Shown here: piece by piece, positions 1 to 64,000 of the stretch
How the letters are laid out: the number at the start of each line of letters is the position of its first letter
Numbering within the stretch: the first letter of the stretch is position 1
From: Halisarca cf. caerulea
Taxonomy: Eukaryota > Porifera > Demospongiae > Chondrillida > Halisarcidae
Direction of reading: 5' to 3'
Assembly (NCBI GenBank): GCA_963170055.1
Contig: CAUJGJ010000037.1
Span: forward strand, 1,051,601 to 1,115,600
Length of the DNA: 64,000 bases
Notes under the pieces: model-generated
The model's database searches: none
The model's input: only the letters and a program-made list of their open reading frames with translations
Told to the model about the DNA's origin: nothing
Program-made: the position numbers and the translations under genes

Positions 1-6
1 TTTTAC

Positions 7-3000
7 CTCCAGTGGCCACATAGTATGTGTCATCTGACAAGTCCCTTGACAAACCAAAATCAGCAATCTGCATAGTAAAACATCCACATGAAGACCCTAC
101 AGATGGGCATTGGCTTTCATAAATTTACTTTGCATTTCAGGTTTTTGTCCAAAAGTATATTCCTTGAAGCTAAATCTCGATGAACAAACCCTTTCTTCGA
201 CAGGTATTTCATGCCATCAGCAACCGCACGACAGAATGACAAGAGTGTGGACGGAAAATTATCCTCAATCTTCTTTAGATTGCTATGATGCATGAAAGGG
301 AACAAAGTTAATTGTTCATCAGTGCTAAAACACTGAGCAAAACACTAAAACAAATACCGTTGTTGGTGCAAATAGCTTTCCAGATCTCCTTTGTGAAGGA
401 ATTCCAGTATAAGCATAGCCTGAGCAGGAATAAAGCGGATAAAACGTGCACACGGTACCACATGTTACAAGTCTTAACTAAAACATTAGCAAACTCTGGT
501 ATGCTCTATGTACGCACTCTGCACAAGTACATACAACAATCCACAAACACAATCTGAAGTTCTTACCGGATCACTTAGAGTGACAGCTCCGATCAATCGT
601 ACAACATTTGGATGTCTAAACTGGTTCATAATAGTAGCTTCTCTGAGAAATTTAACTCTTTCACTGGGATCAGATTTTTGTTGCAGAAGTTTGACAGCTA
701 CATCTTGTGGGCCGTATGGACTATCCCAAACTCCTTTGTACACTTCCCCAAATGCACCAGATCCCAGAATAGCACTCTTCCTATGCATCACATAATGAAA
801 TCAATTTTAGTTTAACAGAGAGTTGGCAATATAGCAGGACAATTCATCAAGCCATCACCTGATAACTTGAGGCGGTATCTCTATGCACTTGGTTTCTGAC
901 AACTGATCATAAAGATCTTCAACTCTGTTTCGCGGTTCAGTATACTGCACATGCTCATATGCAGACATGCTATCATATCCTGAGCACTGAGCAGAAAAGA
1001 TGGTAATATGTAAGACTTAGTAAAAACACGTAAATATAGTCAAACAGACATGCTCACCAGGGATAATATGTCACCCTCAGCTTCTTTCCCACATAGTGGC
1101 ATACTTGACTGCACTCGAAGAGTCTTCAAAACAAAAAAAGTACAATATCAGTATATAAACAAAGTGCTTTAAATGCAACTTTAGGACAGCAACAATAAAT
1201 TGAAAGGCTTAAAAATATCAGATCTCACCTGACCAGGAACGTATCCATAGGAGTAACCACTTGTAGGATTGATATTGGACATAAACTCGTAATGATTATC
1301 ACACTGTGGCACTAGAGAAATGCCAGGTTCTTCATAAGCCTTGGCAGTTGTATGGAATAATGGTTTTTCATATCCATTTGCCATCACATTCTCACTAGCA
1401 TAATCGTATACATGAGTTTCTGTCAAACCATTGTTTCTAATGGTCAATCCTTGATTGGTAGTACCAGCTGCTGTATACATCAGAGAGACAGCACCTGCAG
1501 CAACACAACAGAAAATGCACTCTCAATTTCACAAAGCTACCACTGAAACATGATTCACATGTATAGATACTGCATGCCACAATATTGTTTACTGAATATG
1601 CACTTCTGGCCTTCCTCACCATCTCCATTGTTATCCTCCTTGTGGTAACTTGCTTGTGAAAATGAGTATTTTCCTTTTCTTACTTTCCACACAACCAAGG
1701 CTGCCACAAGTGAGATAGCCACTAGCAGTATTACAACAAGGACAAGCACAACCACCACAACAACAATTGTTAGATCACTAGTTTCTGTAGCTGGTGTAGC
1801 TGGTGCAGCCGGTGTAAATCTGTTGACCACTGCTGAAGATTCACCAATAGTGATGCTAGAAACAGTATTAACCCGTCTGTCTTCCGAGGTAGTTTTCACA
1901 GTAGGTGTACTCAGTGTGACAATTGATGAAGTAGTTGGAGCAATGCTGCTGACTGTGTTCATGCTGGTGGACAGCAATGTCATGGTACTCAACAGTGAAG
2001 AAGTAATGAATGGTTCTGTGTGCAAAGAGTATAAAAGAAACTGGAAGTGAACAATTACAGAGTGTAGTATGCAGATAGTGTACATACATACTTGACCTCT
2101 ACATTGACATCATAATACAATGTAGCCTACTCAATTCAAATCTTCTTAATTCAATTATTTGTTCAATTCTAATAGAATTTTAATTTCCCATGTACTTGCA
2201 ATATATAGAATTTGTAGAGAATTTCCTCTTAACTCAAAAGTAATGCAAAATTAATTATGAATACAGAAAAATCTAAAATAGGAGACTATGATATAAGCAT
2301 AGAACTGTCAATCTAGTCTTTCTAAATGATCAATTTCCAGCTATTCTACTGCATATTGCTGATCTCTTAGAGTTACAATATATCAACATGTTCCATATAG
2401 TTTTTTTGTATTTGAAACCTCCATCTACGTATTATTCAGCCGACATTTACCGTCCATTTTTTTATGGTGACATCTAGCATGTAGGGAATTCAACATTAGC
2501 CATACAACATATGGATACCTGGATACTGACTCATACGTAATTCAAAATTCCTGTTATTTCAAACTTCTTGATGGTCCCCCATGCAGAAATTTGAAATACA
2601 CTAGTGGACTATATGGTACCATACATACATTGCTACAGACTTGCATGCAGGGGTTTGATGAGATGTGACCTGAACTCACCAAACACTACTGTAACAAGTG
2701 GAGATGATTGCACTGCAGCCATGTTGGATACTGTGACAGTCGGTGCACTATTTCCTTGAGAATAAAGACTAAAACCTGACGTAGAGATCCACAAAGGTTC
2801 CAGCTGGCGGTCGGGAATGTATATCCCAACAACATCTCCTGCTGACACAGTCATCGATGCTGGAACTTGAGCCAATACTTCATCATTTGTTTTGGTATAA
2901 GTCACCTCACTGATATGTGTATGATGATCATTTATAGGCCTCCAAACTTGCATGAGCACTCTCTGATTGTTACCACCTGATTCCAGTCCTACTTTCCATT

Positions 3001-3813
3001 CCGTAATGACACCATCACATTCAAACATCAAATCAGGAGCAATGTATAGGCGATTATCATCCATTTTATCTCCACACGCAAACTGAAAATCCTTAAAATT
3101 ATTTAAGCAACCTAAAACGAACAAGGTTAATTTTCAGTAGACTGGAAAAATCAGAAATATATATATCAAATAATATCTAATATAAAAGTATGCACATACG
3201 TACCTGTTTCACTACTTGGTATAGATGATGATGAAACTGTTGATGCAAGTGGTTCTGCAAATCAAGCACAATTGCATGTCACAGATTTACTACAATTGTA
3301 GTAAAATTCTATCTACCACAGCCATATATTGTACTTAATACACTTGTTAGTGTAAGTTCCTAACAAACGTACCAAATGAGACTGATATAAGGGGAGATGA
3401 CATGTAGGAAGTTGATATATCAATTGTAGATTTTGGAGTCTGACGGTCTCCAGATCGAGTTCCACCATACATGATGTGGTCAGCCATTGACACCCAACGC
3501 ATCTTCAGGCCCTCACCTCCAGGTCGTGGATTGTAAAACCCTACTATATCTCCAGCTAAAGCTGGCATACTCACTGGAACCTCAACCACCTCTCCATCAG
3601 TTATCTTTTCATATAGAGTTTCGTTAACACGAGTATAGCTGCTTCCACTCCATCTCCATAGTTGAAGATAAACAGATTGGCCAGTTTTGTCCTCTACTCC
3701 AATCTTCCAGCTTCTGATGATCCCATCTTCAGTAAAATTTAGGTTTGGAGCAATATACTGCACTCCATCTTCAACCTGAGTCTCGGGCACACAGACAAAG
3801 TCCCTAAATGCGG
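7..3813 (-). CDS. Receptor tyrosine kinase RTK-A, partial (3' end outside window, 5' end unresolved)
   Basis: A transmembrane tyrosine kinase, expected to phosphorylate protein tyrosines at the plasma membrane. My exon model in gene order is 3813-3373, 3254-3204, 3111-2680, 2015-1620, 1494-1229, 1123-1058, 986-859, 780-567, 419-358, 282-129, 67-7, with consistent phases and GT-AG borders. Exons 1 and 3 each encode about 145 residues of one extracellular module (shared 'YIAP.L.F..DG.I..WK.G' pattern) that I cannot name. A Ser/Thr-rich stalk and a Val/Leu membrane segment followed by 'WKVRKGK' come next (exon 1620-2015). The juxtamembrane part has many tyrosines (YEKP, YEEP, YTEP). Kinase motifs are [28 protein letters not shown] and ADFGLSRDL. 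The activation-segment exon ends at position 7 with a donor, so the C-lobe lies beyond the window. I found no convincing signal-peptide exon upstream of 3813. The kinase call is firm; the ectodomain identity is open. Confidence 0.85.
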
Positions 3814-4631
3814 CTACATGCAGACAGGATGGAGGGAAAGTATGCACATCCAAAGAACCAAACAACACACAAAATTTGTACATGCATATTGATGTGTATG
3901 TAGAAAACAATATCTGACAGTAATGCAGACAAAAACCCTTTAGAATTACAATTCGCATGATTCTTGTACAAGTATGTAAAAGTAAATATGTACTTTTGAA
4001 TGGCTAGCCATTACATAATGATGTTCCGAAGAATGATGAATTGTGTTAGATAAGAGCTTCAAAGCTATGACTTGTACTCCTTGCTAGCAAGGGTTGACAA
4101 AGTACATCTGACTGCTTTCCCCAGCTTCAGCTTGTACCAATGTACTGAGCCCTGGTCCCCATGAACATCCCAGTGGTAGTAGTAACAGCGGTGTCTTGTT
4201 GTTACGGATGCACAAGTACAGAGCAACATTGAAGTCACCTTTGCAGAGAGCAACATCATGTTCTGCTCTTACATGTGACGTAGCCAGATGGTACATGACC
4301 GTGCATAGGTAGACTACATAGATCCATGTTTTGAACAGGTGGCTTAAAGACTAATCACAATATACAGTGGATCAAGCCTGATAATACAAATCTTATATAA
4401 AAGACCCACATATAAACTTCGGTTACTAGGCTTCTTTTAGGTTACACAAGCCTATAGTTTGACAAGGAAAACCTACAACAAAGGCAACAAGGAAACAGGA
4501 TACATAAAGAGGCATGTAGACAGAGTAGAAAAGAGAATAAAGAATTTCACAAAGTTGATAGATTGTAGTTAAGTCAAAGTCATGCAGAAAAAAGAATTGA
4601 TCAATTGAAAAAAGAATATCTTAAATAAAAA

Positions 4632-4848
4632 TACAGTAAAACCTGTCTTAAAGACCAGTCGCATAGAAAGACTACATACCTGTATATAGAGTAGACTGGT
4701 TCATAGTCCACTTCAGTTGTACTAAAGTACCTCTGTACAAGGACCACCTGCTTACAGGGACCACAATTGCTTGCAAGTAATTGTGGTCCTCGTAAGCAGG
4801 TGGTCCTTGCATGGTCCCTTGAATGGTCGTCGTAGACAGGTTTTACTC
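4632..4848. mobile_element. MITE with 'tacagtaaaacctgtctta' terminal inverted repeat
   Basis: The left end reads tacagtaaaacctgtcttaa. The right end, 'gtagacaggttttact', is its reverse complement, with the last bases decayed. An internal inverted repeat around 4741-4806 ('ggaccacctgcttac' against 'gtaagcaggtggtcc') makes it fold on itself. It belongs to the same family as 13295-13459. There is no coding capacity. Confidence 0.7.
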
Positions 4849-6160
4849 GGGTAATAGGTACACTACTACAGCAAACTCCGGATACTTATCAAAGTAACAA
4901 TAATAGGCTGGCAAGGCTGATGGGTGGAGAAGTGATCGCTGGTCTACGACTATCCGAGGACTATCCATGAGTGCAGCACTAAACAGAATTTGTCTTAAGC
5001 TTGTTCATCTTGTACTATAAAGTTCACAAGTAATCATTGTACGGATTTAAGCCTGCAAAAGATTATAATACTCTTCGATTCTGCATAGTTCGAGAGTACA
5101 AGGTGATCAAAGACGCATCTGGTCGCTATATCCTTTTACGGATTTACTTATCCTTTTACGATGATAGTTCACAGAGCACAGAAATCTTACCGAAGCTCGA
5201 GTGTAACAATAGCGATCCAACAAAGATGAAGTGCCATACAAAACTGTATCTGCTCCGTGTGCAGATACCCCAAACCATTTTTCGATATACAGGACTCGTT
5301 CCTTCACACCCACACACGAGCTGAGCGTGTTTGGTATGAGGGTCTATGGGCTGACGTGCATCAGCGAAGTGCTGTATCTATGCGTGAGAAACCTGGGTAG
5401 GTGTCTATAATATAGATACATAAAGAAATAACAGCTCCTATATTTGGTATAGTAATTATTACAGGTTTCTGTAAAGGCATCCTTATGTATACTTCACACA
5501 TGTAGCTTAGGTTGCTATATATGATCTGTATGCATGTGCATGGTATAATTGCTATAATATATGCATTTGATGCTATATTATTACTACATATTATCATGTA
5601 CCTATCAAAACAGGACAATTAATGTCATGCATGCAAGCTATACCATTCACCAGTATAAATATGATATAAATTTCCCGTACATGTACATGTACCCCTTTCG
5701 AGAGACCACTCGATCTCGTTGAAAACACGTACATGCATAATACTTATAAGATAGGCTTTACTGGTCACTATGTACAGATATTATGCATATATATTATGTA
5801 GTGCCTCATGCATGCGCGTGTTTATATAGATCCCCTTGTCATATGCAGGGAGGGACCACATAAGAGTATACAGTGAAACATGCATGTATAAAGTCCACCC
5901 AAGTGCATGATTGTGCATGCATGGTCTTAATTAGACAGGTGGTCCTTTAGAGGTGAAATATATAATACAATTACAGTATTGCAATATAATTACAGTATTG
6001 CTCTCTAGTGGTTTCCGGACCATGCAGTCTACAGTGCACGTGGTCACTAACTATACAGGTGGTCCTTCTGTATACAGGGTGGGGTCTTTTACACATGCAC
6101 GTACATGTACGTATACTGTATACCTTTAAATTCACATGCATGCATTAATAAGGCTATACT

Positions 6161-6222
6161 CATAGACACTATAATATATATATATATATAACAGTTACAT
6201 AGTACAGTATATAGTGTCTATG
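6161..6222. repeat. Short hairpin repeat with 'catagacact' ends
   Basis: It begins catagacact and ends agtgtctatg, with an AT-rich centre, and so forms a perfect-ended hairpin. The same ends occur at 7352-7394, and a half-copy lies at 14307-14329, so this is a dispersed small family. Confidence 0.6.
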
Positions 6223-6545
6223 GTTGCATATACAGGTAACTGCTGCATGCATGGTGCATGCGCATGCATTACAGAAGCATATGCATGTACATATATTATT
6301 ATATACTGTATATATATCTGCAGTTATCTTTGGGAAAATTGAACATCATTAATAAAATTTCTCCCTGATGGACCAAGCATGCACAAAGTGATACAGAAAA
6401 AACGAAAAAATCAGTAAGAAAGTATAGTAATACATTCATGAGCAAAATACACACATACACACACACACACACACACAAATTGTCATTGTCATTTTTGATT
6501 CACAACACACAAATAATAACATAATCCTTTATAAGGAAAAACTGT

Positions 6546-7116
6546 TCAGTGATTCTCTTTTTTCCTGTACAATTGTTGCAAATCATAATACATGTCACGT
6601 GCACACTCTAGCGGAGCACCAAGCATCCTTGCTCTGGTAGGATCAGGAAGCCCGAGCAACGAAGCCTCTGGAATATCCAGTATGAATTCAGGACTCTCTG
6701 ACAACTGATTCACAATCTCTCCAAAATTTGGTCTGCTATGATGATCATAATTCCTGCAAATCAGAATAAAAAATAATGCATAAATTTAACAATCGTGATC
6801 AATAATAATGCCATTCTACAGTTTTATGGACTGACCAACAGAAGACCATTAGTCTGTAAATAGCCCTTGGACAACCCGGGGGAGGGGGTTGAACGTATCC
6901 TTTCTTCTTGGCAAATGTCTGGATAACCTGTAGGAAAGATATGTAAATGAAGCAGTATTGCACACTTCTGTATGGGTTGCAATAAAATTACAGAATTCAT
7001 AAGCAGCCAAAAATAATGACAGATGTACAAACAACTAGATGTAGTAACATTACCAGCTCTGATTATCTAAGTATAAGGATGATGTATGCACTTATGTATG
7101 TATACATGTGGCATGT

Positions 7117-7194
<78 letters not shown>

Positions 7195-8082
7195 CACTTG
7201 TGAATTGTGTGCACATACTGTAAGCATGTATATGTATGGTGTATACCGTATAAATGCTAATTTTCATGGGGCATATATTTTGCAAAAGAGGTTGGCTATA
7301 ATTTGTGATTTTATTTTTCACAAATGGACCAGTCCCTACTATATCTTAGGCCATAGACACTCTACACTACATAACGTAGTATAGAGTGTCTATGCTTAGA
7401 CAAATAAACTATGTATCTAACCAAATATTTGCAATTGAATTTTCAAGAATGCAGGCTCATTTGCAAAATTCACAAAAATAAAGTTCTGCAAAAGTTAGTG
7501 CCGATACTGTATCACTTGCCTGTAGATACATAAACACATGCACACACAAATGTAGGGGCTGCTACACATCCCATTTCTAGGCATACCTCGTTGACAGTCA
7601 GATTAGGGAAGGGCTTTTCCCCAAGTGACCATATCTCAAACATCACCATTCCATAGCTCCAAACATCACACCCGGGACTGTACTTCTTGTAAAATACAGC
7701 CTACATACAAAGGAAAAATGAAGTAGAATATACACAAATAGAGAGTAGTACTAGTACCTAGTATACAATACCTCTGGAGCAGTCCACTTCACAGGAATTC
7801 TCCCACCTGAAGAAACATAATAGTCTTCTTGGTTCAGCTCTTTCGACATCCCAAAATCAGCAATCTGAACGGAAATAAACATATAATATATATATATACA
7901 GTCAGACCTCACTTATCCGCACACATCCGTTTTGGATGAAATCGCAGATAAAGTGAGGGAACTGGATAAACGAGGGAGCAGTAGTATAGTGTACAGTAGG
8001 ATTATTGCAGATTTGTTTCAATAGAATCTACTGCGGAAGGTGAGGGAACTGGATATCTGAGGTGCGGATAAGTGAGGTCTCA

Positions 8083-8126
<44 letters not shown>

Positions 8127-11100
8127 AATCATAATTATTCAACACACATACACAAAATCACACAAGCTAAGCACCTAGTTTACAACTACCAAGTACACAC
8201 ACGCTATCGTATCTTTGAACAATCGCACTGATTCTCTGACACAATGACAAATATACTGATGAGTCATTCTTGATCAATTGGATTCTTCTGGTTACATCCT
8301 TTAAGAAAAGCACACTATCACAGGAGAATGCTCCCATTGTCTCGAAAGCTAGTGGAACCAAACGATGAGTGAATGTCAGGTCACTATATGGGCGTCTCTT
8401 CTGTCCGGAAGCATAATCGGCCACTGAGCCTGCCTGAATGACTCATCAGTATATTTGACATTGTGTCAGAGAATCAGTGCGATTATTCAAAGATACGATT
8501 GCGTGTGTGTACTTGGTAGTTGTAAACTAGGTGCTTAGCTTGTGTGATTTTGTGTATGTGTGTTGCATGATTATGATTGTTGATCAGGTTGTATGATTTT
8601 GTATATATGTGTGTGTGTGTGTGTTATAGTTATATCCCAGTACGAGCATGATATCCAGGTTATAGCACAAGACCAAGGCGAAGCCAAGGTCACGGGCGAT
8701 GACCTGGATATCATGCGAGTGAACTGCGATATAACTAACTCCTATCCCATGCAAATTGCTTTTCAATTAGTAGACTTAATTGGCAATAATTGATTTCATT
8801 AATACCAAATTGACTCTTGATTAATACCTGGTAGTTATTACCCGGAGGATAACTATCATACATGCCCAGTTTTTCCTTTGATCTTTCACAATCTGGGATA
8901 GAAATACATATATATATGCCGCTGATTGAGATTCAAAACTCGGGATCCCCAATCTTTTACCAATTGTGTCAGCGGATCAATGTATGTGTTCAGAAATTCA
9001 ACTGTGTATCTATTTTAGGTTCTAGCTGTGTATGATTATTTGTTTTCGTTGATCTGGACTTGTGTTGTGTGTCTTGTGCAGGTGCCCTCTATGATATTTT
9101 TTTTGATTGGAAAGTTATATATAGAAACATATAAACCATGGCTGCCAGGTGTATTGCGCATATATACGACTTGAACGTCAAGGTCAGAGAAAGTTTGAGG
9201 ATAGATATGCAATAAAGGCTTCTTTCAAGACTATATAAACATGAGGCTAATGAAGTGTTTCAATCACGAAAAACAGGTTTGGAAAAAGAGACTCAATTAC
9301 TGTGATTTCAAATCCTCTGATCTCTGAAAAGTAAGAGGTGGTTGGCCATGAATATTCTTGGTTGGACCCGACCACCTCCAACCAGTGTAGGCAGAACCCT
9401 GGGTTACCATGGTCCAATATGAACTGCAAGTACTGGCACTATACTTTGTACCCTGGTACTGTATGCAAACCGCTAGTAAATAGAATTCAGTTTGCACAAT
9501 CTATGGTATACATAAATACATGGACTTGTAATATGAACAAGTGAGAAAGACCATACTTTGCACTTGAAGTCATTGCTTAACAGAATGTTCCTTGCAGCTA
9601 GATCACGATGGACAAATCCTCGACGTGACAGATATCGCATGCCCTCCGCAATCTCTCCACAAAACCTCAATAACTGCTTCTTAAAGACTAAGTTAACAAC
9701 TCTTCTTGTTTGCCTGTGAATATAACAGAAAAAAAACAAACTTTTTGGGATAGTCTAACAGGTAGCGTAGGGGTATTCACACACACTATCAAGAAGGTCC
9801 AAAAAGCTTACAACATTTGCTTCTGGTTTTCCAAATATCTCAGTAAGTCTCCATTGTGCAAGTACTCAAGAAGCAAAATATTCTATTAAAGATGAACAGA
9901 GATGCATAAGAACTGCACATATTGTATAGTATGCGTCAGTACTACTTACTGGTTCCTCCAATGTCACAGCTCCAAATAACCTAACAATGTTGGGATGTTT
10001 GAACTGTGCCATGAGAGCTGCCTCTTGAAGGAATTTAACTTTCTGACTTTGTGATGTACCAGGTTTCAGCATCTTGATGGCAACATCTTTCGGGCCATAA
10101 GGAGTCTCCCAAACACCTTTAAAGACGTCTCCAAAGTAGCCAGAGCCACATCTCTTCGATTTCCTGTCAGGAAAACATGAAATCACTAATAAATGTCAAA
10201 CATATTCAAATTGATGTAAACTAAAGGCGGTACTGAGAATATGTTAAGAATACTAAGAATCCAGTGAACACATAGCAAACAAGATGGACATGCAAGACCT
10301 TTCTATGTACACCTCTTGCTAGTTAATACATACACTAGTGAGCTGAGTGGTACTTCTAGACATTTGTTCTTGGCAAGCTGGTCATAGAGCTGCTCTGTGT
10401 GTCCAGCAGGGGGAGTGAAGGGGTGACCTTCAAACTGCACACCTCCTTTATTCTACAGGACAAAGAAACACAGTCAGAGAGCTGCTTGGTAGCACCAACA
10501 CAAGAAAGTTCACCAATTCTTGCAGCGTTTCCTTCACTTCAGCTATGAGCCTCACTTTTATACCAGAGTTTCGTGCTTTCTGTAAAGAAAGTTAACATCA
10601 TTGCATGTACGTAAGTACATAACGTGATGATACAGTGTACAAAAAACTGACAAGCCAACATACCTGGGAGGGTACATACATGTATGGTGACGACTCTAGT
10701 GATGCATTCAAGGGCCTTATGGTCTGTCCCAGAGGATCCACAACTTGTGATTGGGACATCTGCACTGGAGCATAGTCTAATCCACTGTCAGATAAAGAAG
10801 TGTGTGCTGACGTCTGCATGCTTTCATAGCGGGATGTCAGTGTTTGAATGCTCTCCTCTGCTTCATAGTTTTGCGATTGGACTACATGACCTTGTACATC
10901 AGTAGAAGGATCACCATTTCCTCCACTATTGCTGTTCCCTGGAAGGTTTTGTTGACCTGATCTGTCTACCATGTAGTGCATTTCGTTATGTGAGAAAATA
11001 TCATCGTAGCCAGAAGACAACTTCCGAAGTGTAGTGTCTCCAATAGGCTGTAGTGTCTCACCTTCACTTCTGTCCAGTGCTAAGTCTATCTGGCCATTCT

Positions 11101-14100
11101 CAGTGTCTTCTTTGGTATCATCTGACTTGAGCAATGTTTCTTGCAAGCCATAGCGTTGGGGAAGAGCTTTGAGCATGCCTGGAAACATCACCTGTACAGC
11201 TCCTTTAATGGACCAAGGCCTGCGTTTTCTGTGCACATCACCATCTACACAAGTAAAACAAATCATGTAGTCAGTTTGTAGAACATGAGTAGTACAGACA
11301 GTTCGGTAGCTGACAGCAAAGCTTGAAGGGGAGGGTTATATAAAGTTAAAACTACTGAAATTCAATTCACATTGTGTATTACTGTGAAATAAGATTGTGG
11401 GGCCAATGGTATAGCCTGTGGATGCCACTTCCCTTCTCTGCACGATGCAAAGGTAGTGGGTTTAGTATTGTCTTTTATCATCAAGTTTCAATCACTTTGA
11501 GAATCCAATTATTGGTTGATAAATGTTATACACACATTCTCCTGAATGGGCTCTTGACCTTAATTCGATCAACCTTGTGAATCTGGTGAAACACAACTTC
11601 TGAGGGAACTTCAGTAGTGGACAAAGAATGAACATAGTTCGAACATTGACACTGGAAAACTACTGCTGATGTATACAGCTACAAAAACACCTCTCAATTG
11701 GCCATGAGAAGTGATTAAAATGTGAAAACGAATTCAAATGTGTAAATATACACGAGGTATTCTGAGCTATTAGCCAATCATAATAAGCTCAGGGATCACG
11801 ACACAATACACCAGTAACTAGAGTTGAATACGACAACAGGTGATCTCAGTGCTACGAAAGTACTTTTATGAACTTGTTACCCTATGTAGTAAAGTTTAGC
11901 ATATTATAACATTTAAATGAATACTTTACTATAAAATATATGTATTAGTGATATATCGGTATACACTTGATAACATCAATATATAGAACTGTCTACACAG
12001 AAATTGGGGGATTTCACAGGCTCAAATATTCTTTAATGACTACATGTACTATGTTATATAGCTTTTTGAGGTTTATTGCCTCTATTGTAACAATAGAGAC
12101 AATAGACCTGAAAAATATATATATACACATCACACAAGAGTTCACACAATGAACCTGCAGTCTGCACTGCAATGAAACTAAACTTTGAAACACTATTCCT
12201 CACATGTGGCACTTAGGCATGTATGACAATCGTCATTTGTTATCATTGCAGAAGTTTAAGATATGCATTGCGGTGACGTATGTAGCACATTAACTAATCT
12301 TAACAATACTGCAATAAGAAGACCATAGTATACAGCACTTAGTCTTGTGTAATACAGACCCACTTTTTGCCTTCATTTTATGGTGACATTGCCTCAATGG
12401 TGAGAAGGGTGAACAGCCTATACCCGACTTCTTGTGGCCACCAATTTTTTGGTGGCTAACTATATATACAGTTGTCATGGTAAAGATGATATTCATAAAC
12501 TTCAAAAGAAGAGGATACACAGGGTAGGCTGCAAGGGAATGCTAGCAAGGTGAGCTCTGCGATTATGCCTTTGATGATTACTTCTACTCGCAGCTGTTAC
12601 AGCAACAGACATGCTTTATCAAACTGAACGCATCTTTTTTTTCACTACAGTGGTACCCCTTGAGAGACCACCCTTAGGGACCTGCGTAAGGTGGTCTCTC
12701 AAAGACGCAGTCTTTGACAGGGGAAAGTAACTATGGGGCATACTACATTTGTGACCAGCAAAGCCGGTCTTACAAAGAGGTGGTCCTTCACGAGGCTGGT
12801 CCCTCAAAAGGGGTATTACTGTACATATGGCACCTTTTGCATTCAGTTTAATAAAGCATGTCTGTAGTTGTCCCAGTTGAGGGTAGAAGTAATCATCAAA
12901 GTCTTAATTGTAGAGCTCACCTTGCTAGCATTTCCTTGCACCTGCCCTGTATCTTCTTTTGAAGTTTATGAATATCATGATTACCATGACTTAGCCACCG
13001 ATTTTCAGTGGCCAGAACTATAGGCTGTTCACCTGATCCTTTCTTACCGTTGATGTGACATCACCATAAAATGGATGGGAGAAGCAGATGTGTGTTACAC
13101 AAGACTATACAGCACTACACATTCTCCATTTTCCACTGATTGCTAAAAGTGGAAGAAATGCTTTTCAAATTCTTTTCCCAAACACGAATATTTCTTGCCA
13201 TAACCTTTGGTCAACTGGTTATCAAATAGAGGAAACCAAATTAATGTTGAATCATAAATTTTTGTATCTCAATCACTGTGATAGGTAACATACATACAGT
13301 GAAACCTGTCTTAAAGACCACCTGTCTATAGAGACCACTGTAGGCTGTTCCATGGGCCATCTCAGTGATACTAATGCACCTCTGTATAAGGACCACCTGT
13401 CTACAAAGACTGCCATCACTTGGTCCCTTGAGTGGTCGTTATAGACAGGTTTTACTGTATGTTCACTATAGGATTGGTATGAGCTGGAATACATAATAAT
13501 TGTGTTATGTACATTGTTCTATATTGTTATATTCAGGTAACTTCCAGATCAAAAAAAACTCTGAAACAAAATTTAAAATCCATGTCACTTATACCACAGA
13601 TTTCTCTCCTAAGATCCAAAAAAGACTAAGGTAACCTACTCACCATCCGTAGACGTCCGTCTCATGCTTCTCGACACTCTAGTATCATCGAACTGGTGGC
13701 TATCTACTTGTGATCGACGCCAGAACTGCAATGAACTACGGCGCTCGCGGCCATCCAACTTTAAACTCCGTGTACGAGGAACAACGTTGACTCTCTCGTC
13801 CGTCACGTACAGATATGTTGATTGATCGTCTCGATCTCCTACGTTCGTTATTCTCATTTCTCCAGCAATGTGGTAGAATGGCTGCTCTTCTCCACCTCCG
13901 ATATTGCTGGATTCATGCCCATTCGATCCTAGATGATGTGTTGAACTACCAGCCGCATCTATGGAATCAGGAGGATCCCGATTAGTCGTTGACTGTTTTA
14001 ATCTTCTGGCAAACCTGACCCGATCAACAACAACTGCGATGACAACGAATCCGATCAGGATAAAGGTGACGACCACACCAGAAACAACTCCACCAGCTAT

Positions 14101-14127
14101 AATACCGACATCCATGCATTTTTCCAT
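6546..14127 (-). CDS. Receptor-type tyrosine kinase RTK-B with minimal ectodomain
   Basis: A complete membrane tyrosine kinase, 732 residues by my model. Exons in gene order: 14127-13644, 11244-10664, 10579-10514, 10452-10334, 10163-9950, 9882-9812, 9713-9557, 7864-7772, 7700-7587, 6927-6836, 6753-6546 (TGA). All phases agree, and several exon lengths equal those of RTK-A (66 and 214 bp). A hydrophobic segment spans about residues 8-34, with only a few residues before it. The start ATG at 14127 follows an in-frame TAA ten codons upstream, so a further upstream exon is possible only by splicing. Residues 35-415 form an unusually long juxtamembrane region with tyrosine motifs (YMYVP, YLYV, DYAPV, GYDDIF). 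The kinase runs from about 418 to 690: glycine loop [11 protein letters not shown], Lys447, Glu464, HRDLAARN with Asp549, DFG at 567-569, KWTAPE, and '[17 protein letters not shown]'. All catalytic residues are present, so it should be active. It lies tail-to-head behind RTK-A and head-to-head with the giant sacsin-like gene. Confidence 0.88.
7119..7190. repeat. (TG)n microsatellite in an RTK-B intron
   Basis: About 36 uninterrupted TG units lie in the intron between exons 7587-7700 and 6836-6927. Open frames across it are repeat artefacts. Confidence 0.98.
7352..7394. repeat. 43-bp palindrome of the 'catagacactctac' family
   Basis: catagacactctacactac is followed by its near reverse complement, ending gtatagagtgtctatg. 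The same terminal sequence as 6161-6222 and 14307-14329. It lies in an RTK-B intron. Confidence 0.75.
7897..8087. mobile_element. MITE inserted in TA repeat (RTK-B intron)
   Basis: The left end, tacagtcagacctcacttat, and right end, ataagtgaggtctcactgta, are inverted repeats of about 25 bp. The body is about 190 bp and non-coding. It sits inside an (AT)n tract: TA units lie on both sides, and a long (TA)n continues to about 8123. That fits TA target-site preference as in Tc1/mariner-type elements, though TA duplication cannot be proven within a TA repeat. Confidence 0.8.
8120..8587. mobile_element. Foldback of two opposed LINE 3' tails
   Basis: Arms of roughly 145-155 bp (8120-8267 and 8432-8587) are inverted copies around a spacer of about 165 bp. 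The minus-strand frame 8424-8167 reads '..[13 protein letters not shown]..' then '[19 protein letters not shown]', the typical end of a reverse-transcriptase polyprotein tail in invertebrate retroelements. The right arm encodes the same tail on the plus strand ('[19 protein letters not shown]', then stop). Both are 3' fragments and no intact element is present. A related tail lies at 43389-43595. Confidence 0.65.
8629..8733. repeat. Hairpin repeat (MITE-like)
   Basis: Left arm 'gttatatcccagta' ... 'gcatgatatccaggt' and right arm 'acctggatatcatgc' ... 'gatataac' are inverted copies around a short centre. It lies in the intron between RTK-B exons 9557-9713 and 7772-7864. The rest of that intron (8734-9556) shows no gene. 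Confidence 0.65.
12341..13106. repeat. 766-bp imperfect palindrome (foldback element) in RTK-B intron 1
   Basis: The left arm (12341-12631, starting agtcttgtgtaa) and right arm (12838-13106, ending ttacacaagact) are inverted, mutated copies. Matching landmarks include 'gtgaacagcctat'/'ataggctgttcac' and 'gcatgtctgt'/'acagacatgc'. The spacer is almost entirely occupied by a MITE. The arms encode nothing. The remainder of this 2.4-kb intron (11245-13643) shows no gene. Confidence 0.75.
12646..12823. mobile_element. MITE nested in palindrome spacer
   Basis: It begins tacagtggtaccccttga and ends 'tcaaaaggggtattactgta', so the termini are inverted repeats. The inside again carries 'gagagaccaccc'/'gtggtctctc' repeats. 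It is about 178 bp and non-coding. Confidence 0.75.
13295..13459. mobile_element. MITE, same family as 4632-4848
   Basis: Termini are tacagtgaaacctgtcttaa and 'tatagacaggttttactgta'. It is 165 bp with internal 'ggaccacctgtcta' repeats. It is better preserved than the 4632 copy. Confidence 0.8.
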
Positions 14128-14518
14128 AACAATCCCAATAGCAAGTGGCCTAGGTTAGAGTATTCTATAAGTGTACCGAGGAGCCAATCTTTTGTCTCAT
14201 TTTTCTAGCAAGTTTTTGTAGCCGGTCGGGCGTTTATTTGACCGTAATCAGCCTTCCGGGAATCAGCGCGACTCAAAGCGCAAGCGGTTCTTAGAAGCTG
14301 TTGCAGCATAGACACTCTATACTACGTAGTGAATAAACGTAAGAGCAAGAGCAGATTGTACCGATCCCTAAAGTTCCAAAGAGCTCGATTTTCAGGACTG
14401 TAAGCTGTTCTTGTACCTTTGTAATGTACTATCTGCACGATCGCTGTTCTTGTAATGTTTGACCATCCAGATCTCCATATATGAATGTGTATGTGTACTT
14501 TTCCTTTCAGTTTCAGTC
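14128..14518. promoter_or_regulatory. Head-to-head promoter region and 5' UTR intron of giant gene copy 1
   Basis: Only about 390 bp separate the RTK-B start codon (minus) from the giant-gene start codon (plus), so promoters must overlap or abut here. A cassette from about 14190, including 'ccgggaatcagcgcgactca' and 'aaagcgcaagcgg', recurs upstream of copy 2 (about 43960) and of the exon-1 relic (about 41492). All three keep a donor 'ggact|gtaag', here cut after 14399, and a polypyrimidine acceptor 'ttcctttcag' ending at 14510. A 111-bp 5' UTR intron ending 8 bases before the ATG is therefore likely. A half 'catagacactctatactacg' repeat (14307-14329) is inserted in this copy only. No TATA box is evident. 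Confidence 0.6.
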
Positions 14519-17500
14519 ATGGCTATGGAAGGAGACGATGGCTTCGGTACTATGCAACCTCCTCTTACGGAATTTATCAAAAACTTACTACAGAGATACA
14601 CGGACGGTGGTCAGATTTTGAAGGTACGGAGATGCCAATAAAATTTTTGTGAGTTCAAATCAATCAATTTTTGCTGGCTTAGAGATTTTCTCAAACACAA
14701 CAGTAGCCATAGCTCTAACATCGACTTTTGCCTTAATTGAATATTATTGCTGAGTTTTTAGCCAGTGTCCTTATTAAAAGGAAGTTTTTTTATGAGGTGA
14801 ACACTAGACAGATAGCAATTATGATTTATACTGTATAATATTTTATTATTTGTTACTATATAGTTATTATACTTTATTTTTATTGTTGTTGCACATACAC
14901 ATACAAACCAAACCGTATAATGTGCACAGCAAAAAAATAATACAACGGTGACTGTGTCAATAGATAGATGGGTAGTTAGATAAATGAATAAATTTAATTT
15001 TTAATAGGAGAGCCCCATCAGCATAGCTGGTCTTCCTGGGGTCCTATGAACACAGAATATACATGCAGACATATGTATACAATGAAATCAGATGTAAAAA
15101 TTTAAATGATAAATAATTGAATTTACTGAAATAAGAATACATAGTTTACAGATATATACTTAGTTACTCTTTTAACATTATAAATCACGCAATCATTTAT
15201 TCATATTATATAAATCTGCTCCATGACATTACATCCAAATGGTAGAAGGATTTCCTTCCAAAATCAGAATTGATAGGATGAATATGGCGTTTATTACCAC
15301 CACAGGTACTCCTGCTTCCTGACACCTCCCTTTTGGTCAGGAAAAGATAGGCTAGGTCTGGTGGGGCTTGCTTATTGACACATCTCCAAACATATGCTAG
15401 ACATTGATGCTCTCGTCTAGCCTCAAGTGTCCTCCACTGCATGTAGAGTGGAACGTAGTCCATCACTCGGTGTTCGTGGAGGCTTTAAGAGGATTAGCCA
15501 CATTCCAAAGTTTTGTACAATCTCCAACATTGTTCTCAATTCCACTGAACACTCTTGCCATACCATGGAAGAATATTTGAGATGGGGTAGCACCAATATA
15601 ATATTTCTCTTTAATTTTAAACCAGTTGGCGATACGTTACAGAAATGTTTCAGCTTGCTCAATCCTCCATAAGCCTTCTTTCTCAAGGTGTGCACTTGAG
15701 CCTTCCAAGTCAGTTTGTCATCAAGAATTATTCCTAAACACTTCACTTCACTGGTTAGGAGGTTACCATCCAATTCAACCTTCACATCCACAACATCCTT
15801 GGCTCTTTCCTTCTGTGCAGTACTACAAACTGGGTTTTGCTAACACTTAGCTTTAGTCTGTTGCACTGCACCCACTTATTAACCAGTCAGATCCTCCATT
15901 AGGCAATCTTCTAGTTCCTGTTTGAGCCCCTTTACTACAGTTAATGAGGTATTGTCAGCCAACACCCTCAATTTGCTGTATTTCACCACAGCAGGTAGGC
16001 TATTGATATATAGAATAATTTAAAACAACAATGGACCAAGAATAGAACCTGAGGGTACCCACACCACAGCATACAGAAGTCCAACCAGACAAAAACTCAC
16101 CAATCTTTACACTCTACTGCCTGCCAAGAAGGTAAGGCCATTCAAGCTTTCCCTGGACACCATACTTCTCCAGCTTCTTTATTAACACACTGTCACAGAG
16201 TGGTTAACCATGTCAAAGGCTTTGCTGAAGCCCAACAGAACAGCCCTGCCAATCATTGCTGTCAAGAGCCTGTCTTCATTGCTCAACCAAACTAAGTAGG
16301 GCATCCTCCATATTGTATCCAGGACAAAATAACATTTCTAGAGCTACATAATATACTGTATGCCATAAGGGAAATGAGTGGTCATGATTTTGTGCTGTGA
16401 GATTCACATGTATCTCACTCATGACAAGTTTCAACTTGTTCAATGTAACTCCCCTGTTAAGACTTCTATGTGGAGACCTTCAATAGAAACAACTTTTAAA
16501 AAAGGCCTAAAGACTTGTAACATCGACATGCACTGATTTGTGTAACTTTTTACCACGTCTGTAGTATTTTTCTTTCTCATTGATAAAATATTAAACAGTA
16601 AAGACATTCATTCGATAAATACATATTGGAATTCCATTGAACTTTTGAATTATAAGAATTTCCACATAGTGTGGTGTATTACTATCAAAGTATCTGTACT
16701 GCATGTTTGGAGGCCTTACTATTTACTATCACATATGAGTGAATTGTGCATGACCTTACGTATACAGTGTACAAGTCAATTAGTGTGTGGCATCCTGTAA
16801 ACACTGCCTATACTATGACAATCTGCCAACTGAGGAGCACTATCCTAACAAATCTGAACATGTTTCACATGCGCAGAGAGAGCTACTGTCACAAGCTGTA
16901 TTGAAAGCTGTCTTTGCATGTAGTCTAAGACAGATTAATGCAGGGTAATGCCAGTACAAAATAGAACTAAATAAATGGTGCTACTTCTCCAGTTACTGAA
17001 GAGTGTGAAAAAAATAGTATATCCACATTTTTAACGTGTCCGGTAAATTAGAGTGTCCATAGGGCTTATATATGGTATCTTGATTGATTCTGTTAGGTTA
17101 TTTCTATATATAGTCTTGGTATTCAATGTAGGTAATGAAATGACCAAGGACCACTAGGTATGAAGGTGTATGTTTATAATAAATCCAAAAGACCAAACAA
17201 ATTATAACTATATACTTAACTTAAACTTGAATGTCATACAGTTATGAGTGGTCCTGCTGTGCGTGTTAAGTGTATATTTTTATTGTATATATCTATATCA
17301 ATAAATACTTCATCAACTACAGGAACTCCAACTACAGGAGCTACAATTATTACTGTATGCTACTGAATATACATTCATACTGTATCAATAAATGCTGTTC
17401 ACCAACTACAGGAACTCCTCCAGAATGCTGATGATGCTGGTGCACATACTGTGAGGTTCATCATTGACTCACGGCAGCATCCTAGGGATCCAGGAGGACT

Positions 17501-19408
17501 GTGGAAACCAAGTCTGGCTGTATTTCAGGGCCCAGCACTCCTTGCGTGGAACAACACAGTATTTTCTGATGCTGACTGGAGGAATATTGGCAAAATGCAC
17601 CAAAGTGTTAAGGAAGAAGACGTGTTGAAGGTGGGACGATTTGGTCTGGGCTTTCAATCAGTTCACCACCTCACAGGTTTGTCAATGTCATTATTACCGA
17701 GCTGTTTAGCGAGGTTAACTGTTTCCGTCGCCAATGGGAGTCCAATTGAGGTCGCCCACGCATTTCGTAGGGTAAAATTCCACCTTTTGGCCAAGAACTG
17801 ATATTTTCAACTCAAATTGCGGCTCCATTTCGACACTGATGAACACATCTATAACATACAGCTACTTGTATACGCGTGCACTATAAGATAAGTCTTCAGC
17901 CATTTCGATCAGAGTACGGACAGTTCAGTAAAGCGCCTAAGAATTTTCAAATTTAAGCTTACTTGGCAGTCTCATTGTTCTGTTTGGAGGTCAATGCATC
18001 ATCTTACAAGGCCTACAACATAAATATCTTGAAATTTTGTTAAGTGATTCTGAAAATTCAATAAAGAAGAGATAGGATTTCTGATTTTAGCGTTTGGGTC
18101 ACTAAAATTTAATACGTCTGCCATGATAGCAGCCATCTGCAATATGACGTAGCCTCGCTCATTGCGCATGCTCTATCACTCACGGCGACCAGACTTGATG
18201 ATTATTCTCTTCAGTGCACAGTCCCCGTTTGATATTTTCGTTCTTTTGGCAAAACTTCACTGTTTCATTGACATCTCGAGCAAACATGACCCTGAATGTG
18301 TTCTACACAGCCGAAATACACACCCCTGCAGTGTTCTCCCCAGAAATATTTTAAGGCATGTTGAAGTTCATGCCACTTTGAGTGTACATATTATCAGGGA
18401 TGGATGTAGGAAAGCTCAAGGAAAAAAGGTTTCCAAGTTGCTGTGGATGCTTGATGACCTTTGGGTTATGGCAATTAGCATTTATATATCTATTGTGGGT
18501 GAGCTAAGTCTTTCCTGTCCACCTAAATCGCTATACACTTCTTCTTCTTCCAGCACATTTACCAGTTGTGTTTCCTATTTTAATGCCTTCTTTTCTCTAA
18601 AAATGCAGTCAGCTTACCTTCCACTAAGCGCGGACAGTTTATCCTTGAAGATCGTACGCTTGCGACGCCAATCGAGCACGAAAACGCCTGCTGTCACACG
18701 AAGTACGTTTCATGACGTCATCACATTAAAATGGAGAATACTCGTGGAGGCTATTTTAGTTTAAGTTTGGGCGTTTGCATCATTTGTTCTCCTAAAAAAA
18801 TACTTTAAAGGCCCATAGATGTACACTTCTGCAAAAACTAGGAAGAAAAGAAGGCATGTCGGCCCGACATGCCTTAAGATACCTGGGGAGAACACTGCCC
18901 TGGTGTTGAAAGATTCCTTTTCCAAGCTACGTTCAAGTTCAGAGCGACAATATCTGATTATATCGCCGGTAAGCAATGTGTTCAGGAATCTTCAGTTACG
19001 TACAGAGATCTTTGCTGGATGGGTCTATAATGCCATGTCCGACTTGAGTATCTGTGGTCTGCCAAGTCATTTGTAAAAGATAGTGATTTCATTGCAATCA
19101 AACATATGAGGCGAAATCAAACTACATGTTAACCATTTGAGAACCTAAGTAACTGGCCAATTCACAGAATGAGTCAAATATTTGCTTGCAGTGACAGTGA
19201 GTCACTATCCTCCGGAAGCTCTTGCGGTGACACCTATAGTTACTGTAACAGTTTCTGCAACAGTACGTCATGATATACCACAATTGCTAACCAACAACTT
19301 GAACCAATTTCATGCACAGTAGCCTGTATCGCAATGGCAATCCAGCCACATGAATACCTCAATTCCTGGGACCACAAAGTAAATTTAAAAGGCATGCACT
19401 TTAAATTA

Positions 19409-19469
<61 letters not shown>

Positions 19470-22400
19470 TATATAGCAGATTGACTTCACGCACAGCATC
19501 AAGACAAATTTCATGGTCAAATGTAATAATAGTATGTCATAAAGTATGCATGGCCATCACATATATTCAAATGAGTGTTTACATTGCATTATATAGAGAC
19601 AAAACTGATCCAAAAACTTCTCATTCAATTTGTCAAAAGCAACAGTTACTGAACAATATGCATCCTGGACCAGTACCGCAATGCTTACAAACTTGTATAA
19701 TGACAATATTTATATGCATTATTTGACACTGTACAGAAAATTGGTGGTCAATGTGGTTATAGAGAACATGTCCTTAGTCTATCACAATACATGCATATAT
19801 TATACAATCACTTAATTCTTGTCAATGAATTGCCTCATGAATATTACTGCACTTAAAGCAGTGTTCATCCTAGCGTACTTTGCACCTGCATGTTCTTTAT
19901 TATGCTATTGTAAAATATGAATGGTTGCAAGGTCTAATTGAGCTCAAAGCTATTAATAAACGAAAGATGTCCCAACTTTCTTCTGTCGAACTGTACCAGC
20001 AGCTGATACATGTATTGGCCGGAATGCACATCAATCTATATAATTGTCATATGCTAACTCACAGATGACACATTCAATGCAAGTCAAAGCCACAATTGTA
20101 AATCACAAAACATAGTATACTGATTCAAAAATGGATACAGATCAAATGTCCATGCAACATTCGGTATACACTTTCAACTTAATTCCAATCTCAATCAAGG
20201 TAGTTTAGTACATGTTTAAGGCTGTACAAAACTAAACCTGATTTGTAGTTTATGCCAAACTATGAAGAGCTGTATGATGGTACTTGCAAGAGACAAATCA
20301 TCAAGTGAACTAAGCTATTATGCACAATCCGAACATATGCATGCAGCAGATTACTGCAGAAGGTATCACAGCTCTAATGACAATTATTGAATATGAGTTA
20401 ATTGGTTCACAGCCAGTCTCACATAGTCATGCAGACCCTTAACTTAAAATTGGCTTCAAATGTTGTTGCATACTTTTCCTTTCATATCGGATCAAAGGGG
20501 TCAACTTTATAGGTATGCATGAGCTATAGACTAGCTCACAATATGGATTAATGGATTACGTTTATACTGCTGTTATACAATCATTTCACCCACATTCCCA
20601 ATCCCAATTTCTATGTTAAGATTCCTTTTAGCGTAGTCTCGTTCCCAGGCTGCAGGAAGTACATGCATGGGTCTGGGAACAAGACTATTTTTGCTGCGAG
20701 GTTCTGAACTTTGTTCACAACTAGTAATAATAATTATGAAGTAAGATCTCAGTATACATTGTATATACAGTGTAAATGTACTTACTAAGTTGGCCAGAGT
20801 GGGTGAGTGTGAGGGAGTGAGTGTGAGTATGTCAAACGCCTTTTGATCTGTGAACTTGCTTGCATCATCCTGTGATTATGCAGTAACCTTAAAGTCTTCC
20901 TCAGTCTATATCTTCATGTATTGTTGCACTCGTAGTATCTGAAAGCATATTTGGTATAGCAACTAGCATGTTTGTATGGCAGAGATATAATCATGCAAAT
21001 TCAAGCATTTTTTGTGCTAAAATGACTGAAAATAGACGATTAAATTTCTTAATTCTTCATAGATCTTGACCAGAACACATTAATTCAATATAATAGGAGA
21101 AGCAATGCAAATGAACTTTGGATAAATTCAATCGGGAAATGCATGGCTCTTAATTGTCATCATAAACTAGATAGGATTATGATTGTGTGTGGGGGTGGGG
21201 AGGGGGTGGAGGGTGCAAGCCTGAGGTAGAGAAACATAATTTGACAAGCAGCCATTTGTGACGAAAACTGCATGTAAATTTTCATGATATATACTGTGTG
21301 TACCTAAATTAAACTTTTAGCACTTTTCTCTAATGGCTTCCATCCACCAACAGACTAAGTTTATATCAATAAAGGCTAAATGAAGGTAAGAATATGAGGG
21401 ATCTGTGAAAATAAATATATGAAAATTGTCGATCTGTGAAAGCTTCATCCTGTAAAAATTGAGCAGGTATGGTACTTTGGACACAGGCGAAAACTTCAAA
21501 AGGCACTGATACAATGCATGAAGGGCATGAAAATGTGCATGGCCCTGACAAGTGAGAAGCCATGCATGGTTAATGAAACCTAGTGTTAGCATTTCATGAT
21601 GATAATCAATGATGGTTGTGCACTGTGAGCTTTGGGTGGTTGTGTGCACAGATGTGGAGTGGAGATAGGAGGTGTTGCAGTTGATTCGGCCACTGGTGGA
21701 GTTTTGCATGATGCATGGGGCAGAGATTTGGAACAGGAATGCATGCATAGTGCAGAGATTTGGCATGGACTTATAATTAACCTTGGAACTGAGTGAATAT
21801 GTTCAGCTGCATGTGTGTTATATAGTGTGGCAGCCATTGGGTAATGAATGGTGTGTTTACAATTTTCTGGAACCTATATAATAGCACAACATTTAAAATT
21901 GAAATAATGTTTATAAATAATGGACGTCTTAATTGTTCATGCCTTTACTGTTTGCCTCATCAACAGCAGCCAAGAGTTAGTAGTCCATGCACTTTTGTAC
22001 GTGTTCTTGGTGGATGAACATGGTCTCACCTCCTACATGATCCTAAATTCCCAGGTAAAAGGAAGAATTAATGAGCAAACTCACTACAAACAGGGCTTGT
22101 TGCTTATGGTGCTACTATGCAGCTGAAAAATCATGTTCAACCTGTGAGAACTTGTCAACTGCATGAACAGAAACAATCCCGCCAGCCACAGACATGGCTA
22201 CTACACATTATATGTCCAGGCTCACCCTAATAATTTCTAAAGTACTATTAATCGCATGATTTTTAAGCAGTCTCTGATCACAGTGTTGTCAGAATAGTGG
22301 TATGTATAATACTGTATAGCAGGAAGTTTTCGTGCAGTAAAATTTCTGCTAAAGGCTCATTTCCCAAATTTTGTGGGTAATATTTTCGCAGATCCCTAAT

Positions 22401-25400
22401 ATTTAGGAGGCCATTTTTCTTAGATCGTGGTAGGAAAGTATAGCTTTTGAATGTATTGTGTGAACGAAATGGCGCAAGTTGGAGACGTTTATACCATTTG
22501 GACTTCAGTTGAAGATTTGAGGTTACTTTTGCTTTCTAATGGGATGTGAAACTATTAGGTGTGCATGTTTCGCCTGATCGTCTCTTTTAATAAAGAAGTA
22601 TAAAAGGTGATGTATAGCACGACCAGTTTTTAAAGAAACAGCCAACAAAATCTCAGTGCGAACTGCAATTAAATCCAGTTACAAACAACAAAGTCTGACT
22701 GCTGCTATAATGGTGTAGAAGCCTAGTGTGTACATACTACCTGAGCCAACGTAGCTTGGGATTTCTAGTGCTAAGATTTCGCAAATCAAAAGTCTTGCGA
22801 ATGCTGGGATATCCACTGCAAAAATTTCCCACTATGCGGTATGATGAAACTATAATAGGCTTTGAGCCCACACCACCTGGTCAAATACATAGTCTTTTTA
22901 CTGTTCACTGCACAGCTTATAGACTACACTGTCCAGAAATTTTAAACATTGACTAATATAAGAGCATTCACTTGATGGGCTCAGGAAGAAAATAAAATAT
23001 TATTACGTATCATAGTATTATTGAGTTAATAGTGTATATTACTGAAAGTCAGTTCTTGAAATGTAGTATCTGAATGACAATAGAAAGATACTGGTTAAAT
23101 CAGCTTTAAAACTATGGTACAAACCTGAAAGAAGGTAATGCATGATAAACAATAATACGATTCTGCAAAACAAGAATCATTTGTGACACTACTGCAAATA
23201 GAGAAACGCTAAATGTTAACAGCAAACGGTAAGAGCTAACCATGCCAAATGATGATCATAGCGAGATGAATGATTGCCAACATAAGTCACTCAACTCAAT
23301 CCATTTCCAAAATTGTCACAAATTAAATGAACAAGATCGAGGAGAAAGACAATAATATGCGTGCTAATTCATAAACCGAAAGCAACCAAGCGCTAGCTAA
23401 CCGAAAACTGTCATATTGTACATTGAATATGTACAAATACATGATGTTCTGTACATGCATGTTAATTGTGGCATTTGTGAACAGCATGGCTGTCACCATA
23501 TCTGTGCATGCATACTTACTACCTTGTTATCATGTTCACAGATCTACCAACCATAGTCAGTGGAAACAGTGTAGGGATTTTGGACCCCCATGAAAGTGTT
23601 ATTGACATGAACCCCAGAAAAACTGGAAAGAAATTTACAATGAATGAGTTTTGCTCTTATCAAGCACAAATGGAGCCCTTCAGAGGTATGGTTGGCTTCT
23701 CTCCTTATCAGTACTACAACGGTACACTGTTCAGGTTCCCTTTCAGAAATGGTAAGTTTCATTCGGCCATTTCTGACCGTGCCTATTCTCCCAAGGATGC
23801 TGAAGAAATATTATATGCATCATTAGCTGAAGAAGCTGAGCGTATTTTGCTGTTCCTGAACAATGTGACAACAGTTGAGCTATACCGTCTACCCAGTGGA
23901 AGCTATGAAAGTAACCGCCAGTTACTGCTGAAGATTTCAGCAACACCACAAGACGTGAAGAGTGCAAGGCAGTGGTGTCGCACCATGTGTGAGCAATATA
24001 GCAAAGAAGCTAACATTGGAGTTGACACTTATGTTAGCAGGTGTACTGTCACAGTAAGTGGTCCCCTTGCTAAACACCAGGGCACATATAGCTGGTTGAT
24101 GTGCAACACCATTGGTGGCAGGGATGCCACTATGAGAGAGCTAGCTACAAAGATCAAAGTAGTTCCTTGGATAGGTCTAGCTGCACCATTGCCGTCTGCA
24201 TGCAACTCTGGAAACCATTCTTTCAAAAGTCTGGTTACCCAGGATTGTAGGACGATTGAGCAGACTGTAAAGGGTAGCATGTCAAGAAATGCTCAATCTG
24301 TTAGCTGGAGAGATCCTCCTTCCACTCTGAGCAATGGAGGGTTTGCCTACTGTTTCCTTCCCATGTCAACTACATCAACGACAGGTCTACCTGTTCACGT
24401 CCATGGCTACTTCAGCCTCTCTGACAACAGGAGAAGAGTGCGTTGGCCTGATGCTGATGATCAGAGTGATGAAGCAAAGTGGAATCAGCATTTGATTGAG
24501 AAGCTCATTGCACCCTCTTATGCCATCCTTGTCATGGCCAGATGTAGCGTCACTGTGTACACTCATTGTGAGCTGTCAATGAGAAGCCTGAAGGAGAATG
24601 CTGATCCATATAATCTGCTTCCACTTTCTAGCACAACTAGTGAGTCATCATGGAAGCATCTTGTTCGATGTGTTCTCCCACTTTTAGCCCAGCTACCTGT
24701 ATTGTGGACTCCTGTCAATGGAGGGCAATGGGTGAAGAACAGTGAAGCTTACTTTGTTTCAGGTCAGTGCCCAGCAGGAGTGATTAACTTCCTGTTGCAA
24801 CTGCAGTGTCCCATTGTACACCTCCCAAGCCGTGTACAAGAGGACTGTAGTGCTATAGTGCCAGTACAGAGGATGCTGACACCACAAGTGGCCAGAAATT
24901 ACATTAGAGGAAGAGCTAATGTAGTGGCCAATATGTTAAAGCAGGACTTTGGGCTACTTTGTGATGTCTTGAGGTATGTCACATCAGACAATACCAGAGA
25001 CCTCCACGGTCTTCCTCTGATACCCATGAAGCAGGCAAATACTGTGGGTACATTCTCTTCTCACTATGGAGGAACTACTGTCTATGTGCAGCCACAAAAT
25101 GATCCTTTTGTCAACAGCGTTTTGTTTGGTTTGGAAGATATGCTTCTGTCAACAACCCTTCCTCATGATCTCACAGTTCTGTTTCAGAGAATAGCCTCCA
25201 GTGGTCAGTACAAGGTGCAGTCTGCCAATGCCAGTGTTGTTTGCTCTCAACTCCTTCGGCTATCTATGGAGAAATGGTGCTCACCCAATGCTAATCAAGT
25301 TCAGTGGAATATAGGACAGTATGGTCACCCACCTAGTGACTGGCTGTACATTGTTTGGCAGTATGTAGCTAGCCATGGCCAGGTAAACAATGTCACCGGT

Positions 25401-28400
25401 CTCCCCCTTGTTGCAGTACAGGGTCCAAATCACCTACCTACTCGTGGCAAGGTCACTTTACTTTCATTGACCAACAATGGTACCCTCTTACGGCAGAACA
25501 TGTATTGCCCCCAAGAAACCTGCAGTATAGCACAGGCACTAGGATGCACCATTGTAAATGATTCCCCTCTCTACGCATCTATTAGGGACCTCGAGAGACT
25601 ACTTCCCATCCTCACATCACAAACCCTGTTTACAGCAATGCAATCTCTGCATAATATTCAGGGAAGAGTCTCCAACCTCTCCACAGCTCAGAAGAGGAGT
25701 TTACGAAGGATACTAGTGGAAGCTGCACCCTCATTCACTTTGCAGCAAAGAAGTTCTCTGCAGTCCCTTCCTTTGTTTGAAATTGGTGTAGGCAATACTG
25801 CAGCTAAATTTTATGCAGCACGGAACCAAACTTTTGTATTTCCGAGTAGCACCATTGAATTCCCTCATACTCTACCTTTTCCATGGAACATTCTTAATGT
25901 GCACTCACAAGACGATGAGAGGTTCTACAACATCACACTGGGGAGGAATTCTCTTTCATTTGGTGAACTCGTGCGTAATTGCATCTTTCAACATGCTGTC
26001 TCCTGTAATGTTGGACAGAGAAATGGTATTATAGCATGGATAATACAAAACTCAAATCCACATGTTCATGGTAATCTTGAGGAATTTATTAGACAACAAA
26101 AATGCATTCCTAATTTCAAAAATGTTCTGTGCTGTGTTTCAGAGTTGTATGACCCGAATGATAGCAAACTAAAGGAATACTTTCACTCAAATGAGGCAGT
26201 ATTTCCATCAGCAGACTTGCATTCTGTGTTGTACAAACTACAGCAGTTTGGACTGAAGACTTGGAGCTCTGTCACAGCCAGCACATCATCCTTTACTTCA
26301 TTTCTAGTTAACAGAGCAAAGTCTGTATCTTTACTGAACCAGTGGGGACTGAAGCAAGATGCTGAGAAGCGTTCAAGACTAATTCTCCAGGAGGTGTCCA
26401 ACAGTCCTCACTGTTCTCAGTTGCTGAATTCTTTGAAAAATATCCCATTCCTTTACTGCCAGCCCTCTCCACCTCATGACTACATCAAAGGCTTTCATTG
26501 GGCCGGCGGTCAGTGCACAAATCTGTTTTCGATGCGGCAACTGCTTTTTGCCACAAGTATCTCGTACACTGCTAACTTGGTTGGCTCTACATGCCCAATT
26601 CCATCTGAGAGATATCTTGATAGCATTGTCAGAATGACAAGCACCAACATACCGTTTGCCTCCATCACTGATAATCACGTGTTAAAGCATTTCCAAAACA
26701 TTTCTCAGGTCACATCATCCAAATCAGTTCCGACCAAACAAGTAAGCTCCACCGTGGATTGCATATACAGCTGGCTACAGGGTAATTCCCCACAATGTTT
26801 CACATCAGTGAAGGGTCCTTTCATTTGGAATGGCAGTCGTTTTCTCAGCAGGAATCAAGTAGCCTTGAATCCACTAGCTGGCAAACACTCGCTGGCCCCA
26901 TACCGATACTCCTGCAAAGACTTACCCATGCTGGAGAAGTACAAATCCATGTGGGGGAGATGTGGAGTGAAGGAGTCATACACAGAAGAAGATGGTGTCA
27001 ACGTAGTGTCAGAAATCAGAGAGCAAGCACAAGGATATTTGGATGATAACAATTTAACCATGGTTGTTAATGTTGCCAAAGTTCTCTATGAACGTAATTG
27101 CAGTTATTTGGTGGACAAAATGTACTTGCCAAGCCATCGCAATACCTTGGAGAGTCCCTCACATTTGACGTATCATGACTACTATGTGGATCTCACAGGT
27201 AGTGAAGATGATGACTTCTTGTTTGTTCATCACAGCATAACGTCCAGTGTTGCTCAATTCTTCAATGTAATGTCTCTAAGCACTCGTGCTGCACCCTCTG
27301 AACCATTGGGAATTGAATATAAATGTACAGGTCCCTATGAGTCCATCACTCACAGGATCCACGAAGTAGTGGAGGAGTACGGTGATCAGATTGATGTGTT
27401 TAAGGAGCTCATACAAAATGCAGACGATGCTGGAGCTACAGTGGTTAAGTTTCTGATTGACTGGCGAGATTGGAGGAACTTCAAAGGCAGGAAGTTGCTG
27501 ACAAAGGAAATGAACACATGGCAGGGTCCAGCCCTCTATGCCTACAATGATAAGACTTTCTCCGATGATGACCTGAGAAATATTTGTAAAGTAGCCGGAC
27601 AGACAAAGAAACTAGATGTGAAGAAAATTGGTCGCTTTGGAATAGGTTTCTGTGCTACTTATCACCTCACCGATGTCCCAAGTTTTGTCACTAGGCGATA
27701 TTTGCAGGTTTTTGATCCTCACCTAAAATATCTTGGTGATCGAGTCAAACCTACTAAGCCGGGAATACAAATAGACTTTGTCAAGGAGAGAGAAGGTCTA
27801 CAGAAATACTTCTCAACTCAGGTAGAGCCCTATCAAGGGGTGTTTGGTTGTGACCTTTACAGCTCAGACCCAGAAGGATTTGATGGGACTCTGTTTCGCT
27901 TTCCCTTCCGCCAGCAAGGTGTGATTAGTGAAATATCCAGTGATGTGTTCTCTCAAGACTCAAAGGCTGTAAAGTCACTGAAACAGTCTCTTTTGGATAG
28001 TTCTAGAACATTACTGTTGTTCCTTCAAAATGTGAAGAGAGTAGAACTGTATGAATGTGATGGGAAATCTGGTACATCTGAAGCACTAAGAATGGTCAAG
28101 GCATTCTCCATTTCAAGAACCACTGCTGATCAGAAAGAATTCCGCAAGGAATTTATAATAACCAATAACTTTATCAGTGTAGATCCATGCTCACAAATTA
28201 TGAGGTTAGTATCAAAGAAGCCCTCTGATCAAACAGAAGTGAGTTTTTGTGTTGTGTCTTCAGCAATGGGCAAAAAGGACAGTCTTTCTTTTGCTTACGG
28301 ACAAGAGGGAAAATCCAAAGGACTAGTTCCTATGGCTGAGGTTGCTTTGGAAGTGGTGACTGAAGGTAGTGAGCTGCAGATCAAGAACACCAAAGGAGGG

Positions 28401-31400
28401 GTTTCGTGCTTCCTTCCATTACCCATAGCAACCAGTCTTGGCTTCCACATTAATGCATATTTTGATGTCTCCAAAGATCGTAAGCTGCTGAAAGGGGTTC
28501 AAGGATCAGAGGATGACAAGTGGAACGTGATGCTGATGAAAGATGCCTTATTACAAGCTGTCTTGACTTTGCTTGAATTTCTCACTGGAAAAGCTCCTGT
28601 GGGGAACAGGAAGAGGATGGAAGAGTTTCTGGACAAGTACTATTCCCTCTTCCCTGTTAGAAGAGGGAACACATCTGTAATTGCTGACAGTGTTCAGCCG
28701 TACCTCTCTGAGGCTTTTGGACGTGAATTTCCCAGTGTATCAAATCCAATAATCTGGTGTGAATCCAATGGTGGTTGCTGGAAGAAGCCCTGTGATGTAT
28801 TGGTTCTGAGTAATGAATACCCTTTAGTCGGTTCATTTTGGGATACTACTTTTAAGCTATTGGTAGAGCTTAAAGTTTGTGTTGCTAAAGTTCCCAAGTG
28901 TGTAGGAGACCACCTGAGGTTGATTTCTTTCCATGACTTTTGTACTAAATGTTTCTTTAAACAAATGAATGAATTGCCTCTTGACTTTGCAGACAAAATT
29001 CTGCTCCACCTGCTAAAGAATTATGATAACATTGTGATATATCATAACTGGATTGAAGAATTGATGAAAGACAGTCCTTGCATACCCAGCAAACCATATG
29101 GTGTACGCTGCAGACCATGTGATCTGGTGGATGCATCCAATGCAACATTGAAGGTGCTTTTTGATGAAGAAGAGGGACGTTTTCCAACTGATGCTTACTT
29201 GGAGCAACTGAGCAGTTTGAAACATCTTGGAATAGCACACAAACGTCTGAGAAATGATGACGTTATTGGCAGAGCCAAGACAGTGAGCACTCTCTGGAAC
29301 AGTCAAGAGTTTCGCAGAGCACTGGAAAGAAGCAAGAATGTTGTACACTATCTGGTAAAATATCATTATAACAGACGATTTGCAGCTGGAACTCAGGCTC
29401 AGCTTTTCCACAGCTATTGTTCTGAAGATGACAATGCACTCCTGTCAGAACTGTCTACAATTTCTTTCTTGTTGCCTTCAGAAAGACCAAAAGGCACTAC
29501 CTTACCATGGTTTGAAAAAACTACAGTGTTGTCTTCACAACATCTGTACCTCTGTGAGTATTTTAACCTTGTATTCACTCAATATGGCATTCTGAATCAG
29601 TGGATCTATGACTCTAATGTCAGTAACATTCTGAAGTTTCAACCACGTCCTGAAGTGGACATAGCCATCCAGCAACTAAAGAATCTCATTGAATGGTGGA
29701 ATGATGGAGGGAAAGAAATCAGGACAAGGGAAGATTGTAATGTTATTTCCAAGGCAACATTGTCTGTATACTCCAGTCTGCAGTCACATGTGCAAAGAAG
29801 AGTGTCTGCTATGTCCATGAGCCAGAAAGCAGATGATAATGAAATGGAGAAACGTCAAAAATTCATCCAAGAGCAACTTAAAGGGTTACCCTTCATATGG
29901 GAAGGGGACTGCTTCTATCACGCTGACCAGGTGTTCATTGAAGAGCTACACTACTGTCCTCCTTATATGGTGAAACTTACTCATCTTTCTAGTTTCTTCC
30001 ACATGATTGGTGTAGCTAAAAGGGCTACTAGTGATCAGTTGGTTTCCATACTTGGGAAGATGAAGGAGTGCAAGGGTAAACAACCTCTATCTGACGATGA
30101 AATTCTTTTCTGTGTGTCCCTTACTACTAGACTTTCAAATGATGAGGGTACATATGATGATCTCTGTCTCCCTGACAGTAGAGGCATAATGCGTCGCAAG
30201 TCAAAGCTTATGTACATGGATGATCGTGATTATTCATGGCTACTCAAGCATGATGCATTTGAGGACATTTCTGGTGATGTATCATATCTTCATGAAGACA
30301 TCTCATGGGCAATAGCTAAGAAACTTGGACTGCAGAATCCCGTGCAGACCCTGTTGGACAAATATATTGACAATGACTTCATTAAAGGCATTGACTATGG
30401 ACAAGAAGAAAGACTCTGTGACAGATTAAGTAACATCCTGCGAGGCTATCATGCTGATAGTTCTATATTTAAAGAGTTCATTCAGAATGCTGATGATGCC
30501 GGTGCCTCGGAGATTGTGTTTGTGTTGGATAAAAGGAAATTTCTTGATGAAAAGCTATTTTCCGAGCATGTTCCTTGGAAAAGGCTCCAGAAGATGCCAT
30601 CTCTGCTTGTGTTCAATGACAAGAAGTTCTCAGATGAAGACATTAGGAGTATCACAAGGCTTGGCAGAGGAGGAAAGCAGGATACACCAGAAACCATTGG
30701 AAGATTTGGTATTGGATTCAATGTAGCATATCACATCACAGACTGTCCAGTGTTTGTGTCACATGGCGAGGGGGGCACTCCCGAGCACTTCTGTGTGTTT
30801 GACCCCACTCTTCAGTATGCACCAGGTAGTACCACCAGTCATCCAGGAAGAAGGTGGGACCTTCGTAAGGGACAGGGTGACATTTCAACACTGCTTGTAG
30901 ACCAAATGGAACCATTTTCTCAGGAGACACTTGATTTGATATCCACTAAATACCCCCATGTTCTTGCCCAGCTAAATAGTAACCCTAAATGGAAGAATGG
31001 GTTTGTGATTTTTAGGCTACCCTTGACAAGGGAAGAAGAACAGTCATTGCCACATAGACATAAAATTAAAGGTTACCACATGACTCAAAGTTATCTTCGA
31101 CATCTTATGGATGAATTGGTTGATGAGATTAACCAAATGTTACTATTCTTAAATCATGTCAGACGTATTTCACTATTTGAGATATCAGGAGATGGTCGAT
31201 GTACTCTACTTGGCTCTGGTTGTGCTGACATATCACCACTGGATGAACAAAGGTGTGATGACTTTAGCAAAGACATGTCTGCATCAATAGATGCCTTAAC
31301 GGCAAAAGGAAGCAATGCTCCTTCAGTGAATACTATTTATAAAATTAGTGTGAGTGGTACAAAACTGAAGAAAGTCGTTGACAGGCCAAAAGTGACGTAT

Positions 31401-34400
31401 GCATATGTACCTAGTTCAGAAGGATGGGTTGTTAGTAAGAGATTTGGTGGACAGGATGTTGATGCAGATTTGCTAGCTACAGGATTCAAATGTAGCTTTC
31501 TACCACTTGGTGGTGTAGCTGCTAGACTACCATCAGGTAGAGCCCAATGGCAACATGGAGGGAGTATGTCTTTGTACTGTTATCTCCCTCTGCCTTTGGA
31601 GGTGACTTTACCAGTCCATGTCAATGGGCACTTCTGGTTGAATGACTCACGACGTAGCCTACAGCATAGTAAGGGGGACCATGAGCTGAAAGACTGGAAT
31701 GAAGCAATTAGCAAGGATGTTGTTGCTAAAGCCTATGTAGACTTGCTACTCTATTGCAGGGATGTAAAGGCTGGAGGGGATAATAAATTTGACCCCATTT
31801 GGTACTACAGGCTATTTCCACAAAGTAGCCAGACAGGACCTTTGGAAAGTTTCAATATTCCAAACAGAATGTACTCTCTGCTTTTAAGTCAAAATGCTCC
31901 AGTTCTCCTGGCAAAGAAAGAAAGGGAGGAAGAAGAGCGTGTGGATCCCAAGTGGCTGTTATTGAGTAACTCTGTTCATTGCCAACAGGGTTTATTCTAC
32001 AAGGAGAATTCTTCATTTCCATCATTGCTATCACGTACTGTGGTTTCAGGAGAGCGGGGAGTGAAGGACAAACTCAAAGTACTGCAAGGGAACACTTTAC
32101 TTAATTTGGGAATGAAATTAACCTCAGCTCCATTTGCAATTGCAAATTGTGTACAAGAAGCACTCTCCCAAGAAGTGACATTTACTGGTATTGTTACACC
32201 CATCATTGTGATGGACCATCTCAGATCCCTTGTACCTCAACTTGACAAGTATAAGGATGTGATCATTGGGGACATTACACTACTACTGACCTACTGTCTA
32301 TCAGATGTACCAAGTGAGCCAAAAGCTGTGCATTGGACAAGTGTTCTCAATGGAGTCCCGTTGATGCTCACTGAGGATGGAACTCTAAAGGAAATGTGTG
32401 AAGTATATGATGGACACTACACTAAGTTACTTCCCCATTGCTCTCAGCAGTTTGTCAGTCAAGTCATTTGGCACTGTACGAGCTTGGTGGGACAACTTGA
32501 GGCCCTGAAAGTGATCAAGCCTTTAGTTGACCACCCACAATATGTTTCTAAGCACATTAGACTCAGAAAGAATGTTGGAGTGGTATCCTTTAATCCTGGT
32601 TTGAAGGATCTTTTACGTTTGCTTTGGGAATACATTAGGAGTATTCCAGAAGAAGATGTTCACCATTTCAATGATTTCTCCATAATTCCAACAACTGATG
32701 ATAAGCTTTACCCTTTCTCACAAGTAAAAATGGTTTTATTTGAGCCCCCTACTAAGGCATTAATCACTCTTTTCGGCTTCCCTGTTGTTGACTTCAGCAA
32801 ATTATTTTCGACTTACCGAGAAAATGTTTTTTACAGAAATTTTGAATCTTACTTTGCTTGTGAAACAGTACCAGACATCCTAAGACTTTTAAAATGCTAT
32901 CAAAATGATATCATAAGAAGGAATATATCACCTGAAGAAGCTGATGTGGCAGATTTCATCCGCTTTTTGGAACAAAGTGAAGATTTCAAGCATATAGGAA
33001 ACTTGCAACACTTGAAGAATCTTCCTTTGTTTAAATTAGTTAGCGGAGAGTTGAGACCAATAAATGGCTATGATGTAGTGCATGGCATTCAGAACATACC
33101 TAAAGATGGCCTTGCAGAGTTGAGTGCTATTGTGAAACGTGTTGGGTTTGTTGTTGTTCCTCCCTTCTGTGACCAATTTATGAGGAATGTGGGAGTCAAC
33201 TTATGGCAAAACAATGAGCTGCAGTTTTACAGGCAACACCTAGTGCCACATTTTCATGTGTTGCCAGTTGAAAGCACTCCACAGTTGCTTGAAGCTCAAG
33301 TTGAGTATTTGTTCCAGCTATTCTGTATTCATGGATATTCCAAAAAAACACGAGGAGCATGGAATGTGATTTTCAATCACCTACAAGCAGTACCATTCAT
33401 TTCAAGTCCACAAGGTCCAACTTGTGTGAGTGACCTGCACGACCCTCAAGTAGAACTGTTTAAAGAATTCCTAAGCAGTGATAAATTTCCACCTGATCCT
33501 TGGACAGAAGATAAACACATGCGATTAGATTTCCTTCGACACATGGGCTTAGTCAGCAGTGTGTCAGACCAGCTGTGGATCCAATTTGCTAATCAGCTTT
33601 CGGAGGAAATTTCACAATCATGTGATGAGGGGAAATTAGAATTGAAGGCCTCAATGCTCCTGGAGGAACTATCACAAAAAATGCTGGATACTCCTTCCTC
33701 GGATTTCTGCCATCGTGCCTCTCAGATAGTCTTTGCTCCTTGTCAGCCTCAAAGCCAGATTGAGAGAATTGTGAGGACAATTTGTACTCCAGAGCAATTC
33801 CCACACCAAAGGTGGAGCAAACTATCTGGGTGTGTGGTTGCGGATAGTAGTGAAAATTGTGCATTGGCCTGCTTTGTGAAGCCTTGTTTAGTCATTGGTG
33901 AAAGTCTCAACAGTGGAACATCTCCAGAAGTTCTCTGTAAACTAGGCATTAGCAAACTTGATCCTGCAACTGTTGGACGGAATTTGATTTGCTTGTCAAG
34001 AAGCATCAAGAATTGTATGGAACTTCCAATGGAAGGAAGAGTGGCAATAGTCACTGCACTGGAGGATTTATTTAAAGATCACTACAAGTACCTTAATGAT
34101 AGTCGGGCTATCTCGTTGGATTTTCTTCATAAAGAAAATTGCATTTTTCTTGCCAAATCCTGTAAATTTTCTTTCCTCTTTTTATCACCTGAACAAGTCT
34201 GCCAATCATACTCTCCTGACATCTACGAACTGCGCCCTTATATTCAGCCTGTTCCATCTTACTTTTCTTCTTTTACTACCTTCCTTGATAGAGCTGGTGT
34301 TACCAAGGAACTCACCATTCCTCAATGTCTGCATGTTTTAAGAGAGTTGTACAAGCAACAGTCATTGGATCCTAATAACCGTAAATCAGCCTTGGTAGCC

Positions 34401-37400
34401 TACAGGCATCTTGTGATACTTTGCAGGGCAGCTGAGAAGGAGGACCAAGGAAGGGCCACTCACATTACAGTGGGAACAGGAGTAGTTCCTTTACCTTCTC
34501 TTGATAAAAGCAGGCTTCTTCCTTCAACTGATCTTGTATTAGACGATGCCTCTTGGATTGGTGATAGGCTGCCTGTAAGTACCTTCTCAGCTACACTTGT
34601 ATGCAAACCACCTGAAGATGAACACAGTTTTCACACTCTACCCAAATGCCTTGGAGTACGGCTTCTTAGTGACATCATCACAGAACACCCTCATGAGCAA
34701 ATGCTCCACCCAGCTAATGTATGCAATGCAGAGTGTGTGGCCAGAGCTGAAGGTGGAGAACAAGGATGCCCATTTGTCATTGCACTTACTACCATCCTGA
34801 CATCTCCAGAACTGTACCAAGGAGTGTTGAGGGTTGTCCGGTACGAGACTCACCAAGTACCTTCAGATGAAGTAGCTGGTATTGTAGCAACAAGTCTTCA
34901 GAGTTTCAATGTGAAGTGTGTTCAAATGATTAAGACTGTGCTTCATAATGAGCAAGGCCAATATATTCCTAATTCTGAAGCAGATGATAACACTTGTTTT
35001 GTAGCATCAGAAAATGGCAGTAATGATCAAACAGCCTATATTGCCCCCCATTCAGATTTTATCGATATCAATGAACTGCTGTACAAGTTTTCCAAAGGGC
35101 TAAACGTATTCATGGGGCAGATTGTCAAAGATACTGCACTTCTGATGCAAATGTTTCAATGTAGCCAACCTGAAGTGATCCCACTTGTCTTGGATAGATT
35201 GAACATACCAGCCTATGAGCACGGTATGGAAGCACGGCCGTCAGAGTCTGACATAGGTCAGCAGGTGCAACACACCAGTAGATTGGATCACATCATAGTG
35301 TGCACATTTGAAAATGGAGAAATAGTGAAATTCCATTCCAGCAGAGAATATATCAATGCTGAAATAAAGCAGATCCATAGTAATGTAGTTGCACAACTAA
35401 TGGCTTGTAGGCTGAAAGTGACAGACGATGATGGAGACGGGGAGGATGGACCTGTAGTTAACTTTGCCCCTCTCTTCATGTCAAAGTACTTGTCAGCTCC
35501 ACAGGCAGCATATGTGAAGAAATGCTGGAAGTTACCTGAAGATTCACAGGATGACAGTGATTCTGCTCCACACGAGCCCTTGTCATTCCTCCCACTTGAC
35601 ATTAGCAATGATCAGATACTTAGAGACCAGCTTGACAATGTTGTGCAATTGGTAAAAGATCACACCCAGCTGGAACTAGTTTGTATTCGATTAGCCCATC
35701 ATATAGAATTCCTTTGTGCTAAGGCTAATTGTCTTCAGAAATTTGAAGCAGTAGCTGAAGTATTTGTGATGCTCCTTCAATCACTGCATATTGACCCTCC
35801 TCTTATTGCAAGAGTAGAAGGGCTAATTCAAGAGCTGTTGTCTGCTCGAAGTGACCGAAGACCAGTATCTTTGGGAGGAAATGTGGGATTTGTTGGTAGT
35901 GGTGGCAATACGGGTGCTGGTGGTAGGAGAATAAGGCACAGAGGTGGTGGAGGTGGGGGAGGTGGGGGGGGAGGGGGAGGAGGCATAGGTGCACTACACA
36001 ATCCGGTGTGGAGACCAAGAGGTGCAAATCGGTACCAACACCCTGTGTGGCAACCAGCTGCAGTGGAAGTGGAACCCCCACCAGAGCCCAACTTGGTGGA
36101 AGCTGGAATGTGGCTCACTCAGTGTCTGAATGACTATGAAGCAGCTAAGTCACTGTTGGAAGCATCTATTAGATATCGCAGGAGCATCCAAGACCAAGAT
36201 ATCTCCATTATTCTCATATTTCCAGCACAAGTCTGTTTCCTTTGCCATGAAAGTGTGGAAAAATGTCTTAAAGCACTCTTCTTGGCCTTGTTTGGTATGA
36301 ACAGACAAATTTCAGGTCACACCAATGTGAAAGATTTGTGTGAAGAGCTACAGAGACATGCCCACTGGCCTAGTGATCCACCAGTGAACCTGATGCCTCA
36401 AGTGATTGAGGTGTCAAGTCACTACTTGCGTTGCAGGTATCCCGACTACAACTCTCCAATGATGGAGCCAGCTCGAGTGTATGCAGAGAGATTCCAGGAA
36501 GCAGAAGATGCAGTGACAGCTGTCAGGCGTATCCTAGAAACAATAGAGCAGATAGCGTCCATTGCAGATTTGATGAGACAAGTGCAGTACAATGTTCCTA
36601 TTCAAGCTGTTGCTCCTTTTGACCCCAATGGTGAGTCCTGCTATACCACTCTTTGTACATGTGCTACCTAATAAGCCACACTTAGACAGAGATGTGTACT
36701 CATTAATGTTGAATACATTCAATGTATGTGCACTTGTATTGGTGAATTGCATAGGGGCTGCATGCTCCTATATACAGAAAATATGAAAATTTACTTACAT
36801 GAGTACATATTATGCAAATCTAAGCACATGTACTTCATGTTTGAGGGTGACAGGTCTCGGACCAATCTTGCATCAAACGATGGCATGCATGTGCATTGAC
36901 ATGGCAAGTAGAAGGAAGGACCACCTGTAAGCTGCAACGGCTCTGTTTTCTGACCTCCATCAGCTGCTGTATAAATATGTAATGTGTGCTACCTTCATAT
37001 TCATGTTTGTATATACTTATATATGGTATGCATCCATATTCTCGAACAATCCAGTATATAGTTACAATTCATTCTGTTGCAAAGTGGAGGTCCTTGTGGG
37101 GTTAGAAATATGTGGACAGTGTGTACTGTAGATAAGTAGTGTGTATCCAAGTACAGTGGTACTCTGCTCACACAGTCACGTTGGTATATAGAGCTGCACT
37201 GAAGCATTCTTTGCTATATATCCACACAATTGAGTTGGGAGTGGATGCCCCAATACATGCTTCCTCCCTACTCCTACCTGGCCCTAAAAGCAAACTGCAT
37301 CCTCACACAATATGTTACTGTATTGTTGTACAAGACTTATCTGTATAGTTAGTGCTGTGTGTAGGGCACATACATGCATGTGCTTGTTTACTTAGTTACG

Positions 37401-38217
37401 ATGTACAGAAATGCAGTTTACTAGTGTATGAGTAGACACTGCGGCTGTGACCTTGTAGCTCAGAGTTCTACGTATCAGTATCAGTATTAATTATACTGTA
37501 GATTATTTGAATGGACCATGTACTATATATACAGTAATACAATATGCGCACTGTCACAATATTGCCTTAAATTGTTTATTCAATCAGTATTAATTTTACA
37601 GCGTAGCCATTTGTCTCTACCTTCCTCCAGCTCACCCTCAGGAATGGGCACCTCATGAAGAAGGAGTAAAGCTCAAGGAAATACCTCTACGAGAGGGTAG
37701 TCAGGAGTACAATGTAGTTGCTGATCTTTTCCACAGCAGCATGGGCACACATGTCAGGATCTACCAGATAGTCCGAATCCAGAATGTAGACCTATGGAGG
37801 GACTTCTCCCACCGTCGCCAGATGTTTGCAGAGCAGCAAAAACCAAGCCACGACAGACTGACATTCCATGGGACTAGGGCGAACAACCCAAGAGAGATCT
37901 ATGCTGGCCAACGTGGACTGGATATCATTAGAAGTGAACGTGGAGCTTATGGAAGAGGTATTTACCTGGCCAAAGATGCTTCTGTATCTCATGGTTACAA
38001 ACATACTGATCGTGGATTTAATCAGATGCTTGTGATAAGGAGTCTTCTTGGTCAAGTGAATATCAATGTCCGAGATGGCCCAGCACCTACCCAGCAAGTA
38101 CAGGGTGGAGTGGTTCAAGCCTACGATAGCATCCGAGGAGCTTTAGGAGGAAAGGATATATACATTGTTCACCGCAATGATCAGACATACCCAGCTTATC
38201 TCATAACTTACAAGTAA
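14519..38217 (+). CDS. Giant sacsin-like / HEPN / PARP fusion protein, copy 1
   Basis: Four coding exons by my model: 14519-14623, 17412-17676, 23542-36630, 37631-38217 (4681 residues, stop TAA). Borders are GT-AG and phases agree: exon 1 ends K35, exon 2 opens ELLQNADDAGA, exons 2/3 rebuild 'HHLTDLPTIVSG', and exons 3/4 rebuild 'FDPNAHPQEW'. Three sacsin repeat regions follow, each opening with a GHKL-ATPase N-box (catalytic Glu about residues 36, 1412 and 2435; ExxQNADDAGA) and a 'GRFGxGFxxxYHLT'-type box. A glycine-rich linker (about 4240-4275, with a long Gly run) precedes a HEPN domain like that of sacsin (about 4312-4470; 'CHESVEKCLKALF'). The last exon is a PARP catalytic domain (H4566, Y4598, I4663). 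Sacsin is a co-chaperone of the Hsp70 system. No J-domain HPD motif or N-terminal ubiquitin-like domain is seen here, and the PARP is an addition. Likely role (inferred): an ATP-regulated scaffold delivering ADP-ribosylation. Intron 2 is 5.9 kb and full of insertions. Confidence 0.9.
14965..16338 (-). mobile_element. 5'-truncated, decayed LINE in intron 1 of copy 1
   Basis: The minus strand carries reverse-transcriptase pieces in order but with stops and frameshifts: 'LGFSKAFDMVNH' near 16200-16240, a degenerate 'GVPxGSILGPLLF' near 16050, 'LADNTSL' (an altered FADD box) near 15955, 'LKLSVSKTQFV' near 15840, then 'CLGIILDDKLTWKAQV' (15791-15423) and 'RRxxxxxxYVWRCVNKQAPPDL' (15466-15206). The 3' end at low coordinates is a short A/T-rich 'atagatagatg' style tail. 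Copy 2 and the relic lack it. This explains most of the size difference of intron 1 (2788 against 1139 bp) and puts the insertion after the duplication. Ends are estimated by comparison with copy 2. Confidence 0.8.
19411..19475. repeat. (TA)n microsatellite
   Basis: About 27 TA units followed by 'aaatatatata', in intron 2 of copy 1. Tyr-Ile repeat frames across it are artefacts. Confidence 0.97.
20634..20687. repeat. Small hairpin 'tagtctcgttcccag'
   Basis: tagtctcgttcccag pairs with 'ctgggaacaagacta' around a short centre. The same 'agtctcgttccca' word recurs at about 43750, so it is a dispersed repeat. From 20766 to 22309 I otherwise see only intron sequence with weak similarity to intron 2 of copy 2. 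Confidence 0.6.
22310..22841. mobile_element. MITE-like element, intron 2 of copy 1
   Basis: Left terminus tactgtatagcaggaagttt and right terminus 'aatttcccactatgcggta' are inverted and resemble the ends of 40430-40630, with 'ttcgcaga'-type internal words. It is about 530 bp and non-coding. The boundary call rests on the termini alone. From 22842 to 23541 intron similarity to copy 2 resumes ('cacacctgg'-like words) with no gene. Confidence 0.5.
36099..36570 (+). other. HEPN domain of copy 1
   Basis: It encodes an all-helical segment: 'WLTQCLNDYEAAKSLL', then 'VCFLCHESVEKCLKALF', 'HTNVKDLCEEL', 'YLRCRYPDY' and a C-terminal helix 'FQEAEDAVTAVRRILETI'. This is the layout of the sacsin C-terminal HEPN domain, a dimerising, nucleotide-binding domain in human sacsin. 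The R-x4-6-H ribonuclease motif of HEPN RNases is not apparent, so RNase activity is not supported. It is nearly identical in copy 2. Confidence 0.8.
37631..38217 (+). other. PARP catalytic exon of copy 1
   Basis: The exon follows the acceptor 'taccttcctccag' and is phase-matched to the donor at 36631 (intron of 1000 bp). It reads 'IPLREGSQEYNVVADLF', 'IYQIVRIQNVDLWRDF', 'LTFHGTRANNPREIY', 'GAYGRGIYLAKDASVS' and 'YIVHRNDQTYPAYLITYK', the order and spacing of the PARP ADP-ribosyltransferase fold. The His of HGT and Tyr of GIYLA bind NAD. The third triad position is Ile, not Glu, which in known PARPs goes with mono-ADP-ribosylation. No PARP regulatory helical domain or WWE domain precedes it. 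Confidence 0.9.
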
Positions 38218-39225
38218 ACTTACAGTAGAACTAACTCACAGTAACAATAGTAGATGAATGTTTAGTACTGTAGCTAATTAGAGCATTATAACAAGGTCTA
38301 TAGTGTAGTAGTAGACAGTCAAACCACTCCATACTTTTGTAGGTTTGTTCATGTATAGCTGTTATAAATTGTAAAGTGCATAATATTTCAATGGAATTTA
38401 AGTGTGATTGAATAGTTAATGCCACCAATCGATCGGAGTGGGCCACTTCTGTAGCTCATTATTAATTAACAGGCTGAGGTAATAATAAAAATTTAAAGTA
38501 CCTGCATGGCAAATGCCTGTCTACACATGTGCAATTGCTATAGCTATCAAAACCTCGTGATGATCTGCAGTTGTCTGCATGCATGTGTTCATCGTTCCAG
38601 ACAACTGCACCTTGCCTCCTCTAGCTGCGTACCATCTTGAAGTCTGAATTAGCGCATGCCTCTACAGTTTTTTCCTCTTATTTTCTGTCCACCCTTTTGC
38701 CATGAAAGAGATGTGCGGGCTATATACCCCCAGGTGTTCGTACTGCATAAAGCCACTAGCACTTGATAGGGCCCACATGATAGCCCTTCTAGTGATGATA
38801 TGCATGCATGCTTGCACACCAGCACAGAGGGCAGAGCTGTACACTCTTTTAAAAGGATTCTGAGTGCAAATTCCCTTATATATAATGCATGATGCATGCA
38901 GTCCAAGGGATTCTTAGTTGGAACCTAAAGCCTACAGAAGTGATGTAAAGGGAGCCGGGTAGGTGAGGTGGTCAGGACTACCCTTAAGGATGGAATCCAG
39001 TGTGGTGCTGTAAGTGGGTGGAAATATCCTAGTCCGATTTTAGGGGTAGATTTAGGAGACAATACATGGGGTGTGGGAATATAGGTAAGGCATTAATTTC
39101 CAAAATAGCATAAAACAATATAAGTCGACTGTATGTACACATACTGTATGAACAGAATCAATCATATACATTATTTTTCCTGTAGCTGCATGCTGTTTGA
39201 AAATATACAATGATACTCGTCTGCA
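38218..39225. other. 3' UTR and flank of copy 1, duplicated
   Basis: Nearly identical, by eye, to 62998-64000 with only scattered differences and small indels. An AATAAA lies at 38484-38489. The matching place in copy 2 reads 'aataatattataaaaat', so this signal is not shared and the real poly(A) site is uncertain. No gene is seen; open stretches on either strand here are not protein-like. Confidence 0.7.
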
Positions 39226-40030
39226 GGGCAAATGCATAAATAAATAATAGATAAATGCCGCATCTGTACTGTATGATCTTTAACTATGCAAGTGATATAC
39301 TGTATATATAGCTGTTATATTTCATGTAGATCATCCCTTAGCTTGTCCATCACCAATAATTGGCAGTTGTTCTCCTTTGCGTGACTATATAGAACCCTGA
39401 ATACAGCTACAGTATGTGCAAATTTGAAAAACAATGCCATACAAATATACTGTAGAACAAATTTCTGAATGTGATTTGCTAAATCTAAAATGTATACGTA
39501 TACTGCAGCTGTATGCAGATGAAATTGAACCTTCTTTCGTTTACTTTTTAATATACAAATGCAATGCTTATTCTAGACTTCCATGCACTGGAGTCATGCC
39601 CGAGATCATTGTATACTCATTGTACATGTGAATTGTACTTCATATATCCCACCATGCAATCTTGCCCTTCATGAGGGATCTTATATGTACATATTATACC
39701 ATCTGCATGTGACTATATCATACATGCAGTGTAACTGCATACACAGCTGAAATATGTTTTGCAGGAGCTGTGAACAGAGGTGAACAGAGCATGCATGATG
39801 AAAACCTCTGATGTTTGATCGCACATACTTGTAACTATGAAATGTACCCAAAAGTAAGTTTTTATGCCAATGCTTTGGCATGCGTATGCCATTTTATGAT
39901 GCAATTATGTGTACTGTACCATGTATGGTGGAATATCTGAATAATATGATCATAAAGAGCATGAAGACAAATATATGTCAATAACTTAAGATGTATTACA
40001 GCATTTTTGGACATTGTGGTGTATAAGTTA

Positions 40031-40237
40031 GTAAAATGCTTTCTGAATCTGTACAGATAAAGCACGTCAATCTTTTACATCAAAATTCTTCAATATACAA
40101 CGTTTCGCCACTTGGGCTTCTTCAGGTACCTACCTACCTACCTGAAGAAGCCCAAGCGGGAGAAACGTTGCATATTGAAGAATTTTGATGTAAAAGATTG
40201 ACGTGCTTTATCTGTCCAGATTGAGAAAGAATTTTAC
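40031..40237. mobile_element. Near-perfect 207-bp palindromic MITE
   Basis: Starting gtaaaatgctttctgaatct and ending 'agattgagaaagaattttac', the two arms are inverted along their whole length ('cttgggcttcttcaggta' against 'cctgaagaagcccaag'). They meet at a (cctac)-type centre near 40134. It is a full hairpin with few mismatches, hence probably young. Confidence 0.85.
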
Positions 40238-40429
40238 AAACTTAAGCGTCCAGCATGTCGGATAATTATTTCTACAATTGTGGTGTATCTTTTTCATAGA
40301 CTTATATTCCGCCCAGTTTGGAGCATGATTTATCAGAGGTTCAACTGTATTATTCAATCCCCTTATATGGCTGCATAAGGTGAACATGTGGTGAGCATGT
40401 GGTGAGTGGCCAGCATACGTGTCAGTGAA

Positions 40430-40630
40430 TACCGTATACCAGGAAAGTTTTGCGGGGATAAAGTTTCACAAATTTCACGAATTTGCGAAACTTTAATTCG
40501 CGAATGCTAGCTCTATTCTATACATAGCTATGTTCTACAGTGATATTTGCAAAAAGTTTTTTTCACGAAAATCGCGAAATCTAGGTACTCACGAAAGTTT
40601 TACTACGCGAAACTTTCCCAGTATACAGTA
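40430..40630. mobile_element. MITE with 'taccgtataccaggaaag' terminus
   Basis: The left end, taccgtataccaggaaagtt, and right end, 'aaactttcccagtatacagta', are inverted repeats. The interior is rich in 'cgcgaaa'/'tttcgcg' words. It is about 200 bp with no coding capacity, and its ends resemble those of 22310-22841. Confidence 0.75.
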
Positions 40631-41491
40631 GAATGAAGTTCAAGTGTTAGACTTGACAATCATTACAGTATATAGGTAGTATCAAGCAATACACTTGGCA
40701 GACAAGTGTTTCACATGTACAAGTACATACATATATACTGTAGGGTCTGAGAAGGGTCAGCCAGTTCCTGTGTCATGGTAGTGCTGAAGGTCTTGGTAGA
40801 GATCTTCTCCAAACAAAAAAGGCATACCAATGCAAGCTGACCAGCCTGCTTGGATCCTTTGTCTACTGTGAGTCAGTTTGGCCTTGCAGAATGTCAAATA
40901 TAGCTGTAAAGTCGGGACAATTAGAATGGTGCGATCCCGGTCAGGAATGAAATGAATGTAAAGTCAATGTGTGACATTTATATTAGACAAGAAAATGCAT
41001 GGCGCTGTGTAAATTTTAGGGACAAGAAATTACACATCAATGATGGAAAAGCTAGAATTCATATCATTAAATCAGTTGATGCATGACTATGATATAACCA
41101 TGCATGATACATCATTTGATCAACCAGCAATTCCCTACATAGTCTATACAGTATGATATTATTATTATTATGCAGCACCCTCAGCATCAGACACTATAGC
41201 TGTGATCTATACATGAAAAAAATGTTAAGAGTTCAATGTCAGAGTAAATCCCCAAAGTTGAGCTGGTTGCAAAATGGATATGACAGCAGTTGAAGATATC
41301 AAAAGTCCTGGTCATGCATACACCATAGATCAAAGTGTATTACCCTCAGCAATCAACGATGGTTGCATGTGAACAAGACATCTCGTGCAATCCTCACCAG
41401 CAGTAGACCATCAACCTGTACATGTCCCTAAGGGCCTTGGACATCGTGGAGGAGGAGGTTGCACATATAGGATACTGCCTTCTGAGGATAT

Positions 41492-43240
41492 GCCTCATTT
41501 TCTGAGGTTTTTGTAGCCAGTCAGACGTGTATTTTACTTGCATGGGTCGAGTATATATCTATGGTGATTGCGTCTAGCACATGATTCGACTATGATGGGA
41601 CCTTCCCGGAATCCACGTGACTCGAAGCGCATGCAAGCGGGTCATTGCGAGGGTCAATCTTGGAAGCTGTTGCAGTGGATATACCGTAAGATCGAGAGTA
41701 GATTATACTGCTCCCTAACGTACCAAAGACGACGACTTTCAGGACTGTAAGCTATTCTTGTACCTTTATAATGCTGTGAGTGCAGTTTACCTGTACGATC
41801 GCTCTTCTTGTAATGTAAAGTGTCGTAGACGTAGAGTAGGGTAGGGTATCACGGGACGGAGGCTATTTTTAGCCATTACGTGATAGCTTGAGCAGCGGCA
41901 TCAGGAAGTGTGCGCAAAATTCCAAAATTGTTGTGCAGGTTTGTTTGCCATTTGTTGACCACACCATCCAATTGCAAACAACTTGGTGGCTGTGACAGTG
42001 TAAATGTACACAAGTTACCAACTACTGTATTCCTACCTTAAAAATGTCTTGAAGAAGCTAAGAAATCAGTGCTCAATTTCAAAGTAGTGATGATAGCACA
42101 AAATATAACAAAAACATAAATAAAAAATACATCATCAAAAAGCTAAAAACATGTTGTTTTCCATGCTAGGAAAAAACTAAATGAAATTTATTGATGACAT
42201 GAGACAGAGCCCTATGTGTGAAGAGTGGCCATTATTAGGCTTCGCGACCAATAATGGCCTACCCAAGTGTCCCCGAGGCACTCTTTGTATCTTCGCTTAT
42301 ATGCAATGTGAGTCATTGGACTCTATGTTCAATTATAGATAATATGTGGCCCTAACTGGAATGCTAGTAAATTGTTCTTCAACTTAATCTGTTGCTTCTC
42401 TACAATGAAAGACCCTTATAGGTGTCCCATAACTCCCTACACTACTCTAGTCTATAATGTAGAGAGCCTATGCGTAGACCACCCAGATCTCCACAGACGA
42501 ATATATATGTATTAGTGTACTTTTCCTTTCAGTTTTAGGCATGGCTATGGAAGGAGACGATGGCTCCTCTGACGGAATTTATCAAAAACTTGCTACAGAG
42601 GTACACGGACGGTGGTCAGATTTTGAAGGTACGGAGATGCCATAAAAAAATTGCGTTTTCGGGCGGAATGTCAATTACTGAAGTGTGCCTACATAAGAAA
42701 ATTACTACATTTTTGCTGGTTTAGAGTGTTTTCTCAAAACATGTAGCCATAGTTCCAACGTCGACTGCTGCTTTAACCAAATGTTATTATACTAATTATT
42801 GTCAGACTGTCAGCCGGAGGGTATAATTCTTTATGCGGTGAACACTAGGACATTATATTATAGCAACAATTGTTAGTAAGTATATTCTATTATACTATAC
42901 TTTATTTTTATTGTTTTAGCATATGTATTGTATTGTCTCTAATACAAACTAAAACAGCATTACACGCAGCAAAAATAATTCAATGATGCCTGTGTCCATA
43001 GCATTCCTATAGCTACATACATCACAGGGTGGGTCATGAATTTGTGGTGTGCGATTTCCATATATCCCACTCATGACAAGTTTCAATCCAATGTAGCTCC
43101 CTTCTAAGAATCCTATGTAGAGACCTACAGTAGTCGCAACTGCTAAAAACAAAGCCTGCAATTAACATTGACATGCCGTCATTTGTATAACTTTTGCCAT
43201 GTCCATAGTATTTTTCTTTCTTGATGAAAACAGTAAGGGC
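41492..43240 (+). pseudogene. Broken third copy: promoter cassette, exon 1 and part of intron 1
   Basis: Similarity to the 5' end of the giant genes begins near 41492 ('tttttgtagccagtc'), includes the conserved 5' UTR donor near 41746 and is interrupted by a unique stretch (about 41818-42478). It resumes at the acceptor 'ttcctttcag' and exon 1 (42541-42628). Exon 1 is 88 bp instead of 105: a 17-bp deletion after 'gatggc' shifts the frame and removes the 'FGTMQP' part, so it cannot yield the normal N-terminus. Intron-1-like sequence continues to about 43240. Exons 2-4 are absent. This is a relic of a further duplication, or an abortive unequal exchange. Confidence 0.75.
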
Positions 43241-43388
43241 ATTCGATAAAGTATTTGATCAACCAGCAATCCTGCATAGTTTATGCAACATATTTGAGGT
43301 ACTCTCAGCAATATTAATATAATAATAATAATAATAATAATCATGATGACATGCAAAGCTACACATACATGCACATAATTACAGTTAA

Positions 43389-43595
43389 TTAGTCCGATGT
43401 ACCAACTGGCACATGAGTACCAAGGATGGACAAAGCATTCCCACGTTGGATGGCAACAGACAGTTGCTGTGTCAGATAGAAGTGGGACTTCTCTTCAAGA
43501 GTAACTGACTTCACTCTAGAAGACAGTTTGTGGAGGAAATCTCTGGTCTCACGGCCAAAGACTCCCGATGTCTCCACTGCTATGGGAGTGAACAT
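43389..43595 (-). mobile_element. LINE/retroelement 3' coding tail
   Basis: The minus strand reads 'FTPIAVETSGVFG', then 'YLTQQLSVAIQRGNALSILGT' within about 68 residues, ending in TAA at 43389. This is the conserved C-terminal tail found after reverse transcriptase in many invertebrate retroelements, related to the relics at 8120-8587. Only the tail is present. The stretch 43596-43959 shows no gene. Confidence 0.65.
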
Positions 43596-43959
43596 GTGAA
43601 CATGGTAAAGTTGATATGAAAGTATTTGAAAGTATTAAAATCCTGTGAAAAAATGTATGTAATAATATGAAAATCTGTTCATGCAGCCTCAAAATCTGTT
43701 CTGCATGGGTGGGTGCTTGTCATATACTATATCCTAACTCCTGCACCCTAGTCTCGTTCCCACACCCATTTCTTGCCAATGTGTTTAACAGTGTAGTGCG
43801 GTGGAATGTGAATATTGCCTTTAGTCGAGGATTGGAAGCATCCACCAGGGAACTATTTTAGCATAGTAATCATGACTCGACCCAGCAGTATCTATGAGTT
43901 TAGGTACTAAAGGAACAAATTTTGTGTGATAGACCCCGAGCCAGATCGCGTATCTATGG

Positions 43960-44235
43960 TTAGATCTTCCGGGAATGCGCGTGACTCAAAGCGCAAGCAG
44001 TTCTTGGAAGCTGCTACAGTGGGTATACCAAAAGAGCAAGAGTAGACTGTACCGCTCCCTAACGTTCTGAATAGTTCGATTTTTAGGACTGTAAGTTGTT
44101 TGTGTTCCTTTAAAATGCCACGAGTGCAGTTTTTCCTCGAGTATAGGTATATCTGTGCGATCGCTGTTCAAGTTCTGTAATGCCATATGGCATATGTACG
44201 AATGTGTATGTGTACTTTTCCTTTCAGTTTCAGTC
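43960..44235 (+). promoter_or_regulatory. Promoter cassette and 5' UTR intron of giant gene copy 2
   Basis: 'cttccgggaatgcgcgtgac' and 'tcaaagcgcaagc' match the region upstream of copy 1. A 5' UTR donor after 'tttttaggact' (intron from 44091) and the acceptor 'ttcctttcag' ending at 44227 are conserved, predicting a 137-bp UTR intron. Unlike copy 1 there is no divergent kinase gene next to it, so the cassette likely belongs to the giant gene itself. Confidence 0.55.
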
Positions 44236-47200
44236 ATGGCTATGGAAGGAGACGATGGCTTCGGTACTATGCAACCTCCTCTGACGGAATTCATCAAAAA
44301 CTTACTACAGAGATACACGGACGGTGGTCAGATTTTGAAGGTACGGAGATGCCCATAAGAATTTTTGCGAATTCCTCATCAATCATTTTTTGCTTGTTTA
44401 GAGTGTTTTCGCAAAACGTAATTTGTATAGCCATAGCTCTAACATGAGTCTGCATCGATCACTGAATTGAATTATTCTTGTTGGGTTGGTAGCCGGAGTT
44501 TACTTTTACGCGGTGAGCACTATCTAGATAGATAGCAAGAATTATTATTGATACTTATTAAATGTACAATAATATTATATACTATATTTTAACTTATTGT
44601 TTAACTTGAACACTAACTTCAAGTCTTATTATAATAGTATACATTCAAACTATTAAACATAATATGCGCAGCAAAATTATATATTCAGTGGTGACTGTGT
44701 CAATAACTTTCCTACATATAGACAGGGAAATGAGTGGGTCATGATTTTGTGGTTGTGAACAAGTTGCTGATTTCAATTCAAGAATCCTATGTAGAGACCT
44801 ACAATAGTAACAACTTTTAGAAACAAAGCTTAAAGACTTGTAATATTGACATGCAGTGATTTGTATAACTTTGCGATGTCCATAGTATTTTTCTTTCTCC
44901 TTCATGGAAACAGTAAGGACGTTTGATAACACCTAAAGTATTATTGTAATTCCACTGAACCTTGTAAATAATATTATAATAAGAATCTCCACATAGTATG
45001 GTGTAATGCTATCAAAGTATCTACTGACACATGCATACATTACAAACCGAGGAGCTCTATCATAACAATTAAATCTCTGAACATGTTTCACATTGCAAGA
45101 AGAACTTCTGTCCACAGCTGTGTCGAATGCTGTAGTGCTATTCTAAGAAAAATGTTCACAATGAGTAAACTTGTGAATGTAGTTTATTCACTGAAATTCA
45201 GAAATTGCTGTATATGGCCATGGAAAGTTGCAATGTGTACTACGTTGATTGATTCAAAATTAGTTGACCTTGTTTAGTCAACTACTGTGTATGGTCTTGG
45301 TACTCAATAAAACAACCAAAGCCCTCTATGTATATAGGAGCATGCTTATAGTAACATCCAAAAGACCAAATTATTGAATTAACTGCTAAATGTCATACAG
45401 CTACAATTATTACTGTATACAAGGTAGTGGGCCTACTGATTATGCATTCATATTCATAAATGCTATTCACCAACTACAGGAACTCCTCCAGAATGCTGAT
45501 GATGCTGGTGCAGATACTGTGAGGTTCATCATTGACTCACGGCAGCATCCTAGGGATCCAGGAGGGCTGTGGAAACCAAGTCTGGCTGCATTTCAGGGCC
45601 CAGCACTACTTGCATGGAACAACACAGTATTTTCTGATGCTGACTGGAGGAATATTGGCAAAATGCACCAAAGTGTTAAGGAAGAAGATGTGTTGAAGGT
45701 GGGACGATTTGGTCTCGGCTTTCAATCAGTTCACCACCTCACAGGTTTGTCAATGTCATATGCAGTAGGATCTCTGTACATTGTAGAGTGCATGTACTGA
45801 TTAGGTTGACTAGAGTGAGTGTGAGTGTGTTAAAGGCCTTTCTGTGTGTACATGCATGCATACCTGCTAATTAAATGTACACAGAAAGCCATTTGTACAG
45901 TACTGTACACCGTCTATAAAAGGGAATTTGGACTAATCTTTTTGACATCTCTACAAAGAATTACCATAATATATGGTTATTTTGAATTCCGTAAATTGAG
46001 CATTTGGACCCTGGGGTTATAAATATAACTAGACAGATTTTTTTATGCTCAAATAAGAGAATTATGATAACAACAATAATGAGAACTGATTCTAACGTTA
46101 CGAAAAAACAGACTGATAATAATAATAAAAAGTAATTCAGATGTGGCTTTCGGCAATCTGAAGGGAATAGGGCTACACGCTGCTTTGCCCACTTCGCGAT
46201 CCTGCTTTGCGAATGCACATGACTAGACAGATGATTATCATTGTGGGGGTGAGGATGAGGGAGGAACAAGCGTGAGGTACAGAGGCATAAAGATGACACA
46301 CAGCCCTTTGTAGGGAAAACTGAAAGTTTTCATATAATTACAGTATGCGATCAATATTTGTGGAATGAAACTTTCACAGTTTTTGCATTTTGGAAGCTAT
46401 GCACGAAAATTTTAAGTCAACGAAAGTTTAGGTTAAGCGCTTATGCAATGACCTAAATGGCCATCAAAAGAACAGGGGTCGTTAAGTTGCACTATGGTGC
46501 CTTAGCACTTTTCCATATGGCTTTCATCCACAAATAGACGAAGTTTATATCAATGAAAGGCTAAATAAAGGTAGGATTCAAGGAGGATCTGTGAAAGAAT
46601 GAACTGCGAAAATTGTGAAAATCGCCAATCCATGCAAGTTTCATCTTGCAAAAACTTGAGCATCTACAGTACATCGGACACAGACAAAAAGGCACTGATG
46701 TGATGCGCAAAGGTATAAAAATGTGCCTGACAAGTGAAAAGCCGTGCATGGGTGTATGTTGCTACATTAGAAAACACGGAAACTAATGTTAGCATTTCAT
46801 GATTTATATAGTCAATGATCACAATTGTCCTTAAAAAAGTCTTTTAAAGTGGTCTTTGAACCCACACTACCTGGTCAAATGCATAGTCATCTGGATCTGT
46901 GTTGCTTTCTTTTTAGTGCTCACTGCAAAACTTATAGACAAGGCTGTCCAGAAACTTTAAGCCTTCACTTATAGAATAGCACTTCCTGATGGCCTCAAAA
47001 ATATATAATGCCCACTTATATCATGACATTAGTGAGCTCATAGGTCATTGCAGAAATTCAGTTCTAGACGTATCTGAATGGCAATAGAAAACCAGTGGTA
47101 ATAATCAGCTTTAAAACTCCTGTGTCATCTCTGATTAATGACATGTTGACTGCAATGGCTGTTCCTCTGCATTTATCTGTAGTGTTATTTTCAGATCCTC

Positions 47201-50200
47201 CTGAACAGTTGCAAAACTGTTGCAACTAGTGAACATTACCCAAACTCCTTTGAATAGTCGAACAGGGAGGCATAAATGGCAGAAGCTTACCTGTACAGTC
47301 AGGTTAAACAAATAGTGCACATTTCAGAGCTTCCGCTACCTCTTGAATTTCTTTAAGTCATTGCTGGGAGTAATTACAGAAGCTAATATGGGATGAGTGA
47401 ATTCATCACTGCTGCTCTTAAGTGCAATGCAGTATGGCTGGAATAACACCGGCCAGTGAACACCATACTTCACTAATGATAGGGTGCAGTGGAACTCCTC
47501 CAAATCCAGATCCCTGAATGCCTATACTTCCCTTTGATATGGACACATACATGCCACTGGAACTTCTTTGATTTCCGTTATGTTGGTTTATGTCTCCCAA
47601 AAGCATGAAACATGAACTCTAAGTACCTAATAACGTATGCGACATACATGTTATGATGGGAAATAATTTTCATCTACTAAAAGTGGCTTCACAAGAATGT
47701 ACATACCTCTAAAATTTACCGTATATCTTCTAATTTTTCGCATGAGAGAAGTTCAGAAAATTTTGTCATATGGAAATCAAATCACCATTTCCCCAAAAGT
47801 GATGAATAATTGGAAGACATCGACAAATAATTAGACACACACGGAAGTAAGCTTCTAATAAGGGTAGAGGTCAAAATGGCTGCTTGCAGTCTGCACGATG
47901 TGGCTTTGATCTGAAGTTACCACGTTTAAAAGAGTCTTCAGAACCCACTGTTGGGGATATGGTTACACTGCATATAGCTATAGTCGATTGCTTAATTGTG
48001 GTCGTTGTTAAAGTTTACCAGACTGCTGCTACCAGGAATGTGCAATATCTTGGAAATTGAATACATGTGGTCAAACGATCAACAAATGATCAAGTACTGA
48101 CAAAGAATTAGAGACAGTGACGAAAATTAAAAGACAGCACATTTCATCAGGAATTAGAAGTGAACTAACATGGTTTGTAGCAACTGACAAAAAAGTAGGG
48201 TGACGAAAAATTAGAAGATATACGGAAAGGGCAAATTCTGTGCAAGCATGCTGTGTCATTTATGAACAGCAAAGCTGTCACATTAGTTCATGCATACTTT
48301 TACAATATTGTTATCATGTTCACAGATCTACCAACCATAGTCAGTGGAGACAGTGTTGGGATTTTGGATCCCCATGAAAGTGTTATTGACATGAACCCCA
48401 GAAAAACTGGAAAGAAATTTACAATGAATGAGTTTTGCTCTTATCAAGCACAAATGGAGCCCTTCAGAGGTATGGTTGGCTTCTCTCCTTATCAGTACTA
48501 CAACGGTACACTGTTCAGGTTCCCTTTTAGAAATGGTGAATTTCATTCAGCCATTTCTGACCGTGCCTATTCTCCCAAGGATGCTGAAGAAATATTATAT
48601 GCATCATTAGCTGAAGAAGCTGAGCGTATTTTGCTGTTCCTGAACAATGTGACAACAGTTGAGCTGTACCGTCTACCCAGTGGAAGCTATGAAAGTAACC
48701 GCCAGTTACTGCTGAAGATCACAGTAACTCCACAAGACGTGAAGAGTGCAAGGCAGTGGTGTTGCAGCATGTGTGAGCAATATAGCAGAGAAGCAAACAT
48801 TGGAGTGGACACTTATGTTAGCAGGTGTACTGTCACAGTAAGCGGTCCCCTTGCTAAGCACCAGGGCACATATAGCTGGTTGATGTGCAACACCATTGGT
48901 GGCAGGGATGTCACTATGAGAGAGCTAGCTACAAAGATCAAAGTAGTTCCTTGGATAGGTCTAGCTGCACCATTGCCATCTGCATGCAGCTCCGGAAACC
49001 ATTCTTTCAAAAGTCTGGTTACCCAGGATTGTAGGACGATTGAGCAGACTGTGAAGGGTAGCATGTCAAGACATGCTCAATCTGTTAGCTGGAGAGATCC
49101 TCCTTCAACTTTGAGCAATGGAGGGTTTGCCTACTGCTTCCTTCCTATGTCAACCACATCAACGACAGGTCTACCTGTTCATGTCCATGGCTACTTCAGC
49201 CTCTCTGACAACAGGAGAAGAGTGCGTTGGCCTGATGCCGATGATCAGAGTGATGAAGCAAAGTGGAATCAGCATTTGATTGAGAAGCTCATTGCACCCT
49301 CTTATGCCATCCTTGTCATGGCCAGATGTAGCCTCACTGCATACACTCAATGTGAGCTGTCAATGAGAAGCCTGAAGGAGAATGCTGATCCATATAATCT
49401 GCTTCCACTTTCTAGCACAACTAGTGAGTCATCATGGAAGCATCTTGTTCGACAAGTTCTCCCACTTTTAGCTGAGCTACCTGTATTGTGGACTCCTGTA
49501 AATGGAGGGCAATGGGTGAAGAACAGTGAAGCTTACTTTGTTTCAGGTCAGTGCCCAGCAGGAGTGATTAACTTCCTGTTGCAACTGCAGTGTCCCATTG
49601 TACACCTCCCAAGCCGTGTACAAGAGGACTGTAGTGCTATAGTGCCAGTACAGAGGATGCTGACACCACAAGTGGCCAGAAATTACATTAGAGGAAGAGC
49701 TAATGTAGTGGCCAATATGTTAAAGCAGGACTTTGGGCTACTTTGTGATGTATTGAGGTACATCACATTAGACAATACCGGTGACCTCCAAGGTCTTCCT
49801 CTGATACCCATGAAGCAGGCAAACACCGTGGGTACATTCTCTTCTCACTATGGAGGAAATACTGTCTATGTGCAGCCGCAAAATGATCCTTTTGTCAACA
49901 GTGTTTTGTTTGGTTTAGACGATGTGCTTCTGTCAACAGCCCTTCCTCATGATCTCACAGTTCTGTTTCAGAGAATAGCCTCCAGTGGTCAGTACAATAT
50001 GCAGTCTGCCAATGCCAGTGTTGTTTGCTCTCAACTCCTTCGGCTGTCCATGCAGAAATGGTGCTCACCCAATGCTAATCAAGTTCAGTGGAATATAGGA
50101 CAGTATGGTCACCCACCTAGTGACTGGCTGTCAAGTGTTTGGCAGTATGTAGCTAGCCATGGCCAGGTAAACAATGTCACCGGTCTCCCCCTTGTTGCAG

Positions 50201-53200
50201 TACAGGGTCCAGATCACCTACCTACTCGTGGCAATGTCATTTTGCTTTCATTGACCATGAATGGTTCTGTCCTACGGCAGAACAGGTATTGCCCTCAAGA
50301 AACCTGCAGTATAGCACAGGCACTAGGATGCACCATTGTAAATGATTCCCCTCTCTACGCATCTATTAGGGACCTCGACAGACTACTTCCCATCCTCACA
50401 GCACCAACCCTGTTTACAGCTATGCAGTCTCTGCACCATGTTCAGGGAAGAGCCTCCAACCTCTCCACAGCTCAGAAGAGGAGTTTACGAAGGATACTAG
50501 TGGAAGCTGCACCCTCATTCACTTTGCAACAAAGAAATTTTCTTCAGTCCCTTCCTTTGTTTGAAATTGGTGTTGGCAACACTGCAGCTAAATTTTATGC
50601 AGCATGGAACCAAACTTTTGTATTTCCGAGTAGCACCATTGAATTCCCTGATAATCTACTTTTTCCATGGAACGTTTTATGTGTGCACTCACAAGATGAT
50701 GAGAGGTTCTACAACATCACATTAGGGAGGAATTCTCTTTCATTTGGTGAACTCGTGCGTAATTGCATCTTTCAACATGCTGTCTCCTGTAATGTTGGAC
50801 AGAGAAATGGTATTATTGCATGGATAATACAAAATTCTAATTCGCATGATCTTGAGGAATTTGTTAGACAACAAAAATGTATTCCTAATTCCAAAAATGC
50901 TCTGTGCTGTGTTTCAGAGTTGTATGACCCAAATGATAGCAAGCTAAAGGAGTACTTTCACTCAAATGAGGCAGCATTTCCATCAGCAGACTTGCATTCT
51001 GTGTTGTACAAACTACAGCAGTTTGGACTGAAGACTTGGAGCTCTGTTACAGCCAACACAACATCCTTTAATTCATTTCTAGTGAGCAGAGCAGAGTCTG
51101 TATCTTTACTGAACCAGTGGGGACTGAAGCAAGATGCTGAGAAACGTTCGAGACTAATTCTCCAGGAAGTGTCCAACAGTCCTCACTGTTCTCAGTTGCT
51201 GAACTCCTTGATGAATATCCCATTCCTTTACTGCCAGCCCTCTCCACCTCTTGACTACATCAAAGGCCTTCATTGGGTTGGTAGTCAGTGCACAAATCTG
51301 TTTTCGATGAGGCAACTGTTTTTTGCCACAAGTATCTCGTACACTGCTAGCTTGGTTGGCTCTACCTGCCCAATTCCATCTGAGAGGTATCTTGATAGCA
51401 TTGTCAGGATGGCAAGCACCAACATACCATTTGCTTCCATCACTGGTAATCACGTGTTGAGGCATTTCCAGAACATTTCTCAGGTCACATCATCCAAATC
51501 AGTTCCGACCGAACAAGTAAGCTCCACTGTGGATTGCATATACAGCTGGCTACAGGGTAATTCCCCACAGTGCTTTACATCAGTGAAGGGTCCTTTCATT
51601 TGGAATGGCAGTCGTTTTCTCAGCAGGGATCAGGTAGCCTTGAATCCACTGGCAGGCAAGTATTCGCTGGCCCCATACCGATACTCCTGCAAAGACTTGT
51701 CCATACTGGAAAAGTACAAATCCATGTGGGGAAGATGCGGAGTGAAGGAGTCATTCACAGAAGAAGATGGTGTCAACGTAGTGTCAGAAATTAGAGAGCA
51801 AGCACAAGGATATTTGGATGATAACAATTTAACCATAGCTGTTAATGTTGCCAAAGTTCTCTATGAACGCAAGTGCTGTCATTTGGTGAACAAAATGTAC
51901 TTGCCAAGCCATCGCAATACCTTGGAGAGTCCCTCACATTTGACATATCATGACTACTATGTGGATCTCACAGGTAGTGAAGATGATGACTTCTTGTTTG
52001 TTCATGGCAGTATTACATCTGGTGTTGCTCAATTCTTCAATGTAATGTCTCTAAGCACTCGTGCTGCACCCTCTGAACCATTGGGAATTGACTATGAATG
52101 CACAGGTCCCTATGAGTCCATCACTCACAGGATCCACGAAGTAGTGGAGGAGTACGGTGATCAGATTGATGTGTTTAAGGAGCTCATACAAAATGCAGAT
52201 GATGCTGGAGCTACGGTGGTCAAGTTTCTGATTGACTGGCGAGATTGGAGGAATGTTAAAGGCAGGAAGTTGCTGACAAAGGAAATGAACACCTGGCAAG
52301 GTCCAGCCCTCTATGCCTACAATGATAAGACTTTCTCCGATGATGACCTGAGAAATATCTGTAAAGTAGCCGGACAGACAAAGAAACTAGATGTGAAGAA
52401 AATTGGTCGTTTTGGAGTAGGTTTCTGTGCTACTTATCACCTCACCGATGTCCCAAGTTTTGTCACTAGGCGATATTTGCAGGTTTTTGATCCTCACCTA
52501 AAATATCTTGGTGATCGAGTCAAACCTACTAAGCCAGGAATGCAAATAGACTTTGTCAAGGAGAGAGAAGGTCTACAGAAATACTTCTCAACTCAGGTAG
52601 AGCCCTATCAAGGGGTGTTTGGTTGTGACCTTTTCAGCTCAGACCCAGAAGGATTTGATGGGACTCTGTTTCGCTTTCCCTTCCGCCAGCAAGGTGTGAT
52701 TAGTGAAATATCCAGTGATGTGTTCTCTCAAGACTCAAAGGCTGTAAAGTCACTAAAACAGTCCCTTTTGGATAGCTCTAGAACTTTACTCCTTTTCCTT
52801 CAAAATGTTAACAGAGTAGAATTGTATGAATGTGATGGGAAATGTGGTACATCTGAAGCACTAAGAATGGTCAAGGTATTCTCCATTTCAAGAACCACTG
52901 CTGATCAGAAAGAATTCCGCAAGGAATTTATAATAACCAATAACTTTATCAGTGTAGATCCGTGCTCACAAATTATGAGGTTAGTATCAAAGAAGCCCTC
53001 TGATCAAACGAAAGTGAGTTTTTGTGTTGTGTCTTCAGCAATGGGCAAAACGGACAGTCTTTCTTTTGCTTACGGACAAGAGGGAAAATCCAAAGGACTA
53101 GTTCCTATGGCTGAGGTTGCTTTGGAAGTGGTGACTGAAGGTAGTGAGCTGCAGATCAAGAACACCAAAGGAGGGGTATCATGCTTCCTTCCATTACCCA

Positions 53201-56200
53201 TAGCAACCAGTCTTGGCTTCCACATTAACGCATATTTTGATGTCTCCAAAGATCGTAAGCTGCTGAAAGGGGTTCAAGGATCGGAGGATGACAAATGGAA
53301 CATGATGCTGATGAAAGACGCCTTATTACAAGCTGTCTTGACTTTGCTAGAATTTCTCACTGGCAAAGCTCCTGTGGGAAACAGGAAGAGAATGGAAGAG
53401 TTTCTGGGCAAGTATTATTCCCTCTTCCCTGTTAGAAGAGAGAACACATCCATAGTTCCTGACAGTGTCCAGCCGTACCTCTCGGAGGCTTTTGAACGTG
53501 AATTTCCCAGTGTATCAAATCAAATAATCTGGTGTGAATCCAATGGTGGTTGCTGGATGGAGCCATGTGATGTGTTTGTTCTGAGCTCTGAATACCCCTT
53601 AGTCAGCTCATTTTGGGATACTACTTTCAAGCTGTTGGTAGAACTTGAAGTTAGTGTTGCTAAAGTTCCCAAGTGTGTAGGAGACCACCTGAGGTTGATT
53701 TCTTTCCATGAATTTTGCACTGAATATTTCTTTGAGCAATTGAATGAATTGCCTCTTGACTTCACAGACAAAATTATGCTCCACCTGCTAAAGAATTATG
53801 ACAGTATTGTGGTACATCATAGCTGGATTGAAGAATTGATGAAAGACAGTCCTTGTATACCCAGCAAACCGTATGGTGTACGTTGCAGACCATGTGATCT
53901 GGTGGATGCATCCAATGCAACATTGAAGGTGCTTTTTGATGAAGAAGAGGGACGTTTTCCAACTGATGCTTACTTGGAGCAACTGAGCAGCTTGAAACAT
54001 CTTGGAATAGCACACAAACGTCTGAGGAATGATGACGTTATTGACAGAGCCAAGACAGTGAGCTCTCTTTGGGACAGTGAAGAGTTTGACATAGCACAGG
54101 AAAGAAGCAAGAATGTTGTATACTATCTGATAAAATATAATTATAATAGACGATCTACAACTGGAACGCAGGTTCAGCTTTTCCACAGTTATTCTTCCGA
54201 AGATGACAATGCACTCCTGTCAGAACTGTCTGCAATTCCTTTCTTGTTGACCTCCGAAAGACCAGAAGGCACAACCTTACCCTGGTTTGAAAAGACTAAA
54301 CTCTTGGCAGCAGAACATCTGTACCTCAATGAGTATTCTGACCTTGTATTCACCCAATATGGTGTTTTGAATCAGAGGATCTATGACTCTAGCGTAAAGA
54401 ACAGTCTGAAGTTCCTATCGCATCCCAAAGTAGACACAGTCATCCAGCAATTGAAGAATGTTGTTGCATGGTGGATTGGGGGAGGAAAGGAGAATAGGAC
54501 AAGGGAAGATTGCACCATACTTTCCAAGGCAACATTGTCTGTGTACTCTCGTCTGCAGTCACATGTGCAAAGAAGAGTGTCTGCTATGTCTAAGAGTCTG
54601 AAAGATGATGAAACAGAGAAGCATCTAAAATTTATCCAAGAGCAACTTAAAGGGTTACCCTTTGTATGGGAAGGTGACTGCTTCTATTACGTTGACCAGG
54701 TGTTTATTGAAGAGCAACACTACTGTCCTCCTTATATGGTGAAACTTACTCATCATTCTAGTTTCTTCCACATGATTGGTGTAGCTAAAAGGGCTACTAA
54801 TGATCAGTTGGTTTCCATGCTTGGGAAGATGAAGGAGGATAAGGGTGAACAACCTTTATCCAACGATGAAATTCACTTCAGTGTTTCCATTGCTACTAGA
54901 CTTTCATATGATGAGGGTACATATGATGATCTCTGTCTCCCTGACAGTAATGGTATAATGCGTCACAAGTCAAAACTTATGTACATGGATGATCGTGATT
55001 ATACATGGCTGCAAACACACAATGCATTTGAGGACATATCTGATGAAATATTCTCTCTTCATAAGAACATTTCATGGAGCAAAGCTGCAGACTTAGGACT
55101 GAACAATCCTGTGCAAACTCTGTTGGGCAGGTATACTGACAATGAATTCATGACTGGTATGGAATATGGGCAAACAGAACGACTCTGTGACAGATTAAGT
55201 AACATCCTTCGAGGCTATCATGCTGATACTTCTATATTTAAAGAATTCATCCAGAATGCTGATGATGCTGGTGCCTCGGAGATTGTGTTTGTGTTGGATA
55301 AAAGGACATTTCATGATGAAAAACTATTTTCTCAGCATGTCCCTTGGAAAAGGCTCCAGAAGATGCCATCTCTACTAGTGTTTAATGACAAGAAGTTCTC
55401 AGATGAAGACATTAGGAGTATCACAAGGCTTGGCAGAGGAGGAAAGCAGGATACACCAGAAACCATTGGAAGATTTGGTATTGGATTCAATGTAGCATAT
55501 CACATCACAGACTGTCCAGTGTTTGTGTCACATGGCGAGGGGGGCTCTCCCGAACACTTCTGTGTGTTTGACCCCACTCTTCGATATGCACCAGGTAGTA
55601 CCACCAGTCATCCAGGAAGAAGGTGGGACCTTTGCAAGAAAGGAGGTGACATTTCAACACTATTTGTAAACCAAATGGAACCATTTTCCCAGGAGACACT
55701 TGAGCTGCTTTCTAAAACTTGTCCTGGTTCTTTTGTGCAGTTGCACAGTGATCCAAAGTGGAAGAATGGATTTGTGATGTTTAGGTTGCCATTGACCAGG
55801 GAGGGGGAGAGGCCTTACCACAAGAAGATTGAAGGGGCTGCTAATATGTCTCAGATGGACCTCAGGGAGCTTATGACCCAGTTTGTTCCTGAACTTAGTC
55901 AAACTTTGCTGTTCCTAAACTCTGTTAGAAGGATTGCCTTATTTGAAATTGGTAGAGATGGTCGTTGCACTTTGCTGGGAAATTGTCATGCCAACATTGC
56001 ACCACTAGATGAAGCTAAATGTGAGAGGTTTAACTGTAGAGTTTCCGAGGAAGTCAATATGCTTAAAACAGAAGGAACGACAAGAGATTCAGTTCAAACT
56101 GTTTACAGAGTTTCTCTAAGTGGCACAAGGGGTATCATCAGTGGTAAAAAGAAACCCAAACATGGTAAAAGAGCAACAAGCTCAGAAGACTGGATCATTA

Positions 56201-59200
56201 GTAAAAGATTTGGAGGACAGGACATTGATGTGCAATTACTAACTGCTGGTTTTAGATGTAGCTTCCTGCCATTGGGTGGTGTGGCTGCTAACCTGTCACG
56301 GGGAGAACAACATGAGTATACAAGAAGGCTTCCAGCAACCTTGTATTGCTATCTTCCTTTACCATTGGCATCGGGTTTACCTGTTCATGTCAATGGTCAC
56401 TTTTGGTTGAATGACTCAAGGCGCAGTTTGCAGCACAGTGAAAGTAACCACGAATTGAAGGATTGGAATCAAGCAGTTTGCAAAGAAATCATTGCTAAAG
56501 CATATGTAGAGTTGCTACTTTACTGCCAAGATGTAAGAATTGAGGAGGAAGAACCACTGAATACATCCTGGTATTACAGTTTATTTCCCAGGACCATGTA
56601 CAAAGGACCCCTGGAGGGTTTTAATATACCTAATCAATGTTATTCTTTGCTGGTAAGTCAAAATGCTCCAGTTCTTCTGATGAAGAAAGAAAGAGAACAA
56701 GATGAATGTGCTCACCCTGAATGGCTAGCTTTGAGCAATTCCAATCATCCACAAATGGGATTGTTTTATGATGAGCCGCAGTCATCAAGTTATAGGTATG
56801 GCATGCAGCAGTCTTCACGATCTGCTAGTACATGTATTGAAGCAAAGGAACTACAGGGACTCGCTTTGATAAAATTGGGAATGAAATTGACCTCAGCACC
56901 ATTTAGAATTGCAAAACATGTAGAAGAATCACTTGATACAACCTATATTGCTATCATCCAGCCTGCCGTAGTAAGGGACCACCTCAGATCTCTGGTGCCT
57001 CAGATTTCTAGATACAAGGATGTAGTTGTAAGCAATATTCTACAGCTCTTGCTCTATTGTGTGTCAGATATAGAGAAAGTAGGAGAGAATGTACTCTGGA
57101 AAGAAAGGTTAGAAGGGGTACCACTAATGCTGACTGAGGATGGAAGTCTAAAAGAAATGCAAGAAGTATTTGATGGTCGCTTCTGGGAGTTATTGCCACA
57201 TTGCTCTCAGTACTTTGTCAGCCAGACTATTTGGAAATGTTCCAAGCTGGTCAAAGACCTTGAGGGATTACATATAATCAAACCTCTTACCGATGACCCA
57301 ATCTTTGTTTCTGAGAACCTCCATCTCCATCAGAATATTGGTGTTGTACCATTTGAACCAGGATTAAAACAACTCCTTGCTCTGCTATGGCAATACATCA
57401 GAAAATTGCAAGAGAAGGATCTGCACCATTTCAACAATTTCTCAATAATTCCAACAACTGACAATAAACTATATCCTTTCTCACAATCAAATATGGTACT
57501 ATTTGAGCAGCCTAGCAAGAAGTTGATCATTTTGTTTGGCTTCCCTGTTGTTGATTTTGGCAAAATATTTTCTCACTCAAAAGAATTTGCCATATATTCT
57601 GATTTTCAATCTTATTTTGCTCTTGAAACAGTACAAGATATCTTAAGACTGCTGGAGCATTACCAACGGGATATTGTGGAAAGGAATGTTTCACCTGCAG
57701 AATCCGATGTTGCAGATTTTATCCTCTTCCTGGAACAAAGCACAGATCTCAATAAGAGTGGTGATTTGCACCATTTGAAGAAACTTCCTCTTTTCAAACT
57801 AGTCAGTGGAGAGTTAAGACCAATAGTAAACTATGACACAGTTCATGGTGTGCACAAGGGCATTCCAAAAGATGGTCTCGCTGAACTAAGTGATATTTTA
57901 GTGACAGTAGGATTTGTTATTGTTCCATCTTATTGTGGGATGTTTATGGAAAAAGTTGGTGTACATCTATGGAGTGACGAAGAATTGCAGTTTTACAGAT
58001 ACCACCTAGTGCCTCATTTTTGCAGGCTTCCCCCTGAGCAAGCTCCTCGATTGCTAGAAAGTCAAATGAAATTTTTGTTTTCACTATTCTGCTTATACAG
58101 CTACAATAAGAAGACAAGAGGAGCATGGAATACCATTTTCCACGACTTAAAGGATGTTCCCTTCATTTCAGGTCCGCAAGGTTCAGTTTGTGTGTCTTCC
58201 CTGTATGATCCAGAAGTACCACTTCTGAAGGCATTCCTAACTGATGACTGTTTTCCTCCCATTCCATGGAGCGAGGAAGAAGACACTAGAAACCTTGAGT
58301 TTCTCCGTCATCTTGGCTTAATTGACAATGTGTCATGTCAGATTTGGCTCAAATTTGCAAATCAACTTGCTGAGGATATTCAACAAGCAAACCTTCCAGA
58401 GGATGAACTGGAAGAAAAGGCTTCTTTACTTCTGGAAGACATGTCACAAAAATTAATGGATAATCCCCTCGAGGATTTCTGTCATGAAGCCTCCAACATA
58501 GTATGTGTTCCTTGTGAACCTCAAATTGATTTGGAGAAAATTCTGCAAGCAGTTCTGTGCAATCCACGATTCTCACTTCCATATGGAAAATGGAATAAGC
58601 TCTCGGGTTGTATAATTGCAAGCACTAGTGCTGAGTGTCTGCTTGCCTGCCTAGTGAAGCCCTGTTTGTCTATGGACTGTGGTTTCGATGTAAGCCCTTC
58701 TTCAGATGTTTTAGTTGAACTAGGCCTTAGTAGACTTGATCCTGTAATTGTAGGACACAATTTGGTTTGTTTGTCTGAATACCTTCGCAGATGCAAGGAA
58801 GTACCAATGAAGGACAGCAAGAAAGTAGTATCTAAACTAGAGAAAGTATTTGGAGAACATTACAAATACATTGATGAAAACAAGGCTAGCCAAAATAGCC
58901 TGAGTTTCCTTCATGATAAAAAGTGCATCTTTCTTCCAGAATTACAGAAATCTTCCTTCCTCCTCATGTCACCAAGCCAAGTTTGTCAATCTTGTTCTCC
59001 TGAAATATATGATTTGATTCCTCACATTCAGCCCGTTCCAACTTATTGCACTTTATTTACTACATTTCTTAAGATAGCTGGTGTTCCTGAAAAGCTCACT
59101 ATTCCTCAATGTCTGCATGCTCTAAGAGAGTTGTACAAGCAACAGTCATTGAATCCTAATAACCGTAAATCAGCCTTGGTAGCCTACAGACATCTTGTGA

Positions 59201-62200
59201 TACTTTGCAGGAAGGCTGAAAAGGAGGACCAAGGAGGAGCCAATCGCATGACAGTGGGAACAGGTGTAGTTCCTTTACCTTCTGCTGACAAAAGCAGACT
59301 TCTTCCTTCAACTGATCTTCTATTAGATGATGCCTCTTGGATTGGTGATAGGCTGACTCCAGGTACCTTCTCTGCTACATTTGTATGCAAACCACCTGCA
59401 GATGAACATAGTTTTAACACACTACCTAAGTGCCTTGGAGTACGGCTTCTTAGTGACATCATCACAGAACACCCTCATGAGCAAATGCTCCACCCAGCTA
59501 ATGTATGCAATGCAGAGAGTGTGGCCAGAGCCGAAGGTCAAGAGCATGGATGCCCATTTGTCATTGCACTTACTACCATCCTGACATCTCCAGAACTGTA
59601 CCAAGGAGTGTTAAGGGTTGTCCGGTATGAGACTCACCAAGTACCTTCAGATGAAGTAGCTGGTAAGGTAGCAACAAGTCTTCAGAGTTTCAATGTGAAA
59701 TGTGTTCAAATGATTAAGACTGTGCTTCACAATGAGCAAGGGCAGATTATTCCACAATCTGAAGCAGACAATAATACTTGCTTTGTGGCAACAGAAAATG
59801 ATGTTCATCTTCGGACAGCTTATATTGCCCCTCATTCAGATTCTATTGATATCAATGTACTGTTGTACAAGCTTTCCAGAGGGTTAAATCTATTCATGGG
59901 ACAAGTACTCAAAGATACGGCTCTTCTCATGCAAATGTTGCAATGCACACAACCTGAGGTGATCCCACTTCTCCTGGATACATTGAACATACCAGCTTAC
60001 GAGCACGGTATGGAAGCACGGCCATCAGAGTCTGACATAGGTCAGCCGGTGCAACACACCAGTAGATTGGATCACATTGTAGTGTGCACCTTCAGGAGAG
60101 GAGAAATAGTAAAATTTCATTCCAACGGAGCCTGTATCAATGCTGAAATAAAGCAGATCTCCGATAATGTCGATGCCCATCTAATGACTTGTAAACTGAA
60201 AGTAAAAGACAATGATGGAAACGGGGAGGATGGACCTGTAGTTGACTTTGCCCCTCTGTTCATGTCAAAGTACTTGTCAGCTCCACAGGCAGCGTATGTG
60301 AGGAAATGCTGGAAGTTACCTGAAGATTCACAGTATGACGGTGATTCTGCTTCTCAAGAACCCTTGTCATTCCTTCCACTTGACATTCGCAATCATCAGA
60401 TACTTAAAGACCAGCTTGGTAAAGTTGTACAATTGGTAAAAGATCATGTCCAGCTGGAACTAGTTTGTATTCGATTGGTCTATCACCTAGAATTCCTTTG
60501 TGCTAAAGCAAATTGTCTCAGGAAATTTGAAGCAGTATCTGAAGTATTTGTGAGTCTCCTTCGGTCACTGCATATTGACCCTCCTCTTATTGCAAGAGTA
60601 GAAAGGCTAATACAAGAGCTGTTGTTTGCTCGAAGGAAAAAACAACAAGTGTCTTTGGAAGGAAGTGGTGGTGGAGGTTATGTAGGATATGTTGGAGGTG
60701 GCAGTGCTGGTGTTGGTGGTGGGAGTACAAGTTACAGAGGTGGAGGAGGAGGTGGAGGAGGCTTTGGTGGAGGCATAGGTGCACTACACAATTCAGTATG
60801 GAGACCAAGAGGTGCAAATCGGTACCAACATCCTGTGTGGCAACCAGCTGCAGTGGAAGTGGAGCCCCCACCAGAACCCAACTTAGTGGAAGCTGGAATG
60901 TGGCTCACTCAGTGTCTGAATGACTATGAAGCAGCTAAGTCACTGTTGGAATCATCTATTAGATATCGCAGGAGCATCCAAGACCAAGATATCTCCATTA
61001 TTCTCATATTTCCAGCACAAGTCTGTTTCCTTTGCCATGAAAGTGTGGAAAAATGTCTAAAAGCACTCTTCTTGGCATTGTTTGGTATGAACAGACAAAT
61101 TTCAGGGCACACTAATGTGAAAGATTTGTGTGAAGAGCTGCAGAGAAATATGCACTGGCCTAGCGATCCACCAGTGAACCTGATGCCTCAAGTGATTGAG
61201 GTGTCCAGTCACTACTTGCGTTGCAGGTATCCCGACTACAACTCTCCAATGATGGAGCCAGCTCGAGTGTATGCAGAGAGATTCCAGGAAGCAGAAGATG
61301 CAGTAACAGCTGTCAGGCGTATCCTAGAAACAATAGAGCAGATAGCGTCCATTGCAGATTTGATGAGACAAGTGCAGTACAATGTTCCTATTCAAGCTGT
61401 TGCTCCCTTTGACCCCAATGGTGAGTTATGCTATACCACTCTTTATACATGTGCTACCTAATAAGCCACACTTAGAGATGTGTACTCATTAATGTTGAAT
61501 ACATTCAAACTATGTGCACTTGTATTGGTGGATTGCATAGGGGCTGCATGCTCCTATATACAAAAATATGAACTATTGCTTACATGAGTACATATTATGC
61601 AAATCTAAGCACATGTACTTCATGTTTGAGGGTGACAGGTCTCGGACCAATCTTGCATCAAACGATGGCATGCATGTGCATTGACATGGCAAGTAGAAGG
61701 AAGGACCACCTGGAAGCTGCACTGACTCTGTTTTCTGACCTCCATCAGCTGCTGTATAAATATGTAATGTGTGCTACCTTCATATTCATGTTTGTATATA
61801 CTTATATATGGTATGCAGCCATATTCTTGAACAATACAGTATATAGTTACAATTCATTCTGTTGCAAAGTGGAGGTCCTTGTGGGGTTAGAAATATGTGG
61901 ACAGTGTGTACTGTAGATAAGTAGTGTGTATCCAAGTACAGTGGTACTCTGCTCACACAGTCATGTTGGTATATAGAGCTGCACTGAAGCATTCTTCGCT
62001 ATATATCCACACAATTGAGTTGGGAGTGGATGCCCCAATACATGCTTCCTCCCTACTCCTACCTGGCCCTAAAAGCAAACTGCATCCTCACACAATATGT
62101 TACTGTATTGTTGTACAAGACTTATCTGTATAGTTAGTGCTGTGTGTAGGGCACATACATGCATGTGCTTGTTTACTTAGTTACGATGTACAGAAATGCA

Positions 62201-62997
62201 GTTTACTAGTAGCAGACACTGCTGCTGTGACCTTGTAACTCAGAGTTCTACGTATCAGTATCAGTATTAATTATACTGTAGATTATTTGAATGGACCATG
62301 TACTATATATACAGTAATACAATGTGTGCACTGTCACAATATTGCCTTAAATTGTTTATTCAATCAGTATTAATTTTACAGCGTAGCCATTTGTCTCTAC
62401 CTTCCTCCAGCTCACCCTCAGGAATGGGCGCCTCATGAAGAAGGAGTAAAGCTCAAGGAAATGCCTCTACGAGAGGGTAGTCAGGAGTACAATGTAGTTG
62501 CTGATCTTTTCCACAGCAGCATGGGCACACATGTCAGGATCTACCAGATAGTCCGAATCCAGAATATAGACCTATGGAGGGACTTCTCCCACCGTCGCCA
62601 GATGTTTGCAGAGCAGCAAAAACCAAGCCACGACAGACTGACGTTCCATGGGACTAGGGCAAACAAGCCAAGAGAGATCTATGCTGGTGAACGTGGACTG
62701 GATATCATTAGAAGTGAACGTGGAGCTTATGGAAGAGGTATTTACCTGGCCAAAGATGCTTCTGTATCTCATGGTTACAAACATACTGATCGTGGATTTA
62801 ATCAGATGCTTGTGATAAGGAGTCTTCTTGGTCAAGTGAATATCAACGTCCGAGATGGCCCAGCACCTACTCGGCAAGTACAGGGTGGAGTGGTTCAAGC
62901 CTACGATAGCATCCGAGGAGCTTTAGGAGGAAAGGATATATACATTGTTCACCGCAATGATCAGACATACCCAGCTTATCTCATAACTTACAAGTAA
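44236..62997 (+). CDS. Giant sacsin-like / HEPN / PARP fusion protein, copy 2
   Basis: Four coding exons: 44236-44340, 45480-45744, 48326-61420, 62411-62997 (4683 residues, TAA). Exons 1, 2 and 4 have exactly the lengths of copy 1. Exon 3 differs by 6 bp net, including a three-residue deletion at 'NSNSHDLEEF'. N-box Glu residues lie at about 36, 1409 and 2430. The PARP triad is H4568, Y4600, I4665. Most of the protein is nearly identical to copy 1, but the segment encoded at about 55.7-59.1 kb (second half of the third sacsin repeat and beyond) is strongly diverged, roughly two-thirds identical by eye, and still fully open. The glycine linker differs in length and pattern (Gly/Tyr/Ser mixed, no long Gly run). 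Intron 1 (1139 bp) lacks the LINE, and intron 2 (2581 bp) has its own transposon. There is no sign of inactivation, so both copies should be functional. Confidence 0.9.
47718..48225. mobile_element. MITE-like element in intron 2 of copy 2
   Basis: Left terminus taccgtatatcttctaattt and right terminus 'cgaaaaattagaagatatac' are inverted repeats about 500 bp apart. The interior repeats 'gacaaataattag'-type words and encodes nothing. It ends about 100 bp before exon 3 and is absent from the same place in copy 1. Confidence 0.7.
60889..61360 (+). other. HEPN domain of copy 2
   Basis: The same helical layout as 36099-36570, with very few residue changes ('LLESSIRYRR', 'LQRNMHWPSD'). It follows a shorter, Gly/Ser/Tyr linker. 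The near-identity contrasts with the diverged region upstream. Confidence 0.8.
62411..62997 (+). other. PARP catalytic exon of copy 2
   Basis: The acceptor 'taccttcctccag' and donor 61421 'gtgagt' frame an intron of 990 bp. The domain matches copy 1 with a handful of substitutions (for example 'ANKPREIYAGERG'). HGT, GRGIYLA and 'IYIVHRNDQ' are unchanged, so the H-Y-I triad is kept. Confidence 0.9.
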
Positions 62998-64000
62998 ACT
63001 TACAGTAGAACTAACTCACAGTAACAATAGTAGATGAATGTTTAGTACTGTAGCTAATTAGAGCATTATAACTTAAGGTCTATAGTGTAGTAGTAGACAG
63101 TCAAACCACTCCATACTTTTGTAGGTTTGTTCATGTATAGCTGTTATAAATTGTAAAGTGCATAATATTTCAATGGAATTTAAGTGTAATTGAATAGTTA
63201 ATGTCACCAATCAATCGGAGTGGGCCACTTCTGTAGCTCATTATTAATTAACAGGCTGAGGTAATAATATTATAAAAATTTAAAGTACCTGCATGGCACA
63301 TGCCTGTCTACACATGTGCAATTGCTATAGCTATCAAAACCTCGTGATGATCTGCAGTTGTCTGCATGCATGTGTTCATCGTTCCAGACAACTGCACCTT
63401 GCCTCCTCTAGCTGCGTACCATCTTGAAGTCTGAAGCGCATGCCTCTACAGTTTTTTCCTCTTATTTTCTGTCCACCCTTTTGCCATGAAAGAGATGTGC
63501 GGGCTCTATATACCCCCAGGTGTTCGTACTGCATAAAGCCACTAGCACTTGATAGGGCCCACATGATAGCCCTTCTAGTGATGATATGCATGCATGCTTG
63601 CACACCAGCACAGAGGGCGGAGCTGTACACTCTTTTAAAAGGATTCTGAGTGCAAATTCCCTTATATATAATGCATGATGCATGCAGTCCAAGGGATTCT
63701 TAGTTGGAACCTAAAGCCTACAAAAGTGATGTAAAGGGAGCCGGGTAGGTGAGGTGGTCAGGACTACCCTTAAGGATGGAATCCAGTGCGGTGCTGTAAG
63801 TGGGTGGAAATATCCTAGTCCGATTTTAGGGGTAGATTTAGGAGACAATACATGGGGTGTGGGAATATAGGTAAGGCATTAATTTCCAAAATAGCATAAA
63901 ACAATATAAGTCTACTGTATGTACATATACTGTATGAACAGAATCAATCATATACATTATTTTTCCTGCAGCTGCATGCTGTTTGAAAATATACAATGAT
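62998..64000. other. 3' UTR and flank of copy 2, duplicated
   Basis: The same non-coding sequence as 38218-39225, near-identical up to the window end. No gene is seen. The duplication boundary lies beyond the window. Confidence 0.7.

Follow-up and report, generated by a model that had tools for sequence, protein, structure and literature searches.

Tandem sponge genes are predicted to join a sacsin-like scaffold and a HEPN domain to a mono-ADP-ribosyltransferase

Results

We analysed a 64-kb stretch of contig C37 from the sponge Halisarca cf. caerulea (the window), and confirmed from sequence that in two of its genes a giant exon encoding sacsin repeats and a HEPN domain is fused to an exon encoding a PARP catalytic domain. 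The combination of sacsin repeats, HEPN and PARP looks new; the initial annotation had proposed a new architecture, and none of the papers found describes it in its title or the opening lines of its abstract.

Both genes have four exons on the plus strand, and exons 1–4, when joined, give in each a single frame with one terminal stop (4681 aa for copy 1 and 4683 aa for copy 2). In copy 1, exon 1 (14519..14623) provides the start codon and the lead-in to sacsin repeat 1 (MAMEGDDGFGTMQPPLTEFIKNLLQRYTDGGQILK), and has counterparts in copy 2 and in a third copy; exon 2 (17412..17676) encodes the N-terminal ATPase part of repeat 1 (ELLQNADDAG ... GRFGLGF). The 13.1-kb exon 3 (23542..36630) encodes the remainder of repeat 1, repeats 2 and 3, a Gly-rich linker and HEPN, and exon 4 (37631..38217, 587 nt) encodes the PARP catalytic domain. 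The intron between HEPN and PARP is about 1 kb long, phase-1 and GT-AG in both copies (36631..37630 in copy 1). Copy 2 repeats the arrangement, with exon 1 at 44236..44340, exon 2 at 45480..45744, a giant exon 3 carrying the sacsin repeats and HEPN at 48326..61420, and exon 4 at 62411..62997, equal in length to that of copy 1. These models bear out what the initial annotation had claimed for gene structure: a 13.1-kb exon with three sacsin repeats and HEPN, an in-phase GT-AG intron leading to a PARP exon, a second copy with exon 4 of identical length, and junctions at 36630/37631 and 61420/62411, which are exact in the joined frames.

The corresponding stop-to-stop ORFs, all on the plus strand, span 23481-36671 (4396 aa) and 37594-38217 (207 aa) in copy 1, and 48199-61461 (4420 aa) and 62374-62997 (207 aa) in copy 2. 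The third copy lies just outside the window on the same contig (giant ORF 1133468-1146859, PARP ORF 1148005-1148646). A Pfam search with the minus-strand ORFs of at least 200 aa in the window (3347-4003 and 10598-11335) gave no matches.

Pfam detected three SACS stretches in each giant ORF (E 4e-160 and 8e-160), followed by HEPN (E 8e-11 and 5e-11), and PARP in the small ORFs (E 1e-18 and 5e-17). NADDA and GRFGxGF motifs mark the three sacsin repeats (PF25794) of each window copy, the first repeat being split across exons 1–3; the second and third SACS domains of copy 1 lie at 27339..28079 (C37:1078939-1079679) and 30408..31187 (C37:1082008-1082787). In and after repeat 3, copy 2 has a divergent cassette (55803..58904), the DNA of which can be aligned with copy 1 only in part, at 71-72%, with flanks at 93%. 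HEPN (PF05168) occupies 36228..36551 in copy 1 (P0001 residues 4250-4357) and 61018..61341 in copy 2 (P0003 residues 4274-4381), and was found in 7/7 genes of this kind in the genome, as was PARP in 8/8 segments.

The structure model of HEPN matched solved structures weakly (best E 0.05, none at E 0.001 or better), and about 10 of its top 20 matches are HEPN proteins, counting YutE, which is named as such in part of PMC3710099; the solved human sacsin HEPN (3o10) matched at E 0.07. HEPN RNases are recognized by an Rx4-6H motif at the end of helix 3. At this position the three C37 copies have RCRYPD (Rx4D), the C79b copies and C286 have R..PD, and C79a lacks the R, while a histidine three residues upstream of the C37 motif is invariant in 7/7 genes. 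Several HEPN-T members are described in PMC3710099 as having D in place of H, and they may use another histidine.

The evidence that the PARP exon belongs to the sacsin–HEPN exon comes from a public protein and from the genome itself. P0073, a 320-aa JGI protein with 10 member sequences, encoded on a 1557-bp contig, has HEPN and PARP already joined. It aligns without gaps over all 320 residues across the predicted junction, with 94.7%, 94.4% and 92.2% identity to C37 copies 1, 2 and 3, respectively. The missing intron points to a cDNA origin of P0073, though a retrocopy or an intron-less relative is possible. In the genome, each of the 7 sacsin-domain genes found is followed on the same strand, at 0.4-1.7 kb, by a PARP exon; the chance of such a match within 2 kb downstream of a given gene is roughly estimated at 1.4e-4. 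The seven are not independent events, being paralogues of four diverged groups. All seven have a phase-1 acceptor upstream of a common xPxxW motif, and an available phase-1 donor in the giant-exon tail (GTGAG or GTAAG in six, GTACAT in C79a), although the C79a donor is weak and every tail contains several candidate GTs.

Among relatives of the giant exon, 12 of 51 contig sizes were found again among relatives of the PARP exon, two of these 12 (the P0005 and P0026 contigs) not being independent, since their genes are identical or nearly so to the genome's own. None of 184 candidate giant proteins (about 2700-8600 aa) carried a PARP part at E 0.001, nor did any of 66 giant-exon relatives; this remains a negative result, albeit one to be expected if most of these relatives are, as we think, single-exon ORF predictions. 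Neither the search of viral contigs with A1 (41 pattern matches) nor that of genome contigs with P0073 (13 pattern matches) returned a relative. Only one relative bears the name of a sponge, the sacsin-like P0053 of Dysidea avara.

We looked for a J domain by its HPDK motif, because precomputed Pfam lists give annotated sacsins no J domain either; by this motif search, HPDK is absent from 7/7 giant exons. In 8/66 giant-exon relatives HPDK lies before HEPN, 129-243 residues from the C-terminus. The relatives P0053, P0058 and P0063 have no HPDK near the C-terminus either, so this absence is not unique to the sacsin–PARP genes. The ubiquitin-like N-terminal domain of vertebrate sacsin is not in the predicted protein, which starts with roughly 15 leader residues followed by repeat 1; a further 5′ exon is possible. 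The initial annotation had placed PARP in the stead of the J domain. The absence of the J motif agrees with this, whereas the position does not, and we dropped positional replacement: HPDK precedes HEPN in canonical sacsins, whereas PARP comes after HEPN. The sequences indicate that the J domain was lost or never present, and that PARP was acquired beyond HEPN, at its opposite side.

The C-terminal part is a predicted mono-ADP-ribosyltransferase with intact catalytic residues. The structure model of P0073 matched PARP15 at E 2e-14 (TMt 0.80; sequence match E 7.5e-18), and among solved structures PARP15, PARP12 and PARP14 are the closest, with PARP13 (ZC3HAV1) weaker at E 1.4e-9. PARP15, PARP12 and PARP14 are active mono-ADP-ribosyltransferases, and an H-Y-hydrophobic triad is the rule for such enzymes. 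Over eight exons, H92 and Y124 are present in 8/8 and position 189 is I in six and V in two (in copy 1, H 37867-37869, Y 37963-37965 and I 38158-38160). With I or V instead of E as the last triad residue, polymer formation is not expected.

We built trees from the C-terminal 1500 aa of the giant exon and from the PARP exon, covering all contig pairs but that of P0008 (11 of 12), with one giant ORF and one PARP taken per multi-gene contig. A C37-type clade is supported at 100/100 in both. The trees agree only in part: they conflict over the C79-like rows, and the C37 clade differs in its internal order. Whether the fusion arose once is beyond their reach, since the sole outgroup is two PARP14-like genes. 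dN/dS was below 1 in every interval with a defined value, which shows purifying selection on the sacsin–PARP genes.

Discussion

We propose that each copy is probably one gene, the spliced mRNA of which would encode a giant J-less sacsin-like protein with three GHKL-type sacsin repeats, HEPN and a C-terminal PARP mono-ADP-ribosyltransferase. The repeats may recognize a client or some foreign or misfolded ligand, undergoing an ATP-dependent change of shape; HEPN may pair two chains or sense nucleotides, which human sacsin HEPN binds according to part of PMC4569058. PARP would thereby be brought into its active state and, by mono-ADP-ribosylating the client or proteins nearby, would send a stress or antiviral signal. 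The scaffold with its built-in enzyme would probably serve a stress or antiviral response; the initial annotation had likewise suggested a possible stress or innate-defence sensor.

It is very improbable that a PARP-less sacsin gene ends in the intron and that a small independent PARP gene behind it has been kept alongside by tandem duplication. The giant ORF does have its own stop (TAA at 36669-36671 in copy 1), and PARP turned up neither in the 66 giant-exon relatives nor in the 184 candidate giant proteins, but P0073 is joined at precisely the predicted junction, the PARP exon opens at a phase-1 acceptor and lacks a 5′ start codon, and order, strand and phase are kept in seven genes despite deep divergence. 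An optional PARP exon, where intron retention or early polyadenylation yields a PARP-less scaffold and splicing regulates the PARP part, is less remote, yet we consider it unlikely. The arrangement permits such isoforms, as read-through of the donor adds a short tail that, in copies 1 and 2, meets a stop within 41 nt. Against them, such tails resemble one another in the three C37 copies but differ from one diverged group to the next.

PARP13-like proteins are the model for an inactive or weak PARP domain used for binding (of NAD+ or ADP-ribose) or dimerization, and the I or V at the third triad position and the weaker match to PARP13 would fit such a domain. The invariant H and Y, together with closest solved relatives that are active enzymes, make it improbable here, somewhat more so than the isoforms. 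Proteostasis instead of immunity, with PARP tagging chaperone clients, is the most serious competitor, though we hold it to be the lesser possibility. Sacsin repeats are described as contributors to chaperone-like activity (PMC3629688, in part), and none of the present results shows a microbial ligand. Against this, 7/7 giant exons have no J-domain motif for Hsp70 recruitment, tandem copies differing by a swapped repeat cassette are more suggestive of diversity in recognition, and sacsin is among the antiviral genes listed for oyster in part of PMC7064767. More speculatively, and with a good deal of doubt, the genes may represent an ancient, expanded J-less sacsin family, in which an ATP-gated repeat sensor has exchangeable recognition cassettes and a built-in PARP effector, i.e., an undescribed class of innate-immune receptor. 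If so, a single giant protein would both detect and ADP-ribosylate its own target.

The function of sacsin is called elusive or not clear in passages of PMC4569058 and PMC9437860, and there is no agreed molecular output for its HEPN and ATPase repeats. A naturally occurring sacsin that carries an enzyme at its end would offer ADP-ribosylation as a readout, by which the ligand of the repeats and their gating by ATP could be assayed. The fusion may point to a sensor of stress or infection that carries its own effector, and probably links in one polypeptide of an early-branching animal two proteins, sacsin and PARP, each discussed in antiviral responses.

The best sequence and fold matches of the window catalytic exons, PARP14, PARP15 and PARP12, have catalytic domains that partner macro, WWE or zinc-finger modules, not sacsin repeats and HEPN. 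PARP14-like genes are also present in the same genome (macro domains judged by eye). Canonical sacsins, as described in part of PMC3710099, have a J domain (HPDK) before HEPN, and those of vertebrates also an N-terminal ubiquitin-like domain; in contrast to human and vertebrate sacsin, the window genes have no HPD in the giant exons, begin directly at repeat 1 and place PARP after HEPN. Cnidarian TRADD-N proteins likewise have HEPN and PARP in one immune-type polypeptide, but their HEPN is N-terminal and accompanied by TRADD-N and Macro; the relevant passages of that paper (PMC8195603) mention sacsin fusions separately and state no combination of sacsin, HEPN and PARP. In sacsin-like Death-domain proteins of sponges and other invertebrates, such as those of Amphimedon (PMC3710099, in part) and Dysidea avara P0053 (Death and SACS, with neither HEPN nor PARP in Pfam), sacsin repeats are also reused in an immune-type context. 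Those proteins carry an N-terminal Death adaptor, whereas the window genes carry a C-terminal PARP effector.

Results

Two tandem genes, both on the + strand, lie in the window, G000:C37:1051601-1115600 of this 194-Mb genome. Their stop-to-stop ORFs are 4396 and 4420 amino acids (aa) long, each followed by a 207-aa ORF. Pfam assigned three stretches of sacsin domain and a single HEPN to each giant ORF, and a PARP catalytic domain to both 207-aa ORFs. From splice signals and conservation between the copies we built four-exon models, with exons at 14519-14623, 17412-17676, 23542-36630 and 37631-38217 (+ strand) for copy 1, and at 44236-44340, 45480-45744, 48326-61420 and 62411-62997 (+ strand) for copy 2. 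The model translations (4681 and 4683 aa, respectively) contain one stop each, which is terminal, and sacsin repeat 1 is reassembled over exons 1-3 at the joins ILK/ELLQNADDAG and HHLT/DLPTIVSG. The initial annotation had proposed that the phase of the last intron joins HEPN to PARP; this was confirmed, as the intron is in phase 1 on both sides and the junction reads FDPN-A-HPQEW. The window also holds inverted repeats of ~150-220 bases with 86-97% identity (40024-40244, 8121-8269/8436-8584 and 12474-12632/12838-12990), possibly small transposable elements.

The same junction was found in a public protein. A search with eight PARP exons, with candidates restricted to proteins 0.55-1.75 times the query length, recovered P0073, a 320-aa JGI protein from a contig of 1557 bp with 10 member sequences, in which PF05168 and PF00644 are both present. 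P0073 runs from inside HEPN to the end of PARP, with FDPNAHPQEW at the junction, and aligns without gaps over all 320 residues to the predicted products of copies 1, 2 and 3 (copy 3 lies just beyond the window), with 94.7, 94.4 and 92.2% identity, respectively. These 17-25 residue differences indicate that P0073 originates from a different copy, strain or species. As the intron is missing from it, we infer that P0073 is a cDNA. Among the 120 PARP matches listed of 854, P0073 was the only one with HEPN.

We searched the genome for sacsin domains and obtained at least 35 matches, all within seven genes: three on contig C37, three on C79 and one on C286. A same-strand PARP ORF lies behind all seven, 0.4-1.7 kb past the giant ORF; in C79b2 a second PARP ORF follows ~7 kb behind. 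In every one of the seven, a phase-1 acceptor directly precedes the conserved xPxxW motif of the nearest PARP exon; after HEPN, a phase-1 donor is available (GTGAG or GTAAG in six, GTACAT in C79a). Since each tail offers several GT candidates, the acceptor side is more telling than the donor. The seven are paralogues and form four groups (C37, C79a, C79b and C286) that have diverged from one another, HEPN identity between groups being 21-33%. Two C79 genes have giant single-exon ORFs with at least five sacsin repeats and then a PARP exon: G000:C79:958112-980074 (7320 aa) and G000:C79:1002228-1029143 (8971 aa, 1667 of them unread owing to a run of N); one of the two is the gene with the second PARP ORF. 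The genome has 27 PARP matches in all, and those away from sacsin genes include PARP14-like-looking genes. In L006 and L007 (G000:C25; almost identical to each other) and L004 (G000:C150), which are PARP14-like, PARP ends a long single exon, with frames of 1067, 1102 and 938 aa, respectively.

We then compared relatives in other assemblies. HEPN was found in 50 of the 66 giant-exon relatives and PARP in none, and the PARP part had no match among proteins of ~2700-8600 aa. The giant-exon relatives are mostly nameless and on long genomic contigs, and we take most of them for ORF predictions that would end at the intron. No annotated full-length sacsin-HEPN-PARP protein was found among the giant-exon relatives and the PARP matches listed. 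Contig size, given for 63 rows, amounted to 51 distinct sizes, 12 of which recur among the 113 distinct sizes of the 120 listed PARP matches; a shared size is a fingerprint of the same contig and says nothing on adjacency. Two of the 12 shared contigs (P0005 and P0026) carry genes that match this genome's own exactly or almost exactly. With 11 of the 12 contig pairs, we built one tree from the final 1500 aa of the giant exon and another from the PARP exon; both recovered a C37-type clade with P0005, P0007 and P0021 at 100/100, as well as the pairs P0035/P0046 and P0043/P0050. For the C79-like rows the two trees are incongruent, and the order inside the C37 clade also differs.

HEPN is present in all seven genes. 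At the place of the RNase motif, the C37 copies have RCRYPD (Rx4D) instead of the expected Rx4-6H; an invariant histidine lies three residues ahead, and C79a lacks the R. In the HEPN clade of sacsin, several members are described with D for H and may use another H; sacsin HEPN may be an RNase in some lineages and a non-catalytic binder in others (PMC3710099). Human sacsin HEPN is reported to bind nucleotides (PMC4569058). A motif search found no HPDK, the J-domain motif, in the seven giant exons of this genome. Eight of the 66 relatives have HPDK 129-243 residues from the C-terminus, sacsins of fish and acorn worm among them; four others have HPDK or HPDR far from it, and the remaining 54 have neither. 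P0033 (7401 aa) and P0049 (6386 aa) keep HPDK ~240 residues ahead of the C-terminus; their contig sizes are not among the PARP matches listed.

The best sequence matches of the PARP part were PARP15 (E 7.5e-18), PARP12 and PARP14. The structure model of P0073 matched PARP15 with E 2e-14 and TM 0.80 by target length; its pLDDT was at least 87 in 16 of 19 ten-residue PARP blocks, and low in the truncated HEPN part. All eight PARP exons have H92 and Y124, with I (six) or V (two) at position 189. An H-Y-Phi triad marks a mono-ADP-ribosyltransferase, not a polymerase, and by this rule the PARP part is predicted to be the former.

Among the three C37 copies, dN/dS stayed under 1 throughout the 200-codon windows for which it was defined (maximum 0.84, in a PARP window), dS being undefined in one copy 2/copy 3 window. 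Between copies 2 and 1, dS rose to 0.5-3.2 in windows 2601-3800 (~1100-1200 codons), compared with 0.05-0.32 in the flanks; between copies 1 and 3 it was 0.11-0.34 in the same windows. This very high synonymous divergence marks a sharp mosaic cassette, at 55803-58904 in copy 2 and 31034-34120 in copy 1, with flanks 93% identical. As copy 3 agrees with copy 1 here, copy 2 is probably the recombinant, which would have acquired a divergent repeat-3 cassette.

Discussion

We propose a scheme in which the sacsin repeats would act as a sensor, HEPN might pair chains or read nucleotides, and PARP would mark the target. We lean towards an antiviral role, on the strength of literature about relatives; sacsin is among the antiviral genes named in oyster (PMC7064767), and sacsin-Death fusions have been noted in a sponge (PMC3710099). 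By title and start of abstract, the literature matches listed, which cover few subscription journals and no supplements, contain no description of the sacsin-HEPN-PARP architecture, which does not prove its absence. Cnidarian proteins with HEPN, TRADD-N, Macro and PARP have been reported, sacsin fusions being mentioned separately (PMC8195603).
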